Below, in pieces: positions 1 through 47,949 of a stretch of DNA of 47,949 bases. Origin of the DNA: Candidatus Kapaibacterium sp. (GTDB lineage Bacteria > Bacteroidota > Ignavibacteria > Kapaibacteriales > WFXC01); contig JALWJX010000004.1 in assembly GCA_026996895.1 (NCBI GenBank), positions 6,693 through 54,641 of the forward strand, given 5' to 3'. Every line of letters starts with the position of its first letter. Positions within the stretch are counted from its first letter, which is position 1. The notes under the pieces are model-generated. The model searched no databases. It saw only the letters and a program-made list of their open reading frames with translations, and had not been told where the DNA came from. Both the position numbers and the translations under genes were made by a program.

Positions 1-685
1 CTCGAAGCCCGGGATGCATCGCCTCAATTGCCTGAAGCAACTGGAAAAATTTACGATTGTGTGGATCTCGATAATCCCCAAGATTGATCCCGGTCAACAC
101 CACTTCCGGGTAACCTGCCTGCTCCAGTGCCTCAATGTGCTGCAACACTTCCTCTATTGCCATTCCCCGGCTTTTGCCCCGCGCTTTCGGGATCGTGCAG
201 TAACTGCACTTGTAATCGCAGCCATCCTGCACCTTCAAAAATGCCCGCGTTCGACTATCCTCCGGCGCCGTCGCTGCCTGATAGAAACCGTCGGGATCGG
301 AGACAAACAGATGTGTCGTACAATCCTCCGGATGCGAGGATAAGAATGAAGCAATCTGTCCTTTTGCAGCGTTGCCGAACACCGCAATAACACCGGGCTG
401 CTCTGCTAATTCTTCAGGACGGAGTTGTGCATAACAGCCGGTCACCACAATCTTTGCTGACGGGAATAATCGGTGCACCCGGCGAATCGCTTTGCGCGCA
501 TCTTTTTCCGCCTGTGAGGTGACAGCACACGTGTTGATGATGACGTAATCGGGAATCTGGTCCGAGGCAGCGACCGCAAACCCTGCTTCCTCCAGTTGAT
601 GTCGGATGGCAGAGGTTTCAGCGTAGTTCAACTTGCAGCCAAAGCTGATCAATTGTACCGTCCCGCTACTTGTAGCCCTTTTCAT
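1..685 (-). CDS. mtaB: tRNA t6A37 methylthiotransferase MtaB (3' end cut off by window edge)
   Basis: Radical-SAM methylthiotransferase that converts t6A37 to ms2t6A37 in tRNAs reading ANN codons; cytoplasmic. About 228 N-terminal residues are present, read from an ATG whose A is at 685. The UPF0004 cysteines lie in SFGCKLNYAE, NTCAVT and VTGCYAQ. The radical-SAM cluster motif CDYKCSYC gives C156, C160 and C163 (CxxxCxxC), followed by IPKARGKSRG and VVLTGINLGDY. The SFGCKLNYAE signature fits MtaB better than MiaB or RimO. The C-terminal part, including any TRAM domain, lies outside the window. The 65-bp gap to the divergent thioesterase gene must hold both promoters. The sequence just upstream of the ATG reads GTTTGCAAATTT, so the mRNA leader may be very short. 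Confidence 0.93.
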   Translation of the reverse strand, partial: MKRATSSGTVQLISFGCKLNYAETSAIRHQLEEAGFAVAASDQIPDYVIINTCAVTSQAEKDARKAIRRVHRLFPSAKIVVTGCYAQLRPEELAEQPGVIAVFGNAAKGQIASFLSSHPEDCTTHLFVSDPDGFYQAATAPEDSRTRAFLKVQDGCDYKCSYCTIPKARGKSRGMAIEEVLQHIEALEQAGYPEVVLTGINLGDYRDPHNRKFFQLLQAIEAMHPGLR

Positions 686-750
686 AAATTTGCAAACTTT
701 CTTTTTCACCCAATCGCACGGATAAACGAACACAAAATGTGGTGTAGTCT

Positions 751-1185
751 ATGAAACCGGAAGTTGCACATTCCCGTGCTACCGTTACGGTGCGGGTCAC
801 AGAGGAAATGACAGCGGTACTGGATGGACGCCTGATCCACCCGGTCTACTCCACGTACTGGCTGGCGTATCATAGCGAAGTTGCTGCCCGGCGCGCAATT
901 GAAAAATTCTTCGATCCGGGCGAGAATGCTGTCGGAGGTGAGCTGTATCTGAAGCATCTGGCAATGGCAGCCGTCGGAGATCAGGTAACGATCACCGCCA
1001 CGGTCACCGAAGTCCGGCTGCCAGTCATCAAATGCCGCATCGAAGCGGTGTCCCGATCCCGGAAAATTGCCGAAGGATTCCAGACACAGATCGTGTTGCC
1101 ACAGGAACGGATCGACCAGCTCATTCGGGAAGCACAGCACCTGGCAGCACACCCGCCAGCGGGAGTTCCAAAAGCATCGGAGTAA
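751..1185 (+). CDS. FlK-like hotdog-fold acyl-CoA thioesterase
   Basis: A 144-aa single-domain protein resembling the fluoroacetyl-CoA thioesterase (FlK) family of hotdog thioesterases, which hydrolyse short acyl-CoAs in the cytoplasm. Visible core features are HPVYSTYWLAYHSEVAA, ENAVGG, LKHLAMAAVGD and VTITATVTEV. The FlK triad Thr42/Glu50/His76 has candidate equivalents T35, E43 and H69 with exactly the same spacings (8 and 26 residues), which supports catalytic competence. The substrate cannot be told from sequence: most family members outside fluoroacetate producers are housekeeping thioesterases of unknown substrate. It is divergent from mtaB and followed by a repeat cluster, so it is probably monocistronic. 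An overlapping minus-strand frame (706-1269) is an antisense shadow. Confidence 0.8.
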   Translation: MKPEVAHSRATVTVRVTEEMTAVLDGRLIHPVYSTYWLAYHSEVAARRAIEKFFDPGENAVGGELYLKHLAMAAVGDQVTITATVTEVRLPVIKCRIEAVSRSRKIAEGFQTQIVLPQERIDQLIREAQHLAAHPPAGVPKASE

Positions 1186-1206
1186 AAAAGAATTTCCTTG
1201 TAAACG

Positions 1207-1870
1207 CTCCATTGCCCGGCTAAAGTCGGCGCTTCCAGTCGGAGCGCACACTTTAGTGTGCAGAAACATGCCGGCGGAAGTCGGCGCTTCCAGTTAGGGC
1301 ACACGCAGTTTGCTGGGAGCGTACACTTCAGTGTGCATTTTGCCGGCTAAAGCCGGCGCTCCCAGTGTCGGCGCTCCCGTGTTCGCTGGGAGCTACCCCT
1401 CAATAGGCATTGCCCTCACCCTGACCCTCTTCCAGCGGGAAAGGGAATTTTTGCATCTGCAGGCACAATCCGACTGGTTGTCCATCCCGTAGGAGCGACC
1501 CAGTTGGTCGTCATCACCCGCACCCGTAGGGGCGACCGGCCGGTCGCCCCTACACATTTACGCCAGTGCATCCTTTATCATTTGCCGGCTAAAGTCGGCG
1601 CTTCCAGTGTGCATTTTGCCGGCTAAAGTCGGCGCTTCCGGTGGCGATGTTCATACCTATGCCACATCCCACCTGTAGGGACGACCCGGCTGGTCGCCCG
1701 CCGAACGAAGGATCGCTTCGCCCCTACACGCCGTTTTAACCTTTGCCGGCGGAAGTCGGCGCTCCCAGCATTCGCCCTTACAGTTTACTGGAAATGCGTG
1801 CTTCAGTGGAACTTCATCGTTGGTAGAACAACCCTCCGGGTTGTCCGGGCAAGCCAGCGGGTTGCTTTGA
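1207..1870. repeat. Cluster of palindromic intergenic repeats
   Basis: The gap 1186-1935 has no gene. It is a mosaic of short modules that also recur in other gaps. Six copies of a GCCGGCTAAAGTCGGCGC-type palindrome followed by CTTCCAG or CTCCCAG start near 1214, 1267, 1340, 1582, 1616 and 1743. CACTTCAGTGTGC-type mini-hairpins occur near 1248 and 1322. A perfect 28-nt palindrome occupies 1526-1553 (core GACCGGCCGGTC), with a degenerate relative at about 1674-1729. A CCCTCACCCTGACCCTCTTC module sits near 1411. At about 1785-1870 a module containing ACAACCCTCCGGGTTGTCC overlaps the upstream extension of the next reading frame, one reason for the shorter start chosen there. Confidence 0.85.
1526..1553. 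repeat. Perfect 28-nt palindrome of the GTAGGGGCGACC family
   Basis: The left half GTAGGGGCGACCGG is followed directly by its exact reverse complement, with no loop. Imperfect relatives lie at about 1674-1729 and 27262-27312. It belongs to the intergenic repeat cluster. It has no T-tract, so it is not a typical intrinsic terminator. Confidence 0.85.
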
Positions 1871-1935
1871 TCTGCATCCTTTACCGCAAAGAGTGGATAC
1901 AAACCCGGAGTTATTCGTCAACACGGGCATTGTGG

Positions 1936-3867
1936 ATGAAAAGAGAGCAGAGGATGCGAAGTGGCTTACTGGTCGGAATAGCGATATTGCTGGGAATACT
2001 GCTTGGAAACTCTGGCTGCTGGATACAGGAAGATCCGGCGCTGCTCCAACCATTGCAAGCAGACACAGCATTTGTCCGGGTGCTGAATTTAGCCGCCGAT
2101 CGCCAGGTACGGAGTGTCGCCATTGGCAATCTGCTCACAATTGCCGACGTTGGCTATGCGCAACTTTCACCGCTCCGGGCAATACCGGCTGATTCTCTGA
2201 TCGTAAGCATCCACCGATCGGATACGGATACCACCTGGCAAGACTCGGTCGTGTTGCGGAAAGGGACGTACACAACCTTCGTCGTTCTCCAGATAGAGCA
2301 AGGCGGCAAAGTACGGGATACAGTCGTACCGCTGGTTGCGCTCCCCACACCTTCAGAGGTAACGGTTTCTAAGGTTGGTATTCGCCTGCTGAACGCTATT
2401 CCCGATTCCGCTCTGTATGGCATTGCAGTTGGATGTCCTTCTGCACATCCAACTTTCGGCTTTGTCCCCTATGCCCGAATTTCCAATTTTGTGGAGCGTC
2501 CGCCCGGCGATCTTGTGCTGAGCGTCCTGCGCCGACATCAGCAGCAGGATTCCGTTTTGCAATTTGTCCGCATCACCACCACCGCACCGTTTAGTTTTAC
2601 TCTTATCCTCTTCCGGGATGTACAGGGACAGTGGCAGTTAGGAGTTCTGAACGAGCAGCAGTCTGCTGCGGCGTGGCAGTTTGCAGAGCCCACAACAGAG
2701 CTTACAGCAACGCTCACCATTGCCAATTTAACAACAGATCCGATCGCTGTCCAGTTGAACGAAACGCCCATCGCCTCTGCCGTAGCACCGTGGCAGCGAT
2801 CATTGCCCGCATCGATCGAAGCCTGTCGAAGTGTGGAGCAGGACACTCTGATCGTTACCACTGGTTCGGGCGTGTGGAAAATCCCGGCACAATTTGAAGT
2901 GCAGAAAGAGTATGTGCTGGTTGCAACACCGGATACCGGCGGCATCCGATTGCTCCTGCACGGCTATCCTCTATCCTCACCGGCTGGGCAGGCGGTGATT
3001 CAGTTGTACAATGCAACATCCGATGCTTCCCTGCTTGCCGCTTCTGGCACCCGACAGCTTGCCGACGGGCGACTGACAGGCGGCGAGGTATTGGCAGACA
3101 ACTGGCATACTGGCACTGTATCATCACCCGTCTCTGTGTCTCCCGGTGTTTTTCCCCTTGCCTTCTTTCATCCGGATTCTGCAAACCGTTTTGTCCAGGG
3201 CGTCATCGCCACCCTCCAGCAGCGTTCCTATCTGGGTGTCGTTCTGCATCGCAATGCACAGCTCCAGATGGTGCTGTTGCCGCAGGGGCAGGAGCAAACT
3301 GAGCTCACTCCATTGCCCACCGGTCGATTTCTCCGGGTTGTCAATTTGCAAAACCAGCCCATCGCGCTGTCCGCAGCACCGGTGTTTACCCAGCTCACAA
3401 TGACAGCAGAAAGCGAACTCTCCACTGTGTTGCCACTGGATGCAGGAACAGTGGAAGTTGATCAACGTCCTGTTACATTTCAGGGAACACCGGAGCAGCG
3501 AGCGGCGGTGTTGATTGCTCCCGTCAACGACTCCTCCTTCGTCACCGCACTTTTCTACCAGCTACCGAAAAGCGTAGAGCATCCAGCAATCCGTCTGTTT
3601 CACTTAGCAGACGGCATTGCTGAAGTCAATGTGTCGCTCGATTCCCTGCACGGCGATCTCCTGCTGACAGCACTTCCCTTTGGCGAACACAGCGAATTCA
3701 TCCAGCTACCGCGAGAGCGGCGAACCACTCTGGTATTCTGGCATCCCGAAACGGAAGAGCGTTACACCCGGCTGGAAAATCTCTTTGCGCTTCGCGGGCG
3801 TGCCTACACGGTTATCCTCTATCGTTCTCCCCGAGGATACCGTACCTTCTTACTCCAGGAGTTCTAA
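1936..3867 (+). CDS. Exported lipoprotein with DUF4397-like repeats
   Basis: A 643-aa protein starting MKREQRMRSGLLVG; the ATG at 1954 is an alternative start. A hydrophobic segment ends in NSGC, an imperfect lipobox, so anchoring by a lipid at the envelope is likely but not certain. The rest is beta-rich and resembles several DUF4397-type units of roughly 110-130 residues, beginning near FVRVLNLA, VGIRLLNAIP, AVIQLYNATS, RFLRVVNL and AIRLFHLAD. DUF4397 domains are extracytoplasmic and have no known enzymatic role. The frame is open back to 1798, but that extension lies in a repeat module and carries no signal peptide, so it was left out. No sorting domain is present at the C-terminus (RTFLLQEF), in contrast to the secreted proteins downstream. 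Confidence 0.72.
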   Translation: MKREQRMRSGLLVGIAILLGILLGNSGCWIQEDPALLQPLQADTAFVRVLNLAADRQVRSVAIGNLLTIADVGYAQLSPLRAIPADSLIVSIHRSDTDTTWQDSVVLRKGTYTTFVVLQIEQGGKVRDTVVPLVALPTPSEVTVSKVGIRLLNAIPDSALYGIAVGCPSAHPTFGFVPYARISNFVERPPGDLVLSVLRRHQQQDSVLQFVRITTTAPFSFTLILFRDVQGQWQLGVLNEQQSAAAWQFAEPTTELTATLTIANLTTDPIAVQLNETPIASAVAPWQRSLPASIEACRSVEQDTLIVTTGSGVWKIPAQFEVQKEYVLVATPDTGGIRLLLHGYPLSSPAGQAVIQLYNATSDASLLAASGTRQLADGRLTGGEVLADNWHTGTVSSPVSVSPGVFPLAFFHPDSANRFVQGVIATLQQRSYLGVVLHRNAQLQMVLLPQGQEQTELTPLPTGRFLRVVNLQNQPIALSAAPVFTQLTMTAESELSTVLPLDAGTVEVDQRPVTFQGTPEQRAAVLIAPVNDSSFVTALFYQLPKSVEHPAIRLFHLADGIAEVNVSLDSLHGDLLLTALPFGEHSEFIQLPRERRTTLVFWHPETEERYTRLENLFALRGRAYTVILYRSPRGYRTFLLQEF

Positions 3868-4400
3868 GACCGACAGGATGCGCTGATGCCGGGCAAAAAC
3901 CCCTACCAATTGGCAAAGCAATGGAGCACATTCAAAAGACGCGCCACCCATCATCAATGTGCAAAATCGCAATTTTTGCTCCACCCACCTGCTGACACCA
4001 TACACCGCCCGCTGTCCAGCAGCCACACACCCGTGCTGTATCTCCGACAGTTTCCCCCAAGCAGTGCCTATCCCGGCGCCGACTCCCCTACACCAGCATA
4101 CAGGGAACAGCAGTGCCAATACGGCGCAGCGTTTCCGCTTATCCGGTTCACACTTCGCCGGTGCAAAGCAACCAGCAGCAATGGAAATGGACCATCTCAA
4201 TTGCAGATTCCCCCTCGTGTTTGCCGCAACAGTGCAGTTCCCACGGCAGCCTCTCTACAAAAAATTTTCAAAAATTCCTGAAATTTTCAAAACCCCTTTG
4301 GTGACATTTTGAGCGGACGAAAATCCCGCTGCCACTGAGCATCCCCCGATTCTGTAGGCACAGCCGCTCCACTTCTTCTGCCGCAAGCGACGAGTATCCA
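3868..4400. other. Gene-poor gap
   Basis: No convincing gene is seen between the lipoprotein gene ending at 3867 and the promoter element near 4409. A minus-strand frame at 3850-4200 (116 aa, Cys/Trp-rich) overlaps the upstream stop region and has no recognisable domain. A GGTGACATTTTGAGCGG fragment near 4299-4315 resembles the start of the promoter element further down, possibly a decayed extra copy. Confidence 0.5.
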
Positions 4401-4408
4401 GCATTCTC

Positions 4409-4470
4409 CAGTGACATTTTGGAAAAAATGCTTTTGCATTCGGGCAACGAGTAGCTTAAATTTGCAGTAA
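4409..4470 (+). promoter_or_regulatory. Bacteroidota-type promoter inside a repeated element (copy A)
   Basis: TTTG at 4433-4436 and TAAATTTG at 4457-4464 are separated by exactly 20 nt, a perfect match to the Bacteroidota -33/-7 consensus. The flanking sequence (GTGACATTTTGG upstream, GGGCAACGAGTAGC in the spacer) is shared with copies at 11461-11520 and 24315-24370. The start codon of the glycine-rich lipoprotein gene is about 70 nt downstream. Confidence 0.75.
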
Positions 4471-4535
4471 GTTGAATTCAGCAATAAGGAGAGACTGTTG
4501 TTCAGTTAAGATGTTCAACCAAAAGGAGCTGAGCA

Positions 4536-6182
4536 ATGAGAAAATTTATCACAGCAGGAGCGATCTTCTTGAGCTTTCTTCTGATCTGGATAGTATTCGG
4601 CTGTCAGGAGAAACCCTCGACATTACTCACTGAACCTGACGGGACAATCACGCGCTCTGGTGGGCAGCAGGAAGGGGCTGAAATCCGGAAAAGCAAGGAA
4701 TTTCCCGACCGCATTATTACGGAAACAGTTCAGGCAGCAGAAGTGTACCGGGCGGGAAACTTAACGATAGCGGAAGGGGCAATGGTAACGGCTACAGGTC
4801 CCCTGACCATTTACTGTACGGGGAAACTGACCCTGAACGGTCGGATCCGTAGTGGCGGAGACTTAGTGCTCATCGTACCGGGAGGTCTGGAATGTGGACC
4901 AGAGGCGATGGTGGAGCCGGGAGGAAATTTCATCCTGGTAAGTTCTCCCGAATTGGTACCAACGCCGGAGCAGTTGGAAATGGACATCCAGCAAATAGAG
5001 CACTATGGTCCGGGAATTGGCGTGGGGAAAAGCCCGTTTGGAGACTCCCGCCGAAATCCTGTAATGAGTACTCCTATTAAGGCACACAAAGTTTTTGTTT
5101 TTCCACCACCTGTCTGGCTACCCCCTATTAAGTTTCGTAAAGACAGCAGTGGGCGGAGCATATGGGTATATATCTGGGGCCAGCTCAATGTTGGCAGTCG
5201 AGCAAGAAAATCAACGACTTATGATCTCCCTCACGGCAAACGTGGAAAAGATAAAAGTAAATGCAATGCTATTGGAGGTAGAGGGGGAAGAGGTGGATCT
5301 GTAGTTCTCCGCGCCACCAACCGCATTGAGTTTTACGGTGATGTAATCTTCAATCTGGGATCTGGAGGTCCCGGAGGAAATGCAACTGCTGTTGACTGCT
5401 GTCCTGCGCGAGCAAGGGGTGGCAAAGGAGGGAAACCTGGCTTATTCAGAGTCGAAGTTGATTTCTTTGGCTTAAACCAAGCAATTGTCGTCCACGACAA
5501 CTTAAGATTCAATCTTGGCAATGGAGGCAAGGGAGGAAATGCCCACGCAGAGGCATTGGACGGTAAGGCAGGATGTCCTGGGGAGAACGGATGTAATGCC
5601 ACGGCTATTGGCGGTAATGGTGGATCCGTCAATTGGCAAGTAAGGTACTGGGGAAATATCATTGGGCTCGACAAAATCACCATAGGTGTGAATGCAGTTG
5701 GGGGACAGGGAGGAAATGCTAGAGCGTTCGGCGGTGACGGCGGAAAGGGGAAAGATGACAATTGTAGTTCCGGTCCCTGCCACGGTGGCAACGGCGGAAA
5801 GGCTATAGCCAGAGGAGGCAATGGCGGAGATTTCGTCGTCGCCGTCCCGGCTCCTCTAAAGCGCGTTGGAAACAGTACCGGGGGGAACGGCGGAAATGCA
5901 ACCGCCTATGGTGGTGATGGTGGCGATGGTGGATGGTGTTGCCAGCCACCGTTTCAGGGTGGTGATGGTGGTAAAGGAGGAGATGCAGAAGCATATCCCG
6001 GTTTGCCTGGCAATGGCGACGCAATTGGCAATGCAGGCAATACTGATGGGCTATCAGGTGAAGGAGGAAATGGTGGATGGGGCGCACCTCCACCCAATGG
6101 TCGTCTCGGTCAGGGTGGCAATCCGGGAAACGCAGTCAATGTTCAACAGGGGCAACAGGGACTGGATGGACAGCCGTGCTGA
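4536..6182 (+). CDS. Glycine/asparagine-rich repeat lipoprotein
   Basis: A 548-aa protein with a lipoprotein signal (MRKFITAGAIFLSF, then IVFGC as lipobox), translated after AAGGAGCTGAGCA. Residues about 70-130 form a short-strand beta region (NLTIAEGAMVTATGPL, GKLTLNGRIRSGGD) like bactofilin-like or beta-helix polymers. From about residue 247 to the end the chain is dominated by GGNGGNA / GGDGGKG motifs, interrupted by Cys-containing loops (DCCPARARGG, GCPGENGC, NCSSGPC, WCCQPP) and ending GQPC. This composition suggests a polyglycine-II or beta-solenoid stalk, possibly disulfide-tied; that is inference. There is no sorting domain. A proline-rich frame on the other strand (5333-5821) is only its antisense image. 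It is not a recognised family, and it sits under promoter copy A. Confidence 0.8.
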   Translation: MRKFITAGAIFLSFLLIWIVFGCQEKPSTLLTEPDGTITRSGGQQEGAEIRKSKEFPDRIITETVQAAEVYRAGNLTIAEGAMVTATGPLTIYCTGKLTLNGRIRSGGDLVLIVPGGLECGPEAMVEPGGNFILVSSPELVPTPEQLEMDIQQIEHYGPGIGVGKSPFGDSRRNPVMSTPIKAHKVFVFPPPVWLPPIKFRKDSSGRSIWVYIWGQLNVGSRARKSTTYDLPHGKRGKDKSKCNAIGGRGGRGGSVVLRATNRIEFYGDVIFNLGSGGPGGNATAVDCCPARARGGKGGKPGLFRVEVDFFGLNQAIVVHDNLRFNLGNGGKGGNAHAEALDGKAGCPGENGCNATAIGGNGGSVNWQVRYWGNIIGLDKITIGVNAVGGQGGNARAFGGDGGKGKDDNCSSGPCHGGNGGKAIARGGNGGDFVVAVPAPLKRVGNSTGGNGGNATAYGGDGGDGGWCCQPPFQGGDGGKGGDAEAYPGLPGNGDAIGNAGNTDGLSGEGGNGGWGAPPPNGRLGQGGNPGNAVNVQQGQQGLDGQPC

Positions 6183-6380
6183 AGAAACGCTCGTGCTATC
6201 CGTGTGCGAACTTCCAATGGAAAGAGCGAAGAAACGGCAGGACTACCACCCGATGGGAAAAAGTGCTGACGACTGGTTGTCTTCGATCAGCAGCAAAATT
6301 GGCGATAACCAGAGAAATCATCCGATCACCAGCGGAAATTTGTTTATTCCTGATGTGAAACCATTCGGAAGGAGCAAGCG

Positions 6381-9191
6381 ATGAAACAGCACCTTGTCCC
6401 CAAATGGCTATTGATACTTTTGACAACAACTTCTCTCGCCGCGCAAAATCTGGATTGGCTGGGAATCCCTTCCGGATATGCTTCCAGCCGAGCTCTGGCT
6501 CTGACTCCTGACGGCAGCAAAGTGCTGGTGCAGTCACACGATACAACGCTGATGCGGGTTCTCACAACGCTGTGGGAAAGCAGTACTCAGTCACATACTC
6601 CAATTAACACTTCGTGGGTTCAGCTTCAGGGATACGATATTGCAGGAGATGGAGAAACGGTGGTAGGCATTGGTGTTCCGGAGGAAGGCGATGATCTTCA
6701 ACCTTTTCTCCGCCGCGCTGACACAATCATTACCCTTTCTGTCCCAGAAGGAACGTGGTATGCCATTGCCCGAAGCATCTCGCAAAACGGGCGCGTCATA
6801 GTCGGTAGCTGGGTAGATTCTGTCGGTATCTCTCATGCTTGCTGGTGGAATTCTATGGGAGAGTTCTCGGAACTACCTTTACCGAAAGATGGTGAAGCTG
6901 AGGCTGTAGATGTTTCAGCAAATGGTGACGAAATTCTCGGGATTCTCCGAACAGACAAAGGAGCCTTCATCGTTCTCTTATGGCGCCGGAAAGGAGATAG
7001 CTATGTTGTGGAACAACTTCCTGTTCCTGCAGACTACCTCTATGCATCTGCGCGAGCAATTTCGCCAGATGGAACGTTCGTCGTTGGGGCTGTGGCTGAC
7101 ACTTCCCTGACCCCCTTAGCGGCAGTATGGGATCTCCGGCACTCACCAGCAGAGGTGTATGTGCTTCCCCTCCCCGATGACATCAAACCCAGCGAAGCTC
7201 TCGTTGTTTCGAACACCACTGCCTCGATAGGATCTTCCGATCCCACAATCCTTGGGCGATGGATAGCTTCTTCCGGCGAAGAGAGAATATTCCGCTGGAC
7301 GGCACAAACAGGATTTGAGGATCTTTCCTACACCTATGCAGCGCTGCTACAAGATAGTTCACTACTTGGCACTCCAACTGCCATTACCCCCGACGGTAGC
7401 GTGATTGTGGGGCAGGGATACAATGGCACATCGCAGAGAATAGAGGCGTATCGGCTTAGCATCAGCAATTTCCCTCCGTCGATTCCAGCGATGCTGTCTC
7501 CCGATAGTGCTGCACAGCAAGGACCAACGCCAACCTTTGTGGTACGCGGAGAAGATCCCAACGGTGACTCCGTACGCTACGAAATAGCAGTGTGGCAGGG
7601 TACGGATGTGCGAACATATCAGACCGACTGGGTAGCCAGTGGTGAACCTGACAGCATTACTGTGCCTCGGATCGCTTCTCTCTCATCGGGACAATGGTGG
7701 TGGCGTGTGCGGGCAGAAGACAAAGCGGGCGTATGGGGATCCTGGAGTGACTCGCTGCCCTTCAGCGTCACGTCGCCGAACCGTGTTGAACCGGGACAGG
7801 GCGTTGAGATCCAGCAGGTTCATTTCTCCTTTTCTGGCATTGAGGAACCTTTTTCGGCGTGGGGACGACTCAGCGTTGATCGGGCTACCCTGACGGGAGC
7901 GGCTGATCTTTCGGGAGGATATCTCAACCTTTTCACGGATCTTGGGTGGGTGGTCCAAAACCTCTGGATTGATTCCACGGATACGGAGGTAGTGACGTAC
8001 TTTGCTCTGGCAGCCGAGGATGGGCAAAAAGTAGACACGCTGTCGGGCTACTTGATCTTTACTCCCAAGCCTGTACCAGCGTTTGGTGATGGACCGCGAT
8101 TGGCATTTCCTGTGGACCGGGTTGTCTGGAATGCAGAAGGGGCGGGGGAAGGAACGGTCTCGCATATTGGTGTCCCGCCGTCTCCGAATATGATCATCTT
8201 CGATCCATCGGGGCTTTCCTGGAAAGTTACGCAACCGAACGACACAAATGTTCAAGCAGCAAAGAATCAGTGCTTCCCAATGGCGATTGCCAACAGCTTG
8301 CAGTATCTAAAGAACCGATACGAACTCAACATTCCACATGCTCATCGGCCCGGGCTACGAGGTGACACTGTCAGTATCGTTGGATGGCTGGATAGTTTGG
8401 CTCGCCGTATCGCGCCTCGACGAGATTCAGGTTATGGGGTATGGTTCCAGCCTATGCTCCGTGGGAAGTTTGCCTATTTAGCACGGAGTGGGTTGCGGGA
8501 TGCATTGGTTCACAAGCATCAGGGAAGAGGATATGGAGACTCAACGCAAGGACAGGCGCTGCCGCCAGGAAACTTCACCAGTAGCGGCATTACCTCTTAT
8601 GATAGCGGAGCCGTGGTAAGCTGGCAATGGATTTGCGATGAAATCCGGCGAGGCGAAGACGTAGAGATCGTGTTTTCGTATGATTCGGCTGGACATCCCC
8701 GAGGCGGGCACGCTGTGCGTGTCTTCGAATGTGGTCAGACCTTAGGCATTCCGTGGATAGGATATCTCCACGATCGGGAGCAAAGCAATGATACTGCTGG
8801 ACTGGAAAAAGTTCGGGTATATGTCCTTGATACCGATGGTGACAGTATTCCCAACCTTGGTACCAATAGTCGGGAAATTCGGTTTGCACTTTCAGAATCC
8901 ATCAAAGAAACAACAGGAATGCAGCCCAGGCGCTCGGTGCCCCTGAAACTCTGGATAGAACCACTGCCAGTTGTTGAAGGTGCTCGACTCCATTACCGCT
9001 TACCGGCATCACAGCCGATCCGGATAGCCATCGTCGATCTGATGGGCCGCACTGTTGCCGCTCTTGCTGAAGGATTCCACAAAGCAGGGGACTACACGAT
9101 CAGTATCCCGGCACTACCATCGGGAATCTATATGGTAGTGGTACATCTGGAACGCGATGTTGTAACATACCCGTTCGTGGTCGCTCGATAA
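6381..9191 (+). CDS. T9SS-secreted HAF-repeat protein with C39-like cysteine-peptidase domain
   Basis: A 936-aa protein preceded by GGAAGGAGCAAGCG. It has a signal peptide (MKQHLVPKWLLILLTTTSLAAQ). Residues about 25-370 hold six degenerate HAF-type repeats (LTPDGSKVLVQS, ISQNGRVIVGSW, VSANGDEILGIL, ISPDGTFVVGAV, ITPDGSVIVGQG). An Ig/FN3-like domain follows, with PTPTF at 382-386 and WWWRVRAEDKAG. After a further beta region comes a papain-fold candidate: NQCFPMAIANSL gives Cys631 and RGGHAVRVFECG gives His777, an arrangement like C39 peptidases. The last ~80 residues are a T9SS type-A sorting domain (VDLMGRTVAAL, LPSGIYMVVV). The protein should be exported and anchored or released at the cell surface. 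Peptidase activity is inferred from two residues and fold-like context only. Confidence 0.82.
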   Translation: MKQHLVPKWLLILLTTTSLAAQNLDWLGIPSGYASSRALALTPDGSKVLVQSHDTTLMRVLTTLWESSTQSHTPINTSWVQLQGYDIAGDGETVVGIGVPEEGDDLQPFLRRADTIITLSVPEGTWYAIARSISQNGRVIVGSWVDSVGISHACWWNSMGEFSELPLPKDGEAEAVDVSANGDEILGILRTDKGAFIVLLWRRKGDSYVVEQLPVPADYLYASARAISPDGTFVVGAVADTSLTPLAAVWDLRHSPAEVYVLPLPDDIKPSEALVVSNTTASIGSSDPTILGRWIASSGEERIFRWTAQTGFEDLSYTYAALLQDSSLLGTPTAITPDGSVIVGQGYNGTSQRIEAYRLSISNFPPSIPAMLSPDSAAQQGPTPTFVVRGEDPNGDSVRYEIAVWQGTDVRTYQTDWVASGEPDSITVPRIASLSSGQWWWRVRAEDKAGVWGSWSDSLPFSVTSPNRVEPGQGVEIQQVHFSFSGIEEPFSAWGRLSVDRATLTGAADLSGGYLNLFTDLGWVVQNLWIDSTDTEVVTYFALAAEDGQKVDTLSGYLIFTPKPVPAFGDGPRLAFPVDRVVWNAEGAGEGTVSHIGVPPSPNMIIFDPSGLSWKVTQPNDTNVQAAKNQCFPMAIANSLQYLKNRYELNIPHAHRPGLRGDTVSIVGWLDSLARRIAPRRDSGYGVWFQPMLRGKFAYLARSGLRDALVHKHQGRGYGDSTQGQALPPGNFTSSGITSYDSGAVVSWQWICDEIRRGEDVEIVFSYDSAGHPRGGHAVRVFECGQTLGIPWIGYLHDREQSNDTAGLEKVRVYVLDTDGDSIPNLGTNSREIRFALSESIKETTGMQPRRSVPLKLWIEPLPVVEGARLHYRLPASQPIRIAIVDLMGRTVAALAEGFHKAGDYTISIPALPSGIYMVVVHLERDVVTYPFVVAR

Positions 9192-9575
9192 CTCCAGTAC
9201 GGGTGCTGGTCGAATCGAACCTCCAAAGCTCCTGACTCCCAATACAGCAGGGCATTTGCTATGGGATTCCATTGATGTCTGAGGAACGCCAACAGCATCG
9301 CCTCAGCATTCTACTCCCGACTCCGCATTCCAGTATATACAGCGATGGGGTGGTCACGGGTAGTTGGGTCGAAAAATGAAAAGATCTGATCACGCTGATC
9401 CTGTGAAATCAGCAGGTGTTTTCCCGTCGAGGAACAAGCCTGGTGGTGCTACTGCCAGAGGAGGATTGGTTCTTTATGGAGCCTGAGCCGCTGGTTGCAC
9501 CAGCTACCGTTGTAGATCGCTCTCGTACATACTGGGTCCTTTGTTTCTGAGACCCGAAGACCAAAGACGCGCTTT

Positions 9576-9600
9576 CGAGCAACGCTCGCTTCTTTTTATT
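9576..9600 (+). terminator. Possible weak Rho-independent terminator
   Basis: CGAGC (9576-9580), loop AAC, GCTCG (9584-9588), then CTTCTTTTTATT. The stem is only 5 bp, so the call is tentative. It would end plus-strand transcripts from the upstream HAF/peptidase gene. Confidence 0.35.
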
Positions 9601-9769
9601 CTTTGTCCCTTTTGTGTTATCCTCGAAGGATTCGACATTGCTCTGCTCTCTGCGCTGGGCGGTGGAATGAGCACAAAGCCTCTGCCATTTTCTTCCCGTT
9701 TGAATAAAGTGTCGCAGAAGAAGGAGTTTGTCTTGCCAGCAAGTGAAGAATGCAGCAACTATTCAGACT

Positions 9770-9789
9770 CAATTCGCTAATTTTATGTC
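9770..9789 (+). promoter_or_regulatory. Conserved leader motif upstream of helical paralog 1
   Basis: This 20-nt stretch (CAATTCGCTAATTTTATGTC) matches 16 of 20 positions at 22410-22429, upstream of paralog 2. It lies 35 nt before the start codon here and 27 nt before it there. It includes a TAATTTTA (here) or TAAATTTA (paralog 2) segment resembling a -7 element ending in A instead of G. No good -33 TTTG lies 19-20 nt upstream. Promoter function is inference. Confidence 0.45.
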
Positions 9790-9823
9790 TGGTGGATCTG
9801 TGACACATAGCAACAGAGAAGTG

Positions 9824-11404
9824 ATGGCAGATCACAAACTGGATCAGCTCCTGCGCGCCTTGCCGCCAATGTGGTGGAAGCGGATCAAGCAGGGTATACG
9901 GATTCAATTCACAGAAGCAGAGCAGTCCTTTCTGGAGCTTCTGGAACAGCATCCAGAATGGGACGATCAGCAGTTGCGCTCTGCGCTCCGGCAGCAAGGA
10001 ATCCAAACAGATCTTCGAGCGCTGCGGCATAAAGTGTACACCAAGGTATTGCAGATCGGAGCATACGTGCTAATGCAACAGGACAAACAAAGTACTATAT
10101 TGTTTGATCTGGTTCTTTCTCGCTTTGCTTTTGAGTGGAGGCAGGATAGCGATGCTTTAAAGGCTGTGGCAAAAACCTATCGCTCAGCCGATACCGCTGG
10201 TGACCCTATTCAAAAGCTGGCAGCAATGGTGCTACAGCTTGAGTACCATCTGCATCGAAACTTCCAACTGCTGGATCACGAGGCACTACGCAAAAGCTTC
10301 GAGCACTTGCAAACTGCTCTGGACCAGACTCAGCGATATGTGCAATTGCTTCTGCTAAATGTCCAATGGTACTCGCGGTATTTTGAAGGAGAAATTCGAA
10401 TTCCCAGTTCCGAAGCTGCAACAGTTGCTCCTATGGTTATCGAGCAACTCCAGAAGATTCCTGCTTATGAAGCAGACCCGTTTCCTATCCCATTTCTGCG
10501 GTGGAACACCGAAGCGCTGCTGTGGAACATACAGGGACAACCGGACAAAGCAGTGCAATGCTATGAACAGCTTCTTCGGTATTTCCAGATCGCCGAAAGT
10601 CGAAAACACCTTTATTTACCGGCATATTTCAGTGCATTGCATAATCAGGTCGTTGCTGCAACAGCAGCCCGAAACGCAGCGATCGTCGAGCGGTGCTTTG
10701 CGGAAATTATACGGCTCCGGCAGCAATCGGATGCTGCAATCAAAAACGAAATGGATATGCTGTATCTGAACATCGTCCTGTATTTAGCTCTGGAATTAGG
10801 GAGCTTCGACAACATTTTCAATGACCGGTCGCACGTTGAAAAGATACTGCAGCACTATCGCCGACAGTATCCATATTTTTACAAAGTGGCTTTATACCAC
10901 CTGGGCTGCATCGCTTTCTGGTTACAGGAATACGACCTTGCCCGCCAGTATCTGGAAGCCGCTTACGATCATACTTCGCAACGACTGTTGCAGCAAATTG
11001 GCTTTGTGGTCCGACTCCTTTTATGCATCATTGCCTGGGAGCAGCAGGACCTTGAGGCGTTGGAACGGTTACTGGAGCGTCTTCGCCGGTTCGTCCGGCA
11101 GTATCCAGCTTTTGTTCCGGTGGTACGTGCAGTTCGACGGATAGTAGAGCGGATGCCGAGCACCTTTGCAGCACATCGACTGCCGGAGGAGCAGCCGTTC
11201 TACCAGCGCATCTATCGCATCTTTTCAGAGGCCTTGGCACGAGAATCGATCGAGTTTGACCTGGTTACCTGGCTGGAAGCCAAGGTGCAGGGGATATCAA
11301 TCACGGAGTATTATCAACAGAAGCGGCAGCAGCAGTGGGAAGAAAGCAGCGGACGAATGCCAGCGTTGCAATTCCTTCAATGGCACGAGCTGGTGCCGCA
11401 GTAG
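9824..11404 (+). CDS. Unknown alpha-helical (TPR-like) protein, paralog 1
   Basis: A 526-aa cytoplasmic-looking protein without signal peptide or membrane segment, of no family I recognise. The start at 9824 (MADHKLDQLLRALP) was chosen because it aligns with the start of the 532-aa paralog at 22456; the frame is open back to 9728. By eye well over half of the residues match the paralog. The strongest blocks are N-terminal (LLEQHPEWDDQQLRSAL, QTDLRALRHKVYT) and C-terminal (YPYFYKVALYHLGCIAFWL, ARQYLEAAYD, SQRLLQQIGF). The rest is amphipathic helices with TPR-like spacing (LRWNTEALLWNIQGQPDKAVQCYEQLLRYF). The N-terminal block could be a small winged-helix or protein-binding domain. Directly downstream comes promoter-like copy B and a T9SS metallopeptidase gene, as at the other locus, which hints at a shared regulatory or chaperone-like role (inference). 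Confidence 0.75.
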   Translation: MADHKLDQLLRALPPMWWKRIKQGIRIQFTEAEQSFLELLEQHPEWDDQQLRSALRQQGIQTDLRALRHKVYTKVLQIGAYVLMQQDKQSTILFDLVLSRFAFEWRQDSDALKAVAKTYRSADTAGDPIQKLAAMVLQLEYHLHRNFQLLDHEALRKSFEHLQTALDQTQRYVQLLLLNVQWYSRYFEGEIRIPSSEAATVAPMVIEQLQKIPAYEADPFPIPFLRWNTEALLWNIQGQPDKAVQCYEQLLRYFQIAESRKHLYLPAYFSALHNQVVAATAARNAAIVERCFAEIIRLRQQSDAAIKNEMDMLYLNIVLYLALELGSFDNIFNDRSHVEKILQHYRRQYPYFYKVALYHLGCIAFWLQEYDLARQYLEAAYDHTSQRLLQQIGFVVRLLLCIIAWEQQDLEALERLLERLRRFVRQYPAFVPVVRAVRRIVERMPSTFAAHRLPEEQPFYQRIYRIFSEALARESIEFDLVTWLEAKVQGISITEYYQQKRQQQWEESSGRMPALQFLQWHELVPQ

Positions 11405-11830
11405 CCATTTCCTTCTATTCCGGAGAATGAGAAGATGGAAAACTGTGTCGCTGAAACAATAACATTTTTTGGAAGAAGCGCTATTGCATTCGGGCAGCAA
11501 GTAGCGTGAATGTGCAGTATTGTGTCCGCACCCGGGGAATGCCAATTATGGAAACTCTCAAACCCAGCGTTTCTTTGCTTCCCGGTAGGAATAATCAGTT
11601 TACGCGCTTGTTCCTCGCCGAGGCCTTTTCAAAATTTTCCCTTGCCAGTCAAGAATTTCGATGTAAATTTGCCAAAAATGCAGCAAATTCGCCTATCAGG
11701 GTTTCCGGTACCGAAGGAGTTGGATGTCAGAATGTGAAACGGAATTTGGGGAAATGAACAAACGATAAAAAAAGATCCTTTCGAGTCCGGACAGTAGATA
11801 TGAGGCAATACAACCGAGGGGGAGAAACGA
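11405..11830. other. Gap with element copy B and a long leader
   Basis: It contains copy B of the promoter element at 11461-11520 and then about 310 nt before the metallopeptidase start. Small plus-strand frames near 11506-11757 have no recognisable domain or clear ribosome-binding site and are not called. GAGGGGGAGAAACGA directly precedes the metallopeptidase ATG and can serve as ribosome-binding site. Confidence 0.5.
11461..11520 (+). promoter_or_regulatory. Repeated promoter element, copy B (degenerate)
   Basis: Aligned without gaps to copy A over 50 nt (11471-11520 against 4421-4470), 40 positions match. The -33 equivalent is ATTG (11483-11486) and the -7 equivalent is TGAATGTG (11507-11514), again with a 20-nt spacer. 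Two departures from consensus in the -7 suggest a weak, activator-dependent or decayed promoter. Confidence 0.5.
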
Positions 11831-14758
11831 ATGATGGGAACTCCTAAAGGTGTTGTTACACTGGCACTATTGATCGCGATCAGCAGCAGCCTTGCTCAAG
11901 AACCTGCCTTCTTTTCGAAGGCGTATCAGCAACCGGTTGAATTCGTTCGGGAAGTTTTAAGCGAGACCTTGAGAGACTTTTACGTGGATGTTCAGGATCC
12001 CGTCTTCGGACACTCCAGAACCCTTCGTACGTTTCGGTTGCGCTGGAGAGGGTTTGCGGGATTTCCTTTCCAAGTGTGGATTGATACCTTGATCGATCAG
12101 GATATGGTGCGTCGAAAAGTGGATACGCTCTTGAAGTTTTTGGGAGATGAAACGCCCAGCAACTCGAAGGATCCCACGCTGGGCATCGGGACCTTGCTGC
12201 GACAGTGGATTGGAGAGGTGCCGAATCGGTTCCCGAAAGGGAATGCTGATACTGTCCATTACCTTGTCACTGATGTTGACTACGATGCTCGAGGATGGTT
12301 TAGTTCGCTGGACCAAAAGGATAAAGAGAGAAGTAACAGAGGCAATATCCTCTACCTGAATTGGAGAGAGTTTAGAGATAGTGCTGCAGTAGTCATTGCC
12401 GCAACCGTTGCCCACGAACTGGTTCACCTGATCGAACATCGATATGATCCGCAAGAAGAACGCTTCAGCTTAGAAGGACGGGCGCAGATGGGAGAATATA
12501 TCTGCGGCTTTCAGTGGGATGAGGTGGTGAACTCTTTTGTAACAGCGCTTCCAACCTATAAGCGAAGAGGCATTCTCCAGTTTGCCGATTTTTCAAGAGA
12601 AGACGTGGAAATAAGCTACGGGCGAGCGGCGCTGTTCTATAAGTACTGTCTGGAACAGTACGGCGATACACTCTTACGATACCTTGTGCAAAATCCGCTA
12701 TCCGGCAGAGCCGGGATTGATTCCGCACTGCGGCAGGTAGGTGCCGATCGCTCGTTCGTTGAGCTGGTCCGGGATTTTTGGATCGCCCTCTGGGTTCAGG
12801 ATCGCAATGTGGATCCTCGGTGGGGATTTCAGTATCACCTCAAGGATCGACCGTTTTCTGATAAGTCGTTTTCAGCTTACGAAACCGACTTCGATTCAAT
12901 GGACATCGCGCTTTTGTCAGAATACGAAGCTGCATACGTAGACTTCAGTGCTGCTACCCGAATTCTCCGCTTTCTGGAACGCCAGGATTCGGTGGTAGTA
13001 AAGCAGGTGTTGCACACCGTGCCGAAAAAAGTCATTGGCATTGCACTGACGGAACCTTCGCTAACTCCGTCGGATGTAAGGTGCAGCTACATTGTTGTCA
13101 ACCTTGGTACAGGAAAACGATACGATTGCAAACTCCAGAGCCGAAGTCTGGATTCAGCACATTTTCTGGGGAACGGTGCATTGTTCGGCAGCAATGCACA
13201 GAACGTAGCGCTTTTGTGGGGGAATACAAGGTTTAGCGGCATTGCTCCAGATCCAGATGATGACATTTCCTGTCTACTTTACCGAGTGGACCTTCGGAAC
13301 TGGAAGGTGCAATCGCTGCTGTTTGCCGGTGTACTTTTTGATACAGTCGGGCTCTACGGTATCTATCCACCGCAGCGAGCGCTGGTGCTCCCACACGAGG
13401 GGGTTGTTGCTGGTGACGATGGTGTTGCGTGGGTTGTCAGAAATCACCAGGTGAAGCAACTGCCAGGATGGGTACAGGATTCAACTGCTGCTTTCATCAA
13501 CTATGAAGATGAGCGGCTCCGGTATAGGTGGCAGTGGGAACCGTATATCGCTTTTCCCGATAACATCCACTTGCTCGGCGTTGTCGGCCGGCGAATCTGG
13601 TGGACCGATGAGTCTAGAGATACGCTCTATGTCAGCGATGTCGATACCCGATCGATTCAATCCTTTGCCCTTCGCCCCACCTTTTGGATCCCTGAGGATT
13701 TCCATCTGGATGGCAGCGTGATGGCGTGGCGGCGAAGTTACCGGGGTAGCGATTCAGTGCAAATAGTCGTATGGGGACCTAACCACCCCTATACCGTGTT
13801 AGCAGAATGGAACCGCCCAATCGTTGATGCTCGGTTTTATGACATTCTCGACCATCAAAAAGGTCGGGTAGTATGGCGCTTACCGGATACGGGGCGAGTT
13901 GACAAGCCGGACACGCTGGTTGTCTTTGATTACCGATCCCGGACAGAGCAGCGAATTGTTAGTCAAGCTCCTTCGGCAGCGATTCACCGCGCTCGCCTTT
14001 TCGGCGACACCCTGATCTGGACGGAAATTGTCGGTCTGGCTCCGGATGAAAAGATCCACACCATAACGGCTTATGATCTCACAACCCGGCGCGTCATCCG
14101 GCAATGGAGTTTTCCTGAACCGATGGAAGCAGAGGCGTGGTGGATTTCACCGCAGGTGCTGACTGCTTCAGGACTCTGGTGTCTGATCCGCATCGATACG
14201 CTGGAAAACTATGATCGAAATTATCGAACCCGAATCTATCAGTTGTCCTGGGATGGGCGCATACGCCGTCGAGCGGAGATTGCTGGCTGGACACCGAATG
14301 ATGATCGGATTGATATGACCGCATTGGATGGCAAAGCAAATGATGTGCTGGTGCCTATTACTGATTCTTCCTGTGTCGTAGAACTTTTCCCGGCAAAAGC
14401 GCAGTGGGATGATCCCGCCACAACGTACCATCCAGGGCTGTGGTATGTCCCGCTTCAGCGCATAAAGACGCCAGCGGGAGTGGCAGAGCATCGGGATCGT
14501 CCAGCTTTTGACCTTTCTATCAATCCTTCAGTCAACGATGGGCGCTTTACCATCTGCTGGAGTGTGCTACCGCAAAGCAGTGGTACAGCGACCGTATCAA
14601 TCTATGATGCACAAATGCGATTGCTCTGGAAACAGCACGTGGACATAAGCCAGCGCTGCTTCCAGCCAGTACTCCCGATGCTGAGCAATGGGATGTATGT
14701 GTGCCAGTTCCAGTACGGAACCACAACCATAGTCCAGCCGTTTTTCGTGCGCCGGTAG
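11831..14758 (+). CDS. T9SS-secreted HExxH metallopeptidase (M30-like arrangement)
   Basis: A 975-aa protein with a signal peptide (MMGTPKGVVTLALLIAISSS, cleaved near SLAQ); a second ATG follows directly. The zinc motif is H195-E-L-V-H199. The segment FSLEGRAQMGEY, with E215, resembles the downstream Glu ligand region of gluzincins such as the M30 hyicolysin family (EG..EY). H203 is an alternative third ligand. A large beta-rich middle (about 370-870) has strands reminiscent of a WD/TolB-like propeller (GRRIWWTDESRDTLYVSD, DSVQIVVWGPNHPYTVL). The end is a T9SS type-A sorting domain (VSIYDAQMRLLWKQ, LSNGMYVCQF). It is probably surface-displayed and proteolytic. The family assignment is tentative; the presence of the motif is certain. 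Confidence 0.8.
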   Translation: MMGTPKGVVTLALLIAISSSLAQEPAFFSKAYQQPVEFVREVLSETLRDFYVDVQDPVFGHSRTLRTFRLRWRGFAGFPFQVWIDTLIDQDMVRRKVDTLLKFLGDETPSNSKDPTLGIGTLLRQWIGEVPNRFPKGNADTVHYLVTDVDYDARGWFSSLDQKDKERSNRGNILYLNWREFRDSAAVVIAATVAHELVHLIEHRYDPQEERFSLEGRAQMGEYICGFQWDEVVNSFVTALPTYKRRGILQFADFSREDVEISYGRAALFYKYCLEQYGDTLLRYLVQNPLSGRAGIDSALRQVGADRSFVELVRDFWIALWVQDRNVDPRWGFQYHLKDRPFSDKSFSAYETDFDSMDIALLSEYEAAYVDFSAATRILRFLERQDSVVVKQVLHTVPKKVIGIALTEPSLTPSDVRCSYIVVNLGTGKRYDCKLQSRSLDSAHFLGNGALFGSNAQNVALLWGNTRFSGIAPDPDDDISCLLYRVDLRNWKVQSLLFAGVLFDTVGLYGIYPPQRALVLPHEGVVAGDDGVAWVVRNHQVKQLPGWVQDSTAAFINYEDERLRYRWQWEPYIAFPDNIHLLGVVGRRIWWTDESRDTLYVSDVDTRSIQSFALRPTFWIPEDFHLDGSVMAWRRSYRGSDSVQIVVWGPNHPYTVLAEWNRPIVDARFYDILDHQKGRVVWRLPDTGRVDKPDTLVVFDYRSRTEQRIVSQAPSAAIHRARLFGDTLIWTEIVGLAPDEKIHTITAYDLTTRRVIRQWSFPEPMEAEAWWISPQVLTASGLWCLIRIDTLENYDRNYRTRIYQLSWDGRIRRRAEIAGWTPNDDRIDMTALDGKANDVLVPITDSSCVVELFPAKAQWDDPATTYHPGLWYVPLQRIKTPAGVAEHRDRPAFDLSINPSVNDGRFTICWSVLPQSSGTATVSIYDAQMRLLWKQHVDISQRCFQPVLPMLSNGMYVCQFQYGTTTIVQPFFVRR

Positions 14759-15284
14759 TGTACTGGGCTCAATAGCGATAGGATTCCTTATGATGAACAG
14801 TGGGCATTCCAGGGTGAATTCAGATGAGAGCACGCCCTTAGGGCGCATCTATCGGGAGCATACTCTTCAGTGCGCATTTACGGTGGTGGGACAACGGATT
14901 ACGAAGAAGGAATTAAGACAACAGAGTCTCCTTCAGTGCGCATTTACGGTGGTGGGACAACCCTCCGGATTATCGAGGACAAGCCAGCGGCTTGTCCTCC
15001 TATTTAGTTGTTTCCGGCTGAAGTCGGCGCTCCCAGTGGGGCACTCTCAGTGTCGGTGTTCCCATCGCTTGGGAGCGCACACTCTGAGGTGTGCATCACC
15101 CTCACCCTTTCCCAGAGAAGGAGGGAAGTTGTTGCCGACTGAACTCGGCGCTCCAGTCACTGGGAGCGCACGCTTCAGTGGGCGTTTTTTGCCAGCCAAA
15201 GCCGGCGCTCCCAGAGACAACGCTCCCGGTAGTCCTCAGTATCCTGTCTGAGAACAGTGTTGAAAAAATAAAAGGAGCTGTACG
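14759..15284. repeat. Intergenic repeat cluster
   Basis: No gene. It holds the same modules as 1207-1870: CTTCAGTGCGC hairpins, GGTGGTGGGACAACCCTCCGG joined to GGACAAGCCAGCGGCTTGTCC (about 14945-14997), CCGGCTGAAGTCGGCGCTCCCAG (near 15014), CCCTCACCCTTTCCCAGAGA (near 15100) and CAGCCAAAGCCGGCGCTCCCAG (near 15192). A plus-strand frame at 14790-15251 is made entirely of these repeats and is not a gene. AAAGGAGCTG just before 15285 is the ribosome-binding site of the next gene. Confidence 0.85.
14865..14961. repeat. 31-bp perfect direct repeat pair
   Basis: The 31 bases at 14865-14895 recur identically at 14931-14961 (both begin CTTCAGTGCGC and end GGGACAAC), 66 bp apart start to start. Related but diverged copies lie at about 1790-1830 and, inverted, at about 24155-24205. 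Confidence 0.9.
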
Positions 15285-17807
15285 ATGAATTCCAGACTCT
15301 GGCTGTTCACTCTCTCCGTACTCTTTGTGCTCCGATCTTTCGCAATGGCACAGCAACAGCAATGGATGCCTGTTGGACCGGGCGCTGGAAGCGATCTGTT
15401 GACAGCCGCTTTTCAACCGGATAACCCGGACGTGATCTATGTTGCTGGAGACATCGAGGGAATTTTCAAAACAACCGATGGTGGCAAAACGTGGCGGATG
15501 ATCAATAACACGCTCAGTAGAACCTTCGCTGCAAACGCTTATTACGTTCAGGACATAGCGATCAACCCACTCAATTATCACTCGGTATTCATTGCCGCCG
15601 GAGCAGTTTTCAAAAGCACCGCAGCCGGCGATAACTGGCAACTCTTTTTTCCGGATACGATCGAGTACACCGAACGATTTGACGAAATAGCCGCTGCCGT
15701 GATCGAAATTGATCCTGCCGATACGAATTTCATTCTCGTCGGTTCAGGAAACCGACACGAGCTCGGCGAAGGGACGGGAAGATTATACAGAACCAGTGAC
15801 GGCGGACAGACGTGGGATACACTCTATCTGCCCGGTGACCCTTCAAATATCACTGGCATCGTGATCGACCCGATCTCTCCGGTTGGCAACCGACGAATTT
15901 TTGTCGCAACAGATTCCAGGATGTACAGAAGCGATGACGGAGGACAGACGTGGGATGCAGTGAGTAACGGGTTGACGGATAAAATCTGCCGGCAGCTCCG
16001 GGGCGTTGTGCACAACGGACAACTGCTGTTGCTTGTCACCGTCGAACTGGATGTCGATCCGCAGGATACAACTCGCTACACGGGAGGGATATTCAGAAGC
16101 ACCGACCTTGGAGAAACCTGGGTGGATATTACCGGAAATCTTCCGAAGTGGAGCGTCGAAGATGAGGCTGCTTATACCTACGCAAGTTTCGCTGTCCATC
16201 CCTCCAATCCGGAGATTATCTATATCGCAACTTTTCGGAACTACGCTGCGTGGTCCGGTGCGGGAATTTTCAAGACTACCAACGGTGGACAGACCTGGCA
16301 GCGGATGCAGCAGGGCTATCGCACCTCAACGGGCTGGTTGGAAGCACCGTTTTTTTCAGAATACAACGCCCACTATCTGGAAATGGCACCCAGCGATCCG
16401 TCGATTCTGGTAATGGGAACGGTGGATATGTACAAAACCACCGATGCAGGTGAAACGTGGGAGCAAATATACGCCACGAAAACGGCAAATGGATGGACCA
16501 CGCGAGGAATGGAGTGTATGGCAGTTGAAGGAATCGCTTTTGATCCTTCTGATCCGGACGTACTGTATGTCGCCTACGACGACTTTGGACCGTTTCGATC
16601 CGATGACGGTGGATATTCATTCTACCCGCTGGATCCGTATCAAGATCCGTATGAAGGATACGATGCTGCCAGAAACATCATCGTTGATCCAGCGAACAAC
16701 AACATCATCTATATGACCCGATACGAAGGTATAGGAGCAACGGAGGCAATTGGCTATGCTGATGGCGGCTTATGGATCAGCCGGGATCGGGGGAACACGT
16801 GGCAGCGTGTTGCCAATCTGCCGAAAGGAAAACCCTTCCTGGTAATGGACACAGCTTCTGGAACGCCGCAGACACGAACGCTGTACTACGCCAGCTTCTG
16901 GAACGGGCTTTACAAATCCACGGATAGTGGAAACAACTGGATACAACTCGGAGTGGATACTGACTTCCGGTACATCTGGACCCTTTCCATCAATCCGGCG
17001 AACGCCAATGAAATTTTCGTGGGACTCTACAAAGGAAGTCGTGGCGGTCCGGGCGGACTGTACGCATCCACCGACGGCGGAGCAACGTGGCGCAGACTGG
17101 AGCACTTTCCTGCTTCCAGCGTTTTCAACATCAAATTCGACAGTGAAGGAACGATCTACGTGTGTGCGACAGATTTCTACGACTGGAGCACCGATGGCGG
17201 GTTATATCGCTCAACGGACGGCGGAGCTACGTGGACGAAAATCTTCGACGCACCCAGAACCTTCGATGTTGCGATCGATCCAGCGAATCCCCGCAACATC
17301 GCCGTTGCTGTGCAGGGGTGGTACCAGTATCTCCCGTCGATGAAGAAAGGGATTCACGTCACCACCGATGGCGGACAGACCTGGACAGACATCACAAACA
17401 ACCTCCAGCACACGCTCATCACGTTCATCACGCTCAACCCCACCCGTCCGAACCAGCTTTACGTCGGCACGCTGGGCGGCGGGCTGTGGCGCGCCGATGA
17501 TGCGTTCCTTACTGCCGTTCGAGAAACCCGGAGGAATCGTCAGTCACAGTGGCTTCGCTCTACCGTGCATCCCAATCCCCTGATGAAGACAGCGCGCATC
17601 GAATTCGTACTACCCCAACCAGCGTACGTGCGGCTGACGGTTACTGATATGCTGGGCAGAACGGTAGCAACCATCGTGGAAGGTGGAATGGCAGCAGGGA
17701 AGCAGTCGGTAGTCCTCGATGCAGCGGAATTGCCGGCGGGAGTCTATGTGTATCACCTCAGCGCTGGCGGCGCTGTCGATGTGAACCGTATCGTTGTGGT
17801 GAAGTAG
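15285..17807 (+). CDS. T9SS-secreted Asp-box (BNR/sortilin-like) beta-propeller protein
   Basis: An 840-aa protein with a signal peptide (MNSRLWLFTLSVLFVLRS to AMAQ) and a good ribosome-binding site (AAAGGAGCTG). Twelve Asp-box motifs of the S/T-x-D-x-G-x-T-W type are visible, for example TTDGGKTW, TSDGGQTW, SDDGGQTW, STDLGETW, TTNGGQTW, TTDAGETW, SRDRGNTW, STDSGNNW and STDGGATW (twice). This resembles VPS10/sortilin or Ycf48-type propellers, folds used for carbohydrate or protein binding; sialidase activity cannot be inferred. Strands such as DVIYVAGDIEGIFK precede each box. The final ~85 residues are a T9SS type-A sorting domain (VTDMLGRTVATIVEG, LPAGVYVYHLS). Flanked by repeat-rich gaps, it is probably a single-gene unit. 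Confidence 0.88.
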   Translation: MNSRLWLFTLSVLFVLRSFAMAQQQQWMPVGPGAGSDLLTAAFQPDNPDVIYVAGDIEGIFKTTDGGKTWRMINNTLSRTFAANAYYVQDIAINPLNYHSVFIAAGAVFKSTAAGDNWQLFFPDTIEYTERFDEIAAAVIEIDPADTNFILVGSGNRHELGEGTGRLYRTSDGGQTWDTLYLPGDPSNITGIVIDPISPVGNRRIFVATDSRMYRSDDGGQTWDAVSNGLTDKICRQLRGVVHNGQLLLLVTVELDVDPQDTTRYTGGIFRSTDLGETWVDITGNLPKWSVEDEAAYTYASFAVHPSNPEIIYIATFRNYAAWSGAGIFKTTNGGQTWQRMQQGYRTSTGWLEAPFFSEYNAHYLEMAPSDPSILVMGTVDMYKTTDAGETWEQIYATKTANGWTTRGMECMAVEGIAFDPSDPDVLYVAYDDFGPFRSDDGGYSFYPLDPYQDPYEGYDAARNIIVDPANNNIIYMTRYEGIGATEAIGYADGGLWISRDRGNTWQRVANLPKGKPFLVMDTASGTPQTRTLYYASFWNGLYKSTDSGNNWIQLGVDTDFRYIWTLSINPANANEIFVGLYKGSRGGPGGLYASTDGGATWRRLEHFPASSVFNIKFDSEGTIYVCATDFYDWSTDGGLYRSTDGGATWTKIFDAPRTFDVAIDPANPRNIAVAVQGWYQYLPSMKKGIHVTTDGGQTWTDITNNLQHTLITFITLNPTRPNQLYVGTLGGGLWRADDAFLTAVRETRRNRQSQWLRSTVHPNPLMKTARIEFVLPQPAYVRLTVTDMLGRTVATIVEGGMAAGKQSVVLDAAELPAGVYVYHLSAGGAVDVNRIVVVK

Positions 17808-18411
17808 GAGCGGGAAGTTATTGCTACGCTGAGTTTGTGGAGACTCAGGCTTTCTGCAAAGGAAGCCTGAAAGCAGGGAATACAGTTGCTACACGAAGTT
17901 TATGGAGACCCAGAGCGTAGCGAGACTGCGAAGAAGGTCCCCACCGATGCTGCGCTGTGCAGGAGCATTTCAGTAACGGTTCCCCCGTACCGCCGGGATT
18001 TCGGGAGTGTGTTGCGTACTTCCGGGATCGCATAAGGAACGATCAGTCCGCTTTTGCTCCAGTAGCACGTTCAGTGATGGTCTCGCCTTGATCCACTTAT
18101 TGGAACTCCCCCTGTTTCAGTGGGGCACTGAGCATAGCCAGGATTATGGAAGGGGGACCATAGCCGGCATCGTGTAAGGGAAACAATTTTCTCATTCGGT
18201 TCGATAGTTAGCATTTTTTTCGTATCTTCGCCTATCGCACTATGAGCTTCTGGTAAAGCAGGAATGGGAATGGCAGAACCACAAAACACGTGGCTATTGT
18301 TTGTGGGTTTGTCGTGTGAAAGCAGAAGAGTGAAGGTCTATAAAACCGCAGGATCTTCTCACTTCAGTGGTGATTTCCCTCGTACTTTCAGGAACGATCA
18401 GGAGAGAGGCA
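17808..18411. other. Repeat-bearing gap upstream of the HAF-repeat gene
   Basis: No gene found. A diverged direct repeat (TTGCTAC...GAGTTTGTGGAGACTCAG near 17820 and TTGCTACACGAAGTTTATGGAGACCCAG near 17885) starts the gap. A CAGGCTT/AAGCCTG hairpin lies at 17846-17869 (10-nt loop, no T-tract). A possible promoter is TTCG-N19-TATCTTCG at about 18201-18231, a poor match to the TTTG...TANNTTTG form. CAGGAGAGAGGCA precedes the ATG at 18412. Confidence 0.45.
17846..17869. repeat. Inverted repeat after the Asp-box gene
   Basis: CAGGCTT (17846-17852) pairs with AAGCCTG (17863-17869) across a 10-nt loop, 38 bp after the stop codon. The lack of a following T-run argues against an intrinsic terminator; it may still slow or process the transcript end. 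Confidence 0.5.
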
Positions 18412-19755
18412 ATGCGTCGATGGGTGTATTCAGCAGGCTTCGTTCTGCTCCTTGCTGTTAGCACCGGGAACGGACAGCACCTGCGCTGGCTGGGGACGCT
18501 GGGCGGAAGTAAAAGCTGGGCGTATGGGATCTCTGCCGATGGGCGTTTCGTTGTCGGCTGGGCGGAAAACGATAGTAGCTGGCGGCGGGCTGTGCGGTGG
18601 GATGTGCTAACTGGCCAGGTGCAGGATCTGGGAACCCTTGGAGGAAAGGAGAGTGTTGCGTTCGGGATTTCCGCCGATGGTCGGTATGTCGTCGGCTGGG
18701 CGGAAAATGACAGTAGCTGGCGACGTGCTGCACGATGGGATGCGCTGACTGGCCAGGTGCAGGATCTGGGGCATCTGGGCGGTGGCTGGAGTCGGGCGTA
18801 TAGCATTGCCGCCGATGGACGCTTCATCGTCGGCTGGGCGGAAAATGCTGCTGGACAGTGGCGCGCCGTACGGTGGGATATGCAGTCTGGACAGATGGAA
18901 GAACTGGGAACGCCGGGCGGCAGTGAGAGCATTGCCTACGGGATCTCCGCCGATGGACGCTTCGTTGTTGGCTGGGCAGAAAATGCTGCTGGACAATGGC
19001 GCGCTGTGCGATGGGATATGCAGAGCGGGGAAATTCAGAAGCTTGGAGCCTTAGGAGGGAATGAAAGCTATGCGTTTGGCATCTCAGCCGACGGGCGATT
19101 TGTGGTTGGCTGGGCAGAGAATGACAGCGGTGACGTCCACGCTGTTCGGTGGGATATGGAAACTGGTCTGACCCAGGACCTCGGTACGCTGGGTGGCGGT
19201 TCGAGTTGGGCTGTGGGCGTTTCGTCGGACGGACGGTATGTCGTCGGCTGGGCAGAGAATGATAGCGGCGAGGTCCGCGCTGTTCGGTGGGATGCCGTAG
19301 CAGGCATAGCGGAAAACCTTAGCCAGGCCTACAGCACTCTGCTCGCCGGCGATTCCTTCCTCAAGGAAGCACGCGCCATCCTGCCAGATGGCCGCTACAT
19401 CGTGGGCGTAGGATTCAATGCCATAGCAGGTCGCTGGAGAGAAGCCTTCTGGCTGGATGCGCAATCGTCCACGGACTTGAGCGATAGTGGAGATATTCCG
19501 TGGAAGGTCAACGTTGTGCACCCTCTCGCCAGCCCTGACATCCACATCGGTTTTTCGCTGCCGAAACCTGCATCCGTAACGCTGGAAATCTACGACCTGC
19601 TGGGATACCACGTAGCAACGCTGGTCGATAGGATCTTGCCACCCGGCGAGCATCAGGTGCGGTGGGCGTTGCCAGGGATACCTGAAGGCATCTACCTGTG
19701 CCACATCCGTGCTGGGGAATTGAACAAAACAGTGAAGGTGATTGTGGTACGTTGA
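18412..19755 (+). CDS. T9SS-secreted protein made of six HAF repeats
   Basis: A 447-aa protein whose ATG at 18412 follows CAGGAGAGAGGCA and begins a signal peptide (MRRWVYSAGFVLLLAV, cleaved near GNGQ); the longer frame from 18367 lacks support. Residues about 28-303 are six tandem HAF-family extracellular repeats with an exact 46-residue period (consensus LGTLGGxxSxAxGISADGR, then VVGWAEND, RAVRWD, GQVQDL). Such repeats plausibly fold as one compact propeller, and a six-bladed one would use all copies. A terminal unit (ILPDGRYIVGVGFN) and then a T9SS type-A sorting domain (IYDLLGYHVATLVD, IPEGIYLCHIRAG) follow. There is no enzymatic domain, so it may be the bare HAF scaffold of the protease-bearing relatives at 6381 and 24418. 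Function unknown. Confidence 0.85.
   Translation: MRRWVYSAGFVLLLAVSTGNGQHLRWLGTLGGSKSWAYGISADGRFVVGWAENDSSWRRAVRWDVLTGQVQDLGTLGGKESVAFGISADGRYVVGWAENDSSWRRAARWDALTGQVQDLGHLGGGWSRAYSIAADGRFIVGWAENAAGQWRAVRWDMQSGQMEELGTPGGSESIAYGISADGRFVVGWAENAAGQWRAVRWDMQSGEIQKLGALGGNESYAFGISADGRFVVGWAENDSGDVHAVRWDMETGLTQDLGTLGGGSSWAVGVSSDGRYVVGWAENDSGEVRAVRWDAVAGIAENLSQAYSTLLAGDSFLKEARAILPDGRYIVGVGFNAIAGRWREAFWLDAQSSTDLSDSGDIPWKVNVVHPLASPDIHIGFSLPKPASVTLEIYDLLGYHVATLVDRILPPGEHQVRWALPGIPEGIYLCHIRAGELNKTVKVIVVR
18493..19320 (+). repeat. Six tandem 138-bp coding repeats (HAF array)
   Basis: The codon of the first residue of the GISADGR-type motif begins at 18526, 18664, 18802, 18940, 19078 and 19216, a constant 138-bp spacing with no indel. 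Copies differ mainly by single-base changes. Confidence 0.9.
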
Positions 19756-19849
19756 GGATTTTTTCCGTGCCGTCACGCTATCGTAATCCGGCATCATAGG
19801 GAATGTACGTGCTCAACGCTTTGGAAACGCCGGGTACTGAACCCCGCCA

Positions 19850-19870
19850 CCGGGGGTATTGTGCCCCCGG
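19850..19870. terminator. Hairpin between convergent genes
   Basis: CCGGGGG (19850-19856) and CCCCCGG (19864-19870) with a 7-nt loop lie midway between the plus-strand HAF gene end (19755) and the minus-strand gene end (19879). Position and strength suggest a bidirectional transcription end, but no T-tract follows on either strand. Confidence 0.4.
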
Positions 19871-19878
19871 CGGCACGG

Positions 19879-21222
19879 CTATAACGTGAAGTCCTGGATG
19901 GCGAGGATCTGATTGTGCTGATCGCGGAGTATCAGGAAGTATTGTCCTGTCGAGAGCGATTGCGGGAGCGGGATCTGGAGCTCATTACTGCCAGACTGAA
20001 GATTGCCGTTCCAGATGAGACCAAGGTCCCGTTCTGAGACGTCGACGATTGAAATGGTGCTGCCGGGCAATGGTTGCGATGTGACGATTTTCAGATGTAG
20101 CACTGGTGGCGAAGCATTCCTGTCGATAGTTACGCCTATGAACGAGATGGAGAGGATGCCGGCCAATGTAATGCCGATCCGCTCGCCTTGAACCGTCCGT
20201 GCGCTGGTATCGCCCCAGATCGTGTCTACCACAATCACAAATTCCGGGTCAAATTCCATTGGATAACCCCCGTAGCGTGCTTCGTAATCCGCCCGAATTG
20301 CAGAGTCCAGTACAAAGGCGAAGGGAGGAATGTGCGGTGGCAGTTTACCTGTTGCTGCCAAGCCAGAGTCCAGATAGGCGCGCAAAGTAGCATAATATGC
20401 GTGGTTTAGGGAATCCATTTCAGTTTCTGGAAAATACAGACTTCCTCGCCCTTCTGCTGCTGCGCTACTATCGTAGTCCCACAGGGTAGAAAGCGAACAC
20501 CATTTCAGGGAACAGAGCAGATGGAGGCCATACGGCGCGGGACCATACCGATAGGCTTTGATCTGCACGTATGCGGTCGTTCCTGCAAGTTCTGAAGGAA
20601 GCGATCGGAAATGCCGCGTTCGATTGGGCTCAGTGCCAAAGCGAACAGGAAACCACGACTGCCGATTCGGATATACACCGACACTGTCGAGTACTGCCAG
20701 TACTGCGTTGTCACTGGCGCGGCAGAGCTCCGTGACGAAAATTACCGTGTCCTGAATCCATCCCGGTGGCGTTACCCAGTACGCATCGGTCCAATGCGGT
20801 GGCGACGGTGCAGAATCCAGTGGTATAGGAGAAAGCTGACAGGGAAAAGCACGACTGAGTAATCGAAAGAAAAAGAGTGTTGCATTGCCGGGAATGGTAA
20901 AGGTATCCGTGCGCGTGAAGTTGAGGAGAAAGGTGTCCAGTCCACGATCTGGGATCCCTCTGATCCCTTCAGAAGGGATGGATTTGTACCGGATGGGAAT
21001 CACCCGTTCCGTTGAGCTGTCCAGCAGGAGGCGGAATTCACCAATGGTACAACTGACGATAGCGGACTCAAAGTAATCATTGAATTCGTAGTACGAAAGC
21101 TTGCCCTGATCCCTCATCGAGAGAAGGAAGAGAGGACGCGGGTAAAATTGGTCAATCCATCGCTGGGCTGCCACTGGAATACAGAGAATCAGGCTTATGA
21201 CAAAACACCATCTTGCACGCAT
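19879..21222 (-). CDS. T9SS-secreted protein of unknown function
   Basis: A 447-aa protein. The ATG with A at 21222 begins a good signal peptide (MRARWCFVISLILCIPVAAQ); the frame is open further to 21288 without better support. No known domain is seen in the ~350-residue body. It is beta-rich with several Cys residues (SCTIGEF, AFPCQL, ELCRAS, LLCSLKWCSL) and an ETEMDSLNHAYYATLRAYLDSG helix. The last ~80 residues form a sorting domain (ISIVDVSERDLGLIWNG, LSTGQYFLILRD). It is convergent with the HAF-repeat gene and divergent from the sigma-factor gene, and is probably exported and surface-attached. Its role cannot be inferred. Confidence 0.75.
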   Translation of the reverse strand: MRARWCFVISLILCIPVAAQRWIDQFYPRPLFLLSMRDQGKLSYYEFNDYFESAIVSCTIGEFRLLLDSSTERVIPIRYKSIPSEGIRGIPDRGLDTFLLNFTRTDTFTIPGNATLFFFRLLSRAFPCQLSPIPLDSAPSPPHWTDAYWVTPPGWIQDTVIFVTELCRASDNAVLAVLDSVGVYPNRQSWFPVRFGTEPNRTRHFRSLPSELAGTTAYVQIKAYRYGPAPYGLHLLCSLKWCSLSTLWDYDSSAAAEGRGSLYFPETEMDSLNHAYYATLRAYLDSGLAATGKLPPHIPPFAFVLDSAIRADYEARYGGYPMEFDPEFVIVVDTIWGDTSARTVQGERIGITLAGILSISFIGVTIDRNASPPVLHLKIVTSQPLPGSTISIVDVSERDLGLIWNGNLQSGSNELQIPLPQSLSTGQYFLILRDQHNQILAIQDFTL

Positions 21223-21418
21223 CGCCCTGCTCCTTGCTTTCGCCACTACCTTGCTGCCTATGGAACCTTCTTTTGCTACGGGTCTCACATCCTATAGAGG
21301 ATTTTCGGCGCAAAATTTTTCACCTCCGATGCTGGAGCCAGCAGTGAAAGTGCAGACGGTGATTGAGAAATCTGCAAAGAGAAAAAAACGGTTCCGCAGT
21401 GGCCGAGACACCGCATAA
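21197..21418 (+). CDS. Possible small exported peptide (low confidence)
   Basis: A 73-aa frame begins MTKHHLARIALLLAFATTLL and continues to SFATG, which looks like a signal peptide, followed by a short basic tail (KSAKRKKRFRSGRDTA). Its first 26 bp overlap, antisense, the start of the secreted-protein gene that begins at 21222. No promoter or ribosome-binding site is evident. The resemblance may be chance: the strand opposite a hydrophobic-rich gene start often looks hydrophobic. Confidence 0.25.
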   Translation: MTKHHLARIALLLAFATTLLPMEPSFATGLTSYRGFSAQNFSPPMLEPAVKVQTVIEKSAKRKKRFRSGRDTA

Positions 21419-21497
21419 TGGGCATCGATGCCGATTTTGCAGGGAAATGCTTAAATTAGAACCGATCAAAGAGTCGCTGAGATGGGGGTACATCGCT

Positions 21498-22193
21498 ATG
21501 AGCGAGGAGACGACCATTGTACAGCAACTCTTACCGCTGTTCCAGTATGCCCTGCCAGATATTGCACCGCATCAAATAACGCAGGTCCTGGGTCAACTAC
21601 TGGAGGAAGAGTCCATAACGGCGGTGGTAGATGCGTTCTTCCACTTTGATGCCCTCCTCCCGAAAGTTGCAGAGCAATGCCAGGTGTCGAGTTATCACCC
21701 GCCTGACCTCTTACAGTTCCCGGTTGCGCTTCGCATTTTGCAGCACACGCTCCGGCACTTTCTGGATCACCACTTTGCTGCTTCTCCTCCAGAGGATCGA
21801 AAGGATGCGGTGCAAGAAGCGCTTGCAATCCTCCTGGAGAAAGCACCCCGGAAGATTCGACACATTCCCGGAGCGCTCTGGCGCTATGCGAAAAAAGTCG
21901 CGGTTCGCTCCCTCACCTCGGAGGCTCGCAAACGGGCGCAGAAAGTGTCTGCACTCTCTCAGGAACCGGTCGACTTGCATTCTCCCGAAATAACAGTGGA
22001 TGCCCGACTGCAACTGGAACGTCTTGAGCAGTGGATACGCCGGCGGTTCGGTCCGGACGTCTGGGATATGGTATACCGCAGGGCTCAGGGATGGACCTTA
22101 GAAGAAATTGCTCGCCGCCATCACTGCTCTGCGGCAACCGTTTGTCGCCACATCCAGCAGGTACTGGAAGCACTGCGCCAGCATAACGATTGA
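21498..22193 (+). CDS. ECF-like sigma-70 family RNA polymerase sigma factor
   Basis: A 231-aa protein; the start at 21498 (MSEETTIVQQLLP) is preferred, with in-frame ATGs at 21447 and 21363 as alternatives. Residues about 100-150 match sigma region 2: PPEDRKDAVQEALAILLEK corresponds to the DxxQE-type segment, and GALWRYAKKVAVRSLTSEAR to the WL..IA.N...D..R segment that melts the -10. Residues about 180-228 match region 4: a helix-turn-helix in GWTLEEIARRHHCSAATV, then CRHIQQVLEAL. The first ~95 residues are an unusual extra helical domain that might be regulatory. No anti-sigma factor is adjacent; the next gene downstream (262-bp gap) is helical paralog 2. It may direct transcription of the local secretome genes (inference). 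Confidence 0.75.
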   Translation: MSEETTIVQQLLPLFQYALPDIAPHQITQVLGQLLEEESITAVVDAFFHFDALLPKVAEQCQVSSYHPPDLLQFPVALRILQHTLRHFLDHHFAASPPEDRKDAVQEALAILLEKAPRKIRHIPGALWRYAKKVAVRSLTSEARKRAQKVSALSQEPVDLHSPEITVDARLQLERLEQWIRRRFGPDVWDMVYRRAQGWTLEEIARRHHCSAATVCRHIQQVLEALRQHND

Positions 22194-22409
22194 CAACAAA
22201 CATTGGTACGCGAAGATCGGGCATGTATACCACTGCGAGAACACGCCCTTTGACTTGGTGCCGTGCGCTGCTCGTTCCCTCCACACTGAACAATGTTTGC
22301 AGAAGTGCTGGTAATCAGGGAAGGGGCTGTCTTTGCGTTGAATAATGTCCCCAAAAGATTGAAGCCTGAGACTCTCGCAAAGTGGCAAGGGCAACAGCGC
22401 TTTGCATCC

Positions 22410-22429
22410 AATTTGCTAAATTTACGCCG
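22410..22429 (+). promoter_or_regulatory. Conserved leader motif upstream of helical paralog 2
   Basis: CAATTTGCTAAATTTACGCC, matching 16 of 20 bases of the motif at 9770-9789. TAAATTTA resembles a -7 element; the upstream TTTG at 22402-22405 is too close (12 nt) to be a standard -33. Confidence 0.45.
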
Positions 22430-22455
22430 GGACGTTCAAGCAAGCTAAACGCACG

Positions 22456-24054
22456 ATGGCACATTACAAACTGACTCAATTATTGCGCACACTTCCTTCA
22501 GCTCTGTGGCAGCAAATCAAACAGGGAATACGGATTCAACTCACGGAAGCAGAGCATGCCCTTCTGGAGCTTCTGGAACAGCATCCAGAATGGGACGATC
22601 AACAGTTGCGCTCTGCTCTCCAGCAACAAGGAATTCAAACAGATCTTCGGGCACTGCGGCACAAGGTGTATACCAGAGTGTTGCAGATTGGAACGTACGT
22701 TTTAATGGGACAGGACAAGCAGAGTGCTGGACTGTTCAATCTGGTTCTCTCCCGCTTTGCTTTTGTAGGAGGACAGGATGACGATGCTTTAAAAGCTACG
22801 CAAAGAACCTATCGCACTGCCGACATCGCTGCTGATCCTGTGCAAAAACTGGCGGCGGCGGTGTTGCAACTTGAGTATCACAGTCATCGGAACTTTCAGT
22901 TGTTCAGCCAGGAGGAGCTTTCTCAGCATCTGGAAGAGTTACAGGAAGCGCTGAACCAGACCCAGCGGTTTGTGCAATTACTGGATATCCATTCCCGATG
23001 GAACACCCGCTACGTTGAAGGCAACGTTCGAGCTTCCAGTGCGGAAGGATCGGCACTCATTCAGCCAGTAATCGATCAGCTTCAGCGCATTCCTGCTTAT
23101 ATGACCGATCCTTTTCGCATCCCTTTTTTACGCTGGAACACCGAGGCACTGCTATGGGGTATCAGTGGTCAGCCAGCACGGGCAGCAGAATGTTATGAAC
23201 AGTTGATCCAGTATTTTCAATACGATTCCCAGCGACTGCAGTTGTACCCGTTAGCCTATTTCAATGCGCTGCATAACCAGATCATCTACGCTGCAGCCGC
23301 TCGCGATGCGCATACCACCGAGCGGCGGTTTGAAACTATCAAACAGCTTCGGCGGCAGGAAAACGCTTTTGCGCAAAGCAACGAGATTGTTAAGGATGAA
23401 GTGGAAATGCTGTATCTGAACGTGGTGTTGTACCTGGCACTGGAATTAGGACAGTTTGAAGAAATCTTTGCCCATCGGCAGATAATCGAACAGATTCTGC
23501 AGCAGTATCGCCAGCGATATCCCTACTTTTACAAAGCAGCTTTGTACCACCTTGGCTGCATTGCTTTCTGGCTGCAAGAGTATCACCTTGCTCGCCAGTA
23601 TCTGGAAGCCGCGTACGATCGTACCTCGCAACGGCTGTTGCAACAAATCGGTTTTCACGTGCGACTCCTTCTGAGCATCATTGCCTGGGAACAGCGCGAC
23701 TTTGAAGCAACAGAGCGTGCGCTGGGACGCCTTCATCGATTTGTGCGGCAGTACCCTTCATTTGTCCCCGTGGTGCGGGTGATGCGACGCATCCTGCAGC
23801 GGATACCCAACACTGTTGCAGCATCGCAACTTCCGGCAACGCTGCCGTTTTACCAGCGCATCCATCGCATCCTTTCAGAAGCTCTGGAGCAGGAATCGAT
23901 CGAATTCGATATTCTCACCTGGCTGGAAGCGAAAGTAGCAGGTATGTCGATCACGGAATACTATCAGCAGAAACGGCAGCAGGAGTGGAAAGAGGGCAGC
24001 GGGCGGATGCCAGTGCTGACATTTCTGCAATGGCACGAGCTGATGGCAGAGTAG
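22456..24054 (+). CDS. Unknown alpha-helical (TPR-like) protein, paralog 2
   Basis: A 532-aa protein (MAHYKLTQLLRTLPSAL), the second copy of the family seen at 9824-11404. It is collinear with paralog 1 except for about six extra residues near RRQENAFAQSNEIVKDE. Nearly invariant blocks are LLELLEQHPEWDDQQLRSAL, QTDLRALRHKVYT, LRWNTEALLW, LYHLGCIAFWLQEY, ARQYLEAAYD and SITEYYQQKRQQ. No signal peptide, membrane helix or catalytic motif is seen. It lies between the ECF-like sigma factor and, after a repeat-bearing gap and promoter copy C, a HAF/metzincin T9SS gene. A helical-repeat adaptor or regulator is possible, but nothing in the sequence proves it. Confidence 0.75.
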   Translation: MAHYKLTQLLRTLPSALWQQIKQGIRIQLTEAEHALLELLEQHPEWDDQQLRSALQQQGIQTDLRALRHKVYTRVLQIGTYVLMGQDKQSAGLFNLVLSRFAFVGGQDDDALKATQRTYRTADIAADPVQKLAAAVLQLEYHSHRNFQLFSQEELSQHLEELQEALNQTQRFVQLLDIHSRWNTRYVEGNVRASSAEGSALIQPVIDQLQRIPAYMTDPFRIPFLRWNTEALLWGISGQPARAAECYEQLIQYFQYDSQRLQLYPLAYFNALHNQIIYAAAARDAHTTERRFETIKQLRRQENAFAQSNEIVKDEVEMLYLNVVLYLALELGQFEEIFAHRQIIEQILQQYRQRYPYFYKAALYHLGCIAFWLQEYHLARQYLEAAYDRTSQRLLQQIGFHVRLLLSIIAWEQRDFEATERALGRLHRFVRQYPSFVPVVRVMRRILQRIPNTVAASQLPATLPFYQRIHRILSEALEQESIEFDILTWLEAKVAGMSITEYYQQKRQQEWKEGSGRMPVLTFLQWHELMAE

Positions 24055-24314
24055 TCACTGTTTCTGTTCTTAGGAGGAAAAGTGAACCGAAACACCAGCT
24101 TTCGAGGACAAGATGTAAATAGTAGAGCAAACCGTTGGTTTAGCCTGGACAACCCGGAGGGTTGTCCTACCACAGATGGTGTACGCTGAAGCGTGCGCTC
24201 CCGGTAAGTGCGGGCTGCAATGTGTGTTGCCAGTGAGCAACGTGCCGAAAAACTTTTCCACCAACGGAAACCCGGCAGCGATTGGCTGCATATACCGTTA
24301 AAAGAAACGCCTTT
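24055..24314. repeat. Intergenic repeats between paralog 2 and the metzincin gene
   Basis: Contains GGACAACCCGGAGGGTTGTCC (near 24151) and a CGCTGAAGCGTGCGCTCCCGG hairpin (near 24185), inverted relatives of the modules at 1790-1870 and 14931-14997. A segment ACCAACGGAAACCCGGCAGCG (near 24260) recurs near 27562. No gene. Confidence 0.8.
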
Positions 24315-24370
24315 CAGTAACATTTTATGAAAAATGCATTTGCATTGAAGCAATCTACATCGTAAATTTG
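24315..24370 (+). promoter_or_regulatory. Bacteroidota-type promoter inside the repeated element (copy C)
   Basis: TTTG at 24339-24342 and TAAATTTG at 24363-24370 with a 20-nt spacer, again a perfect consensus match. Over the 32 nt ending at the TTTGCATT motif, 27 positions equal copy A (4409-4440). The start codon at 24418 is 47 nt downstream. Confidence 0.75.
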
Positions 24371-24417
24371 TACTCTTGTAATACCCGTTTGTAGGCACAA
24401 AATGGAGATTACCGGCG

Positions 24418-27207
24418 ATGAAGTGGCACTTCGTTCTTTCCGTCTTGCTGGTAGTCATTGTCCTCTGGACTGCTATTTTGCAGGCACAACAGCTTATCTG
24501 GCTGGAAATGCCACCAGGGGGACAGCTTAGCAACGCAACAGATGTTTCTGCTGATGGACGTTACGTGGTAGGATGGGTGGTGTTTGGTCCCTTAGTAGAG
24601 CATGCTGTCCGGTGGGATGTTTCAACAGGGCAGGTGCAGGATCTCGGCACGCTGGGAGGTAACCGGAGCTATGCCACCGGTATTTCTGCTGATGGACGTT
24701 TTGTCGTCGGATATTCCACAAAAACTGATGATTTCTATGCCGATTATTCCGCTTTCTTATGGGATGCGCAGACCGGAAAGATGCAGGAACTTCCGTCACT
24801 ACCTAATGCTGTTGCCGGCGGAACAAGTGAAGCCAGTGATATTTCTGCTGATGGACGTTTCGTGGTTGGCAAGGCAGATGATAGTCTCGGTAATACTAAA
24901 GCTGTTTTATGGGACACACAAACTGGGGAAGTACGGGAGCTTGGTAGTTTGAGCAAAAGTAGTTTTGTGGATTGGAATGTTGCTGACGCCATTTCTCCAG
25001 ATGGAAATTTTGTGGTCGGAAGAGCAACCGGTCCAGATGGTAATCCACATGCTGTGTTGTGGAATGTAAGAACGGGAAAAGTGTTAGATCTTGAATTTCT
25101 CGGTGAATATGGAAGTCGACCCTTCGATGTATCTTCTGGTGGACGTTTCGTTGTCGGCCAATCTGGTGGGGAGTTCAAGCAGGCTGTTTTATGGGACATA
25201 GCGTCGAAGCTTATGCTTGGACTTGGTCCCTCAGGTGAATCGTGGTCTGGTGAAGCACGGGGCATTTCCGCCGATGGACGTTTTGTGGTAGGTACAGTAG
25301 ATCTTGACACGGTGCAATATGCTGGTCTATGGGATATCACCGAGTTTAAATTTCAAAGATTGGACTCTGTGTTCGCTGAGGTATTTACCGGGTATGTGAG
25401 CCTGGGACAGGCTAACGCTATTACACCTGATGGCCGTTACATCGTAGGCAATGGAGGCAGCAGCACGGCTGGACCAGGAAGAGCTTTCTGGCTCAATACC
25501 TGTCCCGGTGGCGATACCGACCAAGACTACATCTGCGATGACTGGGAACGAAATGGGATCGACATCAACAACGACGGCACTGTTGACCTTGACCTACCGG
25601 CGTTAGGTGCCAAGGTAGGACAACGCGACATCTTCGTGGAATATGATGCAATGCAGGGGATGGCTCCGTCCACAGCAGCGATTGATTCGGTCGTCGCTGC
25701 CTTTCGGCGCGCTCCTGACAAACCACCATTTGTGCTCCACGTGCAAAATGGTGGGGATCTATCCATCGATCCAGATCCACTGTTGACCATCTGGAAGGAA
25801 TTTGATTCATTGAAGGCTATATATTTCGGCACTCCAGCAGAGCGGGCCAGCGATAACTGGGAGAACATTCGCAAAGCCAAGCGGATGGTTTTCCGTTACT
25901 GCCTTTTTGCTGTTCAGTATGATACGGAGGGATCTTCGGGTTATGCGGAACTTCCCGGCGATGACTTTATTGTCTCCCTGGGACATTCCTCCTGGCAAGA
26001 TTTTCGGAAACAACTGCTTAAAAAGCCCAATCCGCCGCTGACGTGGGATAACGTCGTGGCAGGAACCTTTATGCACGAGCTGGGACATACCCTCGGACTT
26101 CGCCACGGCGGCAGCGATCACACAAACTATAAACCGAACTTCCATAGTGTTATGAACTACCTCTGGCAGATTCCGGTCAAAAGCTATGCTGGAAGCTGGG
26201 TCCTGGATTATTCCCGCCAGGCGTTCAACACCTTAAACGAAGATTCCCTTTCTGAACCAGCAGGAATCGGGGGACATGCAGGGCATATGGTTCCTATCTA
26301 CAATGTTTTCGTTCGTGAGCACGGTCCCGTTGATTGGAATCAAGACGGAGATACCCGCGATGTCAACGTGAAGCGGGATATTAACGCGGACTGGGAAAGA
26401 AGCGTGTTGAGCGGTTACGACGACTGGGCAAACATCAATCTGCGCCACGGGATCGAGTGGCTGGATCAGATGCATATGGAAGCGATTCAGCGAGAATTGA
26501 CACCACCGGTTCTGCTCCAAGCAGGAAGTGGACAGGACCGGATTATGGAAGGCGGCCTTCGCCAAGAGTTGCCCTATGAGATATACCAACGGTTAAACTC
26601 GCTCAATCATCCGCCATCGGTAGTGGAGGTTACCAATCCCATAGATAAGGCAGTAGTTTCTCCAACACCGACGTTTGTGCTGATGGCAACTGATGCAGAA
26701 GAGGATTCACTACGTTACATCTTAGAGATACGGAGCGCTATGGACACTATCCTGTGGCAGACAAATTTTGTCAAGCCCGGCATTGTTGTACATGTTACAT
26801 TGCCTGATTCGCTGGCATTAGCCGGTGGGACGTGGGAATTCCGTGTCCGGGCAATGGACTGGAAAACGGCGCTGGGATACTGGAGCCAGTGGCGGACAAT
26901 CACAGTAGGAGCAACCAGCGTATCGGAAGATCCGCTCTTTCCACACCGCCCCACCCTTGGGCAGAATCGACCGGATCCGTTCCATTCAACAACGACTATT
27001 CCTTTCTTCCTGCCGCAGCGAACCGCTGTGACGCTGAAGGTTTTTGATCTATTCGGCAGAGAGGTAGCGGTGGTGATCGATGCAGTGTTTGAAGCAGGGA
27101 GGCATTCGGTGGTCTTCGATGCCAGCAAGTTACCGGACGGAGTATACATCTACCAGCTCAGGGCTGGTGAGGTTGTTGAGGTGAAAAGAATGGTGCTGGC
27201 GCGGTAA
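24418..27207 (+). CDS. T9SS-secreted HAF-repeat metzincin-type zinc protease
   Basis: A 929-aa protein with a signal peptide (MKWHFVLSVLLVVIVLW to ILQAQ). Residues about 30-360 hold HAF repeats (VSADGRYVVGW, ISADGRFVVGY, ISPDGNFVVGR, ITPDGRYIVGN). D366 onward (DTDQDYICDDW, then DINNDGTVDLDL) looks like a calcium-binding dockerin/thrombospondin-3-like link. The metzincin motif is H553-E-L-G-H557-T-L-G-L-R-H563-G-G, with Met-turn candidate M579 (SVMNYLW), a complete set. An Ig/FN3-like domain with PTPTF near 749 matches the one in the 6381 protein. The C-terminus is a T9SS type-A sorting domain (VFDLFGREVAVVID, LPDGVYIYQLRAG). It is predicted to be a surface or secreted endopeptidase under promoter copy C, downstream of helical paralog 2. 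Confidence 0.88.
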   Translation: MKWHFVLSVLLVVIVLWTAILQAQQLIWLEMPPGGQLSNATDVSADGRYVVGWVVFGPLVEHAVRWDVSTGQVQDLGTLGGNRSYATGISADGRFVVGYSTKTDDFYADYSAFLWDAQTGKMQELPSLPNAVAGGTSEASDISADGRFVVGKADDSLGNTKAVLWDTQTGEVRELGSLSKSSFVDWNVADAISPDGNFVVGRATGPDGNPHAVLWNVRTGKVLDLEFLGEYGSRPFDVSSGGRFVVGQSGGEFKQAVLWDIASKLMLGLGPSGESWSGEARGISADGRFVVGTVDLDTVQYAGLWDITEFKFQRLDSVFAEVFTGYVSLGQANAITPDGRYIVGNGGSSTAGPGRAFWLNTCPGGDTDQDYICDDWERNGIDINNDGTVDLDLPALGAKVGQRDIFVEYDAMQGMAPSTAAIDSVVAAFRRAPDKPPFVLHVQNGGDLSIDPDPLLTIWKEFDSLKAIYFGTPAERASDNWENIRKAKRMVFRYCLFAVQYDTEGSSGYAELPGDDFIVSLGHSSWQDFRKQLLKKPNPPLTWDNVVAGTFMHELGHTLGLRHGGSDHTNYKPNFHSVMNYLWQIPVKSYAGSWVLDYSRQAFNTLNEDSLSEPAGIGGHAGHMVPIYNVFVREHGPVDWNQDGDTRDVNVKRDINADWERSVLSGYDDWANINLRHGIEWLDQMHMEAIQRELTPPVLLQAGSGQDRIMEGGLRQELPYEIYQRLNSLNHPPSVVEVTNPIDKAVVSPTPTFVLMATDAEEDSLRYILEIRSAMDTILWQTNFVKPGIVVHVTLPDSLALAGGTWEFRVRAMDWKTALGYWSQWRTITVGATSVSEDPLFPHRPTLGQNRPDPFHSTTTIPFFLPQRTAVTLKVFDLFGREVAVVIDAVFEAGRHSVVFDASKLPDGVYIYQLRAGEVVEVKRMVLAR

Positions 27208-27654
27208 TCCAACTCGCGGTTTGCCTCCTCGAACCATTGGATGTGGCTGCGTGCAATAGTAGGGGCGAAGCGATGCTTCGCCCAATGGGCGACCCGGCGG
27301 GTCGCCCCTACAGGTGCAGCGTCGTTACAAGTAGCAGGGCAAGCATCTAGCGTGTTATGGACAACCCGGAGTCCAGTCACAGGATACACTGGCTTTCGGC
27401 GACAACTACTGGGAGCACCAACTTTAGTCGACCGAAAATTCCCTTTCCCTCTGGGAGAGGGTTAGGGCGAGGACGATGCACGCCTAAGAGTGTGCGCTCC
27501 CAGTCGATGTGGACTAAGACGCGCGTATCTGTTTAGCGCTACGCCGAAGAATCTCTTGCACCAACGGAAACCCGCCGGCGGCGCATACCACTCAAAATCC
27601 CCTGCTCTGCGAGGCGTTGCATGCTTGTAGCGCCGCTTGAGGATAAGAACGCGC
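27208..27654. repeat. Intergenic repeat cluster after the metzincin gene
   Basis: No gene. Modules include GTAGGGGCGAAGCGATGCTTCGCCC next to GGGCGACCCGGCGGGTCGCCCCTAC (27262-27312), GGACAACCCGGAGTCCAGTC (near 27359), an inverted CCCTTTCCCTCTGGGAGAGGGTTAGGG module (near 27441) and ACCAACGGAAACCCGCCGGCG (near 27562). Short frames here are repeat-derived. Confidence 0.8.
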
Positions 27655-27655
27655 G

Positions 27656-27725
27656 CCATAGCATCCCCCGTCTGTGACGCGTCGCACGCTCGCAGCGTGC
27701 GCTGGATGCTATGGGCTCGTTTTTT
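27656..27725 (+). terminator. Nested hairpin with T-run between convergent genes
   Basis: An outer 11-bp perfect stem pairs CCATAGCATCC (27656-27666) with GGATGCTATGG (27704-27714). It encloses an inner perfect stem, GCACGCT (27684-27690) with AGCGTGC (27694-27700). Six T residues follow at 27720-27725. This fits a plus-strand intrinsic terminator for the metzincin transcript, and the T-run overlaps the last codons of the minus-strand ASH gene. It may instead be a repeat element that acts as one. Confidence 0.55.
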
Positions 27726-30700
27726 AGCGTATGATGGAAAAGAGTTTTGTTAACTGATCATCGACGCCCTGAACGTGCAATACGTATAAACCACTGCTCC
27801 ATCGCTCTGCCGGCACCTGCAACCGAAGCCGGGTCGCCGGGTTGGTTTCCTTCGCCTGAAAGAGCACTTTGCCTGCAAGATCCGTTAACCGGATTTGCAC
27901 TGGCTGCGGATGGGTGAGTGCCAGGTCGATGGATAGCACCCGGTTCTCGTCGTAGAGCGTTGCGGTAATCCCTCGATTCTGATGCGACTGTTCGGTAATT
28001 CCCGTAACGATGATGTTGATCGGAATGGTCAGATTGACCGACCGTGGATCGTTGTCTTCGATTTCTACAAAGGCGGTGGGAAATTGTTCAGACTTCGGAG
28101 TGTACCGAATGCACAACGGCGCTTTCTGATTCGGCATCAGCACTTCTGGATACTCGAGGATTTCAAACTCACCCAGTTGATCGCCGTAAATTGCAATGCT
28201 GAGGATACGCAGGGAGATGTCGCCCATATTCTGCAAATCGACACACCCTTCGCTGCCCTGCAACCCTCCAGGGGTGATGTGTCGGGTCACTTTGATCAAC
28301 GGGCTAATCGACCGCAGGAGGCGATATCCCACATAGCCTGCCAGCGCAATGTGCAGCTCTGCCGCATCGGTCGCATTGCTTTCTACCACTAAGGTCGCTG
28401 GCTGCGGTCCCAGTTCCTTTCCCGTAAACTGCACCTCAAGATTATAGCTTTCCGACGGTGGAATGGTGACCGGATCGGAGAAGTTGACTGCATAACTCCG
28501 ATTTGCATCATCCTGAATCGTTGCGTTGAGAATCTGCACCGGCACAGTGCCGGTATTCAGGATGGCAACGGTGCGCGTGATCGTTTCTTGGATCACCACG
28601 CTATCGGTGAGGAAGAGGGTATCAACAGCGGCAGCGATTGTGCGAACGCCGGCAAAGCCACCCAGCGGGATCTCCAGCACTGCGCCATTTTCTGCATTAC
28701 TCCGAATTTGCACTGCAGCAGACTTGTGTCCCGGCGTCTGCGGCATAAAGCTCACCGCAATCGTTCGCTGATCGCCGGGTTCCAGCAGCCAGGGCAAATC
28801 TCCCTGTGGTTCCGGATCTTTCCGCCACGTTCGGTAGGCAAGCTGATAGTCATCAGCATTGGTACCAGTGAGCAGAATGTCGGTGATTTCTAAGATCTCA
28901 CTTCCCGTATTCACAAGTTGAATACTCGCTGCCTTATACGTAGCTGGATCCCCGACCACAACGGTATCCTGAGCGAAAAGAACTGTATCGGATTCTCCCA
29001 GTTGCACATCAAGCACTGGCACTCCCATTCCTTCTCCGAAGATAAAAGCGGAACGCCGTCCACGAGTGCTTTCTGCATTGGTTGAATCATTGCAGTACAG
29101 TTCCAATCGGGAATAGCGCGCACCAATCGCCTGCGGTGTAAACCGAATGTAGATGTATCCAGTATCGCCCACAGCGATCACATAATTGCCATTGTCGATT
29201 GGCTGCTGGGGAAACGCCGAGACAATTTCAAAATCAGGATCACCGGGCAACAGCCGCACCCTCGACTGATCGATGAGCAACCGGGCATCGCCAGTGTTCA
29301 CGATCGGCACCGCCACTTCTGCTGAGTGCCCAATCTTCGTCGGCGGGAATTCCACCCTCTTCAACCGTTCCAGCCGGGAATTGCGTGCCCGCAACCCGTA
29401 TAGATCATAAGACTGCAATCCAGCAGTGAGTTGATCGGCTTCGTTCAACGCCTCGATTGCATTATAGTTGTGGTCGGCAGTTGCATCGGTCTGGAAGAAC
29501 ATCCGGGCAAAATACACGCCCCGGCGATGGGGAGCAAAGAGCACCCGCATTTGCAGCGATTCCCCTGGCTTCACTACTACACCGGCTGCCGGATCTACCG
29601 TTTCCCACGCCGTGCCATTCCACGCCTGCAACCGGAAGTGTCGATCCAGCGACACTGGTTCTCCCTGTCCAAAGCCGTGGGTCCAGAGTACGCGGAACCG
29701 CCCGCCGACGGGATTATCCACATCCAGCGCAACGAAGTGGAAATTCCACAGCCGCACATTTCCACCGATCCCGGTATTGGAAATGGTAAAGGGAAAATCT
29801 GCCGGCTGCTCACCAACCACTGCCTCCCGCTGCTGTCCCAGCACGGAACCGGATGGAGCGTGCTCATCGTTATCGCCGATGGCAAACTTCAACCGTGTGG
29901 GCGTCCCTTCACCGCGCACCGTGACCAGGTACTCATCGGAAAACACCGTTTGCTGTACATTTGAATACTGAAATCGCACCGTTGCCTGCTGTTGTCCAAT
30001 GCTGCTGGGGTGAAACCGGATGGGGAGCTTCACCGTATCGCCCGGTGCTACAGTACCGACGATTTCTGGTGGAACGCCGGTCGCTCCCAGCAACTGGAAC
30101 TCTCCCCCTTGCAGGTCATAGAAGCGATAGCGCAACGTCTGCGAAGATTCGTTCCAGAACAGGGCAAACTCCCGATCCGTCGTTGCATTCACCGCAACCT
30201 GTCCAAAATCCAGCTCCAGCGGATCGATGACAGCGTCCAATCCCAGAACGCGCCCCTGAAGTCCAACAGAGACCGGGTCCAGAAATTCAGGGCAACTGGC
30301 ACCATCAATGGACGAAAGGCGGAAAATCAACTGAGCGTTCCGTGGACCGAACGCATTGCCGGAAAACGTTACCTGAAACTGCTGCGAACTGCCCGGTTGC
30401 AAGGCTGTCACCTGCGCAGGGGTCACCGAATACGAACCGGCGCCCGGACCGGAAATTTCGGTAGTGATCTTCAGCGGTGCATTGGAAGAATTTTGATTGG
30501 TAATGGTGTACGTCTTCGTCAGGGTCGTTCCCACGCTGATCCGATCGTTTGTATTTGTCGCTGCATTGAACAATGTCGTCGGCGGCGCTGATACGTTCAG
30601 AATCGGGGCGATGCAGAAGCGGATGTTTTCTGTCGGGAACGTTCCGATCGTTCCGTATGGATTTGACACCGAACTGGAGTATGTCCACGATCCATTCTCA

Positions 30701-31458
30701 AATTTACACGCAATGTAATTTCCCGGATCGCCGTGGCTGTCTTTTTCAGGAATGTTGTAATTGGACAATGCCGCCGTTCCTTCGTTTACACCGGTGTAAA
30801 AGGTCATATTCGATGGCATCGTACCGCTGACACCACCAAAGACAAAGTCGATCGACTTATCGGACTCATTCAAAATGATCTGGAAGGTCACCCGCGTGCT
30901 GGTACCATAAATCTTCACATTTCGCCATTCAAAGACAATTCGCCGATTCGGGGCACTCCCCTGAACCGCATAGTACCATTTCGACGTTGTATCGTTCGAG
31001 AGATCCAGATCGCCTCCGAAGCCAAAGATTGCATTCCAGGTCTGGGAATTCCCCCAGTATCCATCATTAGCTGGGGACGGAAAAGAGTTCACGGTGACCA
31101 CACCTCCCCCACTGGAACGCGTCCGAATGGGTTGAAACATTCCATTCGTACTTACAGCGTGTGCCAAAACATTCTGGTTTTCCTCATTCAAATTGAACGG
31201 GAATGCGAAATTGATGACCTGAGAGTTACCGAAATTTCCCAGCAGAATAATGCCGTCGTCATAGTTGCCATACAGCGGACTGCTCGGATAGGTCGAGGTA
31301 TACTGCTTGAGATCCACCAGGGTTGAAGAATTCGATTGCGACACGGGAACGTAACTATACGGTGACGCGATCACGTTGTAGATTTCGGAAATCGTGCGGC
31401 TCGACAGTGAAGCGGTTGTCAGGAACAAAACGATCAGCGACAGAGTGAATCGTTGCAT
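27724..31458 (-). CDS. Giant T9SS-secreted ASH/choice-of-anchor-D protein (1244 aa)
   Basis: Read from an ATG at 31458 after AAAGGAGTTTCGCTG. It has a signal peptide (MQRFTLSLIVLFLTTASLSS) and an N-terminal beta-sandwich of about 280 residues (NYDDGIILLGNFG, WNAIFGFGGDLDLS, RRIVFEWRNVKIYG). Repeated ~100-residue Ig-like ASH (ASPM-SPD2-Hydin) units follow, recognisable by D/EFGxVxV-type starts and F.P...G statements (LDFGQVAVNATTDREF, IRFHPSSIGQQQATV, IRFTPQAIGARYSRLEL, VSFMPQTPGHKSAAVQI). The C-terminus is a T9SS type-A sorting domain (LTDLAGKVLFQAKE, WSSGLYVLHVQG). ASH domains are structural and protein-binding, and no catalytic site is seen. It is probably a cell-surface or matrix protein and stands alone between two repeat-bearing gaps. 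Confidence 0.88.
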   Translation of the reverse strand: MQRFTLSLIVLFLTTASLSSRTISEIYNVIASPYSYVPVSQSNSSTLVDLKQYTSTYPSSPLYGNYDDGIILLGNFGNSQVINFAFPFNLNEENQNVLAHAVSTNGMFQPIRTRSSGGGVVTVNSFPSPANDGYWGNSQTWNAIFGFGGDLDLSNDTTSKWYYAVQGSAPNRRIVFEWRNVKIYGTSTRVTFQIILNESDKSIDFVFGGVSGTMPSNMTFYTGVNEGTAALSNYNIPEKDSHGDPGNYIACKFENGSWTYSSSVSNPYGTIGTFPTENIRFCIAPILNVSAPPTTLFNAATNTNDRISVGTTLTKTYTITNQNSSNAPLKITTEISGPGAGSYSVTPAQVTALQPGSSQQFQVTFSGNAFGPRNAQLIFRLSSIDGASCPEFLDPVSVGLQGRVLGLDAVIDPLELDFGQVAVNATTDREFALFWNESSQTLRYRFYDLQGGEFQLLGATGVPPEIVGTVAPGDTVKLPIRFHPSSIGQQQATVRFQYSNVQQTVFSDEYLVTVRGEGTPTRLKFAIGDNDEHAPSGSVLGQQREAVVGEQPADFPFTISNTGIGGNVRLWNFHFVALDVDNPVGGRFRVLWTHGFGQGEPVSLDRHFRLQAWNGTAWETVDPAAGVVVKPGESLQMRVLFAPHRRGVYFARMFFQTDATADHNYNAIEALNEADQLTAGLQSYDLYGLRARNSRLERLKRVEFPPTKIGHSAEVAVPIVNTGDARLLIDQSRVRLLPGDPDFEIVSAFPQQPIDNGNYVIAVGDTGYIYIRFTPQAIGARYSRLELYCNDSTNAESTRGRRSAFIFGEGMGVPVLDVQLGESDTVLFAQDTVVVGDPATYKAASIQLVNTGSEILEITDILLTGTNADDYQLAYRTWRKDPEPQGDLPWLLEPGDQRTIAVSFMPQTPGHKSAAVQIRSNAENGAVLEIPLGGFAGVRTIAAAVDTLFLTDSVVIQETITRTVAILNTGTVPVQILNATIQDDANRSYAVNFSDPVTIPPSESYNLEVQFTGKELGPQPATLVVESNATDAAELHIALAGYVGYRLLRSISPLIKVTRHITPGGLQGSEGCVDLQNMGDISLRILSIAIYGDQLGEFEILEYPEVLMPNQKAPLCIRYTPKSEQFPTAFVEIEDNDPRSVNLTIPINIIVTGITEQSHQNRGITATLYDENRVLSIDLALTHPQPVQIRLTDLAGKVLFQAKETNPATRLRLQVPAERWSSGLYVLHVQGVDDQLTKLFSIIR

Positions 31459-31742
31459 CAGCGAAACTCCTTTGATTTATCCCACAACGGTTTGAATGTC
31501 CGTTCGCTGCGTCAAACGTCCGGAACGTTACCGATTCACTCCCTCCGTTCTCATCCGTCTCCACCACTCTCTGCTTCGCTCTTCCTCCATCCCCACTATT
31601 TTCCACATTTCCAATATAGCAAATTTCTGCCATACAACCAAGAGGCGGCATTAGCAACGCACAACTGGGAGCGCCGGCTTCAGCCGGCAAAGAATGGACA
31701 CTGAAGTGTACGCGCCCGGTCGTGATGAGAGGCAAAATTTCC
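31459..31742. repeat. Gap with inverted copies of the repeat modules
   Basis: CTGGGAGCGCCGGCTTCAGCCGGC (near 31667) and CACTGAAGTGTACGCGCCCGG (near 31699) are inverted copies of the common modules. TTTG-N21-TAGTGGGG on the minus strand (31594-31626) is a weak promoter candidate for the ASH gene. No gene. Confidence 0.6.
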
Positions 31743-32543
31743 TCACACCTGCGACAGGTACTGCGCGCCTTCTTCGTACCGTTCGATAAATTCCTGCACG
31801 ACCGGATCAGCGGATTGCAGAAGCTCCAGCGGTGTGCCAGCGAACTGCACTTTACCATCGTGGAGGAGCACAACGGTATCGCCGACGTTGGTTACCGAGA
31901 AGAGGTCGTGGGTGATCACAACAGAAGTGACGGAAAGCTGCTGTGCCAGGTGCCGGATGAGCCGGTCGATCTGCTCCGAGGTAACCGGATCCAGTCCGGT
32001 GGTTGGTTCATCGTAGAAAACATACCGGGGATTGCCGACCAGTGCGCGGGCAATACCAACACGTTTGCGCATCCCTCCTGATAATTCTGCCGGTTTTTTG
32101 TCCTTCAATGCTGCATATTCCCGAAGAAAAACCTCCTCCCCCACCGCTTTTCGATCCGGGAGCAAACCGACTGCTTCCAGCACGCGCTGTGCTTCGCGCT
32201 CCAGATACTCCGGATCCCGCATTCCGTGTTGATACGGTGCTAAAACAACATTTTCCAGCACCGTCAAAGAATCAAACAAGGCTGCTCCCTGGAATACGAA
32301 GCCGATATCTTTGCGCAACTGATACCGTTCTGCTGCGCTGAGCTGCGCCAGAGACTTTCCATCAATCCAGACCTCGCCCCGATCTGGCGGCAGTAAACCG
32401 ACAATGATCTTCATCAAAACACTTTTGCCGCAGCCAGATCGCCCAATGATGCACGTGGTGTGACGATCTGGAATTTCTAAGGAAATTCCCTGCAAAACCG
32501 CTTTGTTCCCAAACGATTTAAAAATGTTCTTAGCAACGATCAT
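31743..32543 (-). CDS. mlaF: MlaF-like ABC transporter ATPase
   Basis: A 266-aa ATPase of the MlaF/Ttg2A/MKL group, which energises phospholipid (or Mce-type) transport across the envelope. Walker A is GRSGCGKS at residues 34-41. The Q-loop is FVFQGAALFDSLTV, the signature LSGGMRKRVGIARAL, Walker B with the D-loop YVFYDEPTTGLDP, and the switch histidine sits in VVITHDL. The GAALFDS phrase and the LSGGMRKRVGIARAL signature are typical of MlaF. The usual MlaE permease and MlaD/MCE genes are not beside it. Instead it ends a tight minus-strand run after purK and a DUF4269 gene (6-bp gap). Partner genes are presumably elsewhere, so the substrate is inferred from family only. Confidence 0.85.
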   Translation of the reverse strand: MIVAKNIFKSFGNKAVLQGISLEIPDRHTTCIIGRSGCGKSVLMKIIVGLLPPDRGEVWIDGKSLAQLSAAERYQLRKDIGFVFQGAALFDSLTVLENVVLAPYQHGMRDPEYLEREAQRVLEAVGLLPDRKAVGEEVFLREYAALKDKKPAELSGGMRKRVGIARALVGNPRYVFYDEPTTGLDPVTSEQIDRLIRHLAQQLSVTSVVITHDLFSVTNVGDTVVLLHDGKVQFAGTPLELLQSADPVVQEFIERYEEGAQYLSQV

Positions 32544-32549
32544 CAGCCG

Positions 32550-33146
32550 TCATTCAGCTCTTTGCCGGGCTGCAACGATTTCCAGAATCCGTTCCACTGG
32601 CTGGAAAGAAAGGTCGTAGAGGAAGGAAAAAGGCTCGGCTTCAATACCCAGAGCGCGCACGAATGCAGCTTCCGTATTGAGTCCCTGCTGCTTGAGTTTT
32701 CGGACTTCTGGCCGCAGTGCCGGAAATTGTTCCAGCAAAAATTGTTCGATCAACAAATGGCGGACTGCTCTTTGCTCCAGCGGCGGGATTGGCTGGGCAA
32801 AAACCTCCACCGGCAGCATTCCCCAGTACCACCGGGCAATGAGGGTTGGAATGCCTTCCCGTTCCTGATGCAGCATCCGAAACTGCGGATAGCCTGAGAA
32901 ATGGCGCAGGAGCACCTGCTCCAGCTCACCACTGAGTGGCAGGTAGCAGCTAACGTCCACATCGCTACCGGCAATGTGGATGCCCAGCGGATATGTTCCC
33001 GTCACTATGGGCTCAAATGGCGCCAGCACGGAAAGCAACTGCATCCGCTCCAGCGCTTCGTACACCTGACGTTGTATCCAGTCTCCCTCCAGAAGCCGCT
33101 GCGGCTGCAACGCCTCTATTACCCACTGTAGGGGATCTTTCACCAT
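32550..33146 (-). CDS. DUF4269 nucleotidyltransferase-like protein
   Basis: A 198-aa protein resembling the DUF4269 family. GTYPLGIHIAGSDVDVSCYL matches the GS-x-D-x-D core of the nucleotidyltransferase fold, with PVEVFAQPIPPLEQRAVRHL and GLNTEAAFVRALGIEAEPF as further family-typical stretches. The biochemical role is unknown; the fold suggests nucleotide transfer, but no family member's reaction is known to me. Its start overlaps the 3' end of purK by 7 bp and its stop lies 6 bp before mlaF, so the three are probably cotranscribed. Functional linkage with purine synthesis is not established. Confidence 0.75.
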   Translation of the reverse strand: MVKDPLQWVIEALQPQRLLEGDWIQRQVYEALERMQLLSVLAPFEPIVTGTYPLGIHIAGSDVDVSCYLPLSGELEQVLLRHFSGYPQFRMLHQEREGIPTLIARWYWGMLPVEVFAQPIPPLEQRAVRHLLIEQFLLEQFPALRPEVRKLKQQGLNTEAAFVRALGIEAEPFSFLYDLSFQPVERILEIVAARQRAE

Positions 33147-34303
33147 TGCAACACCTTTGCTACCTGCTCAATTCGATCGATAACTTCTTGACGGGTTTCA
33201 CCAACGGTTGTTACATGGCCCATTTTCCGCCGTGGACGCGCCCGTTCCTTGCTATAAAAATGCACGGAAATTTTGTCCACCTCCAGCAAAGCGGCTGGAT
33301 TCTGAGGGAAAGGATCGCCTTCCCGGGTGCCCAGGATGTTGATCATCGCTGCTGCCGGCACGATCATTTCCGTTGCACCCAGTGGCAATCCGGTAATTGC
33401 TCGAATGTGATTTTCAAACTGGCTGGTGAAACACGCTTCAATCGTAAAATGGCCGGAATTATGAACTCGCGGGGCTATTTCGTTGAACAACACTGTTGTT
33501 TCATCGACCAGAAACAATTCAATTGCCATCGTTCCAACAACTCGCAAAGCATCAGCTAATCGTGCCGCCCGTTGTTGTACCTGTTCCTCCACGTCAGCAT
33601 CCACTACTGCTGGCGCAAAGACTTTGTGACAAATTCCATCCTGCTGAACAGTTTCCACCAGCGGATAAAAGCGGACGTGCCCCGCAGCATCGCGAGTATA
33701 GACCAGCGCCAGCTCCTTCTGAAAATTCACGAAAGCTTCGACAAAAATGCCAGCATTTTCCTCCCGCTGCTGCAATGCTCGCAAAGCACTTTTGATGTCC
33801 GACGGCTGATGTACTACCCGGTTTCCGTAGCCATCATATCCGAGGAATCGGGTTTTGAGCACTACTGGATAACCATACTGCTCAGCAAATGCCTGAACGT
33901 CAGCTTCACTCTCAACGGCACGGTATGGGGCAACGGCAAAGCCCGCCTGCTGCGCAACGCTTTTTTGCTCATACTTATCCTGCAATCGCTGGAGCGACAC
34001 AGGATCTGGATACACCGGCGTAATGGAATGGAGCCAATGGAGGGTACTGGCTGGCACAAATTCACTTTCAATCGTGATCACATCGCAGCTATGGGCAAAA
34101 TTCCGCAACACTTCCCACGACCGCCATGATCCGACAAATTCCCGATCGCAACTGCGCGATGCGGGCGAATCGGAAAAACGCTCAAAGATGTGGACTCGAA
34201 GTCCCAATTTCTGCGCTGCCGCTGCCAGCATTTTTGCCAGTTGCCCACCACCCAGAATACCGACCGTCAGAAACACATTTTCTTCTTTCTTCGATCTTAG
34301 CAT
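33140..34303 (-). CDS. purK: N5-carboxyaminoimidazole ribonucleotide synthase PurK
   Basis: A 387-aa ATP-grasp enzyme that makes N5-CAIR from AIR, bicarbonate and ATP in de novo purine synthesis; cytoplasmic. The start at 34303 (MLRSKKEENVFLTVG) gives the usual PurK length; the upstream extension to 34342 lies over the promoter. Typical stretches are VGILGGGQLAKMLA (N-terminal Rossmann-like), DVITIESEFVP, DKYEQKSVAQQAGF, PVVLKTRFLGYDGYGN (ATP-grasp), FVNFQKELALVYTRD, LFLVDETTVLFNEIAPRVHNSGHFTIE and FENHIRAITGLPLG. It heads the minus-strand run purK-DUF4269-mlaF. The partner purE is not in the window. Confidence 0.95.
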   Translation of the reverse strand: MLRSKKEENVFLTVGILGGGQLAKMLAAAAQKLGLRVHIFERFSDSPASRSCDREFVGSWRSWEVLRNFAHSCDVITIESEFVPASTLHWLHSITPVYPDPVSLQRLQDKYEQKSVAQQAGFAVAPYRAVESEADVQAFAEQYGYPVVLKTRFLGYDGYGNRVVHQPSDIKSALRALQQREENAGIFVEAFVNFQKELALVYTRDAAGHVRFYPLVETVQQDGICHKVFAPAVVDADVEEQVQQRAARLADALRVVGTMAIELFLVDETTVLFNEIAPRVHNSGHFTIEACFTSQFENHIRAITGLPLGATEMIVPAAAMINILGTREGDPFPQNPAALLEVDKISVHFYSKERARPRRKMGHVTTVGETRQEVIDRIEQVAKVLQW

Positions 34304-34339
34304 TTCCCAGCACGTTACTCTACGAAACTTCCCAATTTG

Positions 34340-34347
34340 CAAATATA
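34340..34347 (-). promoter_or_regulatory. -7 element upstream of purK
   Basis: On the minus strand this reads TATATTTG, a perfect TANNTTTG. No clear TTTG lies 19-20 nt further upstream. It is 37 nt before the purK start. Confidence 0.5.
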
Positions 34348-34442
34348 CAGTAAGAGCAGGATGCTTTTCGCTTGCAACTATGCTTTTTTTACCGTATATT
34401 AGGGAGTAAAATATCTGGATATCGCACTTTAAAGAGCGGGCG

Positions 34443-35300
34443 TCACTGGGTTTGTCCGGCGGTCACTGCCTGCAAATTAAACAGATCGTCGACGCGCAAT
34501 CGCCGACCACCAATGAACCGCTTGCGGTAATAGGGACTTTCCAGTGAAGAGACAGTCACTCCGTAGCGAGAGCTGGCGTGGGCGAACAGCCTGTGTCCTA
34601 AATAGATGCCGACGTGTGAAACATAGACAGAGCGGCGGGTGTGGAAGAAGACTAAGTCTCCAAAGCGAAGATCATCGATATCCTCGATCGGTTGTCCCAG
34701 CAAATACTGATACCGCGCAGTTCTGGGTAACTGCACATCGGCTGCCTGTCGATAAACGTGTTGCACCAGAGCGGAGCAATCGATCCCGCGACGCGTGGTA
34801 CCGCCGTACCGATAGGGAGTTCCAATCCATTCCAGAATCGAACGCAGAATAGCTTTTTTCTCAACTCCGGCTTCGGTCACTTCTTCGTCCTCAAATTGGG
34901 CAATGTACGCATCCCATTGTTCTCGAAAAGCGGTGATATCGTAATCAGCCGGATTCCAGGGAAGGGTATCGGTTTCTGGCAGCATTGCCACTGCTTCGGT
35001 ATCGGTCAGCACCTCGCCATCTTCGTTTACCATTTGCTGCAACTGCTGCTGATCCGCTGGCGGCTTATACGGCAACCCTGCCAGCTTTGCCAGATCTTCA
35101 TAAGCCTGCAAAAACATCATTGCCTGCTGCTTCCCTTTTCGGGTATCCGATCGCCGCCGATGCCGTCGCGGTTGATGCTTTTGCTTTTGTTTCTTCTGCT
35201 TTGACACCGCCTTGTGCTTGACCGGCGGCACACTCCAGCTGGAAGGAGGAAAGAAAGCGATCAAGGAAAGCAGTAAAAACGCCGTACCCACAAGCCGCAT
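34443..35300 (-). CDS. Exported NlpC/P60 peptidoglycan hydrolase
   Basis: A 285-aa protein. A signal peptide (MRLVGTAFLLLSLIAFFPPSSWS) is followed by a strikingly basic linker (about 28-60, rich in K, Q, R, H) and an acidic middle region. The C-terminal NlpC/P60 domain carries the catalytic Cys in RRGIDCSALVQHVY (C175), His in YVSHVGIYLGH (H229) and the third polar residue in LFAHASSRYG (H241). Such enzymes cut D-gamma-glutamyl-diaminopimelate links in peptidoglycan stems, acting in the periplasm during wall growth or separation. It lies 13 bp after the stop of the ABC lipoprotein gene on the same strand, so both are probably cotranscribed. This matches the general association of peptide-binding proteins with murein peptide recycling, though that link is inference. 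Confidence 0.9.
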   Translation of the reverse strand: MRLVGTAFLLLSLIAFFPPSSWSVPPVKHKAVSKQKKQKQKHQPRRHRRRSDTRKGKQQAMMFLQAYEDLAKLAGLPYKPPADQQQLQQMVNEDGEVLTDTEAVAMLPETDTLPWNPADYDITAFREQWDAYIAQFEDEEVTEAGVEKKAILRSILEWIGTPYRYGGTTRRGIDCSALVQHVYRQAADVQLPRTARYQYLLGQPIEDIDDLRFGDLVFFHTRRSVYVSHVGIYLGHRLFAHASSRYGVTVSSLESPYYRKRFIGGRRLRVDDLFNLQAVTAGQTQ

Positions 35301-35313
35301 CCCATGCCCTCTT

Positions 35314-37026
35314 TTATTGCCCCTGCTGTTTCCACACGTACTTCAGCAGCAACCGATCGCTGCCATCAACAAAAAAACCCCGAATCCACGGCTGTGCCAG
35401 CCGCTGGATCACATTATAGTACAAAAATACCCACGGTGCTTCCGCTAAGACGATTTTCTCCATCTGATGGTATATCTGGAACCGCTGCTGGGGCGACAAC
35501 AACGGCGACAGCGCCCGCTCGTACAGCGAATCAACCACCGGATGAGCAAAATGAGTGGTGTTCGGTCCGTACGGGGCAAAGAATGGCGAATAGAAAAGCG
35601 CTAAGAAATTTTCCGGATCCGGGTAGTCAGCGATCCAACTGGTCCGCCAGAAGGCTAACTTACCGGTTCGCACCATTTCCAAATGCTGTGGAAAATCCAC
35701 CTGCCGGAGTTTGACCCGGATGCCAAATTTTCGCCACTGTTCCTGCACCGCTTCCGCCACTGCCATTGTCCGCTCACTCTGTCCCAACTGCAGGGTAAAT
35801 TCTGGCAATCCTTTGCCATCCGGGAATCCGGCTTCAGCCAACAACTGCCGCACTCGCTGCGGATCGTATCGGTACCCCTGCACGGTCGAATCAAAGCCGG
35901 GGAAACCCGGTGGCAGAATGCCAAAATGTGCCGGTATACCTTTGCCCCGCAGTACATAGCGAACCAGCGCTTCGCGGTCTACGGCATAGTTCAACGCCTG
36001 CCGTAAGGCACGAGAATGAGCAAAGGGAAGACGTCGGGCAGCAGCGAACGTCGTATCCAGCAAAAAACCGTAGTACTCAATCGAGTATGCTGGCGCCTGA
36101 TACAATTGCCAGTGTCGATATTCTGACCGAAGATGCCCATTTTCATCAAACAACTGCGGTTGAAATGCCGGATCAATCGCACTCAGAAAATCCAATTTCC
36201 CCTGCTGGAACAACAGAAACTCCGATTTGGTATCCTTCAAAAAAGTGACTACGATGGAATCCAGATAGGGCAACTGGCGTCCCTGCCCATCCCGCTCAAA
36301 ATACCGATCGTTCCGGTAAAGCACCAGCTCCACATCTTCGCGCCATCTTCCAAAACGAAACGGTCCCGTTCCCACGGGATGCTGAAAAAAACGGTCACCG
36401 TAAAACTCCACCGCTTCCCGCGGCACAATGAAGCAATAGGGCATTGTCAGCAGCGCCAGGAATGGAGCAAACGGCTTAACCAGTTGAATCTCAACGGTAG
36501 AATCATTGAGCACTCGAATGCCGGAGATTCCTTTCGGTGTTTCTTTCCCCGCCGCCGTTGCTTCGAAAAATGCTGCGGCGCCAGCAATCTTATCCCGCAG
36601 CACCCATACTCCCGTGGACTTTGTTCGGGCATCGCAAATACGTTCAAAGGAGAACTTCACATCCGAAGCCACAACCCGCCGGGTTCGCCGGGATCCAAAG
36701 CAGGAATCTTCGTGAAACCAGACATCGTCTCGAAGTACAAAGGTCCATCGCGTTCCTGTCGAATCCACTGTCCACCGGCGAGCAAGAGAAGGCACAATGG
36801 CGCCAGTGGTATCCAGTTCCACCAATCCGTTGAAAAGCTGGGTTCCCACCCAGATCGCTGCTCGATATCCCATCCGAGCTGGATCCAGCGTATTCAACCC
36901 ATCCGGTTCGTTGTAAAAAAATCCTCCTTCCCGAATTGCCTCCGGCGCTTCTGATTGGCACGCTCCCAGTGCCAGCGCAAGCGCCAGAAGAAGCATTCCT
37001 ATTTTCACCGATCGCACTTTTTGCAT
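35314..37026 (-). CDS. Peptide ABC transporter substrate-binding lipoprotein (family 5)
   Basis: A 570-aa DppA/OppA-like protein. The start at 37026 (MQKVRSVKIGMLLL) gives a compact lipoprotein signal ending in ALGAC; longer frames reach 37071 but add nothing signal-like. SBP family-5 features are NTLDPARMGYRAAIWVGTQLFNGLVELD, LARRWTVDSTGTRWTFVLRDDVWFHED, SDVKFSFERI, PVGTGPFRFGRW, ALRQALNYAVDREALV and FWRTSWIADYPDPENFLALFYSPF. It captures peptides, or possibly other solutes, outside the membrane for an ABC importer. The likely permeases are encoded about 8.6 kb away on the other strand (45611-47614). The ATPases are not in the window. It is followed after 13 bp by the NlpC/P60 gene. Confidence 0.9.
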   Translation of the reverse strand: MQKVRSVKIGMLLLALALALGACQSEAPEAIREGGFFYNEPDGLNTLDPARMGYRAAIWVGTQLFNGLVELDTTGAIVPSLARRWTVDSTGTRWTFVLRDDVWFHEDSCFGSRRTRRVVASDVKFSFERICDARTKSTGVWVLRDKIAGAAAFFEATAAGKETPKGISGIRVLNDSTVEIQLVKPFAPFLALLTMPYCFIVPREAVEFYGDRFFQHPVGTGPFRFGRWREDVELVLYRNDRYFERDGQGRQLPYLDSIVVTFLKDTKSEFLLFQQGKLDFLSAIDPAFQPQLFDENGHLRSEYRHWQLYQAPAYSIEYYGFLLDTTFAAARRLPFAHSRALRQALNYAVDREALVRYVLRGKGIPAHFGILPPGFPGFDSTVQGYRYDPQRVRQLLAEAGFPDGKGLPEFTLQLGQSERTMAVAEAVQEQWRKFGIRVKLRQVDFPQHLEMVRTGKLAFWRTSWIADYPDPENFLALFYSPFFAPYGPNTTHFAHPVVDSLYERALSPLLSPQQRFQIYHQMEKIVLAEAPWVFLYYNVIQRLAQPWIRGFFVDGSDRLLLKYVWKQQGQ

Positions 37027-37188
37027 TGTGCCAGGTCCCATACTCCGCTTTGTCTGCGGATCGCCCATCATTTTGCCGTTATTCTCCCACTGTTTGCCGT
37101 AAGCTGATCGCCGGTCGCTTCAGAATTTGCAAATTTGCGGTTTGTAGGACAATTAGGACATAACAAAGCGGTGAAAAATCTGTCATCG

Positions 37189-38400
37189 ATGGCGCTGGAC
37201 TATGCAGTTGTGACGCTCAAGCCACACTTTGAGCGCTTCATCCGAAAAGGGCAACTGTGGGCGTACGACAATGAAGTCGAAGCAGTCGAAGGGGATCCTC
37301 AGCCCGGCGATATTGTGCGGGTCCGGAATTACGCGGGTAAAGACTTAGGACTTGCTTTTTACAATCCCCACAGCAAAATCCGCATCCGGCTCTTGCTCAC
37401 TCACACCGCTCCCATCACTGCTGACTTTTTCGCCGACCGTATCCGCAATGCCTATCTGTTGCGGCATCAGTTGATTGATTTCCAGCAGAACACGATGTAT
37501 CGATTGGTCTTCAGTGAATCTGATTTCCTTCCCGGACTGGTCGTTGATATTTTTGACCGCTACGCAGCGATCCAGATGTTAGCTTATGGTCTGGAGCGGT
37601 TATCTGCCGAAATTCAAGAAGCATTGCTGCAGGTTCTGCCAGGTTTGCAAGGAATCTATGCAAAAAATGATTCAGTCCTGCGGCAAAAGGAAGGACTTCC
37701 CTTGTACGAAGAAACGCTCTGGGGCAGCATTCCTGAAGAAATTGTATGTCTGGAAAATAATCTCCGATTTTGCATCAATATCGCATCCGGTCAAAAAACG
37801 GGATTTTTTCTGGATCAGAAAACCAATCGGCTGTGGATACAGAAATTCGCACGGGACCGCACGGTTCTGGATTGCTTTAGCAATCAAGGGGGATTTGCCC
37901 TCAATGCGGCGGCAGCCGGTGCCCGGAGTATCACAGCAATCGACAGCTCTGCTCCGGCTTTAGCTATTGCGCAGCGTAATTTCGAACTCAACGGATTTTC
38001 AAAGCAAGCGGTTGAATTTGTTTGCGATGACGTCTTTGATTTCCTCCTGGAAGCGAAACGAGCAGGGCGGCAGTGGGACCTGATCATCTTAGATCCTCCA
38101 GCTTTTACCAAAAGCAAGGAACAAATTCCTGCAGCAATCCGCGGTTATGCTCGCCTGCATCGCCTGGCTTTTCGGGTGCTTGCTCCGGATGGCATTCTTG
38201 CAACCAGCAGTTGCTCATACCACATTGATGAAGAACGCTTTCTCCGCATCGTCCAGGAAGAAGCGCTTCGGACAGGTCGCTTTTTGCAACTTCTCTACCG
38301 GGGACAGCAATCACCTGATCATCCCATTTTGCCAGCGATGCCTCAGACGAAATATCTGAAATTTTTCCTTTTCCGCTGCCTCCAGTCTCCCGCTGAATGA
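37189..38400 (+). CDS. rlmI: RlmI-like class I rRNA large-subunit cytosine methyltransferase
   Basis: A 403-aa SAM-dependent methyltransferase of the RlmI/YccW group, which makes m5C in 23S rRNA (position 1962 in E. coli). The start at 37189 (MALDYAVVTLKP) gives near-family length; an upstream GTG at 37171 or the ATG at 37135 are alternatives. An N-terminal PUA-like domain (LKPHFERFIRKGQLWAYDNEV, GDIVRVRNYAGKDLG) is followed by the linker region. The Rossmann methyltransferase has motif I VLDCFSNQGGFALNAAAAGA (from residue 226), motif II ITAIDSSAPALAIA and motif IV IILDPPAFTKSKEQ (from 299). ATSSCSYHIDEERF carries the cysteine region used by m5C enzymes. It is divergent from the substrate-binding lipoprotein gene. 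Neighbouring families (RlmK/L-like) are less likely. Confidence 0.9.
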   Translation: MALDYAVVTLKPHFERFIRKGQLWAYDNEVEAVEGDPQPGDIVRVRNYAGKDLGLAFYNPHSKIRIRLLLTHTAPITADFFADRIRNAYLLRHQLIDFQQNTMYRLVFSESDFLPGLVVDIFDRYAAIQMLAYGLERLSAEIQEALLQVLPGLQGIYAKNDSVLRQKEGLPLYEETLWGSIPEEIVCLENNLRFCINIASGQKTGFFLDQKTNRLWIQKFARDRTVLDCFSNQGGFALNAAAAGARSITAIDSSAPALAIAQRNFELNGFSKQAVEFVCDDVFDFLLEAKRAGRQWDLIILDPPAFTKSKEQIPAAIRGYARLHRLAFRVLAPDGILATSSCSYHIDEERFLRIVQEEALRTGRFLQLLYRGQQSPDHPILPAMPQTKYLKFFLFRCLQSPAE

Positions 38401-38643
38401 GTCGCCTTCTTCGGATAACGATCGGATTATCAGTTTTAAGCGACATCTTCCAGCACTATCGCTCAGGACATTGTGGTGCTCCCTCTCGTTTCTTTCTCTC
38501 GGTTTCAGAGCCGCCACTACTGCATCCATCTGCGAACGGGGCAATCCAAAAGTACGGTACTACTGCTGAACCGGTCAGCTTACCACTGGAAGTTCCTGTT
38601 TCCACACTTGTTTGCTGCAACACTTTCCTGCAAAAACAAAAAA

Positions 38644-38660
38644 CCCGCCACAAGGGCGGG
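38644..38660 (-). terminator. Rho-independent terminator of the DUF1573 transcript
   Basis: Minus-strand reading: CCCGCC, loop CTTGT, GGCGGG, followed directly by TTTTTTGTTTTTG (plus coordinates 38631-38643). The strong stem and T-tract lie 34 bp beyond the stop of the minus-strand gene at 38695. The gap 38401-38694 holds no convincing gene. Confidence 0.88.
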
Positions 38661-38694
38661 TCTTAGTTTGGCTCAAAAATTTTTACTGCAGCGG

Positions 38695-39420
38695 CTATTT
38701 CTTGCTGCTGGGTTTTTCAAAGACTTTCGACTGCTCCGGCTTTTTCACATTACCATATGCCATTACCTGGAAGCTGGAAAAATCCGGATGGGAGGTCTTG
38801 AATGTTACCACCCCGGTAAATGGTCCCGGCTTCGTTGGGGTCACTTTCACAAGCAGGACCACCGAAGAACCAGCCTTCAAAGTCATAGGATCTTTCACAT
38901 TGAGCTGTAGCCCGTTACTGGCTTTAAACTCAGACAGTGTAATATCCTCTTTGGTGTTATTCTTCACCTTGACCTGTGCTCGTGCTTCTTTTCCCACCTC
39001 CATGCTGCCAAAGGCAAAATACCGCGGAGAAATGGTCACAGGATCCCGCACCACTGCCTTCAGATACAGCACTTTCCGTGGTTGTTTCGGATCATTGCTG
39101 CTGATCGTTACCGTCTTGGTCACACTCCCGGAACGTCCCCGGATATTCAACGACACGTCAATCGTTGCCGTATCTCCCGGTTTGAGCAGGTCTTTGTCCA
39201 GCAATGTTGCTGTGCAACCACAGGCGGCGCGCACTTTTGATATTTTCAACTCTTCATTACCGGCGTTCACAATTTTCACCTTCGCTTTCAACGGCGATTG
39301 CTTGGAACTAACCGTTCCCCAATTCACCACAGGTCCATCAACGACCTGCAGCTTTGGTTGGGCCCACGCATTACCAACCATTAAGGCAGCCACCAACAGG
39401 CTCAAGAGACTCCACCGCAT
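38695..39420 (-). CDS. Exported DUF1573 protein with ASH-type domains
   Basis: A 241-aa protein, read after GGAGGGAGTGTTCCA. The signal peptide is MRWSLLSLLVAALMVGNAWA. A DUF1573 domain follows (about 25-110) with the hallmark ACGCTATLLDKDLLKPGDTA, then a second ASH-like Ig domain (VTISPRYFAFGSMEVGKEARA, FTGVVTFKTSHPDFSSF). DUF1573 proteins are periplasmic or surface proteins of unknown function, abundant in Bacteroidota and relatives. It is the last gene of a minus-strand unit (ASH giant, beta-barrel, DUF1573) and is followed by a clear intrinsic terminator. The tail is lysine-rich (FEKPSSKK). Confidence 0.9.
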   Translation of the reverse strand: MRWSLLSLLVAALMVGNAWAQPKLQVVDGPVVNWGTVSSKQSPLKAKVKIVNAGNEELKISKVRAACGCTATLLDKDLLKPGDTATIDVSLNIRGRSGSVTKTVTISSNDPKQPRKVLYLKAVVRDPVTISPRYFAFGSMEVGKEARAQVKVKNNTKEDITLSEFKASNGLQLNVKDPMTLKAGSSVVLLVKVTPTKPGPFTGVVTFKTSHPDFSSFQVMAYGNVKKPEQSKVFEKPSSKK

Positions 39421-39496
39421 TGGAACACTCCCTCCAGTTTTATGATTACATCTCCCACGAAGAAACCGTTGACGATCATTCTTTTATCCCATTGCG

Positions 39497-40264
39497 TTAT
39501 AACCCAACATAGATAGCCACGGCCATGCTGAGCCCCACCGACCGCCACGCACTTTGCCGTTCAAGTGGGAACAATGGGAGAACAATCCGCACAACGGGAC
39601 TGGCATATACGCTGTAGATCAGTGGGATATCAGCACCAACTCCAATAGCGGTGCCAATATTGAAAGCAGCAAGCTGCACCACAGGGGTTTCAGCAACTGT
39701 CCGCTGAAACGAGCCGTCAACAAAGCGGCGTTCCGGGGGACTGACAATGCGTTCCGTTTGGGTAGCATCATACGATAACAGAATGCTGGTCACTGCTTCT
39801 GCTGTTACAAAAACATAGGGAACGAACAACCGCTGTTTCACCCGCGCCCCTATTTGCAGTTGCTGCACAATCGGGACAAACTCATACTCTGTGATCAACG
39901 GCGGCAACGTATTACCCAGAGAATCTTTCTGTGGGACTGGATCGGTTCGATGGGTAAATCGGATCTGGCGACGGACCCAGCGGAAGATGCCGCCAATGGT
40001 ACGATCAGGGCGAATCCAGTACTCCGCGGCTGCTCCCACGCTCCACCGCTGCCCGTATGCCGAACGATAGACGCCACACAACACCCATCCCTCCATATTT
40101 GTCAACTCTCCCCAATGGTACTCCATCGCTGCTCCACCTTCCATCCCCACATACAGCCGGGGATGTTCAAAGGGCAGGCGCACCGAAGGTGTCCATTGAA
40201 ATCCCTGTGCACGAGCGATGCTCACAGCAGCCAGCAGAAAAAGAATTTTTCCAGCAATGCGCAT
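39497..40264 (-). CDS. Outer-membrane beta-barrel-like protein
   Basis: A 255-aa protein. The ATG at 40264 overlaps the stop codon of the upstream giant gene by one base (TGATG), a typical translational-coupling arrangement; a longer frame from 40285 is less likely. The signal peptide is MRIAGKILFLLAAVSIARA. The rest has alternating strands with aromatic girdle residues (LYVGMEGGAAMEYHWGEL, WSVGAAAEYWIRPDRTIGG, QLQIGARVKQRLFVPYVFVT, FNIGTAIGVGADIPL) and ends SMAVAIYVGL, consistent with an 8-10-stranded outer-membrane barrel. No family is recognised. Coupling to an ASH protein suggests that it anchors, or helps display, the giant protein (inference). Confidence 0.75.
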   Translation of the reverse strand: MRIAGKILFLLAAVSIARAQGFQWTPSVRLPFEHPRLYVGMEGGAAMEYHWGELTNMEGWVLCGVYRSAYGQRWSVGAAAEYWIRPDRTIGGIFRWVRRQIRFTHRTDPVPQKDSLGNTLPPLITEYEFVPIVQQLQIGARVKQRLFVPYVFVTAEAVTSILLSYDATQTERIVSPPERRFVDGSFQRTVAETPVVQLAAFNIGTAIGVGADIPLIYSVYASPVVRIVLPLFPLERQSAWRSVGLSMAVAIYVGL

Positions 40265-43200
40265 CACTGCTCCTGCCTTCTCCACAGCAGCACTGCCTTA
40301 GAAAAAATTCCTGCATTCATCCGACACAGGTACACGCCCGGCGGCACCGATGGCAGTGGAACCACATACCGTCCTGCCCGCGAATGCCACTGGCGATACT
40401 CCCACACCCTGATGCCATTGAGCGTAAAGAGCTCAAGTTGCACCGTAATATCGAACGGAATTTCATACTCGACCGACCACGCCCCATTATGCTTCCCCGC
40501 TTGCAGCCGAAAACGGTAAGCCCCGACCGGTGCCAGCTTTTGCTCCAGTCCACAGAGTGAATCTAAGATTACAGCGCCCCCTTCTGCCAGCAACTCCACA
40601 ACCCCTTCACACTCATCCACGACAACCCGCGTGTCATTGAGCGTCACTTCTGTCGACGCCTGCGTTCCCAGGAAGGTATCGAACCACAGCACGATCAGGG
40701 TATCTCGCAATAGCAACGGATCTGACTGTGCAATCCGGACGGCAAGCACTGCCTGGGGATCACCGGGAAGTCGGATCTGTTGCGCATCGACCGTTGCATT
40801 TTCTGCGGCAGTGCCTAAAACTTCAAACCGCTGATATTCCAGCAAGGTCTTATTGTAGCGCAATGCAAATTCAATCGTATCAATTTGCTGCAGCAAGTTG
40901 CCATAGGGCTGCGTCGCCCACCGTATGGGCAGCGCTATGGGTCGTCCGGGGCGAACGCGGATCAATGTTGGCAACTGCATCGGGACAACAGGTGGTGCAA
41001 TGCCCTGCCCTTCCAGCTGAATACGGTATTCTTTGTACGGAAACGCTTCGTCCGTATGCACCACCAGCTCTGCGGTAAATGTTCCCACTGACGGAGGAGC
41101 AAATCGGATTGGGAAATCAAGGTACTCTCCCGGTTCGACCGTTTTTCCAACATACATTCCCTGCAAAGTGAATACACCCGAATTGGGAACAATGACCGCA
41201 GCAACAATGAGAACCGGAGCATCTCCAGCGTTGGTCAGCCGGACCGAGCGCTCCACAATCCCATCAGGGCAGTTTTGCAAGACGACAATATCGCCGAAAT
41301 CCACTGCCTGCTGACTCCACATAACTTCAGGGCGAATTCCCCGCCCTACCACTACAAAACTCCACTGGCGAATTGAATCGGGCGCTGTTCCGATGCGATC
41401 AGGAACATTGCTGGAAAGTACATATCGTACAGCGTGCTGCCCCGGACTTTTCGGTTGAAACAACAAATGCACTGTATCGCGTTGCCCAATCGCCAGGCTC
41501 GAATCGTGCGGCGAGACCACCTGATAATGAAGCAGGGCATTGGGCGTCAACTCTTCCAGCACATAGAAAAAGGTCTGAGCAGGATGGATGACCAGATTGC
41601 CCAAGTTACGAACAAACCCCAGAATGCTCTGACTTCTGCCAACCCGCACCGCTCCTACGTCAATCGTATCAACGGCTAACCCTCGCCGCACCTCGAAGGG
41701 TTCCGGGGGAATGCCGCCGCTGACGGCTGCTTCCAGTAGCAACTGCTGCTCTACCCCAATTCCTCGAAGGATTGCCGTCACCGAATCATCCCGGCGGTTT
41801 CCGTTGATCACCGAATGGTAGCGGACAATCAACCGCACTGTATCCCACCCTCGATCTGCTGGTTGATAGACAACGGGCAATCCGAGCGAGTCCTCCGGTG
41901 CCAGTTGAATCTGATAATCACCACTGGCAATCCGAAACTCGCCGGCAACACTTCCACCGATAAACAGAATCGTATCAATCCAGATGGCGTGCTGCTTCGA
42001 AATATTCACCAACCGCAGCAGCTTCGGTGGCGAGGTTCGATGGATATATACGGAATCAAAATCCTGCTCCACCGGAGCAACGTTGAGCCGCACGGGAATT
42101 TTTTCGGCAATCAGCACAAACTCTTTCTGCGCAACGATCTTACTGGTATCATCCTGCTGCCGCACGCTCAGGCGTAATCGTACCGCCTTTTTGCCAACCG
42201 GGAACGTCAGCGTTCCATCGTACAGAAACGCAAACTGTTTATCGTAATATGGCGTCAGGGTGTCGATAAAGCAGGTATCGCAACCTAACTGGAATAATTC
42301 CACGAACTCATCTTTGGAACCGGGAATAATGTCCACCACTTCGTAATATGGCACCACTTTTTCCGGAATCGTCAGGCGAACATTGCCCAGATTCCGAATG
42401 GTAAAAGCCCGGATCCGTTGTTCTCCTTCGGAGACCTGACCAAAATCGATCGTATCCCGCAGGGAATCTGCAAACTGCCAGCGATGCCAGATCTTCGCGG
42501 CGCTCAGCAAACCCCGTCCTCGCAGCACCACCGAATACGGAGAGGTATTGGTCGCAGCGATTCGCAGCGTATCCTGCACTCGTCCTTTTTGCGTTGGGCG
42601 AAAAACGATGCGCAGGGAATCCGACCGTCCCGGATCCAGCGCTGCCGGCGGCTGCGGCGGTTGATTCGTATCCACCGGGTTGGTCAGAAAAAATGGATCA
42701 GCAACGCCGGTATACTGCAACAGGGTCGCTGCCGTGTTACCAATGTTGCGAATTACCAGTGTCGTGTCTTTTTGCTGTCCAACCCACACATCTCCAAAGT
42801 CGATTTCCGGCAGCACCGACAATTGCGCCTGGACCCCTTCACCCTGCAACAGAAAGCGGAAGTAAGTTTCTCCAGCGCCGGGATTTTGCGTGGGATCATT
42901 ACAGAAGACCAGCACCTCTGCCTGTTTTGCTCCCACACTGGTTGGCTGAAATTGGAACACCAATTCCACCGAATCCTGCCACCGTTGCAGATCGGTGGTT
43001 TGCGTTAGCGGCGCACCATCGGTTCGCTGCACCGTAAAGTCGGCGATGTTCGTCCCGGCTACCACAATCTGGCGAATTCGCAATGGTTCCAATCCTCGAT
43101 TTTTCAAAATCCGGCGAAATTGAATCGTTGCTCCGCCTCCAACGGGCGCCTGACCAAAGTTGAGCACCTCTTCTCGAAAAACGGCGTTGGGAATCGTATT

Positions 43201-43869
43201 TGGGGGACCATCGTTCAAAATGCGATAGGGATTGGGCTGGATCACCAGCAGTTCAGGCGACTTGCGCTGAATTACCACTCGAAATACAGCCGTATTGTCA
43301 AAGTAGTACTGGTTATTTGCCTCGCCGTACCGATCGATATACAGAAATTGCGCTTTGACGTCGTTCCCATAGACAGTGCGGGTGTACACATGCTGAGGAT
43401 TGTACGTGTCATTTTCCGGGATAAATCGATACTTTTTCATCGAATCCGCAACGTCCAGTTGCATATCCTCGAGGGTAAAGTTCCGGTCAACTCGCGCGTT
43501 GGTTGCAAAAAAGATCCAACAGGCAGCCGGGGTAATGTTGCAGAAAACCTGTCCCTGCCACCCATTATCTTCCAGCGGCAACTTTGGATATTGCGGTAAG
43601 CCCGCAAAACTGACCAGTGAGAATCGAGCATCGGCGGTGAGTTCAATGTCTCCAACGATCGTACCAAAAACGCCGCTCCCACTGACCGTCCACAAATACG
43701 CAGCCTGCTTCCAGTGATAGTACCGTGAAAAGGTACGTTGCGGCTTGTTGGTCTGCACATACACCGTATCGTCTGGCTGCGCCCATACAGGAGCGATCAG
43801 CACTGGCAATAAGGCAAGAGCGATGGCGACGAAAAAATTTCCTCCATCCCGGCGTTGCTGCGTCATCAT
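40264..43869 (-). CDS. Giant T9SS-secreted ASH/choice-of-anchor-D protein (~1200 aa)
   Basis: Start chosen at 43869 (MMTQQRRDGGNFFVAIAL), giving 1201 aa with a signal peptide ending near PVWAQ; ATG 43866 is equally possible. The frame open to 43944 overlaps the murI start and lies over the promoter. An N-terminal beta domain (about 25-230) is followed by many ASH units (LNFGQAPVGGGATIQFRRI, IDFGDVWVGQQKDTTLVIRN, IDFGQVSEGEQRIRAFTIRN, QDFDSVYIHRTSPPKLLRL, VDFGDIVVLQNCPDG). Then comes a cohesin-like segment (LPTLIRVRPGRPIALPI, TLLEYQRFEVLG) and a T9SS sorting domain (LFTLNGIRVWEYRQW, VPPGVYLCRMNAG). It is the first gene of the unit with the beta-barrel and DUF1573 genes and lies divergent from murI. 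It is a surface structural protein; its partner is unknown. Confidence 0.87.
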   Translation of the reverse strand: MMTQQRRDGGNFFVAIALALLPVLIAPVWAQPDDTVYVQTNKPQRTFSRYYHWKQAAYLWTVSGSGVFGTIVGDIELTADARFSLVSFAGLPQYPKLPLEDNGWQGQVFCNITPAACWIFFATNARVDRNFTLEDMQLDVADSMKKYRFIPENDTYNPQHVYTRTVYGNDVKAQFLYIDRYGEANNQYYFDNTAVFRVVIQRKSPELLVIQPNPYRILNDGPPNTIPNAVFREEVLNFGQAPVGGGATIQFRRILKNRGLEPLRIRQIVVAGTNIADFTVQRTDGAPLTQTTDLQRWQDSVELVFQFQPTSVGAKQAEVLVFCNDPTQNPGAGETYFRFLLQGEGVQAQLSVLPEIDFGDVWVGQQKDTTLVIRNIGNTAATLLQYTGVADPFFLTNPVDTNQPPQPPAALDPGRSDSLRIVFRPTQKGRVQDTLRIAATNTSPYSVVLRGRGLLSAAKIWHRWQFADSLRDTIDFGQVSEGEQRIRAFTIRNLGNVRLTIPEKVVPYYEVVDIIPGSKDEFVELFQLGCDTCFIDTLTPYYDKQFAFLYDGTLTFPVGKKAVRLRLSVRQQDDTSKIVAQKEFVLIAEKIPVRLNVAPVEQDFDSVYIHRTSPPKLLRLVNISKQHAIWIDTILFIGGSVAGEFRIASGDYQIQLAPEDSLGLPVVYQPADRGWDTVRLIVRYHSVINGNRRDDSVTAILRGIGVEQQLLLEAAVSGGIPPEPFEVRRGLAVDTIDVGAVRVGRSQSILGFVRNLGNLVIHPAQTFFYVLEELTPNALLHYQVVSPHDSSLAIGQRDTVHLLFQPKSPGQHAVRYVLSSNVPDRIGTAPDSIRQWSFVVVGRGIRPEVMWSQQAVDFGDIVVLQNCPDGIVERSVRLTNAGDAPVLIVAAVIVPNSGVFTLQGMYVGKTVEPGEYLDFPIRFAPPSVGTFTAELVVHTDEAFPYKEYRIQLEGQGIAPPVVPMQLPTLIRVRPGRPIALPIRWATQPYGNLLQQIDTIEFALRYNKTLLEYQRFEVLGTAAENATVDAQQIRLPGDPQAVLAVRIAQSDPLLLRDTLIVLWFDTFLGTQASTEVTLNDTRVVVDECEGVVELLAEGGAVILDSLCGLEQKLAPVGAYRFRLQAGKHNGAWSVEYEIPFDITVQLELFTLNGIRVWEYRQWHSRAGRYVVPLPSVPPGVYLCRMNAGIFSKAVLLWRRQEQ

Positions 43870-43902
43870 TGGATAGCTGGCTGTTTCACTGTATATTTGA
43901 CT

Positions 43903-43945
43903 TTTGATTTCAGCAAATTTAGCATACTTTCGACAATGAACCAAG
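43903..43945. promoter_or_regulatory. Overlapping divergent promoters of murI and the giant ASH gene
   Basis: Minus strand: TAAATTTG (plus coordinates 43914-43921) with CTTG (43942-43945) 20 nt upstream. Plus strand: TTTG (43903-43906), 18-nt spacer, TACTTTCG (43925-43932), only 3 nt before the murI ATG. The -7 of each lies inside the spacer of the other, so polymerase cannot occupy both at once. The position implies a leaderless or nearly leaderless murI mRNA. Confidence 0.55.
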
Positions 43946-44769
43946 GCTCAGCAATCACAATTGGCGTCTTCGATTCTGGCATTGGCGGACTGACCGCTGT
44001 CCGGGAACTGGAGCGGCTGTTGCCCACCGCTACCATTATCTACCTGGGCGATACCGCCCGATTGCCGTACGGTACCAAGTCGAACGACACCATCCTCCGC
44101 TACACCATCGAGGGTGTAACGTACCTGCTGGAACACTACGACGTAACAGCCCTGCTGATCGCTTGCAATACCGCTTCCGCCGTCGCTGCTCCCTTTCTTC
44201 GACAACATCTCTCCATCCCCGTATTCGATGTGATCGATCCAGCAGCGCAGCAAGCAGCGCAGCAAACGCAGACAAAGACAGTACTCATTACCGGGACGTA
44301 TGCAACGGTTGAAAACCGGGCGTATGAGCATAGTCTGGCGCAATACGATCCCACCATTCGTACGCTCAGCGTGCCGTGTCCCCTCTTCGTTCCCTTAGCG
44401 GAAGAAGGACTGGCAGGGCATCCGATCGCCTACCAGGCAGCACGCCTGTATTTGGAACGTTTTGTTTCTTCCGATGCTGACACGGTGATCTTAGGTTGTA
44501 CCCACTTTCCCTTGCTCACAGCGGTGATCCGGCGTGTTCTGCCGGGAATGCATATCATCAACTCCGGGGCAGCGGCTGCCTCTGCCCTGGCTCGCACCGT
44601 TGCTTCGCAACCTCCGCAACCGCAGCGCTCTGGAGAGCTCCACGTCATCGTGACCGATCTTCCCCGTCAATTTCCTGCCATTGCCGAACGCTTCTTAGGA
44701 CACTCCATCGATTCCTTACGAGTTGAGTCCAACCTTCAAACAGCGCTGTCCGATGTCCTCCAGCCTTGA
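43936..44769 (+). CDS. murI: Glutamate racemase MurI
   Basis: A 277-aa enzyme that interconverts L- and D-glutamate for peptidoglycan precursors. The ATG at 43936 (MNQGSAITIGVFDSGIGG) was chosen because the family begins with this phosphate-binding-like FDSGIGGLT motif; the frame extends upstream to 43855 through the divergent promoter. Catalytic cysteines are C77 in LLIACNTASA and C188 in VILGCTHFPLL. IIYLGDTARLPYG and PVFDVIDPA are also typical. It starts a closely packed plus-strand run: the HD-GYP gene begins 17 bp before its stop, followed by two peptide-ABC permeases and holA. Together with the NlpC/P60 enzyme and the peptide-binding lipoprotein nearby, the region has a cell-wall flavour. 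Confidence 0.95.
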   Translation: MNQGSAITIGVFDSGIGGLTAVRELERLLPTATIIYLGDTARLPYGTKSNDTILRYTIEGVTYLLEHYDVTALLIACNTASAVAAPFLRQHLSIPVFDVIDPAAQQAAQQTQTKTVLITGTYATVENRAYEHSLAQYDPTIRTLSVPCPLFVPLAEEGLAGHPIAYQAARLYLERFVSSDADTVILGCTHFPLLTAVIRRVLPGMHIINSGAAAASALARTVASQPPQPQRSGELHVIVTDLPRQFPAIAERFLGHSIDSLRVESNLQTALSDVLQP

Positions 44770-45607
44770 AAGACAGTTGGTCGAAGCTTTCCAGCAAACC
44801 ATTGAGATGCTGCAATCGATCGTTGGTGCGCACGAACGTTTTTATACCACCAGCCACTCCGTTTTTGTCGGCGAAAAATCTGCACAGGTAGCCGAGCGCC
44901 TGGGACTCAATGCAGAGGAGGTTTTTATCACCCGCATCGCTGGCTATCTCCACGACATCGGAAAGATTGGCTTACCAGACCGAATCATTGGCAAATCAAC
45001 CCGATCGATGACGGATCAGGAGTTAGCGCTTTATCGATCCCATCCGATTCTGGGACATCGGATTCTTTCGCATCACAAGGGATTCACCGAAATTGCCACA
45101 GTAGTCCTGCACCATCACGAGCGGCTGGACGGCAGTGGCTTTCCCCAGGGATTGTCCGGCAGGCTCATTCACCCCGCAGCGCTGATCATCGGGGTTGTCG
45201 ACATCTATCACAATGCGGTGTACAAACAATCGAGGGATCGAACTGAAGTTGCCAAATCGTCGACTCCGTACTTTTCAACGCAATCCCTGCTGGACTACAC
45301 CCGCCAGCGATCGGAGCAGGCATTGCAGTACCTGCAATCGAAGGCGGGCAGCACCTTCAGCGAAAAAGTCGTTGATACGTTCATTGCCATCATTGAAGAA
45401 GAGCGCCGGAAATTGGGACAAAAGGTCATCCGGCGGCTGAGCGTGGCACAACTGCAACCCGGAATGCAACTGGCAGAGAATTGCTATACTTCTTACGGTT
45501 TGCTCATTGTCGGCAGCAACGAACCGCTAACACCATCGATGATTGAACGTCTTAAGGCTTTTGCAGAAGCCGGGGAAATTCCAATGAAATTGCTGGTGAT
45601 TGTGTAG
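44753..45607 (+). CDS. HD-GYP-type phosphohydrolase (variant GSGFP)
   Basis: A 284-aa protein, start at 44753 (MSSSLERQLVEAFQQ), overlapping murI by 17 bp. HD-GYP landmarks are an N-terminal His in SHSVFVGEKSAQVAERLGL, the HD pair H67-D68 in YLHDIGKIGLPD, HPILGHRILSHHKGF, and VVLHHHERLDGSGFPQGL in place of the canonical HHE..DG.GYP; the Tyr is Phe (F130). These enzymes usually hydrolyse cyclic-di-GMP. Tyr-to-Phe variants occur in active proteins, so activity remains plausible. No receiver or sensor domain precedes the HD domain. A C-terminal ~60-residue extension (LSVAQLQPGMQLAENCY, LLIVGSNEPLTPSMIERL) resembles small domains accompanying other HD-GYP proteins. The peptide permease gene follows after 3 bp. 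Confidence 0.85.
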   Translation: MSSSLERQLVEAFQQTIEMLQSIVGAHERFYTTSHSVFVGEKSAQVAERLGLNAEEVFITRIAGYLHDIGKIGLPDRIIGKSTRSMTDQELALYRSHPILGHRILSHHKGFTEIATVVLHHHERLDGSGFPQGLSGRLIHPAALIIGVVDIYHNAVYKQSRDRTEVAKSSTPYFSTQSLLDYTRQRSEQALQYLQSKAGSTFSEKVVDTFIAIIEEERRKLGQKVIRRLSVAQLQPGMQLAENCYTSYGLLIVGSNEPLTPSMIERLKAFAEAGEIPMKLLVIV

Positions 45608-45610
45608 CCA

Positions 45611-46537
45611 ATGGCAGCGTACATTATCCGAAAATTGCTGTATTCGGTGCTGGTGCTCTACGGTGTTCTGACCATTACCTTCTTCATCAACTACGTCCTT
45701 CCCGGCGATCCTGCCCGGCTGTTGCTAGGGCAGCGTGCTGATATTGCATCGGTTGAAGCGCTTCGCAAACAGTTAGGACTGGACCGCCCGCTGTACGAAC
45801 AGTACGTGAACTATCTCTGGCGAGTGCTGCACGGCGATCTGGGGCGCTCGTTTGCGACCAATCGTGACGTCGTTGAAACGATTGCGGAACGGATTCCGGC
45901 AACGGCACTGCTGGCAGTCAGCGCCATTACCCTTGCTTCCATTCTGGGTATTCTTCTGGGTATCTTCTCTGCCCTGCGGGCAAATACCTGGTTTGACACC
46001 ACCATTATGACTACTGCCCTACTGGGCATTTCATTACCTTCCTTTGTCACCGGATTGCTGTTCGCCTTACTGTTCGGCGTTCTGCTCCAGTGGCTGCCCA
46101 TTTCTGGCTACATCAACCGGGGATGGGAGTATTTACTTTTGCCAATGATCACCCTGGGTGTTCGCCCACTGTCCATCATCGCCCGCCTTACCCGAAGTAG
46201 TATGCTGGAAGTCCTCCATCAGGAATACATTCGTACGGCGAAAGCGAAGGGCTTGCCCCAATCAACGGTGCTTTTCAAGCACGCTCTGCGCAATGCCCTC
46301 AATCCGGTGGTCACCACTGTCAGTGCCTGGTTCGCTGCCCTGCTTGCCGGAACCTTTTTTATCGAGTACATCTTCAATTGGCCCGGCATTGGCACGGTCG
46401 CCATTAACGCCATTGAAAAGCTGGATTATCCCGTGATTCAAGGAGTTGTGCTGTTTACTGCTGTGGTGTTTGTGATTATCAACTTACTGGTCGACATTAT
46501 CTATGCTTTCCTGGATCCGAAAATCAAACTGTCATAG
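45611..46537 (+). CDS. dppB: Peptide ABC transporter permease, DppB/OppB type
   Basis: A 308-aa inner-membrane protein. The N-terminal helix (YIIRKLLYSVLVLYGVLTITFF) is followed by the DppB signature VLPGDPARLLLGQRA and LGLDRPLYEQYVNYL, about five more membrane segments, and the cytoplasmic EAA loop HQEYIRTAKAKGLPQSTVLF with HALRNALNP. Its final helix ends in DIIYAFLDPKIKLS. It should form a heterodimeric channel with the next gene product and take substrate from a family-5 binding protein such as that at 35314-37026. Whether these are true partners is inference: the ATPase genes are not in the window. It lies 3 bp after the HD-GYP gene and 12 bp before the second permease. The gene symbol denotes the type, not a proven dipeptide substrate. 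Confidence 0.9.
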   Translation: MAAYIIRKLLYSVLVLYGVLTITFFINYVLPGDPARLLLGQRADIASVEALRKQLGLDRPLYEQYVNYLWRVLHGDLGRSFATNRDVVETIAERIPATALLAVSAITLASILGILLGIFSALRANTWFDTTIMTTALLGISLPSFVTGLLFALLFGVLLQWLPISGYINRGWEYLLLPMITLGVRPLSIIARLTRSSMLEVLHQEYIRTAKAKGLPQSTVLFKHALRNALNPVVTTVSAWFAALLAGTFFIEYIFNWPGIGTVAINAIEKLDYPVIQGVVLFTAVVFVIINLLVDIIYAFLDPKIKLS

Positions 46538-46549
46538 CGGCGCATCGAG

Positions 46550-47614
46550 ATGAATCGCGAAGCATATAGCGAACGACACGGGGGATTGTGGCAGCAAACG
46601 TGGCGGCGGCTGCGGCAGAGTATTGCTGCAATGGTGGGACTGAGCATTATCAGTCTGCTGACCCTGACCGCAATTTTTGCAGACTTCATTGCCCCATTTC
46701 CGCCACACGTGCAAATCCTGGAATATGCGATCAAACCGGCTTTCTTCCGCGGCAATCTCCTGCTGAAACGCAATCCCACCCATCCAGAGGAGCCGTTGCT
46801 GATTCCTATCCAGCACTATGAAGTACGCGGCGATACCGTTGTCTACACGGACATCGACGGGAGACGCCACCGCGTTGCAATTCAACAACTGTGGGGTGAT
46901 GATCCTTCCGATTGGCATCGGCAACCGCTCTTTTTGCTGGGAACAGACCGGTATGGACGGGATGTTTTCAGTCGCCTGGTCTACGGTGCTCGCATCAGCC
47001 TGTCGGTGGGTTTGATTTCTCAGGGCATTGCGCTGAGCATCGGAATCCTTCTGGGAGCGCTGGCAGGATACTTCCTGGGCTGGATCGATGACCTCATTAT
47101 GTGGCTGATCAATGTTGTGTGGTCGTTTCCAACGATTCTGCTGGTTATCGCTTTCTCCGTTGTCTTAGGACAGGGATTCTGGCAAACCTTTGTTGCTATT
47201 GGGATTTCTACGTGGGTTGACATTGCCCGTATTGTTCGGGGACAGTTCCTTTCCCTGCGCGAAGCGGAATTTGTGGAAGCAACCCGTGCGCTGGGCTATC
47301 CCACGCGGCGGATAATCCTGCGCCACATTTTGCCCAATACCCTGGGTCCGCTGACGGTCATTATGACCGCTGGCTTTGCCAATGCGATTATCGCAGAAGC
47401 AGGATTGAGCTTCCTCGGCTTAGGTGTGCAGCCGCCCACGCCGTCGTGGGGACAGATGATCCGGGATGGGTATGGGTATATTGCGGCTGGAGTGAACTGG
47501 GAACTGACCGTCTTCCCCAGTATTGCCATCGCACTGGCGGTCATTGCCTTTAATCTGCTCGGCGATGGCTTGCGCGATGCGCTCGATCCTCGAACCTTAA
47601 TGCGGCGGGAGTAA
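46550..47614 (+). CDS. dppC: Peptide ABC transporter permease, DppC/OppC type
   Basis: A 354-aa inner-membrane permease. A first helix (IAAMVGLSIISLLTLTAIFADFIAPF) is followed by an unusually long external segment of about 85 residues (YAIKPAFFRGNLLLKRNP to QQLWGDDPSDWHRQPLFL) before LGTDRYGRDVFSRLVYGARISLSVG, the standard DppC entry. The rest is typical: five membrane segments, an EAA loop EAEFVEATRALGYPTRRII with HILPNTLGP, AGLSFLGLGVQPPTPSWGQMI, and the C-terminal FNLLGDGLRDALDPR. Most DppC proteins are about 300 aa, so the extra loop explains the length and may contact the binding protein. It follows dppB by 12 bp and precedes holA by 48 bp. Confidence 0.9.
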   Translation: MNREAYSERHGGLWQQTWRRLRQSIAAMVGLSIISLLTLTAIFADFIAPFPPHVQILEYAIKPAFFRGNLLLKRNPTHPEEPLLIPIQHYEVRGDTVVYTDIDGRRHRVAIQQLWGDDPSDWHRQPLFLLGTDRYGRDVFSRLVYGARISLSVGLISQGIALSIGILLGALAGYFLGWIDDLIMWLINVVWSFPTILLVIAFSVVLGQGFWQTFVAIGISTWVDIARIVRGQFLSLREAEFVEATRALGYPTRRIILRHILPNTLGPLTVIMTAGFANAIIAEAGLSFLGLGVQPPTPSWGQMIRDGYGYIAAGVNWELTVFPSIAIALAVIAFNLLGDGLRDALDPRTLMRRE

Positions 47615-47662
47615 TGAAACGTTCGTTTTGAAGGGTACAGCGCAAGTATTGAAGCAGCAGGA

Positions 47663-47949
47663 ATGAAACCGGTCACGATCGCGGCTTTACAAAAGGCAAA
47701 GCAGTTGCCGCCTGTGCTGCTCATCTTTGGCGAAGAACGGTTGCTGGTGGAAGAAACGCTCCAGCAATTGCTGCAGGAAGCCTACCGACGGGGTGTTACG
47801 TCGCAGCAGGTGGAATTCCTGAACTGTGAAGAGCTTCCGCCAGAGCAACTGCTCAGCCGGATGATGGCTTATCCTCTTTTAGGCGGACGGCGGCTGCTCA
47901 TTTTACGTCGCGCCGAACGGCTGGCAAAGCTGGAGAAGCGCAAAGAGGG
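47663..47949 (+). CDS. holA: DNA polymerase III delta subunit HolA (5' part only)
   Basis: The first ~95 residues of a clamp-loader delta subunit, which opens the beta sliding clamp during replication. It begins MKPVTIAALQKAKQLPPVLL, with the family-typical LIFGEERLLVEETLQQLL and the segment MAYPLLGGRRLLILRRAERL, corresponding to the ...PFFG.RRLVVLR..E phrase of HolA. It starts 48 bp after the dppC-like gene and may be cotranscribed with it. The remaining two-thirds lie beyond the window, so domain integrity cannot be checked. Confidence 0.85.
   Translation, partial: MKPVTIAALQKAKQLPPVLLIFGEERLLVEETLQQLLQEAYRRGVTSQQVEFLNCEELPPEQLLSRMMAYPLLGGRRLLILRRAERLAKLEKRKE

Follow-up and report, generated by a model that had tools for sequence, protein, structure and literature searches.

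Paralogous TPR proteins beside secreted metallopeptidase genes in Candidatus Kapaibacterium: candidate one-component regulators from a nearly empty protein family

Two paralogous genes within a cluster of secreted-protein genes

We analyzed a 47,949-nucleotide stretch of a Candidatus Kapaibacterium genome (the window), which carries two genes for collinear paralogous proteins, referred to as copy 1 and copy 2 (Table 1). The two products are 69% identical, both open reading frames are intact with ATG starts, and the boundaries assigned to both genes in an earlier sequence-only reading proved correct. A search of the contigs of this genome (2.7 Mb, 138 contigs) recovered no paralog beyond these two. 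Both copies are present in the same order in the sister Ca. Kapaibacterium genomes G247 (JALWUI01) and G253 (WFXC01); therefore, the duplication predates the split of the three genomes. Both copies are under purifying selection, with a dN/dS of ~0.14 between them and of 0.15–0.21 among orthologs. The conserved N-terminal and C-terminal blocks noticed earlier are real. Synonymous differences occur in only 2 of 20 codons of the N-terminal block (aa 26–50), compared to roughly 40–50% elsewhere, and point to gene conversion as a contributor to the likeness of this block. The C-terminal block (aa 351–400) shows ~40% synonymous differences, a near-normal rate, and we attribute its conservation to selection at the protein level. 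Read by eye, the N-termini (MADHKLDQLL and MAHYKLTQLL) contain no hydrophobic segment.

Table 1 Features of the two loci in the window, in order of position.
Feature	Position	Strand	Description
T9SS-tail protein gene upstream of copy 1	6381..9191	+	936 aa; candidate further target
Leader motif of copy 1 (CAATTCGCTAATTTTATG)	9772..9789	+	probably the promoter −7 region or a site of autoregulation
Copy 1	9824..11404	+	526 aa; TPR protein whose head is HTH-like; distantly related to NCBIfam NF058569 (BT2802 family)
Promoter-like TTGC-N18-TAAATTTG	11642..11671	+	upstream of protease gene 11831–14758
Protease gene after copy 1	11831..14758	+	975-aa secreted protein, HExxH (AHELVH); matches MXAN_6640-type metalloproteases weakly; T9SS tail also weak
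Sigma-70/ECF-like gene upstream of copy 2	21363..22193	+	248 aa from an alternative ATG at 21447
Leader motif of copy 2 (CAATTTGCTAAATTTACG)	22412..22429	+	conserved leader
Copy 2	22456..24054	+	532-aa paralog of copy 1
HTH-like head of copy 2	22498..22713	+	codes residues 15–86; predicted sigma region-4/HTH-like
TPR superhelix of copy 2	22810..24000	+	codes residues 119–515; predicted, resembles Rap/NprR receptors
Promoter-like GTAAATTTG	24362..24370	+	upstream of protease gene 24418–27207
Protease gene after copy 2	24418..27207	+	929-aa HAF-repeat secreted metallopeptidase (HELGHTLGLRH), T9SS tail

As the sequence-only reading had described, each copy is followed by a gene for an HExxH protein with a T9SS tail, although the tail of the 975-aa protein falls below curated cut-offs and was recovered by a home-made profile only. 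Copy 2 is preceded by a sigma-70/ECF-like gene (TIGR02937, 46.8 bits, cut-off 42.9), whose product is 93–95% conserved in both sister genomes. The family copies are co-directional with the proteases, not divergent from them. The first 31 kb of the window are rich in T9SS-tail genes, and because the region is a T9SS-gene cluster, adjacency in the window proves little by itself. In G253 the HAF-type T9SS protease adjoins copy 1, whereas in this genome and G247 it adjoins copy 2 (L004:9600-10108, L005:9582-12944). The G253 protease is 61% identical and sits between copy 1 and the ortholog of the 975-aa protein, leaving copy 2 without a protease; thus, the protease association is not fixed. The single-strand layout of regulator-like gene, promoter, and protease is specific to the genus. 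Where it has moved, the HAF protease still adjoins a family gene. Separately, the window holds two HAF-repeat T9SS proteins (18412–19755 and 24418–27207) that are 44% identical over 346 aa; the former, which is the shorter, lacks HExxH and so looks like a non-protease paralog.

Two kinds of DNA element accompany these genes. A genome-wide search allowing up to two mismatches finds the 20-nt leader motif CAATTYGCTAAWTTTAYG upstream of the two family genes and nowhere else, in keeping with the earlier description of a shared leader. Its CAATT(C/T)GCTAA core is invariant in all six copies from the three genomes (one copy has a further mismatch, in its TTT tract), and the motif is probably a shared promoter or a site through which the genes may regulate themselves. 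The second element, GTAAATTTG, does precede both protease genes as had been claimed; its proposed role as a special part of a system we rejected, as the pattern is enriched across the genome, with 23 sites for TTGC-N18-TAAATTTG at one mismatch or fewer, compared to 9 in a reversed control. Judged from its sequence, it is an ordinary Bacteroidota-type promoter. Within the window, allowing three mismatches, the same pattern occurs at chance level (45 found, 43.8 expected). The spacer between copy 2 and its protease gene also contains repeat units, GACAACCCGGAGGGTTGTCCTACC and CTGAAGCGTGCGCTCCC (24148–24202), both of which are found in the sister genome loci, and CTGAAGCGTGCGCTCCC is found again at 15162 in the window.

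A sparsely annotated family and its gene neighbors

The two proteins had been thought to belong to no recognized family, which did not hold: both match NCBIfam NF058569 (‘BT2802 family ribose utilization protein’, BT_2802_fam) remotely over their full length, with residues 36–494 and 5–500 aligned to model positions 38–499 and 6–499 of 502 and scores of 27.0 and 41.6 bits against a cut-off of 550. The model was matched by each of the 57 relatives tested, a set that contains the window pair (best E 6e-62). A member exceeded the cut-off in only 1 of 392 sampled Bacteroidota genomes. Placement in a known, unrelated family would have counted against the sequence-only reading; this happened in part only, the entry being named but nearly empty and barely characterized. 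Pfam returned nothing beyond weak TPR matches for the family proteins, PADLOC returned no match, and a literature search gave nothing usable on BT2802 or on a TPR leucine regulator. BT2802 is presumably RusR of Bacteroides thetaiotaomicron. RusR has been credited with control of the ribose locus BT2803–2809 in that species (PMC12596196).

Profile searches recovered full-length relatives of ~520 aa across the Bacteroidota, with at least one family match in 106 of the 392 genomes and in 54 of 178 genera. Copy number per genome ranges from 0 to dozens; the expanded Kapabacteria genomes G251, G252, and G256 each hold at least 12 scored matches, with 29–99 first-look candidates. At one locus (L052:5987-11062, contig C92 of G256), three family copies lie in tandem, the usual state being a lone divergent gene. 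In the family tree, members beside leucine and isoleucine/valine (leu/ilv) genes form one clade and members beside ribose genes likewise form one; the branch of the window pair is so long (3.58 changes per site) that its exact position is unsure. The family also shares a signature in its N-terminal head, S-L-x-x-x-E-K-R-Y-F-K (E 93%, K 89%, R 79%), whose E-K-R is absent from the window pair.

The neighbors of these relatives extend well beyond secreted proteins, so that the family is not tied to secreted genes only. Outside the order, 16 of 29 sampled relatives (nine loci from a first phylum-wide search and 7 of 20 fetched later) lie in divergent orientation to leuA, leuC, or ilvE; other leu/ilv genes adjoin, and the family gene is usually about 150–250 bp from its divergent neighbor. 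Pfam matches on example neighbors were to HMGL-like, aconitase family, aminotransferase IV, ILVD, and TPP enzyme domains, and the remaining neighbors were assigned via near-identical N-termini. One relative of the 29 (L171) is divergent from gltB, encoding glutamate synthase, and four are divergent from a ribokinase, with ribose neighbors confined to the L152–L155 clade. L152 itself, the member over the NF058569 cut-off, is divergent from a ribokinase gene followed by a nucleoside hydrolase and a sugar/ureide permease. Footprinting of the leuA-family and ribokinase-family intergenic regions gave no convincing shared operator.

Within Kapabacteria, we compared 37 relatives in the three expanded genomes with 185 other genes of those genomes, drawn from 20 stretches placed arbitrarily, using a simple ORF caller, the home-made T9SS-tail profile, and relatives picked by score rather than randomly. 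The upstream gene was divergent for 31 of 37 relatives compared to 71 of 185 background genes (P = 3e-7), and a divergent T9SS-tail gene lay upstream of 12 of 37 compared to 4 of 185 (P = 1e-7). The window layout, with a co-directional T9SS gene downstream, was not enriched (1/37 against 9/185). Thus, the sequence-only reading of a regulator, element, and secreted-protease system retains the regulator-like protein and its link to secreted genes; the repeated unit does not stand as a conserved system, being not enriched elsewhere, differently arranged in G253, and joined by a generic promoter. Numerous paralogs unconnected to secreted genes would speak against such a system; this objection applies to other Bacteroidota and fails inside Kapabacteria. 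Across the phylum, the family pairs divergently and non-randomly with operons and T9SS genes. We also observed a clade of family members divergent from small proteins of 145–220 aa that are only weakly similar to each other (L088:12491-13015, L089:4325-4987, L095:5061-5525, L098:4531-5022, L054:8431-8970), several of which end in a motif like (I/V)G..D(I/L).I.DP.

These counts bear on the possibility that adjacency in the window is mere chance and that the pair regulates something elsewhere from within a T9SS-rich, recombining region. The density of T9SS-tail genes around the pair, the shift of the HAF protease between copies among the three genomes, and the gene conversion in the N-terminal block would all fit such an account. 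We nonetheless consider it fairly unlikely, given that divergent pairing with T9SS genes in other Kapabacteria genera lies far above background and that the relocated protease remains beside a family copy.

Predicted structure

Structure prediction and structural search had been proposed as a check on both proteins, and gave a confident all-helical model (AlphaFold with 57 sequences, pLDDT 86.7, pTM 0.85) with a TPR body like those of Rap and NprR. Residues 119–515 form a TPR superhelix in the model, whose top match was Rap (4gyo_B, Z 19.2, rmsd 4.8, 316 aligned); further matches to solved structures were to a phage Rap, NprR (Z 16.6), and domain III of MalT (Z 13.7). Eukaryotic TPR proteins were interspersed among these top matches, and the body may be a generic TPR fold; because such folds are common, the ranking of Rap is no proof of a ligand.

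The head (residues about 14–86) folded on its own with a pLDDT of 90.6. Its top match was the −35-binding domain of a sigma factor (sigma region-4; 3hug, Z 6.4, 68 of 73 residues), and most of the next rows were winged-helix or HTH proteins (Lrp, Fur, MarR, RpiR, TFIIE), all at low Z. Such values (Z below 8, Foldseek E above 1) fall short of what marks true relatives. With the head alone, Foldseek gave no match under E 1, which does not indicate a new fold. Across the family the head is basic, at +3.8 per 100 residues compared to −0.4 for the rest. We take the model as suggestive of a DNA-binding head but not as proof of one.

The same structural data raise the alternative of a TPR adaptor that binds protein rather than DNA, exerting Rap-like control over another regulator, such as the ECF-like sigma factor whose gene precedes copy 2, and through it over secreted-protein genes. 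Such an adaptor would agree with top fold matches to Rap phosphatases and anti-activators, which act through protein binding, with the retention of the sigma-factor gene in all three genomes, and with how weakly the head resembles sigma region 4 and other HTH proteins. However, there is no sigma or response-regulator gene at copy 1 or, as far as read, at most relatives, and the basic head is an extra domain ahead of the Rap alignments, which begin at about residue 119. We regard this adaptor role as unlikely.

A candidate ligand-switched regulator

We favor the reading, at a probability of roughly 60%, that both proteins function in the cytoplasm as one-component transcription regulators, switched by a ligand and acting on neighboring genes. 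The basic N-terminal helical head (residues about 1–90) would bind DNA at nearby promoters, while the C-terminal TPR superhelix would sense a small ligand, perhaps a peptide or a metabolite, as in RRNPP receptors or MalT. Ligand binding would alter DNA binding and so switch the neighboring genes: here the T9SS-exported metallopeptidases, and elsewhere leu/ilv operons, ribose use, and glutamate synthase. On this reading the window pair is probably a divergent branch acting on neighboring secreted-protein genes, with the two proteases as putative targets. In its favor are the full-length matches of all 57 relatives to the BT2802 family, the divergent pairing of relatives with leu/ilv, ribose, gltB, and T9SS genes, the Rap-like body, the basic head, and the separate clades of leu/ilv and ribose members. 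Against it stand the low scores of the head matches, the loss of E-K-R, the long branch of the window pair and its co-directional orientation to the proteases, the T9SS-rich surroundings, the missing protease at copy 2 in G253, and the lack of a conserved operator in the leuA-family intergenic regions. A non-regulatory TPR scaffold or chaperone for making or exporting T9SS proteins, to which the T9SS-tail genes adjoining family genes in the window and in the expanded Kapabacteria might point, is highly unlikely given the leu/ilv, ribose, and gltB neighbors of relatives in other Bacteroidota, the lack of an apparent signal peptide or membrane segment, and copy numbers from 0 to dozens.

Beyond the regulator reading itself, we tentatively suggest something broader, which is possible though somewhat doubtful: that the family is a phylum-wide, essentially undescribed class of one-component regulators with a sigma4-like head and an RRNPP-like TPR sensor, possibly peptide-sensing, which was duplicated in Kapabacteria to control single T9SS-secreted proteins, each regulator being divergent from its own target. 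What is new here is the link of the family to leu/ilv operons across the Bacteroidota and to T9SS genes in Kapabacteria, together with the predicted HTH-plus-TPR architecture. About one in four sampled Bacteroidota genomes carries the family, often adjoining leucine/isoleucine/valine operons, and its annotation hardly goes further than ‘ribose utilization protein’ or TPR protein. If these are true regulators, branched-chain amino acid synthesis in Flavobacteria and their relatives would gain a candidate local regulator, and secreted proteases in Kapabacteria would gain a candidate switch, an idea that can be tested in genetically tractable species.

Comparison with known proteins locates the pair more closely. 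With the BT2802 family it shares a collinear, full-length remote match over ~500 aa, and members of that family likewise adjoin, divergently, the pathway genes that they are thought to serve; the pair differs in its scores (27 and 42 bits against 550), in the loss of the EKR head signature, and in having T9SS proteases rather than ribose genes as neighbors. The predicted superhelix resembles those of the RRNPP receptors Rap and NprR (Z up to 19.2), and NprR has an HTH head ahead of its TPR domain, as the window proteins may have, whereas identity is ~10%, the phylum is another, the TPR region of the window proteins is longer, and the head similarity is weak. MalT, a transcription activator, likewise carries a helical-repeat sensor (1hz4, the domain III match); in contrast to MalT, the window proteins lack both the ATPase domain and the C-terminal LuxR HTH, and their HTH-like head is N-terminal.
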